Source of the DNA: Acinetobacter sp. WCHA45
Lineage (GTDB): Bacteria > Pseudomonadota > Gammaproteobacteria > Pseudomonadales > Moraxellaceae
Direction: 5' to 3'
DNA: 64,000 bases
Assembly (NCBI RefSeq): GCF_002165255.2
Contig: NZ_CP028561.1
Coordinates: forward strand, 2,480,001 to 2,544,000
Position numbers and translations under genes: made by a program. Below are positions 1 through 64,000 of this stretch, in pieces. Position 1 is the stretch's first letter; each line of letters opens with the position of its first letter. The notes under the pieces were generated by a model that had not been told where the DNA came from, did no database searches, and saw only the letters and a list, made by a program, of their open reading frames with translations.

Positions 1-1120
1 GATGCCAAGTCGTCTTGCGAGTTTGGTTGCCAATGCTGTCAGCTATTTCTGCTCGACCAGCTCACAATACCCTGCCCCTCGCCATATTCAAGCACCAAGC
101 TGGTTGCACCAAGATGATATCGAATCGTTACAACAACACTTATATCCAGCAGTTGAACGCCGTTGGTTAGAGTCAATTGATCAAAACCATCAAGCAGGGA
201 TTGGTCACGATATTTACCTCAAACTTTGGGCATTATCAGAACCCAATATTCCAACAGATTATGTTCTGTTTGATGAAGCACAAGATGCTGACCCACTCAT
301 GTTGGGTATTTTACTACGTCAAAAAAGCACACAAGTGATTTATGTCGGTGATGCACATCAGCAAATTTATGCGTGGCGTGGTGCAGTCAATGCAATGCAA
401 CAAATGCCTTTACATGAAAGCCGTTTAACGACCTCTTTCCGTTTTGGTGATGCGATTGCTGATGTTGCCAATAGTCTGCTTGGTGCATTAAACGAAACTG
501 TTCCACTATTGGGCAATCCAAATGTTAAATCGAGTGTGGTGAATAAACCCCATACCAAAATGCGCGATGCAATTTTGTGTCGTACCAATGCACGTGCAAT
601 GGAACTCCTACTTTCTGGTTTAGTGCATGGCGACAAAGTCAGCTTACAAGCTGATCATCAGAAACTCAGTCGTTTTGTGGATGCCGCTAGTTTACTCAAA
701 CAAGGCAAACGAATCACTGATGTGCCCGAACTGGCTTGGTTTAATTCATGGCATGATGTGCATGAATATTGCGAAACCAATGATGGTAGCGACATCAAAC
801 CTTTAGTCAAACTGGTCGATGATCATGGTACTGAGCCACTCAAGAAAGCACTTGCCAAAATCACACCGATTGAACAAGCAGATTATGTTATTTCAACTGC
901 ACACAAAGCCAAAGGCTTGGAATGGAATCGTGTGCATATTGAAGATGATTACCAATTTAAAATAAATGGCCTAGAACATAAAATTACAGATGAGGAATTA
1001 AGACTACTTTATGTTGCCTGTACTCGTGCTAAAGTAAGTTTAAATATTCATCATCTTTACGATTTAATACAACAATTAAAACGGGGCGCTCCCTCAAGTC
1101 TTCGCCAGTCCGTAGGTTAA
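1..1120 (+). CDS. UvrD/Rep-type ATP-dependent helicase, C-terminal part (cut by window start)
   Basis: Superfamily 1 DNA helicase of the UvrD/Rep type; the family translocates on single-stranded DNA using ATP. Counting residues from the ATG at base 2, the helicase motifs run in order: motif II DEAQDAD at 91-97, motif III GDAHQQIYAWRGA at 116-128, motif IV SFRFG at 145-149, motif V STAHKAKGLEW at 298-308 and motif VI LLYVACTRAK at 335-344. Motif I (Walker A) is missing, so the true start lies before base 1 and the ATG at base 2 is almost certainly internal. The gene stops 24 bases before an AAA ATPase gene on the same strand, so the two are probably co-transcribed. It is shorter and more divergent than UvrD, Rep or PcrA, so it may be an accessory helicase. 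The family call is secure; the specific role is unknown. Confidence 0.85.
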   Translation, partial: MPSRLASLVANAVSYFCSTSSQYPAPRHIQAPSWLHQDDIESLQQHLYPAVERRWLESIDQNHQAGIGHDIYLKLWALSEPNIPTDYVLFDEAQDADPLMLGILLRQKSTQVIYVGDAHQQIYAWRGAVNAMQQMPLHESRLTTSFRFGDAIADVANSLLGALNETVPLLGNPNVKSSVVNKPHTKMRDAILCRTNARAMELLLSGLVHGDKVSLQADHQKLSRFVDAASLLKQGKRITDVPELAWFNSWHDVHEYCETNDGSDIKPLVKLVDDHGTEPLKKALAKITPIEQADYVISTAHKAKGLEWNRVHIEDDYQFKINGLEHKITDEELRLLYVACTRAKVSLNIHHLYDLIQQLKRGAPSSLRQSVG

Positions 1121-1144
1121 AGCGCTTATGTTCAGGGAGAGCTT

Positions 1145-2527
1145 ATGCAACTTGAATCAGTGCTATTTAAACATGTTGGCATGTTTCGCGACTTAACCAT
1201 TGAATTTCAACCGACTCAACGTCCAATTACACTTATTTTAGGTGAGCAAGCTACAGGCAAAACTACAATTTTAAAAAATATCTATCAAGCCTTAACGTGG
1301 TTCTCCGCACGTTATAAAGATATTCGTACCGCAGGTGTCGTGATTGCTGATCAAGATATTTTGTTGACACGCTTACAAGCCAAAGTTCAAGTCCAAGTTA
1401 GAATGAGCAGTGAATTAACTCATCATCTACCAGAAAGTAGCTCTGCACAAACGACTGACACTCAGAATTGTAGTTGGAAGTTATTTAAAACGTTTAACAG
1501 TCAAGGCGTTGGAATTAGCCAAGTTGAAACGCAGCAACTTGATCAAATGGTATCGCTATACCAAAAAACCAGTCTTCAAGATCCATTATTTGGATTACCG
1601 TTAATTGCGTATTATCCTGCCGAACGCTTTGTACAAGAGGTTAATTTACAAAGCAAGAATGCACCAGGAACACTACAAGATATTGCTGCCTACGATTTAA
1701 CAGCGATTCCATACACAACTTTTGCACGTTTCTTTGAGTGGCTACGGGAAATTAGTGATGTTGAAAATGCTCACTCTGCTCATATCGTCAGACGTCTTAT
1801 TGGCAACGATTTCGGTCAGCAGAATCAATCAGAGATTTTGCAGCAATTACAACAAGAACTGATGAATCATCCTAAACAACTTTCAGCACCTAATTTATAT
1901 GCGCTGAAAAAAAGCTTACATACCATCTTTCCAGAATTGAATGATATCTATATTCAATATATTCCTAAACTTCAATTAATAGTGCGTTACAAAGGTCAGA
2001 CCATTCCCTTTCAGCAATTATCGGCCTCTCTTAAATCATGGATTGCATTGGTCGGTGACATTACACGTCGTTTATGCTTACTTAATCCACATTGTTTCGA
2101 CCCATGTTTAGAAGGTGAAGGCATATTATTAATTGATCAAATTGAGCATCAGTTAGATCAAAATATGAGTGCTGAAATTTTAGAGCGTTTGCATCAAGCA
2201 TTTCCAAGACTACAAATTATTGCTTCAGGCAATCGCGATGAATTATTAGAACATGCTTTAGAATATCAATGCTTCAGGTTAGGTGATAAAGAAATTTATG
2301 AGATTAATCTTGAGAAATCTCAACAACAACTTTCACAACTCTATAATGAGTTAAGTCAATCAGAAAGCATTCTCTTGCAGCAGAATCAACACTTATTAGA
2401 ATCAGAAAATTTGGTCAGTAAAGTTGATGAACTCTTGCATCAAATCCAAGCGCTTGATGAACAAGAAAAGAGTCATTTACTTCATCTACTTAAAATTGAT
2501 GATACCCCTCAAGAGAGATCAATTTGA
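1145..2527 (+). CDS. AAA family ATPase (SMC/RecF-like)
   Basis: Predicted 460-residue cytoplasmic ATPase of the broad SMC/RecF/OLD-like group. An N-terminal strand segment (ESVLFKHVGMFRDLTIEF) is followed by a Walker A loop, GEQATGKTT, at residues 33-41. A FQQLSASLKSWIAL stretch near 289-302 sits where ABC-type ATPases carry their signature region. A Walker B-like ILLIDQIEHQL lies at 327-337. The last about 75 residues are rich in Gln, Glu and Leu and look like coiled coil. I see no TOPRIM or nuclease motif after Walker B. The ATG has a good ribosome binding site (AGGGAGAGCTT) and follows the UvrD-like helicase gene by 24 bases. The pairing resembles helicase-ATPase pairs in DNA repair or phage defence, but the function is unknown. 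Confidence 0.75.
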   Translation: MQLESVLFKHVGMFRDLTIEFQPTQRPITLILGEQATGKTTILKNIYQALTWFSARYKDIRTAGVVIADQDILLTRLQAKVQVQVRMSSELTHHLPESSSAQTTDTQNCSWKLFKTFNSQGVGISQVETQQLDQMVSLYQKTSLQDPLFGLPLIAYYPAERFVQEVNLQSKNAPGTLQDIAAYDLTAIPYTTFARFFEWLREISDVENAHSAHIVRRLIGNDFGQQNQSEILQQLQQELMNHPKQLSAPNLYALKKSLHTIFPELNDIYIQYIPKLQLIVRYKGQTIPFQQLSASLKSWIALVGDITRRLCLLNPHCFDPCLEGEGILLIDQIEHQLDQNMSAEILERLHQAFPRLQIIASGNRDELLEHALEYQCFRLGDKEIYEINLEKSQQQLSQLYNELSQSESILLQQNQHLLESENLVSKVDELLHQIQALDEQEKSHLLHLLKIDDTPQERSI

Positions 2528-2955
2528 TATTGGGCTTTAAGATTGATTGCATCATTAATCCTTATAAACTAGAGGTCAATTTTTTCTTTTAAATAGGTCT
2601 TCTGTACTGAAACACTAGATTGTAGGGATACGCATTTGATCCAAGACCAGATCTCTATCCCTGTTAGGTACACAGATAATCGAATGGAAAATATTCAATT
2701 AAATAGCGAATAAAAACGTTGATAGACAAGTTTTAGCGACAAAGATGTTGTTAGTTTCATGTAATAACATCAGATTTTTGTTGATTTTTTATAGTAAAAT
2801 AAAATTCATTTTTTACTTTCAAGTTGTGCAATACAACTTGCTCTTTCCGTTAACTTGATTGGGTTTCGAGACTTGAAACTTTGGCTTTCTCTTTGAACGC
2901 CTTAAGTCTTGGAAGAAAATCCACCATTAGGTCTCTCTCGACCTAAATCATCGAC
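2528..2955 (+). promoter_or_regulatory. Long structured leader upstream of the Mrp antiporter operon
   Basis: This 428-base non-coding stretch precedes mrpA. CAAGTTGT/ACAACTTG (2820-2827 and 2833-2840) forms an 8-bp hairpin with a 5-nt loop. TTTCAAGT (2817-2824) can instead pair with ACTTGAAA (2871-2878), so two mutually exclusive folds exist. A third hairpin, TTAGGTC/GACCTAA (2927-2933 and 2940-2946), ends nine bases before the mrpA ATG, and no conventional Shine-Dalgarno sequence is visible in front of that ATG. The arrangement suggests regulation by RNA structure, but no known riboswitch class was recognised. The 5' half (2528-2780) is AT-rich with nothing I could identify. Confidence 0.4.
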
Positions 2956-5799
2956 ATGGATACCAGTGTGCTACCGATTATTATTTTATTACCTCTCATA
3001 CTTGGCACAACCCTTGTCTCACAATTGCAACGTATTTCACGGGGTGTGACGGCAATTGGAGCAATTGGCATTAGCCTGAGTTGTTTTATTTTATTGCTTA
3101 GCCAAGCTGAAACGGTTTTACAGGGTAATGCCCTGCAACAGAGTTGGGAATGGCTTCCACAACTGGGCATCAATCTTAGTTTTCGCCTTGATGCATTAGG
3201 ATTATTGTTCGGTTTACTCATTAGTGGGATCGGCACACTGATTTATATTTATGCCTATTATTATCTCAGCCCCAAAAACTCACTCAGTAAACTGTATCAG
3301 TTGCTCATGCTATTCATGGCAGCGATGCTTGGGATTTCACTTTCCAACAATTTGATTATCTTACTGGTATTTTGGGAACTGACCAGTATTTCTTCATTCT
3401 TGCTCGTGGGCTATTGGAGTCAATATGATGCCGCCCAACGTGGTGCGCGTATGGCACTCACGATCACAGGGATGGGCGGTTTGGCAATGCTAGGGGGCTT
3501 TGTCCTCTTAGGACAGATGGCAGGTACTTACCAGATTGACCAATTGGTGTTAATGAAAGAGTCTATTCAGCAGCATCAATTATTTGTTCCCACTCTACTG
3601 CTCATTTTACTAGGTGCATTTACCAAAAGTGCGCAATTCCCATTTCACTTTTGGTTGCCAAATGCAATGGCAGCACCTACGCCTGTTTCAGCCTATCTCC
3701 ATTCAGCAACGATGGTGAAAGCAGGTATATTTTTATTAGCCCGCTTAGCGCCACTCTTTATTGGGGCAGCGTTGTACCACAATATCGTAACTTTCGTCGG
3801 TTTATTCACTTTATGTATGGCAGCGGGTTTCGCCATATTTAAAGAAGATCTCAAAGGGCTTTTAGCTTATTCAACCATCAGCCATTTAGGTTTGATTGTT
3901 TGTTTACTCGGCATCGGTTCGCCACTCGCTGTTGCAGCAGCAATCTTTCATATCATTAATCATGCAACATTCAAAGCTGCTCTTTTCATGATTGCAGGCA
4001 TTATTGATCATGAAACAGGAACACGTGATTTACGTAAGCTCAGTGGTATCTGGCAACTTCTTCCGTTCACAGGTACTTTAACCATGATCACCGCTGCTTC
4101 GATGGCTGGTGTACCGCTAACCAATGGCTTTATTTCCAAAGAGATGTTCTTTACCGAACTGCTGGCTAACCTATCAGGTCCAGTAATGATAATTGCAGCG
4201 ATCGTGGCAACTTTATCCGGTATTTTTGCTGTTACTTATTCTATTCGCTTGGTACATGGCGTGTTCTTTGATGGTGGGCTTGGTAAACACGTTCCTAATA
4301 AAGATGCACACGAACCGCCTCTCGGAATGCGCTTACCTGCGATTATATTAGCGACATTATGTATTCTGGTCGGCATTCTGCCTGCACTATTGGCTGGAAC
4401 AGTCGTGAATAGTGTAACGCGCGCGAGTTTGGCTCAACCTGAATTTGAGGGTGTTCATTTAGCGATTTGGCACGGTATTAATGCACCTTTAATCATGAGT
4501 CTAGTTGCATTAATGGGTGGTGGTTTATTTTACTTTAGCCTCATTAAAAATCAGCATTTACGTAAAATTGACTTAGACCCTTATTTAGGTAAATTCCAAG
4601 GCAAACTTTTATTTGAATCATTCCTGAAGCATCTCTTACTTACTAGTCGAAAAATCAAACAAAAGACTGAAACAGGTTCTCTACAAAGTTATCTTCTTTG
4701 GATTGTTTTCTTTAGCATCATCATGGTGGGTTTACCCTTATTCAATCAGGGATTAACAACTGGCACACGTGAGCTTACCCATGCTCCATGGATTGCTGTG
4801 GTCTTATGGCTCACATTGTTCTCGGGGTGTTGGATGATGTTGTGGTTCCACCACGAACGGATTAAAGCTGTTTTAATTAGTGGTGCTGTTGGACTTGTCG
4901 TCACCATGGTGTTTGTCACCTTATCTGCACCAGATCTTGCACTCACTCAGATCACAGTTGACGTTGTTACGACTGTTTTATTGTTGATGAGCTTATCGCT
5001 ATTACCGCAGTTGACCCCTTACGAATCGAGCCGTCCACGCCGTTGGCGAGATGCAAGCTTAGCAATCGCAGGTGGTATCGGTATTGGTTGGATTACATGG
5101 CTAATATTAACGCGAGAACATAATTCAATCTCATGGTTCTTCTTACAACAATCCCTCCCATTAGGCGGTGGTTCAAACGTCGTCAACGTTATCCTTGTTG
5201 ATTTCCGTGGTTTTGATACCTTCGGTGAAATTACAGTATTGGGTATTGCAGCAATAGGAGCACTGTGCCTCATGGATGGTATGCGTGCACATGGCACCAC
5301 CATGACACAAGGTTTATCTTATCGTTTTAACCCTTCACCATTGATGTTACGTATTTCAGCCTCATGGGTACTTCCCCTTGCCCTTGTCGTCAGTATCTAC
5401 ATTTTTATGCGTGGTCATAACTATCCGGGGGGGGGCTTCATTGCAGGTCTGATCACGGCAATGGCGCTGATTATTCAATATATTGTTTTAGGTCAGGATA
5501 GAACCGAACAACTGATCAAAGCAAAATCTGGTCGTTTATATGAGATTTGGATTGGCTCAGGTTTAGCAATTGCAGGTTTAACAGGTATTGCAGCTTGGTT
5601 TTGGACACGCCCATTCTTAACAACAGCACATATTTATATAGAACCGCCATTATTTGGAAAAATGCATTTAGCTTCGGCTGTGTCATTTGATCTCGGGGTT
5701 TATATGACCGTTGTTGGCGCGACAATGCTGCTAATTTCAGTCTTAGGTGATTCGCGTCACTCAAGTATGTCTGGACCTGTTCCAAGTGGAGATAAATAA
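2956..5799 (+). CDS. mnhA: Mrp/Mnh cation:proton antiporter, fused subunit A/B
   Basis: Large integral membrane subunit of the multisubunit Na+(K+)/H+ antiporter (Mrp, Mnh, Sha or Pha), which exchanges cytoplasmic monovalent cations for external protons. At 947 residues it is the long A form: an NADH-dehydrogenase-5-like proton channel in the first 500 residues, including the hallmark FTKSAQFPFHFWLPNAMAAP near residue 222. This is followed by further membrane helices (DUF4040-like) around 610-700 and a C-terminal MnhB-like domain from about 800. No separate mnhB gene follows, which fits the A/B fusion seen in Pseudomonas-type operons. Start is the first ATG in frame; it lacks a clear ribosome binding site and sits just after a hairpin. 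It ends two bases before mnhC. Pathway role: Na+ and alkali tolerance, cytoplasmic pH control. Confidence 0.93.
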   Translation: MDTSVLPIIILLPLILGTTLVSQLQRISRGVTAIGAIGISLSCFILLLSQAETVLQGNALQQSWEWLPQLGINLSFRLDALGLLFGLLISGIGTLIYIYAYYYLSPKNSLSKLYQLLMLFMAAMLGISLSNNLIILLVFWELTSISSFLLVGYWSQYDAAQRGARMALTITGMGGLAMLGGFVLLGQMAGTYQIDQLVLMKESIQQHQLFVPTLLLILLGAFTKSAQFPFHFWLPNAMAAPTPVSAYLHSATMVKAGIFLLARLAPLFIGAALYHNIVTFVGLFTLCMAAGFAIFKEDLKGLLAYSTISHLGLIVCLLGIGSPLAVAAAIFHIINHATFKAALFMIAGIIDHETGTRDLRKLSGIWQLLPFTGTLTMITAASMAGVPLTNGFISKEMFFTELLANLSGPVMIIAAIVATLSGIFAVTYSIRLVHGVFFDGGLGKHVPNKDAHEPPLGMRLPAIILATLCILVGILPALLAGTVVNSVTRASLAQPEFEGVHLAIWHGINAPLIMSLVALMGGGLFYFSLIKNQHLRKIDLDPYLGKFQGKLLFESFLKHLLLTSRKIKQKTETGSLQSYLLWIVFFSIIMVGLPLFNQGLTTGTRELTHAPWIAVVLWLTLFSGCWMMLWFHHERIKAVLISGAVGLVVTMVFVTLSAPDLALTQITVDVVTTVLLLMSLSLLPQLTPYESSRPRRWRDASLAIAGGIGIGWITWLILTREHNSISWFFLQQSLPLGGGSNVVNVILVDFRGFDTFGEITVLGIAAIGALCLMDGMRAHGTTMTQGLSYRFNPSPLMLRISASWVLPLALVVSIYIFMRGHNYPGGGFIAGLITAMALIIQYIVLGQDRTEQLIKAKSGRLYEIWIGSGLAIAGLTGIAAWFWTRPFLTTAHIYIEPPLFGKMHLASAVSFDLGVYMTVVGATMLLISVLGDSRHSSMSGPVPSGDK

Positions 5800-5801
5800 A
5801 C

Positions 5802-6170
5802 ATGGTTAGTATTGAATTTTTGCTCGCTTCGGGAATTGGTCTGCTAACAGCAACAGGCATCTATTTAATTTTACGTGCCAGAACCTTTCCTGTCGTACTC
5901 GGTCTGGCCATGATCGGTTATGCCGTAAATTTATTTTTATTTGCAGTCGGTCGTATTCAAATTAATGCACCTGCAATCATTACAGAAACAACTAAAGTAA
6001 CAGATCCGTTACCGCAAGCGTTGGTACTCACTGCGATTGTGATTGGTTTTGCAACAACCGCTTTTATTGTACAGCTTGCACTACGCAGTCGTTATGAATC
6101 GGGCACGGATCATGTTGACTCCAAAGAAGAAGCAACTGTGACTTATGACCCACGTGAGGATGAGCCATAA
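5802..6170 (+). CDS. mnhC: Mrp/Mnh antiporter subunit C
   Basis: Small NuoK-like membrane subunit (122 residues) of the Mrp antiporter. Three hydrophobic helices are visible (about 5-25, 28-48 and 68-92), with the typical PLPQALVLTAIVIGFATTAF segment near residues 66-85 that characterises MnhC/NuoK proteins. The C-terminus is a charged cytoplasmic tail (DHVDSKEEATVTYDPREDEP). The ATG lies two bases after the mnhA stop, and the stop codon overlaps the start of mnhD (TAATG), indicating translational coupling inside the operon. Length and order (A/B-C-D-E-F-G) match the family. Confidence 0.92.
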   Translation: MVSIEFLLASGIGLLTATGIYLILRARTFPVVLGLAMIGYAVNLFLFAVGRIQINAPAIITETTKVTDPLPQALVLTAIVIGFATTAFIVQLALRSRYESGTDHVDSKEEATVTYDPREDEP

Positions 6171-7981
6171 TGTTTGATTTCAATAATTTTTGGCATGCTC
6201 ATACTCCTATTTTAAGTATTTTAATTCCAGCATTTACGAGTTTTTTACTACTTTTATTAGGCAATCCTGGTTCTGGTTCTCTAAAACAGGATTGGCGCCA
6301 ACCTTGGCGACGTGGCATTAGCTTAGGTTCTGCACTTCTAGGCTTAATCACAGCAATCAGTTATTTGATGATCGCCAATACAGGTCAAGTTACCGTCTAT
6401 CAACTTGGTGAATGGTCTGCTCCTTTTGGAATTGTTTTAGTTCTCGATCGTCTCGCTGCGTTCATGTTGGTGCTGACTTATGCACTTGCAGTGCCTGTCA
6501 TTTGGTATGCAAGTGATAACTGGGATACACGTGGGCGCTATTTCCACACCATGTTCCATTTTTTGTTAATGGGTATAACGGGTGCATTCCTGACAGGTGA
6601 CTTATTTAACTTATTCGTGTTTTTTGAAATCCTGTTAATGGCATCTTATGTATTGCTATTACATGGTCAAGGGCGACCACGTTTCCAGCTAGGCATACAT
6701 TACGTCACGATTAACTTACTCGCATCAGCGCTATTTTTGATTGGTTTAGGGATGATCTACGGCAGCGTTGGTAGTTTAAATATGGCTGATGTGAGTCGCC
6801 TTATCCCAACCTTAGACAGCGATCAACATAAACTTGCAATCGCGGGTGGCTTGTTACTGTTTGTGGTATTTGGGATCAAAGCAGCAATGCTTCCTGTCGG
6901 CTTTTGGCTACCAAAAACCTATGCTGTTGCAAGCACACCCGTTGCTGCAATTTTTACTATTATGACCAAAGTTGGTATTTATGCCATTCTACGTGTCAAT
7001 GGTACTGTTTTTGATGATGCAATGGCACAAAGTATTTTCAAAAACTGCTTATTAATGATTGGTTTGATTACTTCATTCTATGGTGTAATCGGTGCAATTG
7101 CTGCTGAACGCTTACGCCGTTTTGTTGGCTTTATGGTGTTGTCATCGATTGGAACATTACTCATCGCTATTGCCATGTTGAATACCCAAGCATGGTCAGC
7201 AGCATTGTATTATTTAGTCCACAGTACCCTAATTGCGGCTGCATTCTATTTATTTTGTGGTTGGATAACTGCGCAACGTGGTTCATTCAAAGATCATTTA
7301 AAAGTTGCACCGAAAATCAAACAGGAAAAAGCGGCTGCTTTTACTTATTTTACCATTGCACTCATGATGGCAGGTTTACCCCCTTTTAGTGGTTTCTTAG
7401 GTAAAGTTTTTATCTTACAGGCTACTGCTGAAACGCCTTATCAGGGTTGGATTATTGCTGTTATTCTGATTGTTAGCTTACTTAGCATTATCGCATTCAC
7501 ACGTGTTGGTTTTATCCTTTTTTGGCGTGCTAGTCCACCCGAAGAAAATGCTAAAGAACCAGCATATACCGCTTATCAAGCACTACCTGATACAGCTCCT
7601 CATCGGAATGACAAAGCAATCTATGTATTACTGATTGCTTTGATGAGTTATGTTGTATTTGCAGCACCAATTCAGCGTTATACAACTTCAACTGCACAAC
7701 AAATTCAAAATCATGCGCTTTATCAACAAGCGATTCTAAAACATGATAGTCAAGGTCGTGCCATTAGCGTGCAGCCATTTGATGCAGCATATTTGCCTGA
7801 AACTAAATATGGTGGCGAGGTTGAGGATCATAATGCGGTATTAATTCCAGATGTTATCTCAAAACCGACGCTACAAGGCGAACATATCTCGGAATATAAA
7901 CAACGTCAAATTGCTGAGCAAACTTTGTCAAATCCAACTATTCCAAATGCCACACAATTAAAACCGATGGAGGAACACTAA
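6170..7981 (+). CDS. mnhD: Mrp/Mnh antiporter subunit D
   Basis: NuoM/NuoN-like proton-channel subunit of the Mrp antiporter, 603 residues with about 14 membrane helices. The family signature around the key lysine, KAAMLPVGFWLPKTYAVAST, is at about residues 237-256, and GDLFNLFVFFEILLMASY at about 143-160 carries the conserved membrane glutamate. The last about 130 residues after the final helix (RYTTSTAQQIQ onward) are hydrophilic and longer than usual for MnhD. Start and stop overlap mnhC and mnhE by one base each. It works with MnhA as one of the two cation/proton channels. Confidence 0.93.
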   Translation: MFDFNNFWHAHTPILSILIPAFTSFLLLLLGNPGSGSLKQDWRQPWRRGISLGSALLGLITAISYLMIANTGQVTVYQLGEWSAPFGIVLVLDRLAAFMLVLTYALAVPVIWYASDNWDTRGRYFHTMFHFLLMGITGAFLTGDLFNLFVFFEILLMASYVLLLHGQGRPRFQLGIHYVTINLLASALFLIGLGMIYGSVGSLNMADVSRLIPTLDSDQHKLAIAGGLLLFVVFGIKAAMLPVGFWLPKTYAVASTPVAAIFTIMTKVGIYAILRVNGTVFDDAMAQSIFKNCLLMIGLITSFYGVIGAIAAERLRRFVGFMVLSSIGTLLIAIAMLNTQAWSAALYYLVHSTLIAAAFYLFCGWITAQRGSFKDHLKVAPKIKQEKAAAFTYFTIALMMAGLPPFSGFLGKVFILQATAETPYQGWIIAVILIVSLLSIIAFTRVGFILFWRASPPEENAKEPAYTAYQALPDTAPHRNDKAIYVLLIALMSYVVFAAPIQRYTTSTAQQIQNHALYQQAILKHDSQGRAISVQPFDAAYLPETKYGGEVEDHNAVLIPDVISKPTLQGEHISEYKQRQIAEQTLSNPTIPNATQLKPMEEH

Positions 7982-8508
7982 TGCAAAAACGTGCTTTGCT
8001 TGATCGTTGGTTTCCCCACCCCTTTGTGTCATTTTTAATTTTTGTGACTTGGCTCATGCTGTCGCATAATTTGGAAATCACAGATATTTTTATTGCAATT
8101 CTATTAGGTATCTTTGTTTCACGTTTGGTAAGTCCTTTTATTGCACGTACACCCCATATTCATTGGTTACCTGCAATCAAACTTTTTTTTGTGGTGCTAT
8201 GGGATATTGTGATTTCCAACTTTCGTGTAGCTAAAATGGTGCTTGGACCAATGGATGAGTTGCATCCAAAATGGTATCGCGTGCCATTAGAAACTGAACA
8301 TGAGCAAGTAAATACGCTACTCGCAATGATCATTACAACGACGCCAGGTACGGTATCCGCAGGGATTGATCAAGAACGAGGAGATATTTTAGTTCATGCA
8401 CTCAGTACCGATAATGCTGAATTAGATATTCAAGACATCAAAAATCGTTATGAGCTACCTTTGCTCGAAATCTTTGATGTAAAGATTGCAGAAGGAGCAG
8501 CGAAATGA
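7981..8508 (+). CDS. mnhE: Mrp/Mnh antiporter subunit E
   Basis: MnhE family membrane subunit (175 residues), one of the small subunits thought to take part in the cation path of the complex. Two or three N-terminal helices (about 15-75) are followed by a cytoplasmic domain containing LLAMIITTTPGTVSAGIDQE near residues 111-130, the most conserved stretch of the family, and a C-terminal strand segment. The ATG overlaps the mnhD stop (TAATG) and the stop overlaps mnhF (ATGA). Length is typical. Confidence 0.92.
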   Translation: MQKRALLDRWFPHPFVSFLIFVTWLMLSHNLEITDIFIAILLGIFVSRLVSPFIARTPHIHWLPAIKLFFVVLWDIVISNFRVAKMVLGPMDELHPKWYRVPLETEHEQVNTLLAMIITTTPGTVSAGIDQERGDILVHALSTDNAELDIQDIKNRYELPLLEIFDVKIAEGAAK

Positions 8509-8780
8509 CCATTTTACCTTATGCACTTGCAATTAGTTTAGTGGCGATCACGATCTCCATGTTTCTTTGTCTGACCCGCATGATCATTGGACCATCTGTT
8601 GTTGATCGCTTGTTAGCACTCGATACTCTTTTTCTTAATGCAACATGTCTGATTGTGGTATTAGGTATTTACTGGGCAAGTACCAATGTATTTGAAGGTG
8701 CTCTATTGGTGGCGATGCTCGGTTTCGTTTCAACTGTTGCACTGGCTCGCTATTTTACCACTGGACATGTGATTGATTAA
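8505..8780 (+). CDS. mnhF: Mrp/Mnh antiporter subunit F
   Basis: MnhF/MrpF family protein, 91 residues with three predicted membrane helices. The conserved GPSVVDRLLALDTLFLNATC segment near residues 29-48 (with DRLLALD) is the family hallmark. The ATG overlaps the mnhE stop by four bases (ATGA), so it should be translationally coupled. It is a small membrane subunit required for assembly and activity of the antiporter. Confidence 0.92.
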   Translation: MTILPYALAISLVAITISMFLCLTRMIIGPSVVDRLLALDTLFLNATCLIVVLGIYWASTNVFEGALLVAMLGFVSTVALARYFTTGHVID

Positions 8781-8791
8781 GGAGAGTGGTT

Positions 8792-9172
8792 ATGCAAATA
8801 ATTTTTGAGATTATCATTTCGTTCTTTTTGATCTTTGGTGCATTTTTCATGCTCGTAGGTTCCATCGGAATGATTCGTCTACCCGACTTATTTATGCGTC
8901 TGCATGCACCGACTAAATCAAGTACGTTAGGCTTGGGGAGTTTTTTAATTGCAGCTATGGTATTTGGAGCGACTCAAGGTCGTTTCGGTTTTGCTGAATT
9001 ATTGATTACTTTATTTGCCTTTATTACTGCCCCAGTATCTGCAAATTTAATGGCACAAGCTGCAATTCATTTACGTTTGCGTTCAACCAGTGGTGATGTT
9101 CCAGAAGCTTTAAATCGTCCGCTACCGTGGCAACGTTATCGTCGTAATGCAGAAAAGAAAGATCAACTGTAA
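8792..9172 (+). CDS. mnhG: Mrp/Mnh antiporter subunit G
   Basis: MnhG/MrpG family subunit, 126 residues. Three membrane helices are visible, with the characteristic GSIGMIRLPDLFMRLHAPTK (about residues 24-43) and STLGLGSFLIAA after it. The tail (RYRRNAEKKDQL) is basic and cytoplasmic. I take the ATG at 8792, which has GGAGAG about five bases upstream, rather than the GTG six bases earlier that falls inside that binding site. It is the last gene of the antiporter operon; transcription probably stops at the hairpin at 9301-9328. Confidence 0.92.
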   Translation: MQIIFEIIISFFLIFGAFFMLVGSIGMIRLPDLFMRLHAPTKSSTLGLGSFLIAAMVFGATQGRFGFAELLITLFAFITAPVSANLMAQAAIHLRLRSTSGDVPEALNRPLPWQRYRRNAEKKDQL

Positions 9173-9300
9173 GTTGGTCTTTTTATTGAGCTCAATGTAT
9201 TTTTTTAAGTTTTAGAAAGCCTAAACCAATTAACTCGCTGAAAGATATAATTTTAATAGAAAAAATCATATCAATCTAAACAATGATCTATAGCACAAAA

Positions 9301-9328
9301 GAAAGCCACCCGAAGGTGGCTTTCTTTT
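9301..9328. terminator. Bidirectional Rho-independent terminator between mnhG and rbfA
   Basis: Perfect 10-bp stem GAAAGCCACC/GGTGGCTTTC with a 4-base loop (CGAA; UUCG on the minus strand) and a T-run on both strands. It lies between two convergent operons, 20 bases after the minus-strand rbfA stop, and should serve both. Confidence 0.9.
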
Positions 9329-9348
9329 AGAACTTATTCTTTATCGTC

Positions 9349-9735
9349 TTACCCTTGTTCAGGCAGATCCTTCACAGCTTCCGCGATCAAACCAAACATA
9401 TAGTTACCATAGGCATTCGTTTTATCGTAATGGAAACGCAATCTTGGCGTAATACGTGTCTTGATACGACGGCTCAATTCATGACGCAAGAAACCAGAAG
9501 CTTTATTCAATACATCTAAAGTTTCTTTATTTGCGACTTCACTTTGCTCATCACCAAGTTCACGTCCCATCACAGTGACATAAACTTCAGCATATCCCAT
9601 GTCTGCACTGACTTTCACCGCAGAGATGGTCACTAGACCACCTAAGCGAGGATCTTTAAGCTCTTGACGGATCAGCTCAGACAACTCACGTTGTACTGAA
9701 TCCGCCATGCGCTTTAAGCGTTGGCTACCCGCCAT
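9349..9735 (-). CDS. rbfA: 30S ribosome-binding factor A
   Basis: RbfA, a small KH-like protein that binds the 30S subunit during late 16S rRNA maturation and cold adaptation. 128 residues, typical length; the N-terminal RLKRMADSVQRELSELIRQELKDPRLGGLVTI pattern and the later LRHELSRRIKTRITPRLRFHYD block are diagnostic. The start codon overlaps the infB stop by one base, so it is translationally coupled as the last gene of rimP-nusA-infB-rbfA. Confidence 0.95.
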   Translation of the reverse strand: MAGSQRLKRMADSVQRELSELIRQELKDPRLGGLVTISAVKVSADMGYAEVYVTVMGRELGDEQSEVANKETLDVLNKASGFLRHELSRRIKTRITPRLRFHYDKTNAYGNYMFGLIAEAVKDLPEQG

Positions 9736-12449
9736 TAAAGACTCCGTTTAATCAATTGAACATCATAGACTTCGATCTTGTCTTTAACTTTGATGTCTTT
9801 ATAACCTTTGACTGCAAGGCCACATTCCATACCAGCACGAACTTCTTCAACCACTTCTTTATAACGACGAAGAGATTCAAGTTCACCTTGGAATACAACC
9901 ACATCATCACGTAATACGCGAATCGGTTTATTACGATGCAATGTACCTTCAAGGACCATACAGCCAGCTGCTGCACCAAACTTACTTGAATGGAAGACTT
10001 CACGTACTTCTGCAACACCCAAGATCGTTTCACGATGTTCAGGTGCAAGCTTACCGCTCATTGCAGCTTTTACATCATCAATTAAATGATAGATGACGCT
10101 GTAATAACGAATATCGATGCCATCTTGATCAGATTTTTGACGAGCCGTGTTATCTGCACGAACGTTAAAACCTAATAATACTGCTTCTGAAGATTCAGCT
10201 AAAGTCACATCTGACTCAGTGATTGCACCAACACCAGAACCAATGATGCGGACTTTCACTTCATCTGTAGAAAGTTCATCAAGCGCAACATGTAATGCTT
10301 CTAAAGTACCACGTACATCTGTTTTGAGTACGACATTCACATAAGGAATATCTTTTTTACCCATAGATGCCATGATGTTTTCAAGCCGCATTGCACTGGC
10401 ACGCTCTAGACGCTTATGACGTTCACGATCTGAACGAGCATCTGCAACTTCACGTGCTTTCTTCTCATCATTCACGACAAGAACTTCATCACCTGCCATT
10501 GGTGCATCAGGTAAACCTAAAATTTCAACTGGAATTGAAGGACCCGCTGAGGTGATACGTTGACCATTTTCATCAACCATCGCACGTACACGACCATAAG
10601 ATGAACCCGCAAGAACCAAGTCACCAATGTTCAATGTACCATTTTGTACAAGAATTGATGTTACTGCACCACGACCTTTGTCAACACGTGCTTCAATCAC
10701 CACACCTTGCGCCGCGCCTTCTGCTGAAGCCTTAAGCTCCATCAATTCAGCTTGGATCAAGATGAGATCAAGTAACTCATCGATACCCGCACCAGAGTGT
10801 GCTGAAACTTTAGCGATAGGTGTATCCCCACCCCACTCTTCAGGCACGATTTCTTTATGTGCTAATTCATTTAATACACGATCGACATCAGCAGATTCTT
10901 TGTCCATCTTGTTAATAGCAACAATAATCGGTGTACCCGCAGCACGCGCATGGTCAATTGCTTCCGCTGTTTGTGGCATCACACCATCATCAGCAGCAAC
11001 AACAAGTACCACGATATCAGTCGCTTTCGCACCACGTGCACGCATTGATGTAAACGCAGCATGTCCTGGTGTATCTAAGAAAGTAATAATGCCTTTCTCA
11101 GTTTCAACATGGTATGCACCGATATGCTGGGTAATACCACCCGCTTCACCTGCTGCCACTTTAGAACGACGAATGCGATCAAGTAACGATGTCTTACCAT
11201 GGTCAACGTGACCCATGATTGTGACCACTGGCGGACGAGTCGTTTGTTCGCCACGAGCTTCTTCAGCTGCAACTAATAAGTTGTCTTCTGCTTGTGTATC
11301 AGAAACTAAAACTGGATTGTGACCCAATTCTTCAACTACCAATACTGCTGTATCTTGATCAATCGCTTGGTTTTGAGTAACAAGTTCACCCATTTTCATC
11401 AGGGTCTTAATAACTTCACGAACCTTAACCGCCATTTTTTGTGCAAGATCAGCAACGATAATCTTCTCACCAATCTCAACATCATAAACCTGTTTTTTCA
11501 CAGGTTTTTCAAAACCATGCTTGTTGGATTGGCTGGTTTTCAAACCGCGCTTATGATGACTTTTGCTGAAGCTCTGCTCAGCCTGAGCATCACCACCTCG
11601 GCCACCTTTCTTGCTTGCACGTGGATTTGCAGTCGCACCACCACGCTTGATTTCACGGTCTTCCTTGTTGAAAGAATCTTCATATGCCTGACCAACAAGT
11701 CCAGCGGCTAAAGGTGAATCATCAATCACACGAATGGTTGTGGTTGCATCATCACTTGAATATTTTGAAGCCATCTGGCGCATTTGCTCCAGTGTACGCT
11801 TCTGTGCTTCTTCCGCAGCTTTACGGCGTACAGCTTCTTCAGTCGCCTTTAACTTGGCTGCTTCTGCTTCACGGGCTTTTTTCTGTTCAGGTGTTTCTGT
11901 TGGCTTGACAACAGGTGCTTTAATTACCTTGTCGCTACCCCGTTTCTTCACCACAACTGCGGTTTTTGCAGGAGCTTGTGAAGCACTCTCAGAAGTATGT
12001 GCTGCACGCATTGCTTCTAACGTTGCATTGGCTTTTTGTTCAGCTACATCACGTGCATTTTGAACAGCTAAATCACGTGCATTTTGCTCTGCGCGTACTT
12101 TAGCATCTGCTTCTGCACGTGCTTTCGCTTCTGCTGCAAGTAATTCTGGATTCGGTTTAGCAAAAACTTGTTTCTTGCGAACTTCAACATTAATGTTTTT
12201 TGCTTTACCCGAAGTACTTGTTACTTTAGCAGTACTGGTTGTTTTACGTTTCAACGCAATTTTTCCTGTGTTACCACTGTCCTGACCATGTACTTTTTTC
12301 AAATGATTGACCAAAGTATTTTGCTGTTCAGCGGTAATAATGTCATCTGCTTTACGCTGTGGTAGACCTGCTTCGCGAACCTGCTCTAGGAGTTTCTCTA
12401 CAGGACGTTCTACGCTGAGCGCTAACTCTTGAATCGACTTGTCCGTCAT
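9735..12449 (-). CDS. infB: Translation initiation factor IF-2
   Basis: GTPase that delivers fMet-tRNA to the 30S initiation complex. 904 residues. An N-terminal IF2_N domain (residues 1-50) is followed by a long Lys/Ala/Glu-rich linker (about 60-310), a second IF2_N domain (about 320-375), and the G domain with GHVDHGKT at 413-420, DTPGH near 459 and NKMD near 513. Domains II to IV complete the protein, ending [11 protein letters not shown]. The gene is ten bases downstream of nusA. Its neighbours on the same strand include two genes for its substrate, initiator tRNA. A ribosome binding site (AGGAGATA) precedes the ATG. Confidence 0.97.
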
Positions 12450-12459
12450 CTATTATCTC

Positions 12460-13944
12460 CTAGTTAAACCATGATTCACGTGCTTTCATGATCAATTGAC
12501 CTGCTTTGTCATGACCTAAACCTTCGATATCCGAAATATCATCAGTCGCTTGATCAGCCAAATCATCAATTGTAATCACACCACGCGCCGCCAATGCATA
12601 AGCAATCTCAGTGGTCATACCATCCATACCGAGAAGTTCTGCGCTTGGCTCTTGAATATTTTCTTGCTGTTTCAGTGCATCAGTTAAAGCAGCTTCTTTA
12701 GCACGGCTTTGAAGCAATTCAACTAAATCTGCATCTAGTTCAATTTCATCAAATGTTTCAGCTGGAACATAAGCAATCTCTTCTAATGAAGTAAAGCCCA
12801 TTTCCACCAATGCCATGGCTAAATCTTCTTCAATATCGAGACGTGTAACAAACATATCTAAATACTGTTGTGCTTCATTTTGCTGACGAGCACGATACTC
12901 TTCTTCTAACATCATGTCGAGTTTATAACCCGTCAATTCCGATGCTAAACGAACATTTTGCCCTTGCGAACCAATTGCACGTGCTAACTGATCATTGGTT
13001 GCGAAGATAATATCTGCACTACGTGCATCTTCATCTAGCACAATACCTGATACATCAGCTGGCTCTAATGCGCTTGCAATATATTGTGCTGGATCATCAG
13101 ACCACACCACGACATCAATACGCTCACCGTTCAACTCTTGTTGTACTGCTTGAATACGTGTACCACGCATACCAATACATGCACCTACAGGGTCAATACG
13201 ATGGTCATTAGTTTTCACTGCAATTTTAGCACGAACACCTGGTTGACGAGCAGCTGCTTTAATTTCAATGATTTCTTCAGAAATTTCTGGAATTTCTTTT
13301 TTCATCAATGCAATTAACATCTCAGGACGAGCACGAGATAATAATAATTGCGCGCCACGACCTTCGCGGTTTACGCTGTATAAAATGGCATTGATACGTT
13401 GCTTAGGACGCAAAATTTCTTTATGAATGGTTTCTTCACGCGCCAAGTAAGCTTCAGCGTTATCACCTAGATCAATGATGAAACCATCTTTGGTTTGTTT
13501 TTTGACTTCGCCGTAAATCAACTCACCTACTTTAGATTCATAGGCATCGGCAACCAAAGCACGCTCAGCTTCACGAATCTTTTGTACAATGACTTGTTTC
13601 GCAATTTGAGCAGCAATACGACCAAACTCAATTGACTCAACTTCTAGCTCACGCACATCACCGATTGACCATTTTGATGGATCAACATCTGAGATTGCAT
13701 CTTGGCAAGCTGGCATTTCATGATCTTCATCCGCCACGACTGTCCACTGACGGAAAGTGCGATAATCACCTGTTTTACGATCAATCTCAATACGAAGCTG
13801 TGCTTCTTCTGAATGGGTTCCTTCGTAAAACTTTTTCTTCGTTGCTGCAACAAGTGCTTGCTCTAATGCTTGGAAGATCGCCTCACGACTAACACCTTTT
13901 TCATTACTAACCGTTTCTGCAACGGTAAGAATTTCGCGGCCCAT
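12460..13944 (-). CDS. nusA: Transcription termination/antitermination factor NusA
   Basis: RNA polymerase-binding elongation factor controlling pausing, termination and antitermination. 494 residues with the usual order: N-terminal polymerase-binding domain, S1 domain (about 135-200, GEVKKQTKDGFIIDLGDNAEAYL), two KH domains (RIDPVGACIGMRGTRIQAV and AIGSQGQNVRLAS), and two C-terminal acidic repeats (about 365-490), as in gammaproteobacteria. The start ATG has AGGTGACCT upstream. It sits between rimP and infB as in the conserved operon. Confidence 0.96.
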   Translation of the reverse strand: MGREILTVAETVSNEKGVSREAIFQALEQALVAATKKKFYEGTHSEEAQLRIEIDRKTGDYRTFRQWTVVADEDHEMPACQDAISDVDPSKWSIGDVRELEVESIEFGRIAAQIAKQVIVQKIREAERALVADAYESKVGELIYGEVKKQTKDGFIIDLGDNAEAYLAREETIHKEILRPKQRINAILYSVNREGRGAQLLLSRARPEMLIALMKKEIPEISEEIIEIKAAARQPGVRAKIAVKTNDHRIDPVGACIGMRGTRIQAVQQELNGERIDVVVWSDDPAQYIASALEPADVSGIVLDEDARSADIIFATNDQLARAIGSQGQNVRLASELTGYKLDMMLEEEYRARQQNEAQQYLDMFVTRLDIEEDLAMALVEMGFTSLEEIAYVPAETFDEIELDADLVELLQSRAKEAALTDALKQQENIQEPSAELLGMDGMTTEIAYALAARGVITIDDLADQATDDISDIEGLGHDKAGQLIMKARESWFN

Positions 13945-13981
13945 AGGTCACCTACCGATTTCTTATAAAATTAAGTTAATA

Positions 13982-14506
13982 TTAGTCTTGATAGATTAAA
14001 TTTGCTTTATCAATATTATTACTATCAATTTCAAGCACATGCTTACCTTCCACTTCAACTTGAATGATTTCATTTTCTAAGTCTACAGAAAGTAATTTCG
14101 CTTGAAACTTACGACGATTTTCGACGGCAGCAATTAATCGTAAAGCCACTTGTTGCCCAATATAAGCAGGCAATTGATTGAGTTGGAAAAATGGACGATC
14201 CCAGCCTGGTGAAGAGACTTCTAAAGCATATTCACCTGAAATTGGATCATGAACATCAAGCATTGCACCCACTTGTTGTGTTACTAAAACACAATCTTGA
14301 ACGCCAATACCACGCCCTTGTTCAACTTCGCCATCTTCATTCAAGATAGGTTCAACATTCTCATCAACTGCTTTATCAATATAAATACGTAATAAAGAAC
14401 GTTTACCTTGTGGTAGGAATTCAATCCCCCATAGATCTACACCACACGCAGCTACTGCTGGCGCGATTAGATCATACAATGCTTGAGATTTATTTGATAA
14501 TTTCAT
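13982..14506 (-). CDS. rimP: Ribosome maturation factor RimP
   Basis: RimP (YhbC) assists early maturation of the 30S subunit. 174 residues with both family domains: the N-terminal alpha/beta domain ([30 protein letters not shown]) and the [15 protein letters not shown] motif near residues 93-107, then the SH3-like C-terminal domain. It heads the nusA-infB-rbfA cluster and lies downstream, on the same strand, of two initiator tRNA genes. Two terminator-like hairpins separate it from those tRNAs. Confidence 0.94.
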
Positions 14507-14611
14507 TTACTCTCGTCGCTCTCATGCGAGCCAATCAATCTTAACCGTATAGTGAAGCACGACTATTTGACCAATTGATGTCGAACACTACACGATAGCT
14601 AAACAACCAAT

Positions 14612-14633
14612 AAAAAAGGGCGTAAATCGCCCC
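14612..14633 (-). terminator. Rho-independent terminator/attenuator before rimP
   Basis: On the minus strand GGGCG/CGCCC (5-bp core, loop ATTTA) is followed by a run of six T. It lies in the rimP leader, downstream of the tRNA terminator, and may attenuate read-through into the rimP-nusA-infB operon, a step known to be regulated in other gammaproteobacteria. Confidence 0.6.
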
Positions 14634-14665
14634 TATGTTACACAGAAAACCGAAGTCCACTGTGC

Positions 14666-14691
14666 AAAAAGGCCCACCTTATTGTGAGCCT
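14666..14691 (-). terminator. Rho-independent terminator after the tRNA-fMet pair
   Basis: On the minus strand AGGCTCAC/GTGGGCCT forms an 8-bp stem with one mismatch and a 6-nt loop, followed by five T. It sits 13 bases past the second tRNA-fMet gene and probably ends the tRNA transcript. Confidence 0.65.
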
Positions 14692-14703
14692 CTTTTAGAA
14701 ACT

Positions 14704-14780
<77 letters not shown>

Positions 14781-14865
14781 TCAACGTGCAAAATTATATA
14801 CAAATATAAAAAAAAGTCAATTTAAGTTTTTTATATTTGTTTGATTAAGTTGCACCTTAATCAAA

Positions 14866-14942
<77 letters not shown>

Positions 14943-14986
14943 TCAACAACATCACTGCATACACCAAACTTACTGGTTATTAAGCT

Positions 14987-15071
14987 TGGTGCGGAAGGGG
15001 GGACTTGAACCCCCACGCCCGAAAGCACTACCACCTCAAGGTAGCGTGTCTACCAATTCCACCACCACCGC
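14987..15071 (-). tRNA. leuU: tRNA-Leu (GAG)
   Basis: 85-nt class II tRNA with encoded CCA, a long variable arm and anticodon loop CTTGAGG (anticodon GAG, reading CUC/CUU). The D-arm GGAATTGGTAGACACGC and T-arm GGGGTTCAAGTCCCC are typical of tRNA-Leu. The acceptor stem carries an apparent T-T mismatch at position 5-68. It lies just after secG, the same secG-leuU-metY-rimP order as in E. coli. Confidence 0.96.
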
Positions 15072-15128
15072 AGCTTTGTGGGACGCATTCTATTCCTTTA
15101 AATATAAAAAGGAAAGTGCTAATTCAAC

Positions 15129-15458
15129 TTATTGAGTTGTTTTAGGTGCGTTTGATGAAGTTTCAGGCGATGTTACTGGTGCAGAGGTCGTGGTTTGAGC
15201 AGATTTTAAGCTATACGCATCAGCTGTTTGTTTTTTTGCAAAAACAGCCAAAGTTAAACTCGTAGCAAAAAACAAGGCTGTAAAAATTGCAGTTAAACGA
15301 GTTAAAAAGTTACCCGCTCCCGAGGCACCAAATACCGTAGCAGCACCACCGCCACCAAACGACGCTCCTGCCTCAGCACCCTTACCTTGTTGCACTAAAA
15401 CCAATCCAATAATCATAATTGCTAAAATGATATGTACAACGAGTATAAAACTATACAT
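15129..15458 (-). CDS. secG: Protein-export membrane protein SecG
   Basis: Small SecYEG translocon subunit in the inner membrane. 109 residues: first helix FILVVHIILAIMIIGLVLVQQGKG, the conserved loop GAEAGASFGGGGAATVFGA (about residues 28-46), then a second helix around 50-75 and a polar Thr/Ser-rich tail. Start ATG at 15458 follows tpiA by 12 bases, so the two are probably co-transcribed. The length and order match Moraxellaceae and Pseudomonadaceae. Confidence 0.95.
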   Translation of the reverse strand: MYSFILVVHIILAIMIIGLVLVQQGKGAEAGASFGGGGAATVFGASGAGNFLTRLTAIFTALFFATSLTLAVFAKKQTADAYSLKSAQTTTSAPVTSPETSSNAPKTTQ

Positions 15459-15470
15459 TTCTACTTCCTA

Positions 15471-16262
15471 TTATTTGCTTTGAGCAAATGCTTTTGCAAT
15501 TTGATAAAAAGATTGTGCATTGAGTGATGCACCTCCAACCAAAGCGCCATTAATATCAGGACATGCGGCCAACTCAACAGCACTCTCGGCTTTGACACTA
15601 CCGCCATACAATATAGCCATGTTTGTACCGAATGATGTAATTTGTTTTAAGCCTTCACGTATTTTTGCATGCATTGCTTGAGCATCCGCAGGTGAAGCTG
15701 TCTTCCCTGTTCCAATTGCCCAAATCGGCTCATACGCTATCACAATATTTTGCCATTGTTCAGCTTTAACGACGGATGCAATATCACAAATTTGTTGTAA
15801 TACCACTTGCTCAGCAGCGCCTTGCTCACGCTGCTCTAAGCTTTCGCCAACGCAATAGATCACAGTCAAACCTGCATTTAATGCATTTTGCAGTTTTGCT
15901 TTTAAAATATTGACGTTGTCACCAAACAATTCACGGCGCTCAGAGTGTCCAATCAACACATATTCAATCTGGCTATCTTTTAATAGCTCCGCACTTACCT
16001 CACCTGTGTAAGCACCAGTACCTGCCACACGAGAAAGATCCTGAGCCACAGTATAAATGGCTCTAGTTGCATCTTTTAACTGAGCATGAACACCACTCAA
16101 GGCAATCGTCACGGGTGCTACACCAATATGACATTGCTCAGGAGAAATATTGTCCTGTTGTAGTAACTGCTTAAATTCTTCTATTAATTGGAAAGCACTC
16201 GCATGCATTGGATTCATTTTCCAATTGCCAATAACCCAAGGGGTAATCGCCGAATTCGACAT
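15471..16262 (-). CDS. tpiA: Triosephosphate isomerase
   Basis: Interconverts dihydroxyacetone phosphate and glyceraldehyde 3-phosphate in glycolysis and gluconeogenesis. 263 residues of TIM barrel with the active-site landmarks in order: GNWKMN (catalytic Lys), IGHSERR (catalytic His), [14 protein letters not shown] (catalytic Glu and flexible loop) and LYGGSVK (phosphate grip). I place the start at the ATG of MSNSAITPW (16262); the open frame continues 31 codons upstream but that extension is Lys-rich and unlike the family. It is the first gene of the tpiA-secG-tRNA run. Confidence 0.96.
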
Positions 16263-16604
16263 ACTTCGCCCACCTACAACTAATTTATAAAAAATGCTGT
16301 ATATTTTACACGTATTTTTATAAAATTCAGTTTTTCTTTTCAGTTTAAGTTTCAACCAACAAAAAATAGATTTAAAAATTCTCGTCCCTTTTACATATAT
16401 ATGTCGATTTTTTACAATCGTTTGCTTTATTTCTAACGAAGGCTACTCTCTAAATCTGAAATTTATTTGTAAAAAAATCGATCAGTTCAAGTTTTTCAAT
16501 ATGAACCAAGTAAAAAACAACACTTTCTATAGTAGTATTTTTACGTAACAAAAGTATAATTTTGAGAATAGCTATTATAACCATATTGTGAGTAAGGCGG
16601 ACAG
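16263..16604. promoter_or_regulatory. Intergenic region between divergent tpiA and pilB
   Basis: 342 bases of very AT-rich DNA separate the two starts and must hold the promoters of both the tpiA-secG and pilBCD transcripts. A purine-rich AAGGCGGACAG lies directly before the pilB ATG. I see no small gene, RNA or repeat here and cannot name individual promoters with confidence. Confidence 0.35.
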
Positions 16605-18320
16605 ATGTCAGGATTACATACGTCTCCAAAGTTTTCGGGGTTCATTCGACGTTTAGTTGAAGATGGTCATATGACTGCTGCAAATATGCAGAATGCAATT
16701 GATGCAGCCAAGAAAGCCAAACAAGATATTGTTGCTCATTTAATCGAACAACATCGTCTTTCTCCACTTACCATTGCAGAAAGCATCTCTGTAGAATTTG
16801 GCGAACCACTTTTTGATTTGGCGGTTTACGATGTTGGATTATTACCTCGAGAATTAACCGACAATAAACTCATACAAAAGCATCGTGTTGTTCCGTTAAC
16901 ACAACGTGGACAAATTTTGTATGTTGCTACGAGCAATCCAACCAATATTGATGCATTAGATGCAATTCGTTTCAATACCAAACTTAATATTGAACCAATT
17001 ATTGTTGAGCATACTAAACTTGAAAAGTTAATCGAACAACATTTTGGTGATTCAAGTAGTTTCGATTTTGGTGACAGTGAGGACTTCGACTTAGATATTG
17101 ATGTTAATCAAGATTCACCTCAAGAAGATGATGATGCATCACCTCAAGGTGACGAATCCCCAATTGTCAAATATATTAATAAGCTTTTAATTGATGCAAT
17201 TCGCATGGGCGCATCAGATTTACATTTTGAGCCCTATGAAAAAATGTACCGTGTGCGTTATCGTGTTGATGGTGTGCTCCGTCAAATCGCTACACCTCCT
17301 TTACAAATGGCAACCCGCTTAGCTTCTCGTTTAAAAGTAATGTCTCAAATGGATATCTCTGAAAAACGAATGCCTCAAGATGGTCGTATTAAACTCAAAT
17401 TGTCAAAAACCAAAGCCATCGATTTCCGTGTAAACTCTTTACCCACACTGTTTGGGGAAAAATTAGTACTACGTATTTTGGATCCATCAAGCGCTATGCT
17501 CGGGATTGAAGCATTAGGCTACGAAGATCATCAGAAAGCATTATTCATGGAAGCACTTGAAAAACCTCAAGGAATGCTACTGATTACAGGTCCAACAGGT
17601 TCTGGTAAAACCGTATCGCTATATACTGGTCTAAATATTCTAAACACTGAGGATACTAATATTTCAACAGCGGAAGATCCTGTTGAAATTAACTTAGAAG
17701 GCATCAACCAAGTCAATGTGAATCCCAAAACGGGGTTAACTTTCTCTGCTGCACTGAAAGCTTTTCTACGTCAAGATCCAGATGTAATCATGGTCGGTGA
17801 GATTCGTGACCTTGAAACTGCTGAAATTGCAATTAAAGCAGCTCAGACAGGTCATATGGTAATGTCAACATTACACACCAACAGCGCACCTGAAACTTTA
17901 ACTCGTTTGCGTAATATGGGGGTACCCTCATTCAATATTGCAACCTCAGTCAATCTTGTCATTGCACAACGTTTAGCACGACGCTTATGTTCACAATGTA
18001 AAGCACCCGTAGATGTACCTAAACAAAGTCTCATTGAACTTGGATTTACTGAACAAGACTTAGCCAATCCGGATTTACAGATCTTTCAACCGATTGGCTG
18101 TGCGGAATGTCGAGAAGGGTACAAAGGACGTGTAGGTATTTATGAGGTGATGAAGGTCACTCCTGCAATCTCTCAAATCATCATGGAAGATGGTAATGCA
18201 CTACAAATTGCAGCGGCCTCAGAAAAAGCTGGTTTTGATAATCTGCGTCGCTCAGGACTAAAAAAAGTAATGCAAGGAATTACCTCCTTGCAAGAAATTA
18301 ACCGCGTAACAAGTGAATAA
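16605..18320 (+). CDS. pilB: Type IV pilus assembly ATPase PilB
   Basis: Hexameric cytoplasmic ATPase (GspE/PulE family) that powers extension of type IV pili, needed for twitching motility and natural transformation. 571 residues: an N-terminal T2SSE_N region (about 30-150), an acidic linker (about 155-185), then the ATPase core with Walker A GPTGSGKT near residue 328, an Asp box around EDPVE, a Walker B-like DVIMVGEIRDLETAE, and the His box GHMVMSTLHTN. The zinc-binding tetracysteine CSQC...CAEC lies around 464-503. pilC follows 23 bases later, with an AAAGGATT binding site. Confidence 0.95.
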   Translation: MSGLHTSPKFSGFIRRLVEDGHMTAANMQNAIDAAKKAKQDIVAHLIEQHRLSPLTIAESISVEFGEPLFDLAVYDVGLLPRELTDNKLIQKHRVVPLTQRGQILYVATSNPTNIDALDAIRFNTKLNIEPIIVEHTKLEKLIEQHFGDSSSFDFGDSEDFDLDIDVNQDSPQEDDDASPQGDESPIVKYINKLLIDAIRMGASDLHFEPYEKMYRVRYRVDGVLRQIATPPLQMATRLASRLKVMSQMDISEKRMPQDGRIKLKLSKTKAIDFRVNSLPTLFGEKLVLRILDPSSAMLGIEALGYEDHQKALFMEALEKPQGMLLITGPTGSGKTVSLYTGLNILNTEDTNISTAEDPVEINLEGINQVNVNPKTGLTFSAALKAFLRQDPDVIMVGEIRDLETAEIAIKAAQTGHMVMSTLHTNSAPETLTRLRNMGVPSFNIATSVNLVIAQRLARRLCSQCKAPVDVPKQSLIELGFTEQDLANPDLQIFQPIGCAECREGYKGRVGIYEVMKVTPAISQIIMEDGNALQIAAASEKAGFDNLRRSGLKKVMQGITSLQEINRVTSE

Positions 18321-18343
18321 AATCAATAAAAAGGATTAATATC

Positions 18344-19570
18344 ATGGCAGCAAATAAAGCGCAAATGATGCCTACTTTTGCTTATGAAGGGGTAGATCGC
18401 AAAGGGGCTAAAATTAAAGGGGAGTTACCTGCACGTAATATGGCTTTAGCCAAAGTCACGTTACGAAAACAAGGAATTACCATTAAAAATATTCGAGAAA
18501 AACGCAAAAACATTCTCGAAGGTTTAATGAAGAAAAAAGTATCAACGCTAGATATTACGATTTTTACTCGTCAATTAGCAACCATGATGAAAGCAGGGGT
18601 GCCACTGGTTCAGGGCTTTGAAATTGTTGCAGAGGGCTTGGAAAACCCTGCCATGCGCGAAGTGGTTTTAGGAATTAAGGGTGAAGTCGAAGGGGGGAAT
18701 ACTTTTGCTGGAGCCCTTAAGAAATATCCACAGTATTTTGACAACCTTTTTTGTTCTTTAGTGGAGTCAGGAGAGCAATCAGGTGCACTTGAAACCATGC
18801 TGGATCGAGTGGCGATATATAAAGAAAAAAGTGAACTGCTTAAACAAAAAATTAAAAAAGCCATGAAATATCCAATTACAGTGATTGTGGTTGCTGTCAT
18901 TGTCACGATTATTTTAATGGTAAAAGTTGTGCCTGTTTTCCAAGATCTGTTTAGTTCCTTTGGTGCAGACCTGCCCGCTTTTACTAAAATGGTGGTCAAT
19001 ATGTCTGAGTGGATGCAAAAATATTGGTTTATCCTTATCATCGTTATTGGTGCAATTATTACCGCTTTCCTTGAGGCAAAAAAGCGTAGTAAAAAATTTC
19101 GCGATCTTTTAGACAAAATGGCACTAAAGGCACCAATTTTCGGTGATCTTGTTTATAAAGCAATTATTGCGCGTTACAGCCGCACGCTTGCAACTACTTT
19201 TGCAGCAGGTGTACCACTGATTGATGCTCTTGAATCTACAGCAGGTGCAACAAATAATGTGATTTACGAAGAAGCTGTCATGAAAATTCGTGAAGATGTT
19301 GCGACAGGTCAACAACTACAATTTGCAATGCGTGTTTCCAATCGCTTTCCATCTATGGCAATTCAAATGGTTGCGATCGGTGAAGAATCTGGTGCGCTAG
19401 ATAGTATGTTAGACAAAGTGGCAACACACTTTGAAAATGAAGTTGATAATGCAGTCGATGGTCTTACTTCCATGATGGAACCATTAATTATGGCAATTTT
19501 AGGTGTACTTGTTGGTGGTCTAGTTATTGCAATGTATCTCCCAATTTTCCAAATGGGTTCTGTCGTATAA
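18344..19570 (+). CDS. pilC: Type IV pilus inner-membrane platform protein PilC
   Basis: GspF/PilC family polytopic protein that links the PilB motor to the growing pilus. 408 residues with two T2SSF domains: TIFTRQLATMMKAGVPLVQGF (about 67-87) starts the first, ARYSRTLATTFAAGVPLIDAL (about 271-291) starts the second. Hydrophobic segments lie around 175-198, 222-245 and 380-400. The stop codon overlaps the pilD start (TAATG). Length is typical. Confidence 0.95.
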   Translation: MAANKAQMMPTFAYEGVDRKGAKIKGELPARNMALAKVTLRKQGITIKNIREKRKNILEGLMKKKVSTLDITIFTRQLATMMKAGVPLVQGFEIVAEGLENPAMREVVLGIKGEVEGGNTFAGALKKYPQYFDNLFCSLVESGEQSGALETMLDRVAIYKEKSELLKQKIKKAMKYPITVIVVAVIVTIILMVKVVPVFQDLFSSFGADLPAFTKMVVNMSEWMQKYWFILIIVIGAIITAFLEAKKRSKKFRDLLDKMALKAPIFGDLVYKAIIARYSRTLATTFAAGVPLIDALESTAGATNNVIYEEAVMKIREDVATGQQLQFAMRVSNRFPSMAIQMVAIGEESGALDSMLDKVATHFENEVDNAVDGLTSMMEPLIMAILGVLVGGLVIAMYLPIFQMGSVV

Positions 19571-20430
19571 TGCTAGAGATCATTTCTTATTTTATCCAAA
19601 ATCCAACTGCATTATACGTCGCAGTCGGGATTTTGAGTCTCTGTATTGGTAGTTTTCTTAACGTTGTTATTTTTCGAACGCCTAAAATGATGGAGCAGGA
19701 ATGGCATCAGGAATGCCAAATGCTGCTTCATCCAGAGCAGCCATTTATTGACTCAACCAAGCTCACACTCAGCCAGCCTGCTTCGACCTGTCCAAAGTGC
19801 CAATCCCCTATCCGTTGGTATCAAAATATACCGATCATCAGTTGGGTTCTACTTCGTGGCAAATGCGGTGCTTGCCAGAATCCAATTAGTATTCGCTATC
19901 CATTGATTGAACTTCTCACCATGGTTTGTTCATTAATCGTTGTAGCAGTATTTGGTGCAACCATTCAGATGCTCTTTGGTTTGGTCCTTACATGGGTATT
20001 GATCACACTCACCTTTATTGACTTTGATACACAACTCCTTCCTGACCGCTTCACACTGCCATTGGCAGCACTCGGCTTGGGAATTAACAGTTTTGCACTC
20101 TACACAACTGCCAGTTCAGCAATTTGGGGTTATTTGATTGGTTTTTTATGCTTATGGGTGGTTTACTATCTTTTTAAATTGGTCACTGGTAAAGAAGGCA
20201 TGGGATATGGTGACTTTAAGTTGCTTGCCGCTCTAGGTGCCTGGATGGGACCTATGATGCTGCCACTTATAGTTCTGCTGTCTTCAGTTGTCGGGGCGAT
20301 TATTGGCATTATTCTGATGAAAATACGCGGTGAAAACCAGCCATTTGCCTTTGGACCCTATATCGCCATTGCAGGCTGGATCGCATTTTTATGGGGTGAT
20401 CAAATTATGAAAGTCTATTTAGGTGGTTAA
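19570..20430 (+). CDS. pilD: Prepilin peptidase / N-methyltransferase PilD
   Basis: Integral membrane aspartyl protease that cleaves the leader of type IV prepilins (and type II secretion pseudopilins) and methylates the new N-terminus. 286 residues. The N-terminal SFLNVVIFRTPKMMEQEW and a zinc-binding pair of CxxC motifs (CPKC, CGAC; about residues 74-100) are present. The catalytic aspartates sit in FIDFDTQLLPD and GMGYGDFKLLAALGAW. About eight membrane helices. It completes pilBCD and is followed by coaE after one base. Confidence 0.95.
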   Translation: MLEIISYFIQNPTALYVAVGILSLCIGSFLNVVIFRTPKMMEQEWHQECQMLLHPEQPFIDSTKLTLSQPASTCPKCQSPIRWYQNIPIISWVLLRGKCGACQNPISIRYPLIELLTMVCSLIVVAVFGATIQMLFGLVLTWVLITLTFIDFDTQLLPDRFTLPLAALGLGINSFALYTTASSAIWGYLIGFLCLWVVYYLFKLVTGKEGMGYGDFKLLAALGAWMGPMMLPLIVLLSSVVGAIIGIILMKIRGENQPFAFGPYIAIAGWIAFLWGDQIMKVYLGG

Positions 20431-20431
20431 T

Positions 20432-21037
20432 ATGCGTTTTATTTTGGGCATTACGGGTGGGATTGGCAGTGGTAAGTCAGCCGCCACGCAATGGTTTGAA
20501 TCCCAGGGTATTCGCGTCATTGATGCTGATGTTGTAGCAAGGGAAATTGTTGAACCAGGTCAGCCAGCGTTACAGAAAATTCAACAGCTATTCGGCGACT
20601 GGGTATTACTGGAAGATGGTCATCTAGACCGCCGCGCACTACGTGAATATATTTTTCAGTTCCCAGAGGCTCGTCACCGTCTAGAACAAATTACCCACCC
20701 TGCTATTCGCCAATCCATTATCCAGCAGTTACAACAGGCAGAAAGCCCTTACGTGATTCTGGTTTCACCCCTGCTCTTTGAAACTAGCCAGCATGAACTG
20801 GTCCAACATACTCTATTGATTGATGCAGATGAACAGACCCAGTTACAACGCGCTAGCCAGCGTGATGGACAAACTGAAGAGCAGATACGAAAGATTATTG
20901 CAGCTCAAATGTCCCGTACTCAAAAACAACAGCTCGCCAATGATATTGTGCTGAACGATGGCTTGCTCGCACATCTACACAAGCAACTCCAACCATTACA
21001 CCTGAATTATTTACAACGGGCTGAACAGAGCTATTAA
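20432..21037 (+). CDS. coaE: Dephospho-CoA kinase
   Basis: Catalyses the last step of coenzyme A synthesis, ATP-dependent phosphorylation of dephospho-CoA. 201 residues: P-loop GGIGSGKSAATQWF at the N-terminus, DADVVAREIVEPG (substrate Asp), the ITHPAIR motif and the VSPLLFET strand are all present. I use the ATG at 20432; an in-frame GTG nine bases earlier is less likely. The pilBCD-coaE linkage is common in gammaproteobacteria. Its last four bases overlap the end of the convergent transporter gene. Confidence 0.95.
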   Translation: MRFILGITGGIGSGKSAATQWFESQGIRVIDADVVAREIVEPGQPALQKIQQLFGDWVLLEDGHLDRRALREYIFQFPEARHRLEQITHPAIRQSIIQQLQQAESPYVILVSPLLFETSQHELVQHTLLIDADEQTQLQRASQRDGQTEEQIRKIIAAQMSRTQKQQLANDIVLNDGLLAHLHKQLQPLHLNYLQRAEQSY

Positions 21038-21945
21038 TCCTGTTTCTGCTGGGATAGCTGGGCGGTTAATGCATCTTTACGAAACCAGCGCCACGGTTGT
21101 AACGCACCAATCCCCATACCCACTAACCCACACATAATCGCTGGGCTTAAGGGTTCATTTAACAATGGCACAGCAATAACAGCAGCAATAAATGGCGCTA
21201 AGGTCACAATGCTTCCCGTTTTAAATGCACCCAAACGTTCAATGGCGGCCACATAGGTCAGGGTTGCAATAATCACCACCAACACCCCATGAAATACACC
21301 CTGTATCAGCAAATGGACAGGCTCTGCTTCCTGAAAATGTTTCGGAATAAACAGGATATAGATCGGTAAATAAATCAGTGCTGACCAAATGGCCACACTT
21401 GCCATTGAATGCCAGGCCGATAATTTCCATTGTTTTAGCAGTACGGTGAAGATGCCCCACCAAACTGCACTCAGGAAAAAGAGAATATCACCAATACCAA
21501 AGGCAGAAGCCTGCTCATGCAACATCAGATAGCTCATCAGTGCCAGAGCACTCAACATAATGCTAAGACTCAACCAAGTATGTTTATCAAAAGGTTGTCT
21601 AAACAATAAATAAGCAGCTAAGGCAGTACACAGTGGAATACAACCATTGAGAAAAATTGCGGCATGCGCTGCTGGTGCATGTAAAAAAGCAGTATAAACC
21701 GTTAGACAGTAGGCCAACCCACCAGTTAAGGCCAAAATAATTGGACGGGGATGCCACAGAAATGCCAAATCTTTTTTATACACCAGCACAGGCATGAGAA
21801 TGATAAAAGCAATCGCAAAACGCATGGCCACCAAGTCCCAGGCACTGACATGCCAGTGCAGATTTAAACGGGAGAGAATGGTAAAACCACCCCAGATGCA
21901 CATGGTGATACAGACAAACAGATAGCCTTGCGTGCGAGCAGTCAT
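21034..21945 (-). CDS. EamA/DMT-family transporter
   Basis: Inner-membrane drug/metabolite transporter with two EamA domains, 303 residues and about ten hydrophobic helices. The N-terminal domain opens FVCITMCIWGGFTILSRL, and the second begins around GIGDILFFLSAVWWGIFTVL. The end of the protein is a polar tail (FRKDALTAQLSQQKQD). Substrate cannot be told from sequence; family members export amino acids, nucleotide sugars or metabolites. It converges on coaE with a four-base overlap, so no independent terminator separates the two. Confidence 0.85.
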   Translation of the reverse strand: MTARTQGYLFVCITMCIWGGFTILSRLNLHWHVSAWDLVAMRFAIAFIILMPVLVYKKDLAFLWHPRPIILALTGGLAYCLTVYTAFLHAPAAHAAIFLNGCIPLCTALAAYLLFRQPFDKHTWLSLSIMLSALALMSYLMLHEQASAFGIGDILFFLSAVWWGIFTVLLKQWKLSAWHSMASVAIWSALIYLPIYILFIPKHFQEAEPVHLLIQGVFHGVLVVIIATLTYVAAIERLGAFKTGSIVTLAPFIAAVIAVPLLNEPLSPAIMCGLVGMGIGALQPWRWFRKDALTAQLSQQKQD

Positions 21946-21975
21946 TTTTAATTACATTGACGATAATTGTGTGAA

Positions 21976-22725
21976 CTATACAGCATTACGCTGACGGCAT
22001 GCCTCATAAAGTGCCATGCCTGTTGCCACACTGACGTTTAAACTTTGTAAATCACCAGACATTGGAATATAAACCGTATGATCACATTGAGACTGAGTAA
22101 TCGGTCTTAAACCTGTGTCTTCCGCACCCATAACAATGACAACTGCACCCTTAAAGTCACATTGCTGAATTGGCAATGCTTTTTCATCTAGCATTGTGCC
22201 AATAACACGCATATGTGTGGTCTCTTTTAAATGAGCTAAGGTTCGAGCTAAGTTAGTCACTTGAATAAACTTAACTTTTTCCGCCCCACCTGCTGCAACT
22301 TTACGTGCCGTCGGAGTTAAACTAGCTGAACGATCACGTGGCACAATCACGGCCTGCACGCCCATTGCAGCTGCGGTACGAATACATGCACCGAGATTAT
22401 GCGGATCCGTCACTTGATCTAATGCCAATAACAAAGCATCTGGTGACTGCTGCATCAATTCGTCTAAATCTTTTTCATTTAAGGTTGGATGTGGTCGAAC
22501 TGCAGCCACTACACCTTGATGAAAAGGTAAGCCTGCAAGCTTTTCCAAACTATCCCGACTCGCCTTTTGGACGCTAATCCCAAAAGGTTCGGCAAGTTGC
22601 AAAATCTTTTGTAATCGCTGGTCATCACGACCTTTTAAGGTAAATAAAGTCAAAACGCGTTCAGGCTCTAACTCCAACAATGACTCAACCGAATGAACGC
22701 CATAATAATATTCAGGTTTTGCCAT
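21976..22725 (-). CDS. rlmB: 23S rRNA (guanosine-2'-O-)-methyltransferase RlmB
   Basis: SpoU-family methyltransferase that modifies a conserved guanosine of 23S rRNA. 249 residues from the ATG at 22725 (MAKPEYYYGVHSVE); the frame runs 41 codons further upstream through duplicated terminator-like sequence and should not be translated. N-terminal SpoU substrate-binding domain (YYGVHSVESLLEL), then the knotted SPOUT domain with LDQVTDPHNLGACIRTA, VIVMGAEDTGL and the motif VYIPMSGDLQSLNVSVATGM near the end. Confidence 0.94.
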   Translation of the reverse strand: MAKPEYYYGVHSVESLLELEPERVLTLFTLKGRDDQRLQKILQLAEPFGISVQKASRDSLEKLAGLPFHQGVVAAVRPHPTLNEKDLDELMQQSPDALLLALDQVTDPHNLGACIRTAAAMGVQAVIVPRDRSASLTPTARKVAAGGAEKVKFIQVTNLARTLAHLKETTHMRVIGTMLDEKALPIQQCDFKGAVVIVMGAEDTGLRPITQSQCDHTVYIPMSGDLQSLNVSVATGMALYEACRQRNAV

Positions 22726-22769
22726 GAACGACCTCTTGCAGTATTCCCGATCTATAAAGGGAGATTTTG

Positions 22770-22800
22770 AAAAAAAAATCCTGCAAAGTAGCTTTACAGG
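22770..22800 (-). terminator. Duplicate terminator-like hairpin upstream of rlmB
   Basis: On the minus strand CCTG/CAGG around TAAAGCTACTTTG is followed by ATTTTTTTTT. It is a weaker copy of the hairpin about 60 bases away and lies between ppnP and rlmB. Confidence 0.5.
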
Positions 22801-22833
22801 TGAGGAGCGAATAGCTCCACAAGGGAATTTAAT

Positions 22834-22865
22834 AAAAAAATCCTGCAAAATGAATTTACAGGATT
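22834..22865 (-). terminator. Rho-independent terminator of ppnP
   Basis: On the minus strand AATCCTG/CAGGATT closes a 13-nt loop and is followed by TTTTTTA. It starts 40 bases after the ppnP stop. Confidence 0.75.
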
Positions 22866-22904
22866 CTCTTTAGGTATAGTGTACCCGATTTAGCAAGCGA
22901 TCAG

Positions 22905-23231
22905 TTAACCTTCTAAATGACATACATAATCAAGCACTTCATCAGTCTCGATGTGGAAAACACTATTTCCTGGGACATAAAAAGACTGACCTGCACGGAA
23001 TAACTCACTTTCTGTACTGTCTGCAATTTTTACACGACATTCACCAGAAATGATTTCCATACGTTCTGGCACATGTGTTTCAAAAGTTAATGCCTGTTCA
23101 GTAGGTAAAATCACACCTAATGTCTTTTTAGTACCATCTTCAAATTGTACAGTATGGCTGATACATGCCCCACCAAAATATACATTTGACTTTTTAATGA
23201 CCGTAACATGATCAAACTGCACTGAACTCAT
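22905..23231 (-). CDS. ppnP: Pyrimidine/purine nucleoside phosphorylase PpnP
   Basis: Small cupin (formerly DUF1255/YaiE) with broad nucleoside phosphorylase activity. 108 residues, near the usual length of about 95-105. The conserved [34 protein letters not shown] and SGECRVKI motifs fill one double-stranded beta-helix, and the ending [17 protein letters not shown] is family-typical. It is a single gene divergent from recN with its own terminator. A GAGAGT element precedes the ATG. Confidence 0.9.
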
Positions 23232-23573
23232 GCATACTCTCCAAATAATGCAGCATTTATATTAGGTTATGATGGACGTAGTTTAATTGTGCCTGCGTCA
23301 CTAATCAATCCATTTTTATCATGCTTTAACAGCAATTTTTATGCCTTTCTACTAAAGTTATGTTCAACTCACAAGCGCTTTTAGATCAAAGCATCCGATC
23401 TAAACTACAATAGAAAAAATCTTATAAATTGATAGACGAGCTTTACATCACTCAATTATTCAAAACAACTCCAGAAATAAAACATGATTTCATCAACACA
23501 ACGCTGATCCTCTTGTTCGATTAGCAAAATTTCTCTATCTTTAAGCAAAAGATTGCGTGCACTGGATGCATAT
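23232..23573. promoter_or_regulatory. Intergenic region between divergent ppnP and recN
   Basis: 342 AT-rich bases that should hold both promoters. I see no gene, RNA or clear repeat. No SOS-like palindrome could be recognised before recN. Confidence 0.3.
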
Positions 23574-25232
23574 ATGCTCACCCATTTAACTTTAATTAAT
23601 TTTGCACTTGCAGACCATTTAGCTTTAGATATTGAACAAGGTTTCAATGTTTTGACTGGGGAAACTGGTGCAGGAAAATCGTTATTGTTAGATGCACTGT
23701 CTGCGTGCTTGGGTGAACGTACCGATACCAACTATGTCCGTTATGGTGCAGATAAAGCAGATGTCACTGCTGTCTTTAGTTATCAAGCTGAAAGTGCGGA
23801 AGCAAAATGGCTTACAGAACATGAACTAGATGATGATTCTGGTGAAATTCATTTAAGACGTGTCATATTTGCGACAGGCCGAAGCAAAGCATGGATCAAT
23901 GGACGCCCAAGTAGTTTGTCGGAGTTAAAAGAAATTGGACGCTTACTGGTACAACTTTATAGCCAGCATAGCCAACAGCAATTACTTGAGCCCCCTTATC
24001 CGAAGCACTGGTTAGATCGTTATCATAATTTTGCCGAACCAGCAAATGAAGTACGTGAAGCGTATAGCACATGGCAAAAAAATATTCGTCAGCACCAAGC
24101 CGCTTTAGAAGCTCAAGCAACACGTATTCAAAAGATCCAACGTTTAGAATCACAAATTGAAGAACTCGAAGATGTGATTCAAATCGATTATCGTGACACA
24201 GAACAAGAGTTTGACCGCCTCAGCCATCATGAACATATTATGCAAGACTGTAGTTACAGTCTAAATGTCTTGGATGAGGCGGAACAAAATATCACTCAAG
24301 AAGTTGCTTCAATCATTCGTCGTTTAGAGTCTCATGCAGGGCGCAGTGAACAGTTATCAAATATTTATAATTCGTTACTCAATGCGCAAAGTGAGATTGA
24401 AGATGCAACCGCGAGTTTACGTCAATTTATTGATCGCCAAAGTTTTGATCCTGAAAGAATGGAACAGCTCAATACAACCTTAGAAATTTTCCATCGTCTC
24501 GCACGCAAACACCGTACCCAGCCTGAATTACTCAAACAAGAATATGAAACTTGGCAACAGGAATTAGAGCAATTACATTTATTAGAAGATCCTGAAACCT
24601 TAGCGGAACAGGTAGAAATTTCTTATCAAACTTTTATGCAAAAAGCTGAACACCTAGATCAAATTCGTCGTGCAGCCGCAGTTCCACTAGCGAAGCAATT
24701 GACTGAACAAGTGAAGCCGCTTGCTCTACCAGAAGCATATTTTGAATTTAAGTTCGAGCCAATGGAAGCAAATGCCGAAGGTCTCAGCTTTATTCAGCTT
24801 CTTTTCACTGCCAATAAAGGCATTCCACCACAACCGCTGGCTCGCGTTGCATCTGGCGGTGAACTCTCTCGTATTGCACTGGTCATGCAAGTGATGAATG
24901 CTGAAAAAACCGAATCTGAGGTGTTGGTCTTTGACGAAATTGATGTCGGGATTAGTGGTGGCACTGCTGAAGTGGTGGGGCGTTTACTCGCCGATCTGGC
25001 TCAGCATGTACAACTACTCTGTATCACTCACCAAGCTCAAGTTGCTGCACAATCTGACCAACACCTATTGGTCAAAAAACAACAAACAGATCCAGCCAGT
25101 AGCACCATCATTGAACTGGATGAAGAACAGCGTATTCTGGAGCTTGCCCGCATGTCTGGCGGCGTCGAGATTAGCGAAACCACCTTGCAACATGCCAAAC
25201 AACTGCGTCAACTAAAATTTCAATCCGCTTAA
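23574..25232 (+). CDS. recN: DNA repair protein RecN
   Basis: SMC-like ATPase acting early in repair of double-strand breaks by recombination. 552 residues from the ATG at 23574 (MLTHLTLINFALAD), where family alignments begin; the frame extends seven codons further. Walker A GETGAGKSLLLDAL is at about 30-43, a long coiled-coil region spans about 150-360, and the C-terminal ATPase half has the signature ASGGELSRIALVMQV and Walker B EVLVFDEIDVGISGG, then the LCITHQAQVAAQSD switch. The gene stands alone, with 133 bases to the next gene. Confidence 0.95.
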   Translation: MLTHLTLINFALADHLALDIEQGFNVLTGETGAGKSLLLDALSACLGERTDTNYVRYGADKADVTAVFSYQAESAEAKWLTEHELDDDSGEIHLRRVIFATGRSKAWINGRPSSLSELKEIGRLLVQLYSQHSQQQLLEPPYPKHWLDRYHNFAEPANEVREAYSTWQKNIRQHQAALEAQATRIQKIQRLESQIEELEDVIQIDYRDTEQEFDRLSHHEHIMQDCSYSLNVLDEAEQNITQEVASIIRRLESHAGRSEQLSNIYNSLLNAQSEIEDATASLRQFIDRQSFDPERMEQLNTTLEIFHRLARKHRTQPELLKQEYETWQQELEQLHLLEDPETLAEQVEISYQTFMQKAEHLDQIRRAAAVPLAKQLTEQVKPLALPEAYFEFKFEPMEANAEGLSFIQLLFTANKGIPPQPLARVASGGELSRIALVMQVMNAEKTESEVLVFDEIDVGISGGTAEVVGRLLADLAQHVQLLCITHQAQVAAQSDQHLLVKKQQTDPASSTIIELDEEQRILELARMSGGVEISETTLQHAKQLRQLKFQSA

Positions 25233-25365
25233 AACGCATAACAAAATGTGAGAAAAAGATTGGCGAAATCCGATTAACTCTTGTATGTTGATAAAAACAA
25301 CCTATTATTTAATCCCCCTACCCCCCTTTTTAAAGTGGGACTTGTTTTGATGGAGAACCGCCTAG

Positions 25366-25920
25366 GTGACGAAACAATATCTAACTCACCGTTGTCTCAT
25401 CGCTCCACCAGACATAACAGATGACTTCTTTGCCAATACTGTTATCTATGTGGCACGCCATGATGAAGATGGTGCACAAGGCATTATTATCAATCGCCCT
25501 TCTGAGTTACAGATCAAAGAATTATTGAACGATTTAGAGATTGATGCAGATAATGTACAACCTCATGCGGTGTTGCAAGGTGGACCATTACGCCCAGAAG
25601 CAGGTTTTGTCCTACACACAGGTCAACCTACTTGGCATTCATCAATCGCAGTAGGTGAAAATGTTTGCATTACCACCAGTAAAGATATTTTGGATGCAAT
25701 TGCACATAACGAAGGTGTCGGTCGTTACCAAATTGCTCTAGGCTATGCCAGCTGGGGCAAAAATCAGCTTGAAGAAGAAATGGCACGTGGTGACTGGCTG
25801 ATTTGTGACTCAGACATGGATTTAATCTTTAATCTACCTTATGGCGATCGTTGGGATGCGGCATACAAAAAAATTGGGGTAGACCGTACATGGTTTGCTT
25901 CAGAGATTGGTCATGCCTGA
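25366..25920 (+). CDS. YqgE/AlgH family protein
   Basis: UPF0301 (YqgE/AlgH) protein of 184 residues with a GTG start. Hallmark stretches are [19 protein letters not shown] near the N-terminus, [27 protein letters not shown] and [14 protein letters not shown]. Structures of relatives are known, but the biochemical role is not settled. The gene overlaps ruvX by eight bases, an arrangement (yqgE-yqgF) conserved across proteobacteria. Confidence 0.93.
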
Positions 25921-26356
25921 TTTTAAAACTTCGCAATCCATTATGGCCTTTGATTTTGGCACCCAGAAAATGGGGATGGCAATTGGTCAATCTACTATTG
26001 AAAGTGCCACTCCCCTGCCATTATTTGCCATGAAAGATGGTATTCCTGACTGGAATCAGTTGTTAAAACTCGTCAAAGAATGGCAACCCAATCTTTTTTT
26101 AGTCGGTTTGCCATTAAATATGGATGATAGTGAATCTGAACTCTCTGCTCGCGCACGAAAATTTGCACGACGTTTGCGTCATCAAACCAATATTGAAACG
26201 TGGATGGTGGATGAGCGTTTGACTACACGCGAAGCGAGAGAAGAACTTGAGTCTTATCAAAATAAAGGCCGAGCAAAACGCTTATCGGCTGATAGTTTCG
26301 CAGCCGCACTACTCATTCAGAGTTGGTATCGTGATCCTAATGGAATAACACCTTAA
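25913..26356 (+). CDS. ruvX: Putative Holliday junction resolvase RuvX (YqgF)
   Basis: RNase H-fold protein of 147 residues; the family is linked to Holliday junction cleavage and to processing of the 5' end of pre-16S rRNA. The first catalytic Asp lies in [27 protein letters not shown] follows, then [14 protein letters not shown] with the Glu, and the last acidic residue is in [17 protein letters not shown] use the ATG at 25913, inside the end of yqgE, giving the standard N-terminus. Confidence 0.92.
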
Positions 26357-26374
26357 TTATTTATATTTAAGTGC

Positions 26375-26411
26375 TTTATCACGGTATGGCACACTGATGT
26401 ACCGTGATAAA
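26375..26411. terminator. Long perfect hairpin between ruvX and the efflux operon
   Basis: A 12-bp perfect stem TTTATCACGGTA/TACCGTGATAAA with a 13-nt loop lies 18 bases after the ruvX stop. There is no T-run, so it may be a Rho-type or bidirectional transcription end, or a processed RNA structure. The convergent efflux operon ends about 110 bases further on. Confidence 0.5.
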
Positions 26412-26522
26412 ATCAGATCCAGACCATGAAAATAACTGCTTTAGCACGTCTACAACCCAAACCATTTGCATAAAATTTAGAATGCAATTCTTAAAAAATA
26501 AATCAACTCAGACTACGTCTGA

Positions 26523-27524
26523 TTATTTCTCAATAATTCTCACCGTTGCAGTTCGCCCTGAAACAAAAGCTAATGGATTTTGAGGCTGTTCATCTAAAAT
26601 AATTTTTACAGGCACACGTTGCGCTAAACGTACCCAACTAAAAGTAGGGTTTACATTTGCCAATAGATTAGAACTACCAGAACGCTCACGATCTTCGATC
26701 CCTGTTGCAATACCTTGAACATGCCCACGAATGAATTGATGATCCCCCATCAACTGTACGGTTGCCGAATCACCGACATGAATACGATTCAATTTGGTTT
26801 CTTCAAAATAACCCACCACATACAGTTGATGACGATCAAGCAAGGCCGCAACCGCCTGCCCCACTTTCACATAATTACCGACACGCAAATCAAAGTTCGA
26901 CAAAGTACCATCCGCAGGTGCAACGACTGCTGAACGACTCATATTGAGCTGAGCTAAATGTAAATTGCTATTCGCCACGTCGATCAAAGCTTGTTGTTGT
27001 TGAATGGCGGCCTCAGCCTGTTCAATACTCGCTGCTAGCTGTTCTTTCTCAGCAATCGCCTGATCACGTGTAGCAAAAACCTGATCTTGCTCTTGCTTAG
27101 AGATTGCACCATCCATCAAACTCGCATAACGTGCTGCATTCTTCTCAGCCAATTTCATATTAGCTTCAGTCTTGACCAAATTTGCCTTTGAACCGACTAA
27201 GTTTGCATGCGCCTGAGCCAAACCAGCATTGGCTTTAGCTAAATCAGATTTAGCCTGTTCAACGTCAAGGGCTTGACGTTCTACATCAATCTTGAAAAGA
27301 ACTTGTCCTTTCTTTACCGTCTGATTGTCCTGTACCAGCACCTCAGTTACTAATCCATTAACATCCGAAGCCACTTGAACCACATCACCACGCACACGAC
27401 CATCACGTGTCCACGGTGCGGCATTGTAGTAATTCCATAAATGCACGACTGCATATATCGCAATCAAAACCGAAAGTACTAATACAATTGGACGTATGAC
27501 TTTTCGTACATCAAATGCATTCAT
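26523..27524 (-). CDS. HlyD/EmrA-like membrane fusion protein of an AaeA-type efflux system
   Basis: Periplasmic adaptor subunit of an efflux pump, anchored by one N-terminal helix (RPIVLVLSVLIAIYAVVHLW). After the anchor comes WTRDGRVRGDVVQVASDVNGLVTEV, typical of the EmrA/AaeA group, a lipoyl half-motif, a long Ala/Gln/Glu-rich coiled-coil hairpin (about 75-195), the second half-motif (VVAPADGTLSNFDLRVGNYV) and a beta-barrel domain. I take the ATG at 27524, six bases after AAAGGTG; two start codons lie a little upstream. It is the third gene of the FUSC-DUF1656-adaptor operon. Its upstream promoter is separated from it by the composite transposon, so expression is doubtful. Confidence 0.88.
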   Translation of the reverse strand: MNAFDVRKVIRPIVLVLSVLIAIYAVVHLWNYYNAAPWTRDGRVRGDVVQVASDVNGLVTEVLVQDNQTVKKGQVLFKIDVERQALDVEQAKSDLAKANAGLAQAHANLVGSKANLVKTEANMKLAEKNAARYASLMDGAISKQEQDQVFATRDQAIAEKEQLAASIEQAEAAIQQQQALIDVANSNLHLAQLNMSRSAVVAPADGTLSNFDLRVGNYVKVGQAVAALLDRHQLYVVGYFEETKLNRIHVGDSATVQLMGDHQFIRGHVQGIATGIEDRERSGSSNLLANVNPTFSWVRLAQRVPVKIILDEQPQNPLAFVSGRTATVRIIEK

Positions 27525-27577
27525 GTTCATCACCTTTACCACATATTTTTAAATCATTAAATTTCGGAGAGAGCTAC

Positions 27578-27793
27578 TTAAAGGCTTGTACCTTGTAAAT
27601 AAAGACATAACCAATGCATACACAGCAACAATCCCAAGTACAAACACAAGTTGAAAATATTCGGTAGTACAATCCAACCTCTCATAACTAAACGATCGAT
27701 CAGTGGACTCATCAGCTTAAAGAGCACGTAGGCGATAATGGCTTGCACCAAAAGAATTGGAATATAGATTCCATAAACGTTAATCTCACCCAT
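27578..27793 (-). CDS. DUF1656 small membrane protein (AaeX-like)
   Basis: 71-residue inner-membrane protein with two hydrophobic segments (IYIPILLVQAIIAYVLFKL and NLCLYLGLLLCMHWLCLYL). The opening MGEINVYGIYIP is characteristic of DUF1656/AaeX proteins, which sit between FUSC pumps and HlyD adaptors. The ATG at 27793 overlaps the end of the FUSC reading frame and has AGGTG seven bases upstream; an ATG three codons earlier is less suitable. Role in the pump is unknown. Confidence 0.85.
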   Translation of the reverse strand: MGEINVYGIYIPILLVQAIIAYVLFKLMSPLIDRLVMRGWIVLPNIFNLCLYLGLLLCMHWLCLYLQGTSL

Positions 27794-28207
27794 GCAATAC
27801 ACCTAAATCATATGTTTCTGAATCCATCTTTTGTGTTGAGACATGCCCGATGCTTTCACAAATATTATTCAGAGAAATCAACATTCTTTGAGCGAGCTGC
27901 TCATCTTCAATTTGCACTGCAATCCGCTGTAATAGATCAATCTGCTGTACAATTCGAATTGGAAAATGGTTCAGAGAAAGTTGTTTCTCTTGCATTTGAA
28001 AATATTCAGTCAGTTGCTGTTGCAGTACATTGACTTCATTTTTCAAACTGACCAATTGGGGGAGTTTTTGGCTGATTTCTTGCAATCGGACTAAGTCAAT
28101 AATTGAACTACTTTCAATCAAAGCATTCTGAATCGAAATCTTAACTTCAGGATTTTGAACCATTTTGGTATTCAATACTCCAACTCGGTCCAACATACTG
28201 CGTAGAT
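27786..28207 (-). pseudogene. FUSC/AaeB-like efflux gene, 3' fragment cut by the composite transposon
   Basis: Encodes the last 140 residues (HLRSMLDRVGVLNTK onward) of a FUSC-family inner-membrane transporter, all cytoplasmic helices. The rest of the gene lies at 41267-42938, on the other side of a 13-kb insertion. The codon phase at the 8-bp repeat (AAA ATT C) is identical in both parts, so removing the insertion and one repeat copy rebuilds a single frame of about 697 codons. An open frame begins at an ATG inside the IS end (28280) and reads into this fragment, so a short fusion peptide could be made, but it contains no membrane domain. Its end overlaps the DUF1656 start. Confidence 0.9.
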
Positions 28208-28215
28208 GAATTTTG
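28208..28215 (+). repeat. Left target-site duplication GAATTTTG
   Basis: Eight bases directly before the outer end of IS copy 1; repeated in the same orientation directly after IS copy 2 at 41267-41274. Eight to nine bases is the usual duplication size for IS1-family insertions. Confidence 0.9.
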
Positions 28216-29003
28216 GGTGGTGTATCAAAAAGTATGCTAAAAAAAAGCAGGTTGAATTTTGATAAAATAGAGAAATGCAAATAACTCTAGAAATCAAATG
28301 TCCAACCTGCCTCAGTGACAGTATAAAGAAAAATGGCATCAAAGTAGATGGGAAACAAAACTACCAATGCAAAGACTGCAAACGTCAGTTTATTGGTGAC
28401 CATGCTCTGAGCTATCTAGGATGTAATTCTGGCATTACTCGTAAAATATTACAGTTAATGGTCAGAGGCAGCGGTATACGAGATATCGCTGAAGTTGAGC
28501 GCATTAGTATCGGTAAAGTCTTACGGACTTTAACTGAATCGGCCTATCAAATTCAGCCTAAACAAAGTCATTATGAATCTCTCGAAGTAGATGAATTCTG
28601 GACTTTTGTTGGAAATAAAAATAATAAACAATGGCTTATTTACGCCTACCATCGAGAAACAGGTGAGATTGTTGCTTATGTTTGGGGTAAGAGAGATTTA
28701 GCTACAGTCCAAAGGTTGAAGACAAAGCTTAAACAATTAGGTATTCACTACACCCGAATTGCAAGTGATCATTGGGACAGTTTCATCACTGCTTTTAAAA
28801 ACTGCAAGCAAAGTATTGGTAAGTTGTTTACTGTAGGAATTGAAGGTAATAATTGCAAAATAAGGCATCGAATAAGGCGTGGTTTTAGAAGAAGTTGCAA
28901 TTTCTCCAAAAAGCTTGAAAACCATTTTAAAGCCTTCGACTTAACCTTCTTTTACATCAATAATGGCTTCATTTAATGTCAGCATACTTTTTAAAACACC
29001 ACC
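28216..29003 (+). mobile_element. IS1-family insertion sequence, copy 1
   Basis: 788 bp with imperfect terminal repeats: left GGTGGTGTATCAAAAAGTAT, right (reverse complement) GGTGGTGTTTTAAAAAGTAT. It encodes one uninterrupted transposase. The right end cuts into a GGDEF gene and the left end abuts the target duplication in the FUSC gene. I could not name the element from memory. Confidence 0.95.
28275..28976 (+). CDS. IS1-family transposase, copy 1
   Basis: 233-residue DDE transposase in a single frame, unlike E. coli IS1 where InsA and InsB are joined by frameshifting. The N-terminal zinc-finger CPTC...CKDC (about residues 9-36) and helix-turn-helix region (SGIRDIAEVERISIGKVLRTL) are InsA-like. 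Catalytic residues fall in LEVDEFWTFVG, IASDHWDSF and VGIEGNNCKIRHRIRRGFRRS, the InsB core. The protein is identical to the one at 40506-41207, so both copies appear intact and recently related. Confidence 0.95.
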   Translation: MQITLEIKCPTCLSDSIKKNGIKVDGKQNYQCKDCKRQFIGDHALSYLGCNSGITRKILQLMVRGSGIRDIAEVERISIGKVLRTLTESAYQIQPKQSHYESLEVDEFWTFVGNKNNKQWLIYAYHRETGEIVAYVWGKRDLATVQRLKTKLKQLGIHYTRIASDHWDSFITAFKNCKQSIGKLFTVGIEGNNCKIRHRIRRGFRRSCNFSKKLENHFKAFDLTFFYINNGFI

Positions 29004-29350
29004 AAAGTTTTAACGACAGCTATGGACATGCCGAAGGTGATCAGGCACTGAGCCTGGTAGCAGGTCTGTTTCAGCGCAACAGCAGGAACTATGACTTTTT
29101 CGCCCGTTATGGTGGTGAAGAGTTTGTGCTGATCTTGCCAGGCACAGACATCGTGTCGGCCAATAAAACACTGGAAAAATTAAGGCTGGTAGTGGCTAAC
29201 CATGAATGGCCATTACGACAATTAACGGTCAGCATCGGTTTGGCCAGCGCTGATTTATTTAACGACAAAAAGCAGTTGCTCGAAGCCGCCGATCAGATGT
29301 TATACAAAGCTAAAGCCCAAGGCCGCAATCAAACCAGTGTGTTCTGTTAA
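29004..29350 (+). pseudogene. GGDEF diguanylate cyclase, 3' fragment truncated by IS1
   Basis: C-terminal two-thirds of a GGDEF domain: KSFNDSYGHAEGDQAL, then the active-site ARYGGEEFVLILPG and LTVSIGLAS, ending QMLYKAKAQGRNQT. The normal upstream part (sensor region and the beginning of the cyclase fold) is missing because the IS1 right end replaces it at the conserved DxDxFKxxND motif. A chance ATG within the IS keeps the frame open but cannot make a complete cyclase. Codon use is more GC-rich than in the chromosomal neighbours, suggesting foreign origin. The 187 bases that follow hold no recognisable feature. Confidence 0.85.
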
Positions 29351-29537
29351 TTTGAGGGGGATCACCTAACAACTGGTAGATAAGCTGGTCTCATATGGGC
29401 AATAATTAGTCCGTTTAAATACATCGGTAAAATGCCACTTGCACAGCTTCTTTGTACACTGTGGGACTCTATTTAAAGTTGGCCGGCACATTGATTGCGT
29501 AGCGAAAATAGAGTGCTTTAGCCAGCACAATTTCAGA

Positions 29538-30200
29538 TTAGCCGATTCGGTAAGCTTTCTGCATTTGCGGAGACAACTTTTTTAACCAGTTTGAAAGACT
29601 GAAGCCTTTTCTGTCGGTACTATTCAATTTAGTAAAATACAGATGTTCATCCCAGCGAGGACCGAAATCTACTTCAGCAAGACTTACAAGCTGTTTGTTT
29701 CTGCGAAGACGATGCTTTTGATGGTAATCTTCGGCTGGCCAAAAATAACCATTTTGTTGTCCGGCTTCAATCACCTCGGGAGACTTATCCTTTCCAATCG
29801 CTTGGATCAGTTCTTCAGTGACTTGTTTTTGCTCCTGATCAAAGACAAAAAGTATCTGGCGATACTGACCCTGCTTTCTGACATGAACAAACCATGACTC
29901 AAAACCTCCAAGAAGTTCTCTATAGCTAATTTGGTCTTTATCGTAGATCACTCTGACGACTTCGGCGTGTCCCTTGATGTTGCGGTAACTCGGATCCAGA
30001 GTTGATGCTCCAGCGTAGCCAACACGTGTTTGCACTACTCCCGGCGTCCCTCCAAAATTTGAATCCGGTCCCCAAAAGCAGCCCGTGCCAAAAACCGTTT
30101 GACTAAGTTTTCCGGTTTTCAATGCTTCTTCGATAGCTTCAGGGGTCGCAAATTCATAGCTTTCAACATCGTCTTCTTTATTCATTTTTAGATCCGACAT
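29538..30200 (-). CDS. msrA: Peptide methionine sulfoxide reductase MsrA (long form)
   Basis: Reduces methionine-S-sulfoxide in proteins, using thioredoxin or glutaredoxin for recycling. 220 residues from the ATG at 30200 (MSDLKMNKED), preceded by AGGTG; a GTG three codons upstream is the alternative. The catalytic motif GTGCFWGPDSNFGG is near residue 40, followed by RVGYAGASTLDPSYRNIKGHAEVVRVIYD and DYHQKHRLRR. It has N- and C-terminal extensions compared with the second MsrA of this operon. It is the last gene of the minus-strand msrA-grx-msrB-(decayed grx)-msrA cluster. Presumed cytoplasmic; no signal peptide. Confidence 0.92.
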   Translation of the reverse strand: MSDLKMNKEDDVESYEFATPEAIEEALKTGKLSQTVFGTGCFWGPDSNFGGTPGVVQTRVGYAGASTLDPSYRNIKGHAEVVRVIYDKDQISYRELLGGFESWFVHVRKQGQYRQILFVFDQEQKQVTEELIQAIGKDKSPEVIEAGQQNGYFWPAEDYHQKHRLRRNKQLVSLAEVDFGPRWDEHLYFTKLNSTDRKGFSLSNWLKKLSPQMQKAYRIG

Positions 30201-30213
30201 ATTTTTCACCTAA

Positions 30214-30408
30214 CTTTTTAAGAATTGTAGCCACTCCCATTCGCAGATCAGCAGCAGCCGACGGTCGTCTTCATGAACATCCAAAAAACAAACTGGATCC
30301 CTTTTTCTGTCAAGTACGAATGGTAAATCTTGGTTTTATGGCAGTCTTTATGACCGAACAGCTTGATCAACACACAACGGCTTCTTTTTCCAAAAGGTTC
30401 ACTTTCAT
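30214..30408 (-). pseudogene. Frameshifted glutaredoxin-like gene
   Basis: Between msrB and the long msrA there is a good start (GAGGAG, then ATG at 30408) but the frame stops after 13 codons. Following shifted frames recovers a thioredoxin-fold-like peptide: VLIKLFGHKDCHKTKIYHSY, then LTEKGIQFVF, then LDVHEDDR, then AAADLRMGVATILKKLG, requiring at least three frame changes. The pattern (strand, single Cys, helix, strand, DVxxDD, helix) suggests a glutaredoxin-like protein with a monothiol site, and the place in the operon would suit it. The shared start signal and coherent fragments make random sequence unlikely. The family call is my inference. Confidence 0.55.
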
Positions 30409-30428
30409 AAAACTCCTCAATTTAAAAA

Positions 30429-30869
30429 TTATTCTACAAACTTCAATGACTCAGAGTTAATGCAGAATCGGACCCCTGATGGCTCAGGGCCATCTGGAAA
30501 AACGTGCCCCAGATGGGCTTCGCACACATTGCATAACACTTCGATTCTGCGCCCGTACGTCGTATCCAGTTCATATTGAATTACGTTGTCGGCGACAGGC
30601 TCAGAAAAACTCGGCCATCCCGTTCCCGAATCGAACTTTAGGTTCGAGTCAAAGAGTTCGGTGTCGCAGCCAACACAGGCGTATCTACCTGCTTCATAAA
30701 ATGAACAGAGTCCTCCCGTGTGCGGGCGTTCGGTGCCTTTCATTCGCATAACCCGAAATTGCGCGGGCGTCAGAATTTCTTTCCACTCTTCCTCGCTCCT
30801 TTCAACTTTTCTGGGAGGTGCTGGAGTGCCGTTATCGAGGTAGCTGTAAATGCTTTTCCAATTGAACAT
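30429..30869 (-). CDS. msrB: Peptide methionine sulfoxide reductase MsrB
   Basis: Reduces methionine-R-sulfoxide, complementary to MsrA. 146 residues. The four structural zinc cysteines are in CVGC and CNVC. The substrate motif FDSGTGWPSFSEP and the catalytic RFCINSESLKF ending are present. Start ATG at 30869 follows AAAGGATC. It lies 31 bases downstream of the glutaredoxin gene in the same operon. No signal peptide, so presumably cytoplasmic. Confidence 0.94.
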   Translation of the reverse strand: MFNWKSIYSYLDNGTPAPPRKVERSEEEWKEILTPAQFRVMRMKGTERPHTGGLCSFYEAGRYACVGCDTELFDSNLKFDSGTGWPSFSEPVADNVIQYELDTTYGRRIEVLCNVCEAHLGHVFPDGPEPSGVRFCINSESLKFVE

Positions 30870-30900
30870 ATATTTGATCCTTTATTTTAGGGCTTGCTCT

Positions 30901-31137
30901 TTAGCCATCAATCCACGAGAAGAAGTCTGTAGCACTGCCAATGAATTCTCCATCCACAAAAACTTGCGGAACAGTTTGAAGATTTGTTCTTTCCTTCAAC
31001 TCCAAGTAAGTCTTCGGATCGTCGTCTACGCGAATTTGTTTGAAATCAACCTTTTCAGAAGTTAGGTAATTCTTTACGCGTGCGCAAAATGGACAATGGT
31101 CTTTCGTATAGATGACAACATTCTTAAGTGTTTTCAT
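30901..31137 (-). CDS. Glutaredoxin
   Basis: Short dithiol glutaredoxin, 78 residues from the ATG at 31137 (MKTLKNVVIYTKDHC), which has AGAGGAAATT upstream; another ATG lies five codons earlier. The active site is CPFC, and the glutathione-binding TVPQVFVDGEFIGSATD stretch is intact. Lying between msrA and msrB, it is a likely electron donor for recycling the oxidised reductases. It appears foreign like the rest of the operon. Confidence 0.92.
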   Translation of the reverse strand: MKTLKNVVIYTKDHCPFCARVKNYLTSEKVDFKQIRVDDDPKTYLELKERTNLQTVPQVFVDGEFIGSATDFFSWIDG

Positions 31138-31164
31138 AATTTCCTCTTTCATTTGGTTTATGGT

Positions 31165-31653
31165 TTAGTCTCTTTCAAAATGGCAAGAGTATCCGTTGGG
31201 ATTCCTTTGCAAATAGTTTTGATGATATGCCTCAGCGTCGTAGAATTCTTTTTCCAAGGCGACGGTCGTAACTACTTCATTCTCGAAGCGACCGATCTCA
31301 TTGACCTCCTCAATCACGTTTTCGATAATCGCTTTCTGGGCATCGTCACGATAGAACGCAGCAGAGCGATACGAAGATCCAACATCATTCCCTTGGCGAT
31401 TCTTCGTAGTTGGATCATGGATCTTGAAAAAGTAATGTAGAATCTCTTCGAGAGATATTTCGTCTGGGTCGTATTCCACGCGAACAGCTTCGGCGTGACC
31501 CGTTTTCCCTGTTTTAATATCGGCGTAGGTAGGATCATCAAAATCTCCGCCAGAGTAGCCCACCTTTGTTGACGTCACGCCGTCCAGATTCCTAAGGAGG
31601 TCTTCAAGACCCCAAAAACACCCTCCGGCAACGATCACATAATTTAGTTTCAT
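31165..31653 (-). CDS. msrA: Peptide methionine sulfoxide reductase MsrA (short form)
   Basis: Second MsrA, 162 residues, first gene of the operon. Catalytic AGGCFWGLEDLLRN is right at the N-terminus, then KVGYSGGDFDDPTY, TGHAEAVRVEYDPDEIS, GNDVGSSYRSAAFY and DAEAYHQNYL. It has an AAGGAGG binding site. It is transcribed divergently from an AraC-type regulator gene 122 bases away, which strongly suggests control by that regulator. A partial, frameshifted duplicate of its first about 33 codons lies at 34569-34667. Confidence 0.94.
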   Translation of the reverse strand: MKLNYVIVAGGCFWGLEDLLRNLDGVTSTKVGYSGGDFDDPTYADIKTGKTGHAEAVRVEYDPDEISLEEILHYFFKIHDPTTKNRQGNDVGSSYRSAAFYRDDAQKAIIENVIEEVNEIGRFENEVVTTVALEKEFYDAEAYHQNYLQRNPNGYSCHFERD

Positions 31654-31775
31654 AAAGCCTCCTTGGTTTTTATCTATTTACTGATTAAACTGACTTTACA
31701 GCATGTATAATAGATATAACATGCCCAGTAGTTCGTATAATGTGACTTATTAGACAGTTTGCGTAGGAGCTAAGT
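31654..31775. promoter_or_regulatory. Divergent promoter/operator between msrA and the AraC-type regulator
   Basis: 122 bases contain both promoters. A 35-base core at 31726-31760 is perfectly repeated, inverted, at 34462-34496 within a second degraded copy of the same length. The core holds a TATAAT at about 31736-31741 that suits the regulator promoter. The retained core is the best candidate regulator binding site. Confidence 0.6.
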
Positions 31776-32711
31776 ATGGATGTTCTCAGTGAGATTTTAG
31801 ATAAGGTAGAGCTTACTAGTAGCTACTGGTATAGAACATCATTTGCAGGAGACTGGGGCATCAGTCTCCCGCAGGAAGAGAATCTAGCGAGATTTCACAT
31901 CGTGACCCATGGCGAGTTTTGGTACGAGGTGCCAAAACTTAAACTTAAGGCTTTGGCGGAGCAAGGCGATATTTTGATTTTATTCAAAGGGATGGAGCAC
32001 ACCATGACCAGTGCACCAAAAATCAAGGCCGAGCCCGCGGTCGAATTTAGATCCAAGGCCAACCTCACTGAAACTCAAGTTCTGGAATATGGTGATCAGA
32101 GCAAGCTCAAAGCAAACGTCGTTTGCGGACATTTTTGTTTTGATGGCGGACCCGATCATCCATTCTTAAATTCGCTGCCAAACGTCGTGCATATCAAGAG
32201 TACTGAGAACTCCCACTCGCCTTGGCTTACCATGCTTTTAAGTATTATAGAGCAGGAAGCAAAATCAGGGCTTCCTGGAAGCAACACGCTAGTCAGGAAG
32301 CTGACCGAAATTATCTTCGTGCAAGCGTTAAGAATTCACATGTACAAATCCAACAAAAATGTAGGATTTTTCAAATTGATCGAAAATCCGCAACTCAGCA
32401 AATCCTTGGAAGCTATCCATCATAGTCTCGATAAAAAATGGGGTCTTGACGATCTCGCTGAGATTGCTGGAATGTCGCGTACGAACTACAGCGTTAAGTT
32501 TAAGAAACTGTCTGGCATGACACCTCTTGATTATTTAACCTATTGTCGGCTTGAAAAAGCGAAGCAGCTGCTTAAAGAAACCGGTAAATCTGTTCCTGAA
32601 GTGAGTGAAGCCATTGGGTATCCGGCACATGAACACTTTCAAAAATTATTTAAGAAAAAAATTGGCGTAACTCCTAGTGCTTATAGAAAGGAAAATTCTA
32701 AAATGGCGTAA
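31776..32711 (+). CDS. AraC-family transcriptional regulator with cupin_6 domain (RclR-like)
   Basis: 311-residue regulator. The N-terminal about 190 residues form an AraC-type cupin_6 sensor domain (WGISLPQEENLARFHIVTHG, a second motif NVVCGHFCFDGG with Cys117 and Cys121, then NSLPNVVHI). The C-terminal region from about 210 has the two helix-turn-helices (WGLDDLAEIAGMSRTNYSVKFKK and VPEVSEAIGYPAHEHFQKLFKK). This architecture is shared with RclR, the redox-sensing activator of reactive-chlorine defence in E. coli, although RclR's reported sensing cysteines lie elsewhere. Start has TAGGAGCTAAGT upstream. Divergent from the msr operon, which it probably activates. Confidence 0.85.
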   Translation: MDVLSEILDKVELTSSYWYRTSFAGDWGISLPQEENLARFHIVTHGEFWYEVPKLKLKALAEQGDILILFKGMEHTMTSAPKIKAEPAVEFRSKANLTETQVLEYGDQSKLKANVVCGHFCFDGGPDHPFLNSLPNVVHIKSTENSHSPWLTMLLSIIEQEAKSGLPGSNTLVRKLTEIIFVQALRIHMYKSNKNVGFFKLIENPQLSKSLEAIHHSLDKKWGLDDLAEIAGMSRTNYSVKFKKLSGMTPLDYLTYCRLEKAKQLLKETGKSVPEVSEAIGYPAHEHFQKLFKKKIGVTPSAYRKENSKMA

Positions 32712-32755
32712 AAATGATAATCTAAGACACAACTTCGACTTTCATCGCTGAGAGT

Positions 32756-34030
32756 TTATAAATCGTCTCCCACCACCGGTATCCATAAGCAGATAAACCG
32801 AGTTCTTGAAGCATTCCTGCTTTCAATGTCGTCGACGTGATCACGATTCGAGTTCAGATAACTACTCTGTTGATGAATACTCTCAGTTAATTGCTGCTCA
32901 CCAGATTCCAACACAGCACCAGCGAGCTCGGCACATACGGAAGCAAAACCATAAAGCGCTTGATTATCACGGGTAAAATGCAGTGGCATCGTCTGGCCTT
33001 TTACATGAAGGGACCATTCCAAAACTCTATGTTTACCTTTTATTCGGCTACTGACAAATACCGTTTTACTGGTGCCGCTGGCGCCAATGACTAAAAAGCT
33101 GGTGATAGCCAGCCCTATCAGCGACCATAACTCAGGTCTCCCACTGAGTAACAGTGGGTTAGGCAAATGACTCCTCAAAACGAGTTCAGTACCAAGCGTC
33201 AACGCTGTTTTATAGACTGCTTGTTCTAATAATGGCGTTGCATCAACCAGTGACGCTTCAGCCTCACAGCTATAAGGTTCAGCGACAGCTGTAGCTCTCA
33301 ACCATTCTGTTTCATGGGCAATTGCCAACAAATTTGACCAAATTCGAACCAGTGCCGCGATATGAATGGAGTTTTCATGAGCTAAGACAGTTTGATTAAG
33401 CTGTAGCTCAAGCTCCTGATGCCAATATTGGTACTGGCTAGTCAACAGTACAAATAACTCGGATTGAAGTAACTTATTAGTCGCTACCGGTTTTATCCTA
33501 TTGGATATCTCATTGAAAAGTTGGATAAATTTTAAGTCTGCTTGTTGCTCACGCTTGAGCTGCTCTTGTTGTTGCTGCAGCAATTGCAAATCATATTCAA
33601 TAGCCTGCTTAAAGAGTGTGAGTAAGGAACAGTGTTGTGATGCCCGGTCTGCGCTTGCCCGGTCCAACATACACAAAGTACCGAAAGTTTCTCCGCTAGG
33701 CCAAAGCAAAGGCAGCCCGTAGTAATAACTAAAGCCTGCGGCAAATGTCGGGTTATTGTTCTCGTATCGGGTACCGATTGCATTTTCAACTAGCAATGGC
33801 TGGTGACTGGCAATGACTTGGGAACAATAACTGTTTAGTGCCAATGGAATAGGTTCATCGCAATAAAAAGCTGGTTTCGACACACTGCCAACTGCCTGAA
33901 CACAAATTTCGTTTTTATCTAATCGATTAATCAGCACGCAAGGCACTTCCGCGACTTGAGCCATCATGTTTACAATGCCCTGCCAGCGCTCTAACAGCAG
34001 TGCGATTTCTATGCTCAAATCTATTGCCAC
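32756..34030 (-). CDS. GAF-domain signalling protein, kinase-like C-terminus
   Basis: 424 residues from the GTG at 34030, which has GAGGG five bases upstream; a TTG four codons earlier is the alternative. An N-terminal GAF domain (about 15-140) has FAAGFSYYYGLPLLWPSGETFGTLCMLDR. A Gln-rich coiled coil (about 148-165) follows, then a region resembling the dimerisation and ATPase parts of histidine kinases (HENSIHIAALVRIWSNLLAI...RPELWSLIGLAITSFLVIG) but without clear H-box or G-box residues. It is probably a degenerate sensor. Convergent with the AraC gene and GC-richer than the host. The link to the msr genes is unproven. Confidence 0.6.
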   Translation of the reverse strand: MAIDLSIEIALLLERWQGIVNMMAQVAEVPCVLINRLDKNEICVQAVGSVSKPAFYCDEPIPLALNSYCSQVIASHQPLLVENAIGTRYENNNPTFAAGFSYYYGLPLLWPSGETFGTLCMLDRASADRASQHCSLLTLFKQAIEYDLQLLQQQQEQLKREQQADLKFIQLFNEISNRIKPVATNKLLQSELFVLLTSQYQYWHQELELQLNQTVLAHENSIHIAALVRIWSNLLAIAHETEWLRATAVAEPYSCEAEASLVDATPLLEQAVYKTALTLGTELVLRSHLPNPLLLSGRPELWSLIGLAITSFLVIGASGTSKTVFVSSRIKGKHRVLEWSLHVKGQTMPLHFTRDNQALYGFASVCAELAGAVLESGEQQLTESIHQQSSYLNSNRDHVDDIESRNASRTRFICLWIPVVGDDL

Positions 34031-34042
34031 TTGTTCCCTCAA

Positions 34043-34439
34043 TATTTAAATAGCCCCTTTTACTTTATTCAATCCTGTTGATCTCAAAGTATCAAGCAGG
34101 AAACGAAGTAATTGGTGTCAATCAGAACATCAGAAGCCTTGGTGCGTTAAGCAGTGCACATAGGCGCGAAGTAAAGTGCTCAAGTCTGATTGTGGCAAGA
34201 AATTGTTACTTTGTCAGGGGATAGTCAACAAAGTACTACCGTGCGAATTGCTGGGCTGATGTTTAAGATAAATCTGCCACCAAAAGTTGAATCTGAGTAA
34301 CGCAATTGAACATTTAAAAATGTAAAGCATTGAAATTTATATGGACATAGACAATCTAATTTGCCCTATATTTGCAGACATTCATTTTTTTCGTGAACCC
34401 TTAATTTCACAACTCTTTAAATCTGATATCCAAAGTCTG
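34043..34439. other. Gene-free stretch upstream of the GAF gene
   Basis: About 400 bases with no open frame, RNA or repeat that I can support. It must contain the promoter of the GAF-domain gene on the minus strand. It ends where the inverted remnant of the msrA/regulator promoter begins. Confidence 0.3.
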
Positions 34440-34667
34440 CATCCATACATACCCCCTACGTAAACTGTCTAATAAGTCACATTATACGAACTACTGAACA
34501 TGTTATACCTGTTTTACACGCTGTAAAGTCAGGTACATCAGTAAATAGATAAAAACCAACGAGGCTTTATGAAACATAAATTATGTGATCGTTGCTGGAG
34601 GGTGTTTTTGGAGTCTCGAAGACCTCCTTAGAAATCAGGACGGCGTAACGTCAACGAAGATGTGTAG
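34440..34667. repeat. Inverted, decayed duplicate of the msrA/regulator promoter and gene starts
   Basis: Inverted copy of the region 31555-31782. The start of the regulator (ATGGATG, minus strand, from 34446), the 122-base spacer (34447-34568) and the first about 33 codons of msrA (ATG at 34569, plus strand) can all be aligned. The msrA piece has an extra A after codon 2 (AAACATAAA against AAACTAAA), which shifts the frame. Substitutions are scattered except in a perfect 35-base core (34462-34496). It is probably a relic of another msrA/regulator locus, brought in or duplicated long ago. Confidence 0.8.
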
Positions 34668-34804
34668 TGGCACTGAAATGGCGACTGCGCAAGACGTGAA
34701 GATGAGCTGTCTGATAGCAACGGATTATCAAGCAGAACCTTCTTAAATACAATTTATTCCACGCCAATACAGCGTGCTGTCTTTCAAATCACTAGGAGAA
34801 ATTT

Positions 34805-35359
34805 ATGTCACGTTTGAACACCCCTACCACAATCGACGCCGCGCCTACTGCTACCCATACCTCACTCAAGGCTGTGGAAAAACAACTGGGCCGCGTTCCT
34901 AACATGTTCCGCGTCGTTGCCAACAGCCCTGCTGCGCTGACTGGCTACCTGCAATTGAGCGCAGCATCAGCACAGGGCGGCTTGGGTACAGCGACTCTTG
35001 AGCGTATTGCCCTAGCCGTCGCTGAGATCAACGGCTGCGATTATTGCCTTGCTGCCCATTCCTTCCTAGGCCGTAAGGTGGCCAAGCTTGATGATGCTGA
35101 ACTCACTGCCAACCGCAGCGGTGCATCAAATGACCCTAAGGCCGACGCAGCCGTGCGTTTTGCTGCCGCCGTAGTCCGCCAGCGCGGGCAAGTCAGCAAT
35201 GACCAGGTCCAAGCGGTGCTGAACGCTGGCTACAGTGATGCACATGTAGTGGATATTCTGTTGGCTGTTGCCCTGAACACTTTCACTAACTACGTTAACG
35301 AAGTGACACAGACCGAGGTCGACTTCCCGGCCGTTCAACCACTAGGCATTGATGTCTAA
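34805..35359 (+). CDS. Carboxymuconolactone decarboxylase (AhpD-like) family protein
   Basis: 184 residues with the alkylhydroperoxidase-type motif INGCDYCLAAHSFLGRK (about residues 76-92), whose CxxC plus His form the peroxidatic or disulfide-exchange centre in AhpD-like proteins. LKAVEKQLGRVPNMFRVVANSP near the N-terminus is typical of the uncharacterised peroxidase-related branch. A consensus binding site (AGGAG) precedes the ATG. It is 137 bases upstream of the DUF417 gene on the same strand, and the pair probably form an operon. Likely role: detoxification of organic peroxides or chlorinated oxidants. GC-rich relative to the chromosome. Confidence 0.85.
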   Translation: MSRLNTPTTIDAAPTATHTSLKAVEKQLGRVPNMFRVVANSPAALTGYLQLSAASAQGGLGTATLERIALAVAEINGCDYCLAAHSFLGRKVAKLDDAELTANRSGASNDPKADAAVRFAAAVVRQRGQVSNDQVQAVLNAGYSDAHVVDILLAVALNTFTNYVNEVTQTEVDFPAVQPLGIDV

Positions 35360-35496
35360 TCCATTGGTGCTCAACTACAGCAATTACCTAAGTTAGGTTC
35401 GACTCGAGTAAACATATAGTTTTTCTCAAGAGTCATATCATTTTAGTGGGCTACATAGAGTGAGTCCACATGGCTAAAAATAATTGGAGATATAAG

Positions 35497-36012
35497 ATGA
35501 CTATTCCCGAAATTGAAAATGGTGTCCAGACTACCAATACCCTTAGTAATAATCTCGGTGCAAAAATCACTAAGTTTGGTATAGGTGGCATCTACGTTGC
35601 CATGACGATAATATATTTGTGGTTTGGTGGCATGAAATTCACTAGCTACGAAGCAAACGGTATACATGGTTTTGTTAGTAATAGCCCTCTGCTTTCGTGG
35701 ATGTATAGCTTCCTCAGCATTCAAGGATTCTCAAATTTTCTGGGTGTGCTTGAAATTTCAGTTGGCCTGTTAATCGCTGCACGAGTTTTCTCCCCTAAGC
35801 TCGCAATCTTGGGCGGTGTACTTTCAACCGGACTCTTTTTTACGACATTGTCGTTCATGCTGACTACACCCGGTGTTTTTGAGGCATCTCTTGGGTTTCC
35901 TGCGATCTCTGTGGTTCCTGGCCAGTTTTTGCTAAAAGATTTAGGCTTGTTTGTCGTGTCTATATTTATCGTAGGTACATCACTTACAGCACTGGAGCAC
36001 AAAACCAAATAA
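35497..36012 (+). CDS. DUF417 inner-membrane protein (RclC/YkgB-like)
   Basis: 171 residues with four hydrophobic segments: IGGIYVAMTIIYLWFGGMKF, the SPLLSWMYS and FSNFLGVLEISVGLLIAA region, LAILGGVLSTGLFFTTLSFM and LGLFVVSIFIVGTSLTAL. The YLWFGGMKFTSYEANGI and SPLLSW motifs are characteristic of DUF417, the family of E. coli RclC (YkgB), encoded in the RclR reactive-chlorine regulon. I choose the ATG at 35497, with GGAG eight bases upstream; an in-frame ATG nine codons earlier is possible. It strengthens the oxidative-defence reading of this island. Function of the family is unknown. Confidence 0.85.
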   Translation: MTIPEIENGVQTTNTLSNNLGAKITKFGIGGIYVAMTIIYLWFGGMKFTSYEANGIHGFVSNSPLLSWMYSFLSIQGFSNFLGVLEISVGLLIAARVFSPKLAILGGVLSTGLFFTTLSFMLTTPGVFEASLGFPAISVVPGQFLLKDLGLFVVSIFIVGTSLTALEHKTK

Positions 36013-36040
36013 GCCGAACCCGAAACAACTATTAAGTTAG

Positions 36041-36075
36041 AGGGTTCCTAAACACATTAGAAACCCTTTATTTTT
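36041..36075 (+). terminator. Rho-independent terminator after the DUF417 gene
   Basis: AGGGTTCCTA/TAGAAACCCT pairs with one mismatch over a 7-nt loop and is followed by TTATTTTT, 28 bases past the stop. Confidence 0.7.
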
Positions 36076-36722
36076 ATCATTTAAAACACCTTTTATAAGT
36101 GCTTCAAGTACGTGCCTTACTAAATAATATCACTTCATTGGTCTTAAAAAGGCAAAATACAGTATTCAAAAACTGTAGTGGTCAACTATTTTTGGCCACA
36201 TCGATATAGTCTGAAAAACGGTGCGTTCTTGAAACCCGAAATGAATAATGCACTCATTTTTTACTTTATGGCAATGCGTTGATATCTCGAAATTTTCGAG
36301 AGTCTCAGTTCCGTGATTGTCAGAAATGTCCGCTTTCAGTGAAAAGCGCCGATTTTGTCGAATCTCAGTGAATTTCAGCTTTTGGCACAAAGCCGAGATC
36401 CGACGAAGTGGTACTTTCCGTGAAAGTTGTGGTGCGATTAATTTGCAACACGTGGTAAGGAGCGGTTGCAATGTGGTGGTAAATTAAGTGCAATTAATCA
36501 AGAAGGTGAATCAATGAGTGAACAACTGAACTGTCAAAGCCGCATGGATGCGGCGACAACTCTGTACTTGCCGCAAATAACTATCCCCGTCCTGCTAAAC
36601 CAATGACGTAACTCCTATCTCTCCCGACTTGTTGGAACAAGTCGCACTCACAAGGTGCAATTAAACACTGAACAAAAATTCATGGATGAATGGTTACCGC
36701 CGAAGGACTCGGCGCAAATAAA

Positions 36723-36757
36723 AAACGTACATACCATTATACACAGTATGTACGTTT
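36723..36757. repeat. 12-bp perfect inverted repeat
   Basis: AAACGTACATAC and GTATGTACGTTT flank an 11-nt spacer. It could be an operator, a recombination site or a bidirectional terminator; there is no T-run beyond the arm itself. Confidence 0.5.
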
Positions 36758-36872
36758 GAAATTAAAGCCGCTGACGTTATATGTAAAGCCCTGTCACTCA
36801 CTCACACGCGAATAGACACTGTTTTTACTATATACTCCAACAAGGGGGATTTTTATTTTATCTTAGTGTTAA

Positions 36873-38045
<1,173 letters not shown>

Positions 38046-38057
38046 TCACGTCGCTCC

Positions 38058-40211
38058 TTAACCGTAGAATTTTTTGTTGTTAGCAGCCATGTCACGCAAC
38101 ATTTGTGGCGCTTCATAAGCCTTACCTAAGTGTGCGTATTTGTCGCAAAGTGCAACGTATTCAGCAACACCAGTTTGGTCGATGTAACGGCATGGACCAC
38201 CACGGAATGGAGGGAAACCTACACCCATAATCATCGCCATGTCTGCTTCAGAAGCAGTCGCTACGATGTTGTCTTCTAGGCAACGAACAGTTTCGTTACA
38301 GAAAGCAAGCATCATACGGTCAATGATTTCTTGAGCATCAAACTCGCGTTTTTCTGCAGTTGCCACAGTAGCAACAAGCTCATACGCAGTTGGATCAACC
38401 ACTTTGGCTTTTTTGCCTTTACGGTCAAGTTCGTATTTGTAGAAACCAACGTCGTTCTTTTGACCCAAACGTTTGTTTTCGTACATGATTTCGATTGAAC
38501 CTTTGAAGTCTGGCTTCATACGGTCAGGGAAACCTTCAGCCATCACTTCTGCACCGTGAACGCCCGTGTCGATACCAACAACGTCGATTAGGTAAGCAGG
38601 ACCCATAGGCCAGCCGAATTTTTCCATCACTTTGTCGACTTGTTGGAAGTCAGCACCGTCTTTCAATAGAAGGTCAAATGCACCGAAGTAAGGGAACAAG
38701 ACGCGGTTTACAAGGAAACCTGGGCAGTCGTTCACAACGATTGGTGTTTTACCCATTTTCTGAGCAAGAACAACCGTGGTCGCAATCGCTTCAGCCGAAG
38801 TCTTCTCACCACGGATCACTTCTACCAATGGCATCATGTGTACTGGGTTAAAGAAGTGCATACCCACGAAGTTTTCAGGACGTTGTAGGTTTTCAGCCAA
38901 ACGTGTGATTGAAATTGTTGAAGTATTTGAAGCAATGATCGTGTTGTCACGAACATTCTTCTCAGTTTCAGCAAGTACAATGCCTTTTACTTTTGGATTT
39001 TCAGTTACTGCTTCAATCACGATGTCCACTTCTTTAAACTCGTCATAGCTTAAAGTAGGGCGGATGCGCGCAAGAGTTTCACCCATTTGAGCAGGTTTCA
39101 TCTTCTTACGTTCAACTTGTTTGGTGAGTAAGCCATTGGCTTCTTTCATACCCAAAGCAAGTTGCGGATTACCAATGTCTTTCATGATGATTGGTGTGCC
39201 TTTGCTTGCCGCTTGGTAAGCAATACCACCACCCATGATACCCGCGCCCAATACAGCCGCTTGGTTTACAGGGTGTGCACCTTTTTCATATTTCTTCGAA
39301 GTTTTCTTCACCACTTGGTCATTGATGAATAGACCAATTAACGCATTTGCTTGTGGTGTAATGGCTGCTTTTGCAAAACCAGCCGCTTCAGCTTGAAGTG
39401 CTTCATTACGTGGAAGGCTTGCACCTGCTTGTAATGAGTCAAGAAGAAGTTTAGGCGCAGGGTATTGAGCAGGATTTGCTTTTGCAAGGACCGCACCTTT
39501 CGCCGAGTTGAACGCCATCATTTGTTCGATTGGGTTCAATTTAACAGGGTCAAGTTTTTCCTGACGTTTTGCTTTCCAGTCTACACGGCCAGCAAGGGCT
39601 TGTTTAACCAAGTCAATCGCAGCGTCTTGTAGTTTGTCTGCAGCAACAACCGCATCAACCGCACCGTCTTTCAGTGCCGCAGCAGGTTTTTTAGGATTAG
39701 CCATGGCCATCCATTCAACTGCATTGTCGATACCAATTAGACGGCTTAAACGAACCGTACCACCGAAACCAGGGAAGATGCCCAGTTTGATTTCAGGAAG
39801 ACCGACTTGAGCCGCTTCTGACATCACACGATAGTCACACACGAGGCACATTTCAAAGCCGCCGCCCAATGCCATACCATTGATCGCTGCAACTTTAGGA
39901 ATCTCTAAATCTTCAAACGCGTTGAAAATGTCGTGAACAGGCAATGCCCAATCCACAATCGCTTGTTCGCCTTGAGCGAAGTTTGCACCAAATTCAGTAA
40001 TATCTGCGCCAACGATAAATGTAGATTTAGCCGAAGTAACGATTAAGCCTTTGATGTCACCGTTTGCTTTAACAGCGTCAATTGCAGCTTTGAAATCTTC
40101 AATCGTTGCACGGTTAAATTTGTTGACCGACTCACCTTGTAAGTCAAAGCGGAATTCTGCAATTCCGTCCGAAAGCATTTGGACGGTAATGGCATTGCCA
40201 GCGTGGATCAT
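38058..40211 (-). CDS. fadB: Fatty acid oxidation complex alpha subunit FadB, transposon copy
   Basis: Multifunctional enoyl-CoA hydratase / 3-hydroxyacyl-CoA dehydrogenase, 717 residues. The N-terminal crotonase domain has [16 protein letters not shown] and the catalytic Glu in [15 protein letters not shown] (about 139-153). The dehydrogenase Rossmann motif is [19 protein letters not shown] (about 317-335), with the [13 protein letters not shown] segment following. Intact start with GGAGATCAGGC. Residues 1-256 differ from the other copy at many positions; residues 257-717 are identical. About 85 bases upstream are shared with the other copy, including a TATAGT element, so its promoter may have been carried along. 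Confidence 0.96.
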
Positions 40212-40478
40212 GCCTGATCTCCTTTATTTTGGAGGACTTCTAAGTTGATGTTGTGAAGCGAGTACGTCATTCCTACGTACATCTATGCTCCGCCAATCTT
40301 ACGATAACTATATCGAAAAAGAACATAACAAGTTGTATCAAGCCGTGACGCAAGGGTCATCTATTTTTATTCAATTATTTCGTGTGCTTGCGTGATGTAT
40401 TTTTGAATGATGTGGTCTAAATAGAGTGAAGTTTTTGTTTCGTTTAAGATTTTTTATGGATGAGTGATTAAAAAATGA

Positions 40479-41266
40479 GGTGGTGTTTTAAAAAGTATGC
40501 TGACATTAAATGAAGCCATTATTGATGTAAAAGAAGGTTAAGTCGAAGGCTTTAAAATGGTTTTCAAGCTTTTTGGAGAAATTGCAACTTCTTCTAAAAC
40601 CACGCCTTATTCGATGCCTTATTTTGCAATTATTACCTTCAATTCCTACAGTAAACAACTTACCAATACTTTGCTTGCAGTTTTTAAAAGCAGTGATGAA
40701 ACTGTCCCAATGATCACTTGCAATTCGGGTGTAGTGAATACCTAATTGTTTAAGCTTTGTCTTCAACCTTTGGACTGTAGCTAAATCTCTCTTACCCCAA
40801 ACATAAGCAACAATCTCACCTGTTTCTCGATGGTAGGCGTAAATAAGCCATTGTTTATTATTTTTATTTCCAACAAAAGTCCAGAATTCATCTACTTCGA
40901 GAGATTCATAATGACTTTGTTTAGGCTGAATTTGATAGGCCGATTCAGTTAAAGTCCGTAAGACTTTACCGATACTAATGCGCTCAACTTCAGCGATATC
41001 TCGTATACCGCTGCCTCTGACCATTAACTGTAATATTTTACGAGTAATGCCAGAATTACATCCTAGATAGCTCAGAGCATGGTCACCAATAAACTGACGT
41101 TTGCAGTCTTTGCATTGGTAGTTTTGTTTCCCATCTACTTTGATGCCATTTTTCTTTATACTGTCACTGAGGCAGGTTGGACATTTGATTTCTAGAGTTA
41201 TTTGCATTTCTCTATTTTATCAAAATTCAACCTGCTTTTTTTTAGCATACTTTTTGATACACCACC
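40479..41266 (-). mobile_element. IS1-family insertion sequence, copy 2
   Basis: 788 bp, opposite orientation to copy 1 but the same length, ends and transposase. Its outer end is followed directly by the GAATTTTG duplication and the FUSC gene. The inner end lies in AT-rich DNA upstream of fadB. Confidence 0.95.
40506..41207 (-). CDS. IS1-family transposase, copy 2
   Basis: 233 residues, identical in sequence to the transposase of copy 1 and complete from zinc finger to the terminal KKLENHFKAFDLTFFY. Both end copies therefore encode a potentially active enzyme, so the whole 13-kb unit may still be mobile. Confidence 0.95.
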   Translation of the reverse strand: MQITLEIKCPTCLSDSIKKNGIKVDGKQNYQCKDCKRQFIGDHALSYLGCNSGITRKILQLMVRGSGIRDIAEVERISIGKVLRTLTESAYQIQPKQSHYESLEVDEFWTFVGNKNNKQWLIYAYHRETGEIVAYVWGKRDLATVQRLKTKLKQLGIHYTRIASDHWDSFITAFKNCKQSIGKLFTVGIEGNNCKIRHRIRRGFRRSCNFSKKLENHFKAFDLTFFYINNGFI

Positions 41267-41274
41267 GAATTTTG
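41267..41274 (+). repeat. Right target-site duplication GAATTTTG
   Basis: Matches 28208-28215 exactly in the same orientation, marking one insertion event of the complete composite element into the FUSC gene. Confidence 0.9.
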
Positions 41275-42938
41275 AACTCACTACCATAAGATAGATTTAA
41301 TGCCTGACGCATCGCCTGATAATGTAAAGTTAAAATTCGCGTTGCACTGGTATCAGGTGAAACAGCTCGAACTAAATCAATCACAATGAGTGAAACCAAT
41401 ACGCCCAGAACCATTGCAAATGAACTATCTAAGTAAGAAACAGCATCCATGCTGTATTTATTGTGCAGATTCAATCCCATCATGGTGTTAATCCCAAGTA
41501 CCATTCCTACAGGCATTAACATTTGATTGGCCATCATGGTGACAGCCACTAAAAACACAGGAAATAGCACCAAAGCCAATTGCCAAAAATGGGTCACATG
41601 CGGAAAAATACCAAATGCATATAAGAATACTAAGCCTGCGGATACAATACTGCCCCAAATAAAAATCCGTAGCACAGGTACTGGGTTATCCAATGCTGTT
41701 AAGATACACGCCGTGATAGCCCCCATTTGCGCCATCATAAAACCCGCCTTCCAACCAGACAGAATCCAAGCTGCAGTGACAATAAAAGTAATCAGTACAG
41801 CACTAATTCCACCTCGTATCGCAATACCATGATCACGATGTAAACTTGGATATTTCGTCGTAATGGCTGTAATTTCTATTGGAATTTCTTTATTACCTTG
41901 CTGAATCTGTTGCCAGAGTAGCTTTACTGCCAAGATATTGGCCATAAAATGACGAATGTCCATCTTTAATGCAGCCAATACAACTTTCTGTTCAGACGTT
42001 GCTTTAGAAATCAGCTCAGCGAAATCCTCTTCAAATCCAATCGGCAAAGTCTGTAAATCAGCAGGTACTAAACTTTTCTCTTGTTTTAAAAATGTCACAG
42101 TATGCTGACGAAGCATATCCAAATGCGAAACAAGATTAACCAAGTGCAAATGTTCGAGTTGTTTCACACGTTGAGACAATGCAACCAAATTCGCAACCAC
42201 CAATGACACTTGATGTAGCATTTCCTGTAAAGGCTTGGTCATGCCTTTCAACTCACCTTTCTCATAAGCCAAATGTACAGCTAAAGCATGAATATCAGAG
42301 GCATCACGAGTAATCACAGATAAAACTTGCGTGTAATTTTCAGGTGTTTCTTGAACTGCAATCAATTTTTCAAAAGTTGCTTCTAGATCGTTTAAGGTTT
42401 TATTGACACGTTGCTTGATCATTGCGCCAACATGAACTGGAAAAAAAGTTGCCGAAACAACGGCAGAAGAAACCACCCCAACTGAGATTTCAAGTACACG
42501 TGCAACAGCGATATCAAAAATATTGTAGGTATCGATATAGGTAATTGCATTATAAACAATCATGGCAGTTGAATATCCTGCCAACATAAATACGTAGCTA
42601 CGCGGCGTGCGGTCTAGTAATGACACATATAAAGCAAAGCCCACCCAGAGAGATAAAATAACCGTAAATAGCCACGGCGTATTAATAAAATGTGGGGTCA
42701 ATAACAGTGCTATGACTGCCCCTGCAACAGTTCCAATCAAACGATATACACATTTCGAAGACACCATTCCTGAATAAGGATTGGCAATAATCATGACCGT
42801 TCCAATCGACCACATCGGATTAATCAAATCTAATTCAAAAGAAATAAACAGTGCCAGCATGCCTGTTACAAAGGTTTTACAAGCAAAAATAAGATCAAGT
42901 CGGCTTGGTCTGAAAGCTAACAGCTGTTTAAGTAACAT
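41267..42938 (-). pseudogene. FUSC/AaeB-like efflux pump gene, 5' part cut by the composite transposon
   Basis: Encodes the first 557 residues of a FUSC-family inner-membrane pump, related to AaeB (efflux of aromatic carboxylic acids) and to fusaric-acid resistance proteins. Two membrane blocks are visible: about 18-165 (MLALFISFELDLINPMWSIG, then further helices) and about 375-530 (AVLITFIVTAAWILSGWKAGF onward), separated by a helical cytoplasmic domain. The open frame continues 15 residues into the IS before stopping. The missing 140 residues are at 27786-28207. It was the first gene of the pump-DUF1656-adaptor operon. The truncated protein retains both membrane domains, so residual function cannot be excluded. 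Confidence 0.93.
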
Positions 42939-43354
42939 GAATATGTCTCAATTCTAAGTCAGCCTGATCTAATGACACATAACAATGTGGCACGAAGTTA
43001 GACCAATTTGGAGTATCAAATCAGTTGACAAGAAAAAGCTGATTATGGGGAGCAAGGCATAGTGTCGAGAGCAAATGGAGATAATTTAACGAATTTCATT
43101 ATCCAATGAAGACACTACATCTATAATTTTTTCAAAACAAAGCAAATTAGTCAACATAAATTATCACTATTTGATAATTTTTCATTTTAATTTAAAATAT
43201 TTTCAATAAAAACCATATTTTTTCTCAATTCAAGCCTTAATTGGTCGAGCAAAAATATTCCGAGCTAAAAGTCCATACACGATCTCAGGCTTTTCTGTTA
43301 TAAAGCAATAAAAGTTCGATTTTCACGTTATTTTTAAGGAGTAGACAACGCATC
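42939..43354. promoter_or_regulatory. Divergent intergenic region between the FUSC operon and the IclR gene
   Basis: 416 AT-rich bases that should carry both promoters. A hairpin TTATCA/TGATAA followed by TTTTTC lies at 43161-43182, and GATAAT/ATTATC arms surround 43085-43100. The head-to-head layout suggests that the IclR-type protein regulates the efflux operon, but no operator is proven. Confidence 0.35.
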
Positions 43355-44128
43355 ATGGCAATTTCGAGTTTTGGTAAAATTCTCACCGTGCTGGATTTAT
43401 TTTCAGTTTCACGTCCGATTATCAATGTCGATATCATTTGTGATGAGCTTGGTCTCTCAAAACCCACAGCCTATCGTTATCTTAAAGAACTTGTTTCAAC
43501 AGATATTTTAAAACGCATTAGTGGTACATCAGGAGACTACACTTTAGGCTCTAAAATTGCCGTTCTTGATTATATTTCTCATAGTACCGATCCATTGGTT
43601 CAGATCAGTATTCCTTTTATGCGTGATATTGTGGAACGTACCGAACTGTGCTGCCTGCTGACCTACCTGAACCATGATTATTGTATTGATCTACATCATG
43701 AAACATTTAAAGAAGCAGAACTCATCTCGTACGGAAGAGGTTGTCCACGCCCTGTTTATGTAGGTGCTTCACCCAAAATTGTGATTGCCCATTTAACCAA
43801 GCAACATATTCAAGCTTATTATCATCAGTTTACTCAGGAACTTGCTCAGGTCGGCTTTGCCCATAGCCTCGACGAATTCATGCAGCAAATGCGGAAAATT
43901 AAAAAACAAGGCTTTTATTTATCGCAGGGTGAGATTGATCCAATGGTATGTGGTCTTTCCGTCCCGATTCGCTTTTCTACTAAAGAAGCACCGATTGCAC
44001 TCACGCTAGTAGCATCAAAAAATCGTTTTGATTTCTTGAATATTCAAAAACTGATCGAGATCTTGCAAAATAATGCAGCGCAAATTGAACATAAATTTGC
44101 AACACTTTCCGAAAATCAGTCAAACTAA
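43355..44128 (+). CDS. IclR-family transcriptional regulator
   Basis: 257 residues. An N-terminal winged helix-turn-helix (FGKILTVLDLFS, then ICDELGLSKPTAYRYLKELVS, about 5-50) is followed by an IclR effector domain (from about 75), with the ligand-pocket region SYGRGCPRPVYVGASPKIVIAHL. The C-terminal sequence GLSVPIRFSTKEAPIALTLVAS is typical. IclR proteins often control aromatic-compound catabolism or efflux, in keeping with the divergent AaeB-like operon. Start chosen at the ATG behind AAGGAG. A terminator follows about 120 bases after the stop. Confidence 0.9.
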   Translation: MAISSFGKILTVLDLFSVSRPIINVDIICDELGLSKPTAYRYLKELVSTDILKRISGTSGDYTLGSKIAVLDYISHSTDPLVQISIPFMRDIVERTELCCLLTYLNHDYCIDLHHETFKEAELISYGRGCPRPVYVGASPKIVIAHLTKQHIQAYYHQFTQELAQVGFAHSLDEFMQQMRKIKKQGFYLSQGEIDPMVCGLSVPIRFSTKEAPIALTLVASKNRFDFLNIQKLIEILQNNAAQIEHKFATLSENQSN

Positions 44129-44248
44129 ATTGAGAATTTTAAAAAATATTTACATTTTTATCCGTTGTAAATAGCAATATATTCTCATATTATGATTATG
44201 TTCTTCAGCATACCCTCCTAAAAAGAGTATGACTTTCCTCAGAGAACT

Positions 44249-44276
44249 AAGCCCATCTTTGTTATGGGCTTTTTTC
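44249..44276 (+). terminator. Rho-independent terminator after the IclR gene
   Basis: AAGCCCAT/ATGGGCTT with a 7-nt loop followed by TTTTC on the plus strand. Confidence 0.8.
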
Positions 44277-44300
44277 TTGACCAGTTCTTATCGAAAGGCA

Positions 44301-44328
44301 TAAAAAAGCCTTTCAAAAGAAAGGCTTT
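44301..44328 (-). terminator. Rho-independent terminator after pgsA
   Basis: Perfect 10-bp stem AAAGCCTTTC/GAAAGGCTTT with a 4-nt loop; on the minus strand it runs into TTTTTTA, 27 bases after the pgsA stop. Confidence 0.85.
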
Positions 44329-44354
44329 CATTTATATGGCTATACAAAAAATCG

Positions 44355-44942
44355 TTAGGGCTGCTTCAAATAAGGCCAAGCAGCTTTCATATAAATAAAC
44401 ATCGACCACAACGTCAAAATCACTGCCGCATAAAGCAAAGCGTAGGCCCACATTTCCAGTGGTTTCCAGTTCAACAGGAACACACTAATCGCAATCATTT
44501 GAAATGCTGTTTTGTACTTTCCTACTGTAGAAACTGCAACGCTCGTACGCGCACCTAATTCAGCCATCCATTCACGCAATGCCGAAACGGTAATTTCACG
44601 CGAAATAATCACAATTGCAGCAAAAGCCATTGAGATCGTCGGTTGCCATTGCACCAATACAATCAATGCGGCTGCAACCATAAGCTTATCGGCGACTGGA
44701 TCAAGGAAACGCCCGAAAGCAGAAGTCTGATTCAAAGTCCGAGCTAAATAACCATCGAACCAATCTGTCACTGCTGCAAGAACAAAGATTGCAGTCAATA
44801 TCAGATGTCGCATCATTCCCCCATGATGCTCAGCAATCCCAATGGCAGGCGGCCAATAGGCAATTGCCAGAAACACGGGAATAAGGGCAATACGCGCCAA
44901 AGTTAAAATATTAGGAATGTTCAGGATTCGCCCTGTGCTCAT
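44355..44942 (-). CDS. pgsA: CDP-diacylglycerol-glycerol-3-phosphate 3-phosphatidyltransferase
   Basis: Makes phosphatidylglycerophosphate, the committed step to phosphatidylglycerol, in the inner membrane. 195 residues from the ATG at 44942 (MSTGRILNIPNILTLARI); another ATG four codons upstream is possible. The CDP-alcohol phosphotransferase signature D-(x2)-DG-(x2)-AR-(x8)-G-(x3)-D-(x3)-D is intact as DWFDGYLARTLNQTSAFGRFLDPVADK. About four to five membrane helices. Confidence 0.93.
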   Translation of the reverse strand: MSTGRILNIPNILTLARIALIPVFLAIAYWPPAIGIAEHHGGMMRHLILTAIFVLAAVTDWFDGYLARTLNQTSAFGRFLDPVADKLMVAAALIVLVQWQPTISMAFAAIVIISREITVSALREWMAELGARTSVAVSTVGKYKTAFQMIAISVFLLNWKPLEMWAYALLYAAVILTLWSMFIYMKAAWPYLKQP

Positions 44943-45047
44943 AAACACCGCCATGTTGTTCGCATCAAATATGCATGTCGCACAAAGGATGTGCCGAGAT
45001 TGTATCCATGTGTAAGCAACTTTATACGAAATGCACGGCAGTGTCGA

Positions 45048-45845
45048 CTAGGCAAAAACGGCAACTGTTTGTCGAAGTATCGCAATCAGTCGATTTTCAT
45101 CATCCCAAAGATAGGCATACTCGGTTGAATAACCATGTTCAGCATATTCAGTCACTACTTTGTATTTGAACCAATCCTGTACTTGATGAGCAATCGGCTG
45201 CAAATAGGTAATCTGCCAAGTTAATGAGCTTGCAGGTGCAGGGGTTTTAAACATTGGTAACACACCCGGTGGCCACACATCCATCAATCCAAATAGATCG
45301 GCCAATTTCATTTCGCGATTTGGATGCAACTGAGGCATAAAACGACACCATCCGCCAAAGTCAGGTACTTTGCTACCAGATATTGGATAATTACCTTCAG
45401 CCCAACATAGTTCAAACTGTTGCAAACATTGTGGCATTAAGCCTTCAATATAAGCCGTTTTTTCCAACTGCGCAGGCAATGGATAATCAGGAATTTGCGG
45501 TAGATTTTGCACATGAATCCGAGATTCACGCTGCGAACCAAAACTTGCTATTAAAATACTTTGTACAGTATCTGCTTGCCATAACCGCACTTCTAAGGTT
45601 GTAACCGATTTACCTTCTCGCAACACCTCCGCCGTGAGTTTAGCCTGCCCTTCTTGCACAGGACCAACAAAGGTCACATTACAACTCAATAATTGCTTTG
45701 TTGTATCATGAACCACGCTCTGCGCCTTTTGGATTAATAATCCTGCAACTAAACCGCCAAATACGGTGCGACCTTGTAACCATCCTGAGGGAATATCAAT
45801 CCACTCTTGATGTTCAACCTGTTGATACAGCGGAAGCAGTGACAT
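45048..45845 (-). CDS. Double hot-dog acyl-CoA thioesterase family protein
   Basis: 265 residues with two hot-dog folds, related to TesB-type and 4HBT-like acyl-CoA thioesterases that hydrolyse acyl-CoA to free acid. The first half has GWLQGRTVFGGLVAGLLIQKA (about 21-41) and CNVTFVGPVQEGQAKLTAEVLREGKSV. The second half carries the conserved DLFGLMDVWPPGV and SLTWQITYLQP segments, where TesB-like enzymes place the Asp and Thr of the active site. It lies between pgsA and uvrC as a single gene. Substrate range unknown; the beta-oxidation genes nearby do not prove a link. Confidence 0.8.
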   Translation of the reverse strand: MSLLPLYQQVEHQEWIDIPSGWLQGRTVFGGLVAGLLIQKAQSVVHDTTKQLLSCNVTFVGPVQEGQAKLTAEVLREGKSVTTLEVRLWQADTVQSILIASFGSQRESRIHVQNLPQIPDYPLPAQLEKTAYIEGLMPQCLQQFELCWAEGNYPISGSKVPDFGGWCRFMPQLHPNREMKLADLFGLMDVWPPGVLPMFKTPAPASSLTWQITYLQPIAHQVQDWFKYKVVTEYAEHGYSTEYAYLWDDENRLIAILRQTVAVFA

Positions 45846-45949
45846 TATCTTTCCTTAATCGTCAAACCATCTTATCTTTAAATGTTTTTCTCTGTTTGTG
45901 AATGATCATTGACGCATCAATCATTGAGAGATTGAGCCAATCGGTCAAG

Positions 45950-47749
45950 TTATTCATGCAAAATTTTATAAATCGTTCTCGCCATGACTTCACCCAAACC
46001 GGGTACAAGCATCAACTCTTTTTCTGACGCTTTTAAAACACCTTGTATACCACCAAAATGAGTGAGTAGATCACGACGGCGTTTTGGCCCTAGCCCTGGA
46101 ATAGCCTCTAAAACTGAACTACTACGGCGTTTATCACGCTTAGCCCGATGTTTGGTAATGGCGAAACGATGCGCTTCATCTCGCACTTGTTGGATGAGGT
46201 GTAAAGCTTTATGGTCTTCGGGTAATTGAATCTTAGTGCCATCAGTAAAATGCAGCGTTTCTAATCCCGGTTTACGCCCCTCACCTTTAGAAACACCAAT
46301 CATAAAAGCATCAAGCGCTAATTCTTGCATGACCTCCATCGCCATATGCAACTGCCCTTTACCACCATCAATCAAGAGTAGATCAGGTAACATATTTTTT
46401 TTATAACGGCGTATCAACGCTTGGCGCATCGCCGCATAATCATCACCGCCCGTAATATCCTGAATCGCAAACTGACGATAATCTCGCTTTCTTGCACCGC
46501 CCTGATCAAAGACTACACAAGAAGCAATCGGTGCTTCACCCATGGTATGACTGATATCAAAACATTCAATCCGATCAATCGGACGCCCAACCACTTGTTC
46601 AAGTTGATGAAAACGCTCGTTTAATTCCAAGTGATTACTCAGTTTGCCTTTAATCGCATGTTGCACATTCATTTGCGCCAGTTCTAGCCATTCAGCCCGA
46701 GTTTCTCGCACTTTATGCTTGATTTGAACTTTCTTATTGAAGCTTTGCTGTAATGCTTCTTCTAATTGTTTTTGATCGGGAATATCTACATTTACAATCA
46801 ATTCTGATGGCACTTCATCCGCCACTTGGAAATAGAAATTCGCCATAAAATCATTCAGCATTTGCGCCAAATCATCTCCCAACATATCTGGAAAATAACT
46901 TTTTCCACCAAGCATACGTCCATTACGAACATGCATGATTTGTACACAAGTCACACCGGCTTGGTAAGCAATCGCCAAAATATCGGCTTCGCCTTTGATC
47001 TTAAATACTGCTTGTTGTGCTTGAACCTCGCGCAATAAAGCGAGGCGATCACGATAAAATACGGCTTTTTCAAACTCAAGAGCTTCGGCAGCTTGTTCCA
47101 TTTTTCCAATCAGCTCTTGATTGAGTTCTTTGGTATCACCTTGTAAAAAACGAATTGAATTGTCCACATCTTCCTTATAGTCCTGAGGGCTAATCAGACC
47201 GACACAAGGCGCTGTACAACGTTTAATTTGATACTGCAAACAAGGGCGTTTACGTTGTGAAAAATAACTGTTTTCACATTGGCGGACATTAAATAATTTT
47301 TGTAATACAAGCAGCGTATCTCTAGCACTATAGGCACTGGGATAAGGCCCAAAAAACTTGCCGACCTGATGCTTGCCCTTGCCACGCCCACTGGCAATGC
47401 GGGGATAGGGCTTGTCTGCCGAGACAAATATATACACATACGACTTATCATCGCGCAGCATAATGTTGTATGGCGGACGATGTAATTTAATCAGATTTTG
47501 TTCAAGTAATAATGCTTCAGTTTCAGAACGAACAACCAAACTTTCGATGTCATAAATTCGCGCAACTAAAGCCTGTGTCTTAGGATGGTCAATCGTTTTA
47601 ACAAAATAGCTGGATACACGATTCTTTAAGTTTTTGGCTTTCCCAACATACAGTAACTCTCCATCTTTGCCGAGCATTTTATAAACACCAGGCAATTGAG
47701 TCATATGAGTCAGGATTTTTTCAATATGTTCACGCGCGTTTGGATTCAC
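45950..47749 (-). CDS. uvrC: Excinuclease ABC subunit C
   Basis: Dual-incision nuclease of nucleotide excision repair. 599 residues in the usual order: GIY-YIG nuclease at the N-terminus ([26 protein letters not shown]), a Cys-rich region ([15 protein letters not shown]), a UVR motif for UvrB binding (about 205-240), the RNase H-like C-terminal nuclease ([24 protein letters not shown], then [10 protein letters not shown]), and a tandem helix-hairpin-helix ([31 protein letters not shown]). Single gene without close same-strand partners. Confidence 0.96.
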
Positions 47750-48077
47750 AGCAGACTTTCATCATCAGTAATGCTTTCGATGATGTAGTCTGCATAAATC
47801 AATTTCAAGTCAATTGAGCCAAAATGCATCAATTCAATAACTCAAATAACACCTATCATTTAAAAACTCGACTCAATACTTGATCAGCGCTCTTAAATGC
47901 AGACTCATGAAAGAAATCACAGGCTAGTTCATTTACATGTGACAGATTTTGGGTTGGATAAGATTCAATATAATCTTGAGTACTCAACTGAACTTGTTTT
48001 TGCCAACATTAATAAATAAACAAATAAATAACTAAATCATCGTTATAAAAAAACGCCCTTTCGGGCGTTGATCTCAT
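47750..48077. other. Intergenic region between uvrC and the lpxO-like gene
   Basis: 328 bases, AT-rich. It contains the terminator at 48045-48069 and presumably the uvrC promoter on the minus strand; otherwise I see nothing in it. Confidence 0.3.
48045..48069 (-). terminator. Rho-independent terminator after the lpxO-like gene
   Basis: AACGCCC/GGGCGTT with a 4-nt loop; on the minus strand it is followed by TTTTTTTATAAC. It starts nine bases after the stop. Confidence 0.85.
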
Positions 48078-48998
48078 TCAGACTTTAAATACATAAGGTC
48101 GAATAAAAATTAAGAAAAATAGCCCTAACATGATGAACCATTTCAGGAAATAGTAAAGCTGACGATTTTTAGCCTTTAACGCTTTGGCCTTGATACGAAT
48201 TTGATAAACATAACCAAAGACTTTATTTAAGCCACCTGTTTGATCGCCTGCCTCATTAGGTGAACTGGCTGCGGTCATGACACTTTTTCCAAACCAGTGG
48301 TTAAACTTTTCCATAAAACGGGTTTTTAATGGGCGTTCTACATCAGCGAAAAAGATAATACGATTCTGGTTAGTCGTGTTTTCCGCATAATGGATATAGG
48401 TTTCATCAAACACCACACTTTCACCATCACGCCACGAATATCGCTGACCATCAACATCAATAAAACAGCGATCATCATTTGGTGTAATCAAACCTAAATG
48501 GTAACGCAATGAACCCGCATAAGGATCACGATGGCGAACTAAACGGCTATCTGGTGCTAACTCAGTAAACATCGCAGCTTTAATTGTTGGAAGCGTTTTT
48601 AATAATGCGGTTGTTTTTGGGCAAAGTTCAGCAGCAGATGGATGTGCCGAGTCGTACCATTTCAAATAGAAACGTTTCCAACCTGTTTTAAAGAAGGAAT
48701 TGAAACCGAGGTCATCATAACTACTTGAAGCTTTAATCCCACCTTTGTCATATAAAGCTTTGGCTTCGTCTCGAATCATTTCCCAATTTTCATCTAAAAC
48801 TTTTAAATCTTTAAAATACTGCGTATCAATATAAGGTTGATTCGGTACTTTAGAAAACATGTACATTAAGAAATTAATCGGTGCGAGCACAGTAGAATGG
48901 TCAAAAAATTGACGATAAAACGAGTGCTTAACTTTACCACGACGCTGAATATACAACGCTGAAATGATAAAGATCGCTAATATGATCCATTTAATCAT
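48078..48998 (-). CDS. lpxO: LpxO-like aspartyl/asparaginyl beta-hydroxylase family protein
   Basis: 306-residue Fe(II)/2-oxoglutarate-dependent oxygenase family protein with an N-terminal membrane helix (MIKWIILAIFIISALYIQ) and a C-terminal hydrophobic helix (FLKWFIMLGLFFLIFI). Iron ligands appear in RHRDPYAGSLRYHLGL (His-x-Asp) and in FDETYIHYAEN (His). LpxO enzymes 2-hydroxylate a lipid A acyl chain at the cytoplasmic face and can alter resistance to cationic peptides. Start taken at the ATG 48998; a GTG four codons upstream is the alternative. Whether lipid A is the substrate here is inferred from homology. Confidence 0.82.
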   Translation of the reverse strand: MIKWIILAIFIISALYIQRRGKVKHSFYRQFFDHSTVLAPINFLMYMFSKVPNQPYIDTQYFKDLKVLDENWEMIRDEAKALYDKGGIKASSSYDDLGFNSFFKTGWKRFYLKWYDSAHPSAAELCPKTTALLKTLPTIKAAMFTELAPDSRLVRHRDPYAGSLRYHLGLITPNDDRCFIDVDGQRYSWRDGESVVFDETYIHYAENTTNQNRIIFFADVERPLKTRFMEKFNHWFGKSVMTAASSPNEAGDQTGGLNKVFGYVYQIRIKAKALKAKNRQLYYFLKWFIMLGLFFLIFIRPYVFKV

Positions 48999-49142
48999 TG
49001 ATATCGGCACTTAAAAATTAATCGCCAAATTTTAACACCATCCCTCACAATTTCTAGCCGCTTTTACTCAAACTCAGACGTAGATAGTGAGTTAATTTTT
49101 TTTAATCCTATTTTTCAAAAACTTAATAACTTTTTTTAAAAA

Positions 49143-50201
49143 CTATATTTTTGTTTTACGCTCTTTTTTCACCTGATACATTCTTGCATCGGCTTCATGG
49201 ATTAATGTTGTTGCATCAATATACCCTCCAACATGATCGGTTTGTTTGACACCGATACTCAAGCTAATTGAAGGTTCTATTTGGCGAATATATTGCTCCA
49301 AACGAGGTACAAAACTCTCTATCGCTTGAGACTCTGTACATCTTGGGAAAATGATACAAAATTCATCACCTCCGCATCGAAAACAATGATCATCAAGTCG
49401 AGCAACATAGCGAATACCATCTGCTACTATTTTTAAAATTTGATCGCCACGTGGGTGCCCAAATGTATCGTTGATCATTTTGAAATCATTAATATCAATA
49501 AATACCACCGTCACAGGTTCTAAAGTATGTTCAGCCGTACATATAGTTGCATTCAAAATACTATTTAAATGTCGAACATTCAGTAAACCTGTCAGAGGAT
49601 CAGTTTGTGACAATGCTTCCATTTGTTGTGCGCGATCTTCGAGGACATTGGCATATTGTTCAATTTTCTCTTTAGACGATTTGATTTCACTGACTAAACT
49701 CCAAACATAGGTTTCAACAACTAAAGAAATATCAAACATGAATAGTTTTTCTAGAGTTTGCACAACTTGATGATATTCATCTGTATGTCCAATTTGCTCA
49801 TACACCAAAGTCATTAATCTAGTTTTGAGATGATAAATCGCCGATAAATATAATTTGGGTTCTACACCGATCCGCTTATGCACTAAACCAATCCTTAGAC
49901 GGTTGTTAACGTAATTGGCATCATAAGTCCCAGAAAATAACTCAGTGACGTATTGTCGTTGCGCACGTTGTAAACGAGATAAGGTATCTACATCTCCAAT
50001 CAAAGTTGCAATTTCGGCTACTGAAGTTTGTTGTTGATAAAACTCCATCACAACTTGATCAAATAAAGGCTCAAGCTTTATACCTAATTGAACCAACTGG
50101 AGAAGTTCTTTATTCGTCAACGACAATAAAGATTTTCGATATTCTATTTCCTCTGAGGAAATATGCATTTGTTGCATCAAGGTTTGGTCTGTTGGATTCA
50201 T
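49143..50201 (-). CDS. Globin-coupled diguanylate cyclase (GGDEF)
   Basis: 352 residues: an N-terminal globin sensor (protoglobin) domain from about 15 to 165, with the heme-ligand segment LRIGLVHKRIGVEPKLYL (proximal His within it), a coiled linker (about 170-200) and a GGDEF cyclase domain with DPLTGLLN, FIDINDFKMINDTFGHPRGD and the active-site RCGGDEFCIIFPR. The I-site RxxD five residues before GGDEF is not evident (DDHCFRCGGDEF), so product inhibition may be missing. Predicted to make cyclic-di-GMP in response to oxygen, like DosC. Start taken at the ATG 50201 behind GAGGTG. Confidence 0.88.
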   Translation of the reverse strand: MNPTDQTLMQQMHISSEEIEYRKSLLSLTNKELLQLVQLGIKLEPLFDQVVMEFYQQQTSVAEIATLIGDVDTLSRLQRAQRQYVTELFSGTYDANYVNNRLRIGLVHKRIGVEPKLYLSAIYHLKTRLMTLVYEQIGHTDEYHQVVQTLEKLFMFDISLVVETYVWSLVSEIKSSKEKIEQYANVLEDRAQQMEALSQTDPLTGLLNVRHLNSILNATICTAEHTLEPVTVVFIDINDFKMINDTFGHPRGDQILKIVADGIRYVARLDDHCFRCGGDEFCIIFPRCTESQAIESFVPRLEQYIRQIEPSISLSIGVKQTDHVGGYIDATTLIHEADARMYQVKKERKTKI

Positions 50202-50855
50202 CCTGACACCTCTCATCCCCAAACAAGATTATCGAGAATCGAATTGGATTGATTTTTCAGTTCTATCTTGTTCTAAGTGTGCAAACCATCTTTAGTTAAA
50301 TTCTAGCCTTTATTTTCACTTTCCACTTCAAGCATTAACTAACATTTTTTGTCAGCTGATGACGGTGTTTAAATATGAAAAATAAATGCTGTGAATGTTT
50401 AAAAGAACCACAGCTTCCCTATTTCAAGGTTCTAGCGCTAAATGTGATTTTCTTCTCAAAATGCAGCAAGAAATAGACCAAAATAAAGAATTTGCCTTTG
50501 AACAAATAAAATTTAATATCTATTCCTTTAAGAAAGCACATATTCCACAGTAAATAAGCGTTCTAGATAAATTTATTGTTGTAAGTACTTATGAAGATTA
50601 TTTTATTCATTTCAGCATTTTTTATTTACAATCATCATTATAAACAACAATAAACCATTGATTTAAAATAATTAAAATCACAAAAAGTTATCCATCAAAA
50701 CAATAGATGACCCTAGCGTCACGGCTTGATACAACTTGTTATGTTCTTTTTGGATATAGTTATCGTAAGATTAGCGAAGCATTTTGTGTGCCTATATCCA
50801 CACACACGCTTTTATGACATCAACTCAGAATCCTCCACAACAAGGGAGATCAGGC
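50202..50855. promoter_or_regulatory. Intergenic region and fadBA promoter
   Basis: 654 bases. The distal part (50202-50690) is AT-rich with no gene I can support; a 33-codon frame at 50375-50476 lacks a binding site. From about 50700 to 50785 the sequence is conserved with the region upstream of the transposon fadB (AATAGATGACCC, GCGTCACGGCTTGATACAAC, then GATATAGTTATCGTAAGATT). This marks the likely promoter, with a TATAGT element at 50755-50760, and probable regulator sites. Confidence 0.5.
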
Positions 50856-53009
50856 ATGATCCACGCTGGCAATGCCATTACCGTCCAAATGCTTGCGGAC
50901 GGAATTGCAGAATTCCGCTTTGACTTACAAGGTGAGTCGGTTAATAAATTTAACCGTGCAACCATTGAAGACTTCCAAGCAGCAATTGCTGCAGTTAAAG
51001 CCAATAACGATATTAAAGGCTTAGTTGTTACTTCTGGAAAATCAACATTTATCGTTGGTGCTGACATTACTGAATTCGGCGACAATTTCGCTGCTGGTGA
51101 ACAAGCAATCATTGATTGGCTTATGCCTGTACACGAAATCTTCAATAGCTTTGAAGATTTAGAAATGCCTAAAGTTGCTGCGATCAATGGCATGGCGCTT
51201 GGTGGCGGTTTTGAAATGTGCTTAGTGTGTGACTACCGTGTCATGTCTGAGCAAGCTCAAGTTGGCTTACCAGAAATCAAACTCGGTATCTATCCTGGTT
51301 TTGGTGGTAGCGTACGTTTAAGCCGTTTAATCGGTATCGACAATGCCGTTGAATGGATGGCAATGGCGAATCCTAAGAAGCCAGCTGCTGCACTGAAAGA
51401 TGGTGCTGTAGATGCGGTTGTTGCTGCTGACAAACTTCAAGAAGCTGCTGTTGACTTAGTTAAACAAGCCATTGCTGGTCGTTTGAACTGGAAAGCAAAA
51501 CGTCAAGAAAAATTAGACGCGATTAAATTGAACCCACTTGAACAAATGATGGCGTTCAATACAGCAAAAGGTGCGGTACTTGCAAAAGCAAACCCTGCTC
51601 AATACCCTGCGCCAAAATTATTACTTGACTCATTACAAGCAGGTGCAAGCCTTCCACGTAATGAAGCACTTCAAGCTGAAGCGGCTGGTTTTGCAAAAGC
51701 AGCCATTACACCACAAGCAAATGCGTTAATTGGTCTATTCATCAATGACCAAGTGGTGAAGAAAACTTCGAAGAAATATGAAAAAGGTGCACACCCTGTA
51801 AACCAAGCGGCTGTATTGGGCGCGGGTATCATGGGTGGTGGTATTGCTTACCAAGCGGCAAGCAAAGGCACACCAATCATCATGAAAGACATTGGTAATC
51901 CGCAACTTGCTTTGGGTATGAAAGAAGCCAATGGCTTACTCACCAAACAAGTTGAACGTAAGAAGATGAAACCTGCTCAAATGGGTGAAACTCTTGCGCG
52001 CATCCGCCCTACTTTAAGCTATGACGAGTTTAAAGAAGTGGACATCGTGATTGAAGCAGTAACTGAAAATCCAAAAGTAAAAGGCATTGTACTTGCTGAA
52101 ACTGAGAAGAATGTTCGTGACAACACGATCATTGCTTCAAATACTTCAACAATTTCAATCACACGTTTGGCTGAAAACCTACAACGTCCTGAAAACTTCG
52201 TGGGTATGCACTTCTTTAACCCAGTACACATGATGCCATTGGTAGAAGTGATCCGTGGTGAGAAGACTTCGGCTGAAGCGATTGCGACCACGGTTGTTCT
52301 TGCTCAGAAAATGGGTAAAACACCAATCGTTGTGAACGACTGCCCAGGTTTCCTTGTAAACCGCGTCTTGTTCCCTTACTTCGGTGCATTTGACCTTCTA
52401 TTGAAAGACGGTGCTGACTTCCAACAAGTCGACAAAGTGATGGAAAAATTCGGCTGGCCTATGGGTCCTGCTTACCTAATCGACGTTGTTGGTATCGACA
52501 CGGGCGTTCACGGTGCAGAAGTGATGGCTGAAGGTTTCCCTGACCGTATGAAGCCAGACTTCAAAGGTTCAATCGAAATCATGTACGAAAACAAACGTTT
52601 GGGTCAAAAGAACGACGTTGGTTTCTACAAATACGAACTTGACCGTAAAGGCAAAAAAGCCAAAGTGGTTGATCCAACTGCGTATGAGCTTGTTGCTACT
52701 GTGGCAACTGCAGAAAAACGCGAGTTTGATGCTCAAGAAATCATTGACCGTATGATGCTTGCTTTCTGTAACGAAACTGTTCGTTGCCTAGAAGACAACA
52801 TCGTAGCGACTGCTTCTGAAGCAGACATGGCGATGATTATGGGTGTAGGTTTCCCTCCATTCCGTGGTGGTCCATGCCGTTACATCGACCAAACTGGTGT
52901 TGCTGAATACGTTGCACTTTGCGACAAATACGCACACTTAGGTAAGGCTTATGAAGCGCCACAAATGTTGCGTGACATGGCTGCTAACAACAAAAAATTC
53001 TACGGTTAA
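50856..53009 (+). CDS. fadB: Fatty acid oxidation complex alpha subunit FadB, second copy
   Basis: 717-residue enoyl-CoA hydratase / 3-hydroxyacyl-CoA dehydrogenase, the probable resident copy because it sits among chromosomal genes and has a complete promoter and operon terminator. Start at the ATG 50856 after GGGAGATCAGGC; the frame extends 24 codons upstream but those are not family sequence. Domains and catalytic motifs are as in the transposon copy, for example [17 protein letters not shown] in the crotonase domain and [17 protein letters not shown] in the dehydrogenase. From codon 257 onward it is identical to the transposon copy. Confidence 0.96.
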
Positions 53010-53021
53010 GGAGCGACGTGA

Positions 53022-54194
<1,173 letters not shown>

Positions 54195-54213
54195 TCGACA
54201 CTGAGATAAAGAG

Positions 54214-54244
54214 AAAATCCCCGCTATATGCGGGGATTTTTATC
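54214..54244. terminator. Rho-independent terminator after fadA
   Basis: AAAATCCCCGC/GCGGGGATTTT with a 5-nt loop and T-runs on both strands; it serves fadBA and the convergent gene at 54262. Confidence 0.9.
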
Positions 54245-54261
54245 TTATTCAATGATATAAG

Positions 54262-54762
54262 CTATGGTTGTCTAAAATCTTTTAAACCATTTTGAATTTG
54301 CTGCTGTAATAGCAAAATATCATTCAAATTGACTTTAATCGAACCATCACGAATGCCATCAATATTGTTTCGATTTATATTAAGTGGCTCTAATATTTTA
54401 AATACACCATTAGTTGGATCAGATGATTGAAAACCTGAGGCCACCGCTAGAATATACTCTTGTAACCCAGGTGAAACTTGAGATAAGCCTGACTGCACCT
54501 TTGGTTCAAATTCAACTGCACTGATATTCTCAGGAATTTCTGCATTCTGCATATCAGTATGAGTTTTATAAATACGATGCTGAAGTGCTTGACGTACTTT
54601 TTTATCTTCTTGAAATGGAGTGGGTCCTACAACTTCTTCACGTAATTCAGATTCAGCCATAATACGAATGGTTGGTAAAGTTTCAACCTCTTCGGCATGT
54701 ACTGCTGAAAATCCAACCAAAGTAAATGCCATCATCAGCGCTGATCGTTTTAGAAAGTTCAT
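54262..54762 (-). CDS. Hypothetical exported protein
   Basis: 166 residues from the ATG at 54762 (MNFLKRSALMM), which has TTGGAGCAAG upstream. A clear signal peptide (ALMMAFTLVGFSAVHA, cleavage before EEVETLP) points to the periplasm. The mature part is polar and helical with LREEVVGPTPFQEDKKVRQALQHRIYK, and it ends in a Gln/Leu-rich helix (DILLLQQQIQNGLKDF). I do not recognise a domain. It converges on fadA and shares its bidirectional terminator. Probably conserved within Acinetobacter, but its function is unknown. Confidence 0.7.
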   Translation of the reverse strand: MNFLKRSALMMAFTLVGFSAVHAEEVETLPTIRIMAESELREEVVGPTPFQEDKKVRQALQHRIYKTHTDMQNAEIPENISAVEFEPKVQSGLSQVSPGLQEYILAVASGFQSSDPTNGVFKILEPLNINRNNIDGIRDGSIKVNLNDILLLQQQIQNGLKDFRQP

Positions 54763-55051
54763 CACTTGCTCCAAAAATCATTCACCATAAACATTGAATA
54801 AAAATAGCTATAAATTAAGCCTACAATAAAGTGATATTGAATTCTGTATCACTCTGATAAACGGTAAATAGGATTATTTTTTTGAACGTAAGATAAAATG
54901 AGCGAATCAAACAATGTGTCTGATCTTTGTAAAATGAATAGATAAAAGAGGAAAAAATCTCGCATAAGCTCGTTTTTTTGATTACTGTGCTCGAGTGAAT
55001 TTATAAATATTGATTATTTTATATACTTTAAAAAGTGATTAGGAGAAATGG

Positions 55052-55750
55052 ATGATTTCAACTCTAATTAAAATGACTACAGCAATATCGATTACAGGAT
55101 TATGTTTAGCAGGTTGTGCAACCAAAACCCTTATTACCAAAGACAGTAAAGCTTATATTCGCACAACCAAGGTTACTTTGGTTGAAGATAGTGTCATTGC
55201 ATTTGGAAGACCTGCTCAACAATCTGCAAATTTACCTAAAGATAGTCTCGTAATCGCAGGGCAAAAGAATAGCTATATCCTTACCCAAGGTGGATCTCAA
55301 TTTGTGAGTTTAATCACAAAGCTCGACCCCAAAAATATTCAAATTACACGTGAGCTAAGCTTTTATTCTGAAAAAAATGATGGCAATTTTTCAGGCACAC
55401 TCCCCCTTTCATATATAAAACTAAAAGAAGACTTGAGCAAAAAAGATTTAGAGTTTTTCATTGAGAATGGTGCGAGAGAATGTTCTTCTTCAAGTGATGA
55501 ACGTATGCAAGCTCAACGCTTCTGTTTCGATATCAAACTCGCTGGTGTTGTTTATCCTACTGCAAATAATCTAAGCTCACTCAAAGCATTAAGTAAGCCT
55601 TACCAAATCTCTATCTATACCAATAAAGAAGAAAGTTATAAATCAAAATCAGGTATGAATCCTTTGGAAAAACTGGTATTGCTCCCTTTTGCCGTGGCGA
55701 TTGATGTGGTGAGTCTACCTTTCCAAGCAGCAGAAAAGATCTTTGATTAA
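55052..55750 (+). CDS. Hypothetical lipoprotein
   Basis: 232 residues with a lipoprotein signal: a hydrophobic stretch then LCLAGCATK, the Cys being the predicted lipidation site at about residue 22. The mature region alternates beta-like segments (ITRELSFYSEKNDGNFSGTLPLSYIKL) and has a pair of cysteines (ECSSSSDERMQAQRFCFD). The C-terminal sequence PLEKLVLLPFAVAIDVVSLPFQAAEKIF is hydrophobic and resembles the tail of YceK/YidQ-type small lipoproteins, though the overall match is uncertain. Start follows GATTAGGAGAAATGG. Function unknown; probably anchored in the outer membrane. Confidence 0.7.
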   Translation: MISTLIKMTTAISITGLCLAGCATKTLITKDSKAYIRTTKVTLVEDSVIAFGRPAQQSANLPKDSLVIAGQKNSYILTQGGSQFVSLITKLDPKNIQITRELSFYSEKNDGNFSGTLPLSYIKLKEDLSKKDLEFFIENGARECSSSSDERMQAQRFCFDIKLAGVVYPTANNLSSLKALSKPYQISIYTNKEESYKSKSGMNPLEKLVLLPFAVAIDVVSLPFQAAEKIFD

Positions 55751-55808
55751 GCTTAAGCTCGAACTCAGTCATGCAATGATGTATACAAGGCATCATTGCA
55801 TCACGAAA

Positions 55809-56558
55809 TTATAATTCTTCATCTAATACTGCAACATTGTTTTGCTTAATTTTATCCATCTTCTGATTTAATCTGAGCACATCTTGATAAAGCGCATTAA
55901 ACTTTTTGACTTGTGCTGTTTCCTTAAAAAGAATCTTGTTATCTTCTCTTTGCCAAGGATCAGTTTTTAACATATCAAACATCGCTTGTGCTTTCTCAAT
56001 CACGTGTTGTTCAATCGGAAAAATGTCATGCGCCTTGTCTGTTTTCAGGTTATTTTGCAGTTTTTCTTGTAAAGATTTTCTCATTTCATGATGAATGGCG
56101 AGATTTTTTGCTTGTTCAAGTGAATCTGCCTGTATTTTCTGTCTCTTTATTCCATATTCAGTCGAGATTTTTCGCACATCCTGAAGCATCTTTTCAGTCT
56201 CACGATAACTTTTTTGACGGTCTAGATCTAAACGTTCGACATCTAGAAAAGTATCCCAATTTGCTGCTTTGAGTTGTCTTAAATAAGCGTTTCTTGCCTC
56301 AACATTTTGCATCCAATAACTAAGTAGAAACTCGGACATCAACTTATAATCACCAGATAAACGATCATCATGTACGTTGAGTTGTATAGGCTTGCTCCAA
56401 TCCTGCGCTTGATCATAGAGCCCACGCATTTTTTCAGCCATAACAATTTCAAACATTTGTTCGGTATTGGCTGCATTTTGCTTTAAGCGATATTGATAGA
56501 AAAAGAATGTACCCAAACAAATCACGACGGCAGTTAAAAATAATAAAAAACGGCGCAT
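55809..56558 (-). CDS. Hypothetical membrane-anchored periplasmic protein
   Basis: 249 residues with one N-terminal helix (FLLFLTAVVICLGTFFFYQYRL) and no good cleavage site, so it is likely an inner-membrane anchor. The rest is almost entirely charged helix, rich in Lys, Gln, Glu and Asp (SYRETEKMLQDVRKISTEYG, KKFNALYQDVLRLNQKMDKI), suggesting coiled coil. No known domain recognised. It is convergent with the lipoprotein gene and ends 58 bases from it. Function unknown. Confidence 0.65.
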   Translation of the reverse strand: MRRFLLFLTAVVICLGTFFFYQYRLKQNAANTEQMFEIVMAEKMRGLYDQAQDWSKPIQLNVHDDRLSGDYKLMSEFLLSYWMQNVEARNAYLRQLKAANWDTFLDVERLDLDRQKSYRETEKMLQDVRKISTEYGIKRQKIQADSLEQAKNLAIHHEMRKSLQEKLQNNLKTDKAHDIFPIEQHVIEKAQAMFDMLKTDPWQREDNKILFKETAQVKKFNALYQDVLRLNQKMDKIKQNNVAVLDEEL

Positions 56559-56734
56559 ATAGCCTCCAAGTATATTTATATTTTTTATGTTTTGACTTTA
56601 AGCTTAATCAGTCAAACATAGACTGTTAATTGATTTTTATTTCATTTTTCGTAACGGAGCATTACATTTTCATCGCTTTAAATTTCGTACTTTCGCCCCT
56701 ATTATCAAATCAACTGAAATTGTAGAGATATGCC

Positions 56735-57430
56735 ATGCGCGTAGATATTTGGTCAGATGTCGTTTGCCCTTTTTGTTATATTGGGAAAAAGCGTCTTGAA
56801 CATGTTGCTGAACAAGCAGGAATTGAGCTTGATATTCATTGGCATAGCTTTGAACTCGATCCAGATGCACCTGCCAAACATGAGACTTCGAATACGGAAC
56901 GCTTAGCAAAGAAATATGGGCGTAGCTTTGCTGACATGGAAGAAATGGAACGTAATGTTGCGGCTATGGCAGCGACTGAAGGCATTGATTTTCAATGGCA
57001 AAAAGCCAATTCAGGCAACAGCTTTAATGCACACCGTATTATCCATTTGGCTCAAAGCAAAGGTTTGGGTAACGAAGCAAAAGAAGCTTTTTTTCATGCT
57101 TATATGACTGAAGGTCTTGCAATTGGTGAACGTGAAGTGGTTGAAGAAATCGCTTCACGGATTGGTTTGGATCATGCTGAAGTCGAGTATGTATTGAATT
57201 CAGATGAACTGGCAGATTTTGTTCGCCATGATGAAAAAATTGCACATGAGCAATTAAATGTAACGGGTGTACCCTTTTTTGTTTTTGATCAAAAACTAGC
57301 ACTTTCAGGCGCACAACCGCGTGAAATTTTCTTACAGGCATTACAACAAGCTCAATCCGCTTCTACAGAAGAAGTTCAGCAAACAGATGCGGCTCAATGT
57401 AGCGATGATCAATGCGAAATTAAGCCCTAA
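56735..57430 (+). CDS. DsbA-family oxidoreductase (FrnE-like)
   Basis: 231 residues with a thioredoxin fold interrupted by a helical insert, as in DsbA/FrnE proteins. The redox motif CPFC is at residues 11-14 (SDVVCPFCYIGKKRLE), then WHSFELDPDAP, SFNAHRIIHLAQ and the cis-Pro loop NVTGVPFFVFDQKLALSGAQP. There is no signal peptide, so it acts in the cytoplasm. The C-terminus carries two more cysteines (AAQCSDDQCEIKP), a feature seen in some FrnE homologues that have a second CxnC site. Possible role in oxidative stress or 2-hydroxychromene-type isomerisation. Confidence 0.88.
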   Translation: MRVDIWSDVVCPFCYIGKKRLEHVAEQAGIELDIHWHSFELDPDAPAKHETSNTERLAKKYGRSFADMEEMERNVAAMAATEGIDFQWQKANSGNSFNAHRIIHLAQSKGLGNEAKEAFFHAYMTEGLAIGEREVVEEIASRIGLDHAEVEYVLNSDELADFVRHDEKIAHEQLNVTGVPFFVFDQKLALSGAQPREIFLQALQQAQSASTEEVQQTDAAQCSDDQCEIKP

Positions 57431-57823
57431 CAAGCTAGCTAAAATACAAGCTTCAGCAACTGTCTGAAGCTTGTGTGCAGCGAACTATTCAAACTAGATG
57501 TGATGGTTACGTCACCTATTATCTTAAAAAGCATACCGTTTATCTCTAGTGGTAAATTCTGTAACAAACTAAGTATTTTATTGATCAACTTTTAACTAAA
57601 AAAAATGTGATTAAAATCACACTAAAGCGATAGATTTATAGATATACTTCCCCAGTGCGATCTATTTATCCGATTTATTGTTTTAAAATGTTGATACTTT
57701 GAAAGCCAAAACATGATCAAAATCTCTATTTGGAATAACTAAATGAGATTTTTTACTAACTTGCAGTCTATAGATTTTGCATATTTTTCTTCTATAATCG
57801 TCATAAAGTGACATTCTTTTGTT
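57431..57823. other. Intergenic region between the FrnE-like gene and the unknown gene pair
   Basis: 393 bases. Near its start an 11-bp perfect stem ACAAGCTTCAG/CTGAAGCTTGT (57446-57474, 7-nt loop) may end transcription, though it lacks a T-run. The rest is AT-rich and must hold the promoter of the next two genes; nothing else is recognisable. Confidence 0.4.
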
Positions 57824-58009
57824 ATGAAAATTCAAGAGTTACAAGCCCTGATAAATGGTCAGATTCAACCCGAACAAATATGTATTGAGCAACTTGTAGC
57901 CTTGGCTAGACAGCATAATTTGACGAATACATCTGAATACAAACTGTTAGATGATGCTGTGAATATTGTACTTATTCATTATTTAAAACAGGCTCAAGCC
58001 TATCTCTAA
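57824..58009 (+). CDS. Small hypothetical protein
   Basis: 61 residues, acidic and helical: an opening MKIQELQALINGQIQPEQ, then CIEQLVALARQHNLTNTSEY and a hydrophobic ending NIVLIHYLKQAQAYL. No clear Shine-Dalgarno sequence. It lies 11 bases upstream of the 479-residue gene on the same strand, so they are probably co-expressed and may act together. No domain recognised, no membrane segment certain. Confidence 0.6.
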   Translation: MKIQELQALINGQIQPEQICIEQLVALARQHNLTNTSEYKLLDDAVNIVLIHYLKQAQAYL

Positions 58010-58020
58010 GGAAACTATCA

Positions 58021-59460
58021 ATGGACGTATTAGAGAAAGCATTATTGGTTGATGAGCTCAAACATCTGATTGTTGGGCTAAACAACGATAAAAACTCACT
58101 TTTTGAGATCGCAAAATCAAAGCAACGTATTAAGGATATTTGTGCTTCTTGTGACGATCCATTGTTTCAAGAACAACTCACTCCATTTAAAGAATTTATT
58201 CAACAAGAAGAATTTTCGGCTGAAGAATTAGAAAGCTTTGGGTATGCACTCACTTATCGCGGAACATTTAAATTTATGGGGCATGTTGAACATGCTTTAT
58301 TTGCATCAGGCGACATGGGATGGGCAGCTTTACGTCAGTCACAGCATTGGCAAATTTGGGTTATTCGTCCTGCATTGTCTTTTATAAAGAGCCCTTGGTT
58401 TACATCTACTCGACAAGCACTTGAATGGATTCAAACGAGTACAAGTGATTATATAAAAACAGATGATGAACTCAAAAGTCTTATTCCTGTTTTAGAGCCA
58501 ATTCATCAAACTTCAACAAATTTATCATTAGATTCAAATCAGACAATTCACAAGGACAGATTATCTGCTATGAGAGAAGAAACTGCGAATTTTGAAGCAC
58601 AACTCGAAGCAATTATTCAGGAAAGAATTCAATCTGTACCCAATACTCCAACACCAAGTATTCCAACGGTCGCAAAGCCTAAACCAAGTTTTAGACAAAA
58701 TGTGCGTCCTGTTGCAAATCTAAATAAAGCGAAACCTGTTGCACTAAAAGATTTTAATTTAGATGGACTCGTATGTCGCTTAGAGCGTATCGATCCTAAA
58801 ACATTTCCATCTTTATATCGTGTAGAGCTACACGATGAGATTAATCAAAATATTAAAATTGATTGGTTATATTTAAAAGCTGAGAATGACGTTCAACCTG
58901 TTTGGGAAACAGCTCAAATCTTTGTTGCTGAACAGCTTTATGCTCAAGGACAGTTTTCACATTATGTCGTCCTTATTGGTACTCATAGTGTCGAATATGC
59001 TGCAACAATCTTACAAGCTTATACAGACAAACGTCATACTCAAACAAGCTCGATTCATCAAACAGACTGGGTTATTTTTAAACAACATTACCACCAACAT
59101 GAAACACTATTTAATGAATGCATCATGAATGGTCATACAGTTTGGCAACGTGATGAAGATGCTTATCCATATATTCCAGCATCATTTATCAATACACAGA
59201 AGTTCATTCCTTTTGATGAAACAGCGGCTAATTTCCTTACACCAATTATTCTGTTAAAAGAACGTCAAAAAATTCGTGTGATACATGGCTTAGAACGCAT
59301 CAAACTTTCCTCTGAAGACCAAGCCTATCCATTCTTATTACTTGATCGTACAAATGGCTATACATGGCAATTGATTCGACAAGTGATTAGTAGTTTAGCT
59401 CAACCGATCTCAGTCCACGCCTTGTATGATGCTTTAGCTAAGGCGGACGTTTCAGCATAA
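58021..59460 (+). CDS. Hypothetical two-part protein
   Basis: 479 residues, cytoplasmic by absence of signal or membrane helices. The N-terminal about 150 residues are helical and include FKFMGHVEHALFASGDMGW and WQIWVIRPALSFIKSPWF. A Pro/Thr/Lys-rich linker (about 205-245, PNTPTPSIPTVAKPKPSF) follows. The C-terminal half is compact: LICLERIDPKTFPSLYRVEL-like strands, then ETAANFLTPIILLKERQKIRVIHGLERIKL, which faintly recalls ParB-type or partner-binding motifs. I cannot assign a family. An AAGGAAAC sequence precedes the ATG, and a strong terminator follows. Possible partner: the 61-residue gene upstream. Confidence 0.65.
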   Translation: MDVLEKALLVDELKHLIVGLNNDKNSLFEIAKSKQRIKDICASCDDPLFQEQLTPFKEFIQQEEFSAEELESFGYALTYRGTFKFMGHVEHALFASGDMGWAALRQSQHWQIWVIRPALSFIKSPWFTSTRQALEWIQTSTSDYIKTDDELKSLIPVLEPIHQTSTNLSLDSNQTIHKDRLSAMREETANFEAQLEAIIQERIQSVPNTPTPSIPTVAKPKPSFRQNVRPVANLNKAKPVALKDFNLDGLVCRLERIDPKTFPSLYRVELHDEINQNIKIDWLYLKAENDVQPVWETAQIFVAEQLYAQGQFSHYVVLIGTHSVEYAATILQAYTDKRHTQTSSIHQTDWVIFKQHYHQHETLFNECIMNGHTVWQRDEDAYPYIPASFINTQKFIPFDETAANFLTPIILLKERQKIRVIHGLERIKLSSEDQAYPFLLLDRTNGYTWQLIRQVISSLAQPISVHALYDALAKADVSA

Positions 59461-59485
59461 CAAAAATCTATCACAAGATTTATAT

Positions 59486-59520
59486 AGCCACATTCATCTC
59501 AGAATGTGGCTTATTTTTTT
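59486..59520 (+). terminator. Rho-independent terminator after the 479-residue gene
   Basis: Perfect 10-bp stem AGCCACATTC/GAATGTGGCT, 6-nt loop, then TATTTTTTT, 25 bases past the stop. Confidence 0.9.
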
Positions 59521-59631
59521 AAAGTTTATTTGTATAGCTCTCTGATAAATTGCTGTTTTTTGTGTCTAAATATTGATTTTAATAACGAAATAATAAAGAG
59601 TGAAAAGAAGAACAATATATAAGCTTAAATT

Positions 59632-60753
59632 ATGAATACTTTTTTAAAAACGGTCCCTATCGCCCTTGTTCCAACACTTTTGGCTCTTCCATTCGGCGTA
59701 ATAACTCAAGCCACTTACGCCACTGAAGAAACATCCGTTCAGGGTGAACAAGCTCATGCATCAGAGTCGGCAAATCTATTAAGTTATATACCTAAATGGG
59801 TCGATGCTACACCCACTATACTTCCTGAACAATCTGATCAACCTATCGTTCCACCAACTTCAGAAACCGAAGATAGAACATGGATTGATCGCAAACAAAA
59901 AGATATTCGGAATTGGGCAGACCGAACTTCTGTCAAAATTGATGATTGGTTTGGAGATGTAGATCCAGAAAAGCCTGCTTCAGCTACCATTCGGGTCTTG
60001 GTTGATAATTATTGGAATAAATATGATCAATATGAGGTTAAACCTCGTATTCGTGGAAAAATCAAACTACCAACTTTAGAAAAAAAGTTCAGTGTGGTTT
60101 TTGGTGATGACTCGCTTGATGATGAGTTTGACAACAATGTTGCCAATACCAACACTCAACCGAATCAAGATCCTGATAAAAAATTTGATTCAAAACAAAC
60201 TAGAGACAGTAATGGATCAATCGCATTACGTTGGTCAAATTTCTCCAAACGACTACCATTTGATACCGATGCAGATATCGGTATTCGCTCTGGTGATGAT
60301 GTTTATTTACGTTTGAGAGCAAAAAAATATTGGGATTTAGATCATGACTTTAATTTCAATGCTGAACAAATCTATCGCTATGGCAGTAAAAGTGAAAACT
60401 ATCTTCGAACAAATTTAGAACTGATTCACGCACGCCCAAACCAACCTTTTTTATCAAATCAGCTCAGTTTGACCTATGCTGATACACAAGATGATGATTT
60501 AAGATGGGACAACCGTACATTCCGCCAACACCAATTTTTCGCACACAATAGTTTTAAGTACGGTATTTACACGGGTGGCTATTACGATAACAACGATTTA
60601 CGTCTAAATAGTTGGGGACCTTTTGTATCTTGGCGACAACCTCTGTGGCGTGAATGGTTTTATGTGCAGGGCGATCTGAACTATTTCAATGACCACCGCG
60701 AAGACCGTAGTCATTATGTCAGCACGTTCATTCGTCTTGAAACGTTGTTCTGA
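59632..60753 (+). CDS. Hypothetical exported protein, probable outer-membrane beta-barrel
   Basis: 373 residues with a long signal peptide (VPIALVPTLLALPFGVITQATYA, cleavage near residue 30). A Pro/Asp-rich linker precedes a region rich in alternating hydrophobic-aromatic strands (SIALRWSNFSKRLPF, DVYLRLRAKKYWDLDHDFNF, QFFAHNSFKYGIYTGGYYD, YFNDHREDRSHYVSTFIRLETLF). The last residue is Phe, the usual signal for outer-membrane barrel insertion. An unusually Asp/Asn-rich segment (about 160-195) might bind cations or form a loop. Family unknown. It converges on htpG and shares the terminator at 60804. Confidence 0.7.
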   Translation: MNTFLKTVPIALVPTLLALPFGVITQATYATEETSVQGEQAHASESANLLSYIPKWVDATPTILPEQSDQPIVPPTSETEDRTWIDRKQKDIRNWADRTSVKIDDWFGDVDPEKPASATIRVLVDNYWNKYDQYEVKPRIRGKIKLPTLEKKFSVVFGDDSLDDEFDNNVANTNTQPNQDPDKKFDSKQTRDSNGSIALRWSNFSKRLPFDTDADIGIRSGDDVYLRLRAKKYWDLDHDFNFNAEQIYRYGSKSENYLRTNLELIHARPNQPFLSNQLSLTYADTQDDDLRWDNRTFRQHQFFAHNSFKYGIYTGGYYDNNDLRLNSWGPFVSWRQPLWREWFYVQGDLNYFNDHREDRSHYVSTFIRLETLF

Positions 60754-60803
60754 TGAAAATATCAGCACAACTGTGGATAGCTTTAATGTTATCCATAAAA
60801 ACA

Positions 60804-60832
60804 AAAACCTCTGACGAATCAGAGGTTTTTAT
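60804..60832. terminator. Bidirectional Rho-independent terminator before htpG
   Basis: AAAACCTCTGA/TCAGAGGTTTT with a 4-nt CGAA loop and T-runs on both strands, between two convergent genes. Confidence 0.9.
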
Positions 60833-60847
60833 TATTTAATGGCTCAC

Positions 60848-62767
60848 TTATTTCAATAACAGGCTATTGATACGTTTTACATAAGCCGCAGGGTCTTCTG
60901 GCAGGCCACCCTCAGCAATTACCGCCTGATCAAAAATCACGTTGGCAAGGTCATCAAACTGCGCTGAGCTTTCCAGTTTTTTCACCAATGGATGTTCAGG
61001 GTTAATTTCCAGCGTTGGCTTGCTTTCAGGAACAGCCTGACCTGCCTGTTTCAGCATACGGATCAACTGTGGAGAAAGCTCACCCTCACTGGTGACCAAA
61101 CATGCTGGTGAATCCACCAAACGTGTCGTTACTCGCACTTCTTTGGTTTTGTCTTTCAATGAGCTGCTTAAACGCTCCACCACAGGTTTAAATTGTTCAG
61201 CGGCTTCCTCAAGCGCCTTTTTCTCATCCGCATCCTGTAGATCACCAAGATCAACTGCACCTTTAGACACGTTCTGTAATGGCGTACCATCAAACTCAAA
61301 GACAAAATTCATTGCCCACTCATCAACACGATCTGCCATGAGTAAAACTTCAATGCCTTTCTTCTTGAATACTTCAAGTTGTGGTGAGTTTTTCGCAGCC
61401 GTTAAATTATCCGCAGTCACGTAATAAATCGCTTTCTGCCCTTCTTTCATACGTGACTTATAATCAGCAAAAGAAGTACTGATCTCATCATGATTTGAAG
61501 TTGCATAACGCAATAACTTCAAGATACGCTCACGATTACCCGTGTCTTCACCTAAACCTTCTTTTAATACCGAACCAAACTCAGTGTAGAAAGCTTTAAA
61601 TTTCTCTTGGTCTTTTTCATCTTCCGACTTTGCTAAACCATCCAATAAAGTCAAGACACGACGCGCATTGCCTTCACGAATGGTTTTCACATCACGGCTT
61701 TCTTGAAGTAATTCACGGCTGACATTTAATGGTAAATCAGCACTATCGACCACGCCTTGTACAAAACGTAAATAGTTTGGAATGAGGTTGTCTGCTTCAT
61801 CCAAAATGAATACACGCTTCACATACAATTTGATGCCCGCTTTTGCTTCACGTGTAAACAGATCTTGTTTAGCCTGACTTGGGATATACAGCAACTGAGT
61901 ATATTCAGTGCTACCTTCCACGCGGTTATGCGCCCATGCCAAAGGCTCTGCGAAATCGTGGCTCAGATTTTTATAAAAGTCGATGTATTGCTCATCAGTG
62001 ATTTCGCTCTTACTACGTGTCCATAATGCGCTAGCAGAGTTAATGGCTTCCCATTCATCCGTCTTCACCATCTGACCGCCTTTAGGCTCTTCACCTTCAG
62101 CGACTTCCTCTTCTTGCCAGATTTCTTTTTGCATTTCGATTGGCAAGCTGATGTGATCTGAATACTTATTGATGATTTGTTTAACTTTCCACGACTCTAA
62201 ATAGTCGAGTGCATCATCACGTAAATGCAAGATGATATCGGTACCACGGCTTGCTTTCTCAATTGTTTGAACTTCGAACTCGCCCGTTCCACCACTGATC
62301 CAACGCACACCTTCGGCAGCATCCAGACCTGCACGGCGCGACTCCACCGTGATTTTATCGGCAACAATAAAGCCAGAATAAAAACCAACACCAAATTGAC
62401 CAATTAACTGTGCATCTGCTTTCTGATCACCACTTAACTTGGACATAAAATCTTTAGTGCCCGATTTTGCAATCGTACCAAGATTCTCTATCGCCTCTTG
62501 TTGGCTCAAACCAATACCATTATCGGAAATAGTTAAAGTTTTATTCTCTTTATCCAAGCTCACACGAACATGCAAGTTGGCATCATTTTCATAATATTCA
62601 GGGTGATTAATTCCTTCAAAACGCAGCTTATCGCAGGCATCCGATGCATTGGAAATCAGTTCACGCAGGAAAATTTCAGGATTGGAATACAGGGAATGCG
62701 TCACCAAATGTAATAACTGAGCAACTTCAGCTTGGAAACTATAATTTTTTGAGGCTTGTTCACTCAT
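60848..62767 (-). CDS. htpG: Chaperone protein HtpG (Hsp90)
   Basis: Bacterial Hsp90, an ATP-dependent cytoplasmic chaperone. 639 residues. The GHKL ATPase domain has [36 protein letters not shown] and [13 protein letters not shown]. The middle domain contains [12 protein letters not shown] (catalytic Arg), and the C-terminal dimerisation domain ends at LNPLVKKL-type sequence followed by [11 protein letters not shown]. Start ATG has AAGGAGTG upstream. A heat-shock sigma-32-like promoter is visible about 50 bases before it. Confidence 0.97.
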
Positions 62768-62811
62768 AAATCACTCCTTATCTTGAGGCTTATATATTTG
62801 GAATGATTTAT

Positions 62812-62839
62812 GAATGGTGCATATCTTGAATATTTCAAT
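62812..62839 (-). promoter_or_regulatory. Candidate sigma-32 heat-shock promoter of htpG
   Basis: On the minus strand ATTGAAA, a 13-base spacer and CACCATTC approximate the sigma-32 consensus CTTGAAA-N(13-15)-CCCCATNT, about 45-50 bases before the htpG ATG. Derived by eye. Confidence 0.45.
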
Positions 62840-62883
62840 CCTTGTGTTTTATTTTTTCAGTTAAAAAATGCACAAAAGAACAA

Positions 62884-63234
62884 TTAGAATGGTCCTTGGC
62901 TCAATATACGTGTTTGTAGAAGTTGATCCAATTGCTGTTGTCTTTGTGCATATGCACGACGAAGACAAGAGGTATTTGCTGCACATGAATTACGCTGTTT
63001 CAACCATTGGAATTGCTTATCTTTTTCTGCATCACGTCCTCCCATAGGTAGTGCGTGCAAAATAATCTGGTAAGTTGTTGCCAGTTTTACATCCGCATCA
63101 TTTAAACCACGATCATTACAAATCTGTTGTTCCGATTTCAATTTTGCAGCTTTGCATGAGAAACTGGCGGCATGGGTTTGAGATAAAATGAGTAATGACA
63201 TAAGAAATAATGCTGAGCTTAATAATTTTTTCAT
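62884..63234 (-). CDS. LprI-like (DUF1311) exported protein
   Basis: 116 residues from the ATG at 63234 with a signal peptide (LLSSALFLMSLLILSQTHA, cleavage before ASFSC). The mature part has the LprI pattern: SFSCKAAKLKSEQQICNDRGLNDADVKLATTYQ, then QFQWLKQRNSCAANTSCLRRAYAQRQQQL with four Cys likely forming two disulfides. LprI of mycobacteria is a lysozyme inhibitor; for this protein the activity is unproven. Ends 116 bases before htpG's start on the same strand. Confidence 0.82.
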   Translation of the reverse strand: MKKLLSSALFLMSLLILSQTHAASFSCKAAKLKSEQQICNDRGLNDADVKLATTYQIILHALPMGGRDAEKDKQFQWLKQRNSCAANTSCLRRAYAQRQQQLDQLLQTRILSQGPF

Positions 63235-63325
63235 CACCGATCACAACTTATTAAAAACTAGTTCTTAGCTTACCGCACGCTCTTTTTAGGCTTGTATCTG
63301 TTTTATATTACGATTGTAAAATAAA

Positions 63326-63350
63326 AAACCTCACGATTTGTGAGGTTTCT
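63326..63350 (-). terminator. Rho-independent terminator after the OmpW-like gene
   Basis: AAACCTCAC/GTGAGGTTT with a 5-nt loop; on the minus strand it continues into TTTTATTT, 17 bases after the stop. Confidence 0.85.
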
Positions 63351-63366
63351 TTAAATCTAAATCGTC

Positions 63367-63951
63367 TTAGAACTTATAGCTATAGCCCAAAGTATAGACC
63401 ATTGGATTTAGGTCTAAATCAAACTTCGTACCATTAACCAACTTCACTTCAGGGCTAAGATCTGCATATCGAACATCCATATATACACCCCAGTTTTTAG
63501 CGTCAGCAGGTTGGAAATTAAAACCTAACTGACCAGCAAAACCATAAGTATTTTTCACGTCATCAACTAAGCCCTTTTCGTGCCATGCAATGAAGGCTGT
63601 ACCACCAACACCAATATATGGAGTAAATCGAGTTGAATTCTTAAAGTTATATTTTGCTGTGATTGTCGGTGGTAATTGACGAACACTTGCAACTTTCTCA
63701 CCATTTAATAGAACATCGTGATTAATTGGGTTAGCAAGCAAAACCTCAGCTGAAAAAGGCGTATCACCAAAGAAATATTCTACTGAAGGTGTAAATGCGA
63801 ATTCATGATCACCTTTAACTACAACACCTGGAGCTAATGTTGTATCTGCAGTTGGCGCAATAACACTACCACCGACCTTAACCTGAAAACCACCTGCAAA
63901 CGCAGTTGATGATAACCCCAATAATGTAATAACTAATAATTTTTTTAGCAT
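63367..63951 (-). CDS. OmpW-family outer membrane protein
   Basis: 194 residues with a signal peptide (KLLVITLLGLSSTAFA, then GGFQVKVGG). Eight-stranded barrel features: VGGSVIAPTADTT near the start, TPSVEYFFGDTPFSAEVLLANPINHDV, the conserved LPPTITAKYNF, FTPYIGVGGTAFIAW, and a terminal LGYSYKF with Phe last. OmpW proteins are small hydrophobic channels, often changed under iron, osmotic or drug stress. The start codon is followed upstream by a GAGGTTTTTTT stretch. The 49 bases beyond it to the window end contain no further gene. Confidence 0.9.
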   Translation of the reverse strand: MLKKLLVITLLGLSSTAFAGGFQVKVGGSVIAPTADTTLAPGVVVKGDHEFAFTPSVEYFFGDTPFSAEVLLANPINHDVLLNGEKVASVRQLPPTITAKYNFKNSTRFTPYIGVGGTAFIAWHEKGLVDDVKNTYGFAGQLGFNFQPADAKNWGVYMDVRYADLSPEVKLVNGTKFDLDLNPMVYTLGYSYKF

Positions 63952-64000
63952 TTAAAAAAACCTCTTTAATCAAAATTTCAACCTATATTTAATAATAATC

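What the first reader, a model, noticed from the sequence alone, without database searches (positions are those of the whole stretch)
28208..41274. A 13-kb composite IS1 transposon split an efflux-pump gene, with target duplication and reading frame still readable
Seen directly: two 788-bp IS1-family copies in opposite orientation with identical transposases, GAATTTTG on both outer sides, unrelated inner flanks, and a FUSC gene whose two halves (557 and 140 residues) rejoin in the same codon phase (AAA ATT C) when the element and one repeat are removed. Known: IS1-family insertions duplicate 8-9 bp. Inference: one recent transposition of the full unit, which also uncouples the DUF1656 and HlyD-type genes from their promoter.
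Basis: partly seen in the sequence, partly recalled or inferred. Interest (0 to 1): 0.85.

Follow-up and report, generated by a model that had tools for sequence, protein, structure and literature searches.

The report
Jumping plasmid gene block in pump gene
A 13-kb block of plasmid genes, carried by two copies of a jumping DNA element, landed inside a pump gene on an Acinetobacter chromosome, and the fatty-acid genes it brought appear to have swapped sequence with the cell's own copies, so such blocks may pass gene versions between species.

Summary
Two identical 788-bp IS1-family copies (28216-29003 +, 40479-41266 -) bound a 13,051-bp unit with GAATTTTG on both outer sides. The FUSC pump gene is uninterrupted in the 132 other genomes where it was found, and four close relatives hold the empty site with one GAATTTTG. 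The unit is an established mobile element: it lies on 15 Acinetobacter plasmids at four plasmid sites, each with its own 8-bp duplication. The window copy is a trimmed form. Its left cargo end is shared with one plasmid, A. ursingii pRIVM_C010559_2; its right end is private. Across 17 copies seven different cargo losses all start exactly at an inner IS end, the signature of IS adjacent deletion. The copies are identical over 1,859 bp but 88.8% and 82.9% identical on either side. Part of that tract is resident sequence now in the transposon; the rest is transposon sequence now in resident fadB. This looks like two-way gene conversion, unless the assembly homogenised the copies. The kind of element is known; the exchange with a core gene is the interesting part.

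The parts
28208..28215 (+). left copy of the 8-bp target duplication GAATTTTG
   Evidence: single copy in empty sites of four close relatives
28216..29003 (+). left IS1-family element, transposase ORF 28275-28976
   Evidence: NCBIfam transpos_IS1 223.9 bits, cut-off 100
29004..29350 (+). 3' end of a diguanylate cyclase gene, cut at the IS; 1,983 bp missing relative to the long plasmid form
   Evidence: GGDEF Pfam; among 17 copies the junction is shared only with pRIVM_C010559_2
29538..30209 (-). MsrA-like methionine sulfoxide reductase
   Evidence: Pfam PMSR; TIGR00401 82.3 bits, below its cut-off of 108.1
30429..30869 (-). MsrB
   Evidence: Pfam SelR, TIGR00357 above cut-off
30901..31152 (-). 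glutaredoxin
   Evidence: Pfam
31165..31653 (-). MsrA
   Evidence: Pfam, TIGR00401 above cut-off
31776..32711 (+). AraC-type regulator, RclR-like
   Evidence: Cupin_6 + HTH_18; RclR model 121.3 bits, below its cut-off of 400
32756..34042 (-). protein of unknown family (no Pfam match)
34805..35359 (+). carboxymuconolactone decarboxylase / peroxidase-related protein
35470..36012 (+). DUF417 membrane protein, RclC-like
   Evidence: DUF417; RclC model 89.2 bits, below its cut-off of 275
36367..36838 (.). non-coding segment about 99% identical to segments of enterobacterial plasmids and one E. coli chromosome; most matches shown end 6-7 bp before fadBA homology starts
36873..38045 (-). element fadA
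38058..40211 (-). element fadB
37585..39443 (.). homogenised tract, 100% identical to resident 51624-53482; 37602-38052 is resident type, 38053-39443 is element type
40478..40479 (.). right inner junction, private to this copy among 17: 365 bp next to the right IS missing relative to the long form
40479..41266 (-). right IS1-family element, transposase ORF 40506-41207
   Evidence: Pfam DDE_Tnp_IS1
41267..41274 (+). right copy of the target duplication GAATTTTG
41268..42938 (-). 5' part (557 codons) of the interrupted FUSC-family pump gene
   Evidence: FUSC Pfam 461 bits on ORF 41223-42938
27786..28208 (-). 3' part (140 codons + stop) of the interrupted pump gene; no Pfam match on its own
   Evidence: flank DNA 96-98% identical to the uninterrupted genes of four relatives
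26523..27802 (-). downstream pump genes DUF1656 (27578-27802) and HlyD-type (26523-27542)
50697..54243 (+). resident fadBA; 51624-53014 carries element-type sequence

Best explanation
Shown from sequence: a plasmid-type IS1-family composite transposon inserted as one unit into a chromosomal FUSC pump gene and duplicated 8 bp. Its left cargo end lacks 1,983 bp starting exactly at the inner IS end, a form also found on one plasmid and so probably older than the jump; its right cargo end lacks 365 bp in the same way, lost before or after the jump. Inferred from pattern: these losses are IS adjacent deletions, in which one IS attacks a nearby site in cis and removes what lies between while keeping its ends, so the unit stays mobile as it shrinks. 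Inferred: in this lineage the element's fadBA and the resident fadBA recombined without crossover, giving a 1,859-bp identical tract with resident sequence in the element (37602-38052) and element sequence in the resident gene (51624-53014). One event with mismatch repair in both directions, or two successive events, would do.
For: Unit insertion: and 75 (collinear with G143, whose flank matches overlap by 8 bp). Mobility: 15 plasmid copies at four sites with duplications CGAACAAC, AAATCTTT, CTATTTTT and CAAAATTT; the duplication is perfect in 12 of 15 plasmid copies and in the window, 13 of 17 copies examined. Trimming: left cargo ends at five positions and right ends at four across the 17 copies, seven losses in all, each flush with an inner IS end. 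Conversion: of 287 informative sites 55 are resident type, all in one run 37602-38052, and the other 232 are element type. In 38053-39443 the resident copy has 0 of 1,391 differences from the element and from pAS74-1, but at least 36 from each of 74 other chromosomal fadBA loci, a few fetched twice. Longest identical run 1,860 columns against at most 231 in 5,000 shuffles. No inversion between the two copies.
Against: Only one genome of this species was available, so the resident mosaic might predate the element in other strains, and no reads were seen, so homogenisation by assembly or polishing is not excluded. The donor plasmid was not found: no second copy of the msr part in the assembly. 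A second chromosome with the element (G104) shows no long identical tract and no target duplication. One plasmid copy (L091) lacks a matching duplication, and L093 and L096 lost the left flank. pRIVM_C010559_2 shares the left end but differs from the window in the msr region.
Confidence: 0.85

Rival explanations
1. Two independent IS1 insertions, or an IS-mediated inversion or duplication of local chromosomal DNA, rather than transposition of a unit.
For: The cargo includes core-type genes (fadBA) that also lie 10 kb away.
Against: Outer flanks form one 8-bp repeat and close relatives hold one copy of it in an uninterrupted gene; the same unit is on plasmids; its fadBA is plasmid-type outside the tract; the msr part has no other full copy in the genome.
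Confidence: 0.02
2. The 1,859-bp identity between the two fadBA copies is an assembly or polishing artefact.
For: Two inverted 3.5-kb near-repeats lie 10 kb apart; no read data were available.
Against: I would expect a collapse to keep one copy's haplotype or to mix site by site; here two clean blocks of opposite origin have sharp borders. The repeats are resolved inside a 2.88-Mb contig.
Confidence: 0.12
3. Cargo ends differ between copies because IS1 copies were captured independently at different places, or because plasmids recombined, not because of deletions from one ancestral unit.
For: Each variant end is flush with an IS end; recombined patches in the cargo exist.
Against: Seven copies with both outer flanks share one plasmid insertion site and duplication but show three left ends and two right ends, most simply changes inside one inserted unit.
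Confidence: 0.1
4. Timing variant, compatible with the main explanation: the conversion took place while the element was on a plasmid in the same cell, before it jumped.
For: The element is mostly plasmid-borne; several plasmid copies vary more in fadB than in the msr part.
Against: None of the 14 plasmid copies that retain the stretch carries the resident-type tract (3-7 of 55 sites by pairwise alignment).
Confidence: 0.35

Closest known systems
IS1 composite transposons such as Tn9 (recalled, not looked up)
   Same: Two IS1-family copies bound unrelated cargo and move as a unit with a short target duplication.
   Different: Different IS (single-ORF transposase, about 94% identical to elements annotated ISPa14); cargo is stress and fatty-acid genes, not drug resistance.
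TnSha1/TnSha2 of staphylococci (PMC4923244, abstract and passages seen)
   Same: An IS spreads an extra, foreign copy of a metabolic gene, making a heterologous duplication.
   Different: IS1272 and fabI; the passages seen do not report sequence exchange with the resident copy.
Adjacent deletions by insertion sequences (PMC9330008 and PMC11708052, passages seen)
   Same: Losses begin precisely at an element's terminus and extend a variable distance.
   Different: Here they trim cargo inside a composite transposon, and trimmed forms are found across species and insertion sites.
Megaplasmid pALWED1.1 and relatives (PMC8490738 and PMC5067307, passages seen)
   Same: The unit sits at one fixed site in pALWED1.1 and eight other of the fetched plasmids.
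   Different: The passages seen do not describe the unit; PMC8490738 does report msrA and msrB as integron cassettes on the pR4WN plasmids, which also carry this unit.

Membership tests
IS1 family | IS1-type DDE transposase | tested here: met
   NF033558 223.9 bits, cut-off 100; PF03400
IS1 family | terminal inverted repeats | tested here: met
   GGTGGTGTATCAAAAAGTATGCT / GGTGGTGTTTTAAAAAGTATGCT
IS1 family | target duplication of about 8-9 bp | tested here: met
   8 bp at five unit sites. Solo copies in this genome: 7 bp for the third 100% copy, 8 bp for a 94% copy on contig C5, none visible for three 91-94% copies (L005 truncated, L006, L007)
Composite transposon | two IS copies bound cargo and the unit is found at more than one site with target duplications at its outer ends | tested here: met
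   five sites, five different duplications
Composite transposon | transposition observed | not testable with these tools
   needs an experiment
IS adjacent deletion | loss starts exactly at an IS end and the IS stays intact | tested here: met
   seven distinct ends; in 4 of 17 copies (L093-L096) the left IS is itself broken or cut, its inner end intact; G104 has a further insertion behind its left end
Gene conversion | identical tract with sharp borders, flanking markers unchanged, no rearrangement | tested here: met
Gene conversion | confirmed in reads or sister strains | not testable with these tools
   one genome per species, no reads
RclR/RclC reactive-chlorine locus | curated NCBIfam cut-offs | tested here: not met
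   RclR 121.3 of 400, RclC 89.2 of 275 bits: related, not members
AaeB efflux pump | NCBIfam PRK10631 cut-off | tested here: not met
   111.3 of 870 bits on the 5' part alone; FUSC Pfam met

The most novel reading that the evidence does not exclude
Composite transposons that carry divergent copies of core operons act as allele shuttles: once in a cell, cargo and resident gene recombine both ways, so foreign alleles enter the core gene and stay even if the transposon is lost, while the travelling copy picks up pieces of each host's allele.
Probability: 0.35. Interest if true: 0.65.

Novelty: new member of a known kind. Interest (0 to 1): 0.45.

Why it matters
It gives one place where four steps can be read from sequence: trimming of a transposon's cargo at its own IS ends, the jump from plasmid to chromosome, the gene it broke, and exchange between cargo and a core gene. 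If the exchange is general, interspecies mosaic alleles in core genes need not come from transformation or long-fragment recombination; a small mobile unit is enough, and strain typing from core genes could be misled.

Tried and rejected
Local duplication or inversion: rejected. Conversion in the second chromosome that carries the unit (G104): no long identical tract, longest run 182 bp. Assigning the fadB variation of other plasmid copies to particular host chromosomes: no clear donor among 74 loci (best 27 of 48 sites for pAhaemAN59c). Outward promoter from the left IS: one promoter-like site in 28150-29050, not directed outward, against a mean of 3.1 in shuffles. Structured RNA in 28000-41500: no Rfam match at gathering scores. 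Phage carriage: two phage records matched, over fadBA at 86.5%. E. coli genomes: no place covers 80% of the query. Prior description of this unit: not found, which cover open-licence papers only. Searches bearing on conversion between transposon cargo and core genes were seen as listings and abstracts; of their papers only PMC9330008 was opened, for adjacent deletions.

In one search many genomes match through fadBA alone, so its tally of 174 of 175 says nothing about the unit; near-complete matches were seen only in G000 and G104 among the rows shown, and that list was cut. One search compared 15 element copies (14 plasmids and G104) and 74 chromosomal loci; pALWED1.1 was left out because it lacks most of fadBA.

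Full report
What is there. The window is bases 2,480,001-2,544,000 of contig C6 of a 3.09-Mb genome in six contigs. Two inverted, identical 788-bp IS1-family copies lie at 28216-29003 and 40479-41266. GAATTTTG abuts both outer ends. The surrounding gene is a FUSC-family pump gene on the minus strand, with DUF1656 and HlyD-type genes downstream.

The insertion is real and recent. A search with the 5' part of the pump protein found it in 133 of 175 Acinetobacter genomes at E <= 1e-100; every listed match outside this genome sits in a stop-to-stop frame of 690-762 aa, against 575 aa here. Of the 30 loci fetched from that search, 29 are from other genomes; in all 29 the two flanks, searched separately, meet with exactly 8 bp of overlap. 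The 8-mer there is GAATTTTG in 7 of 29, including the four closest (G129, G143, G057, G152; 96-99% identity), and a one- or two-base variant in the rest. The longer comparison with G143 shows the same 8-bp overlap and otherwise collinear order, with a more divergent stretch at about 47,900-50,200.

The unit is a travelling plasmid element. Megablast against 72,556 plasmid records found 385 records with some match, 14 where one place covers at least 80% of the 13.3-kb query, and a fifteenth at 75%, the permafrost plasmid pALWED1.1; these 15 are all Acinetobacter. I fetched all 15 and one more chromosome, G104. Outer duplications are CGAACAAC at the megaplasmid site (both sides in seven records; L093 and L096 have lost the left flank), AAATCTTT (two records), CTATTTTT (one record, read across the record origin), CAAAATTT (two records; a third, L091, is a flipped derivative without a match), none in G104, and GAATTTTG here. 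That is five separate unit insertions with their duplications. The third 100% IS copy of this genome is a solo insertion with a 7-bp repeat. No second full copy of the msr part was found in this assembly, so the donor replicon is absent.

The cargo is trimmed from the inside. On the coordinates of pAS74-1 (L020; left IS ends at 4788, right IS starts at 18611) the left cargo begins at 4789 (seven copies), 5246 (two), 5292 (five), 6095 (G104, which has a further insertion behind it) or 6772 (pRIVM_C010559_2 and the window). The right cargo ends at 18610 (twelve copies), 18245 (window only), 18088 (three) or 15201 (pALWED1.1). Taking the longest form as ancestral, these are losses of 457, 503, 1,306 and 1,983 bp on the left and 365, 522 and 3,409 bp on the right, each flush with an inner IS end. 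Left ends 4789, 5292 and 6772 and right ends 18610 and 15201 occur at the same plasmid insertion site, so they most simply arose in place. Adjacent deletions are described as beginning precisely at an element's terminus (PMC9330008, passage). The left end shared with pRIVM_C010559_2 makes that plasmid lineage the likeliest source among those seen, although that copy has a divergent msr patch at about 30,500-32,500.

What the cargo is. It holds two MsrA-type proteins and one MsrB protein, glutaredoxin, a Cupin_6/AraC regulator, a CMD-family protein, a DUF417 protein, a protein of unknown family, and fadA and fadB. The regulator and DUF417 protein score best with RclR and RclC but far below the curated cut-offs, so a reactive-chlorine stress role is a guess by resemblance. 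The segment 36367-36838 also occurs at about 99% identity in enterobacterial plasmids and in one E. coli chromosome. Most full-length matches shown end at 36837 or 36838, 6-7 bp before fadBA homology begins at 36845; two (H48, H64) run on to 36861 and 36845. I infer, weakly, that an older mobile module landed beside fadBA in some Acinetobacter and that the IS1 pair later picked up both.

The exchange with the core gene. The resident fadBA lies at 50697-54243, inverted relative to the cargo copy. The two copies are 88.8% identical over 36845-37584 (657 of 740) and 82.9% over 39444-40300 (708 of 854), but identical over all 1,859 bp of 37585-39443, which is resident 51624-53482. Of 287 sites where the plasmid consensus and the resident differ, the cargo has the resident base at 55, all in one run 37602-38052, and the plasmid base at the other 232. 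At those 55 sites the 14 plasmid copies that retain the stretch and G104 show the resident base at 3-7 by pairwise alignment. In 38053-39443 it is the resident that matches the cargo: of 368 sites where three relatives agree and differ from the element consensus, the resident has the element base at 134 of 134 inside this stretch and at 17 of 234 outside. There the resident is identical to the cargo and to pAS74-1 (0 of 1,391), 2 off two other plasmids, 21-53 off the remaining element copies, and at least 36 off each of the 74 other chromosomal loci compared, a few of which are the same place fetched twice. At protein level the 26 FadB differences between the copies all lie in residues 1-236. 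The longest identical run is 1,860 alignment columns against a maximum of 231 in 5,000 shuffles. In the same columns the cargo or the resident against relatives gave at most 258 in the five pairs run, while the resident against pAS74-1 gave 1,391, against pRIVM_C010559_2 719, and against three more distant element copies 149-314. Gene order between the copies is unchanged from G143, so no crossover inversion is visible. G104 shows no such tract.

Limits. No reads and no second strain of this species were available, so assembly homogenisation (rival, 0.12) and the order of jump, right trim and conversion remain open. Loss of pump function and altered expression of downstream genes are inferred, not shown. 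Papers were seen only as search listings, abstracts or passages.

Noticed in passing
31561-31782 and 34440-34662: An inverted repeat of about 222 bp, 90% identical: the 5' end of msrA with its upstream region recurs in opposite orientation as a truncated msrA remnant, which plasmid records annotate as a short reductase gene.
   Followed up: partly
36367-36838: A non-coding segment shared at about 99% with an IncC and other enterobacterial plasmids and with an E. coli chromosome beside pykF. Most matches shown stop at the same right border, two run further, so it may be the end of another mobile unit.
   Followed up: partly
L019 (pRIVM_C010559_2), window-equivalent 30,500-32,500: The msr region of this copy differs by about 6-7% from the window copy, a recombined patch in the cargo.
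   Followed up: no
L091, A. johnsonii XY27 plas1: The unit is flipped between the same kinds of neighbours (dmeF, Kup) as in two other A. johnsonii plasmids, and its outer flanks no longer match.
   Followed up: partly
36873-40211 in plasmid copies: Some element copies vary far more in fadB than in the msr part (L021: up to about 20 differences per 500 bp in fadB against 0-1 before 37,500), suggesting recombination whose donors I could not identify.
   Followed up: partly
G000 contig C5, 45871-46664 and 170980-171773 (L007, L006): Two 91% identical IS1-family copies with the same 12-base flanks, each followed by a partial copy, suggest a duplicated stretch on contig C5.
   Followed up: no
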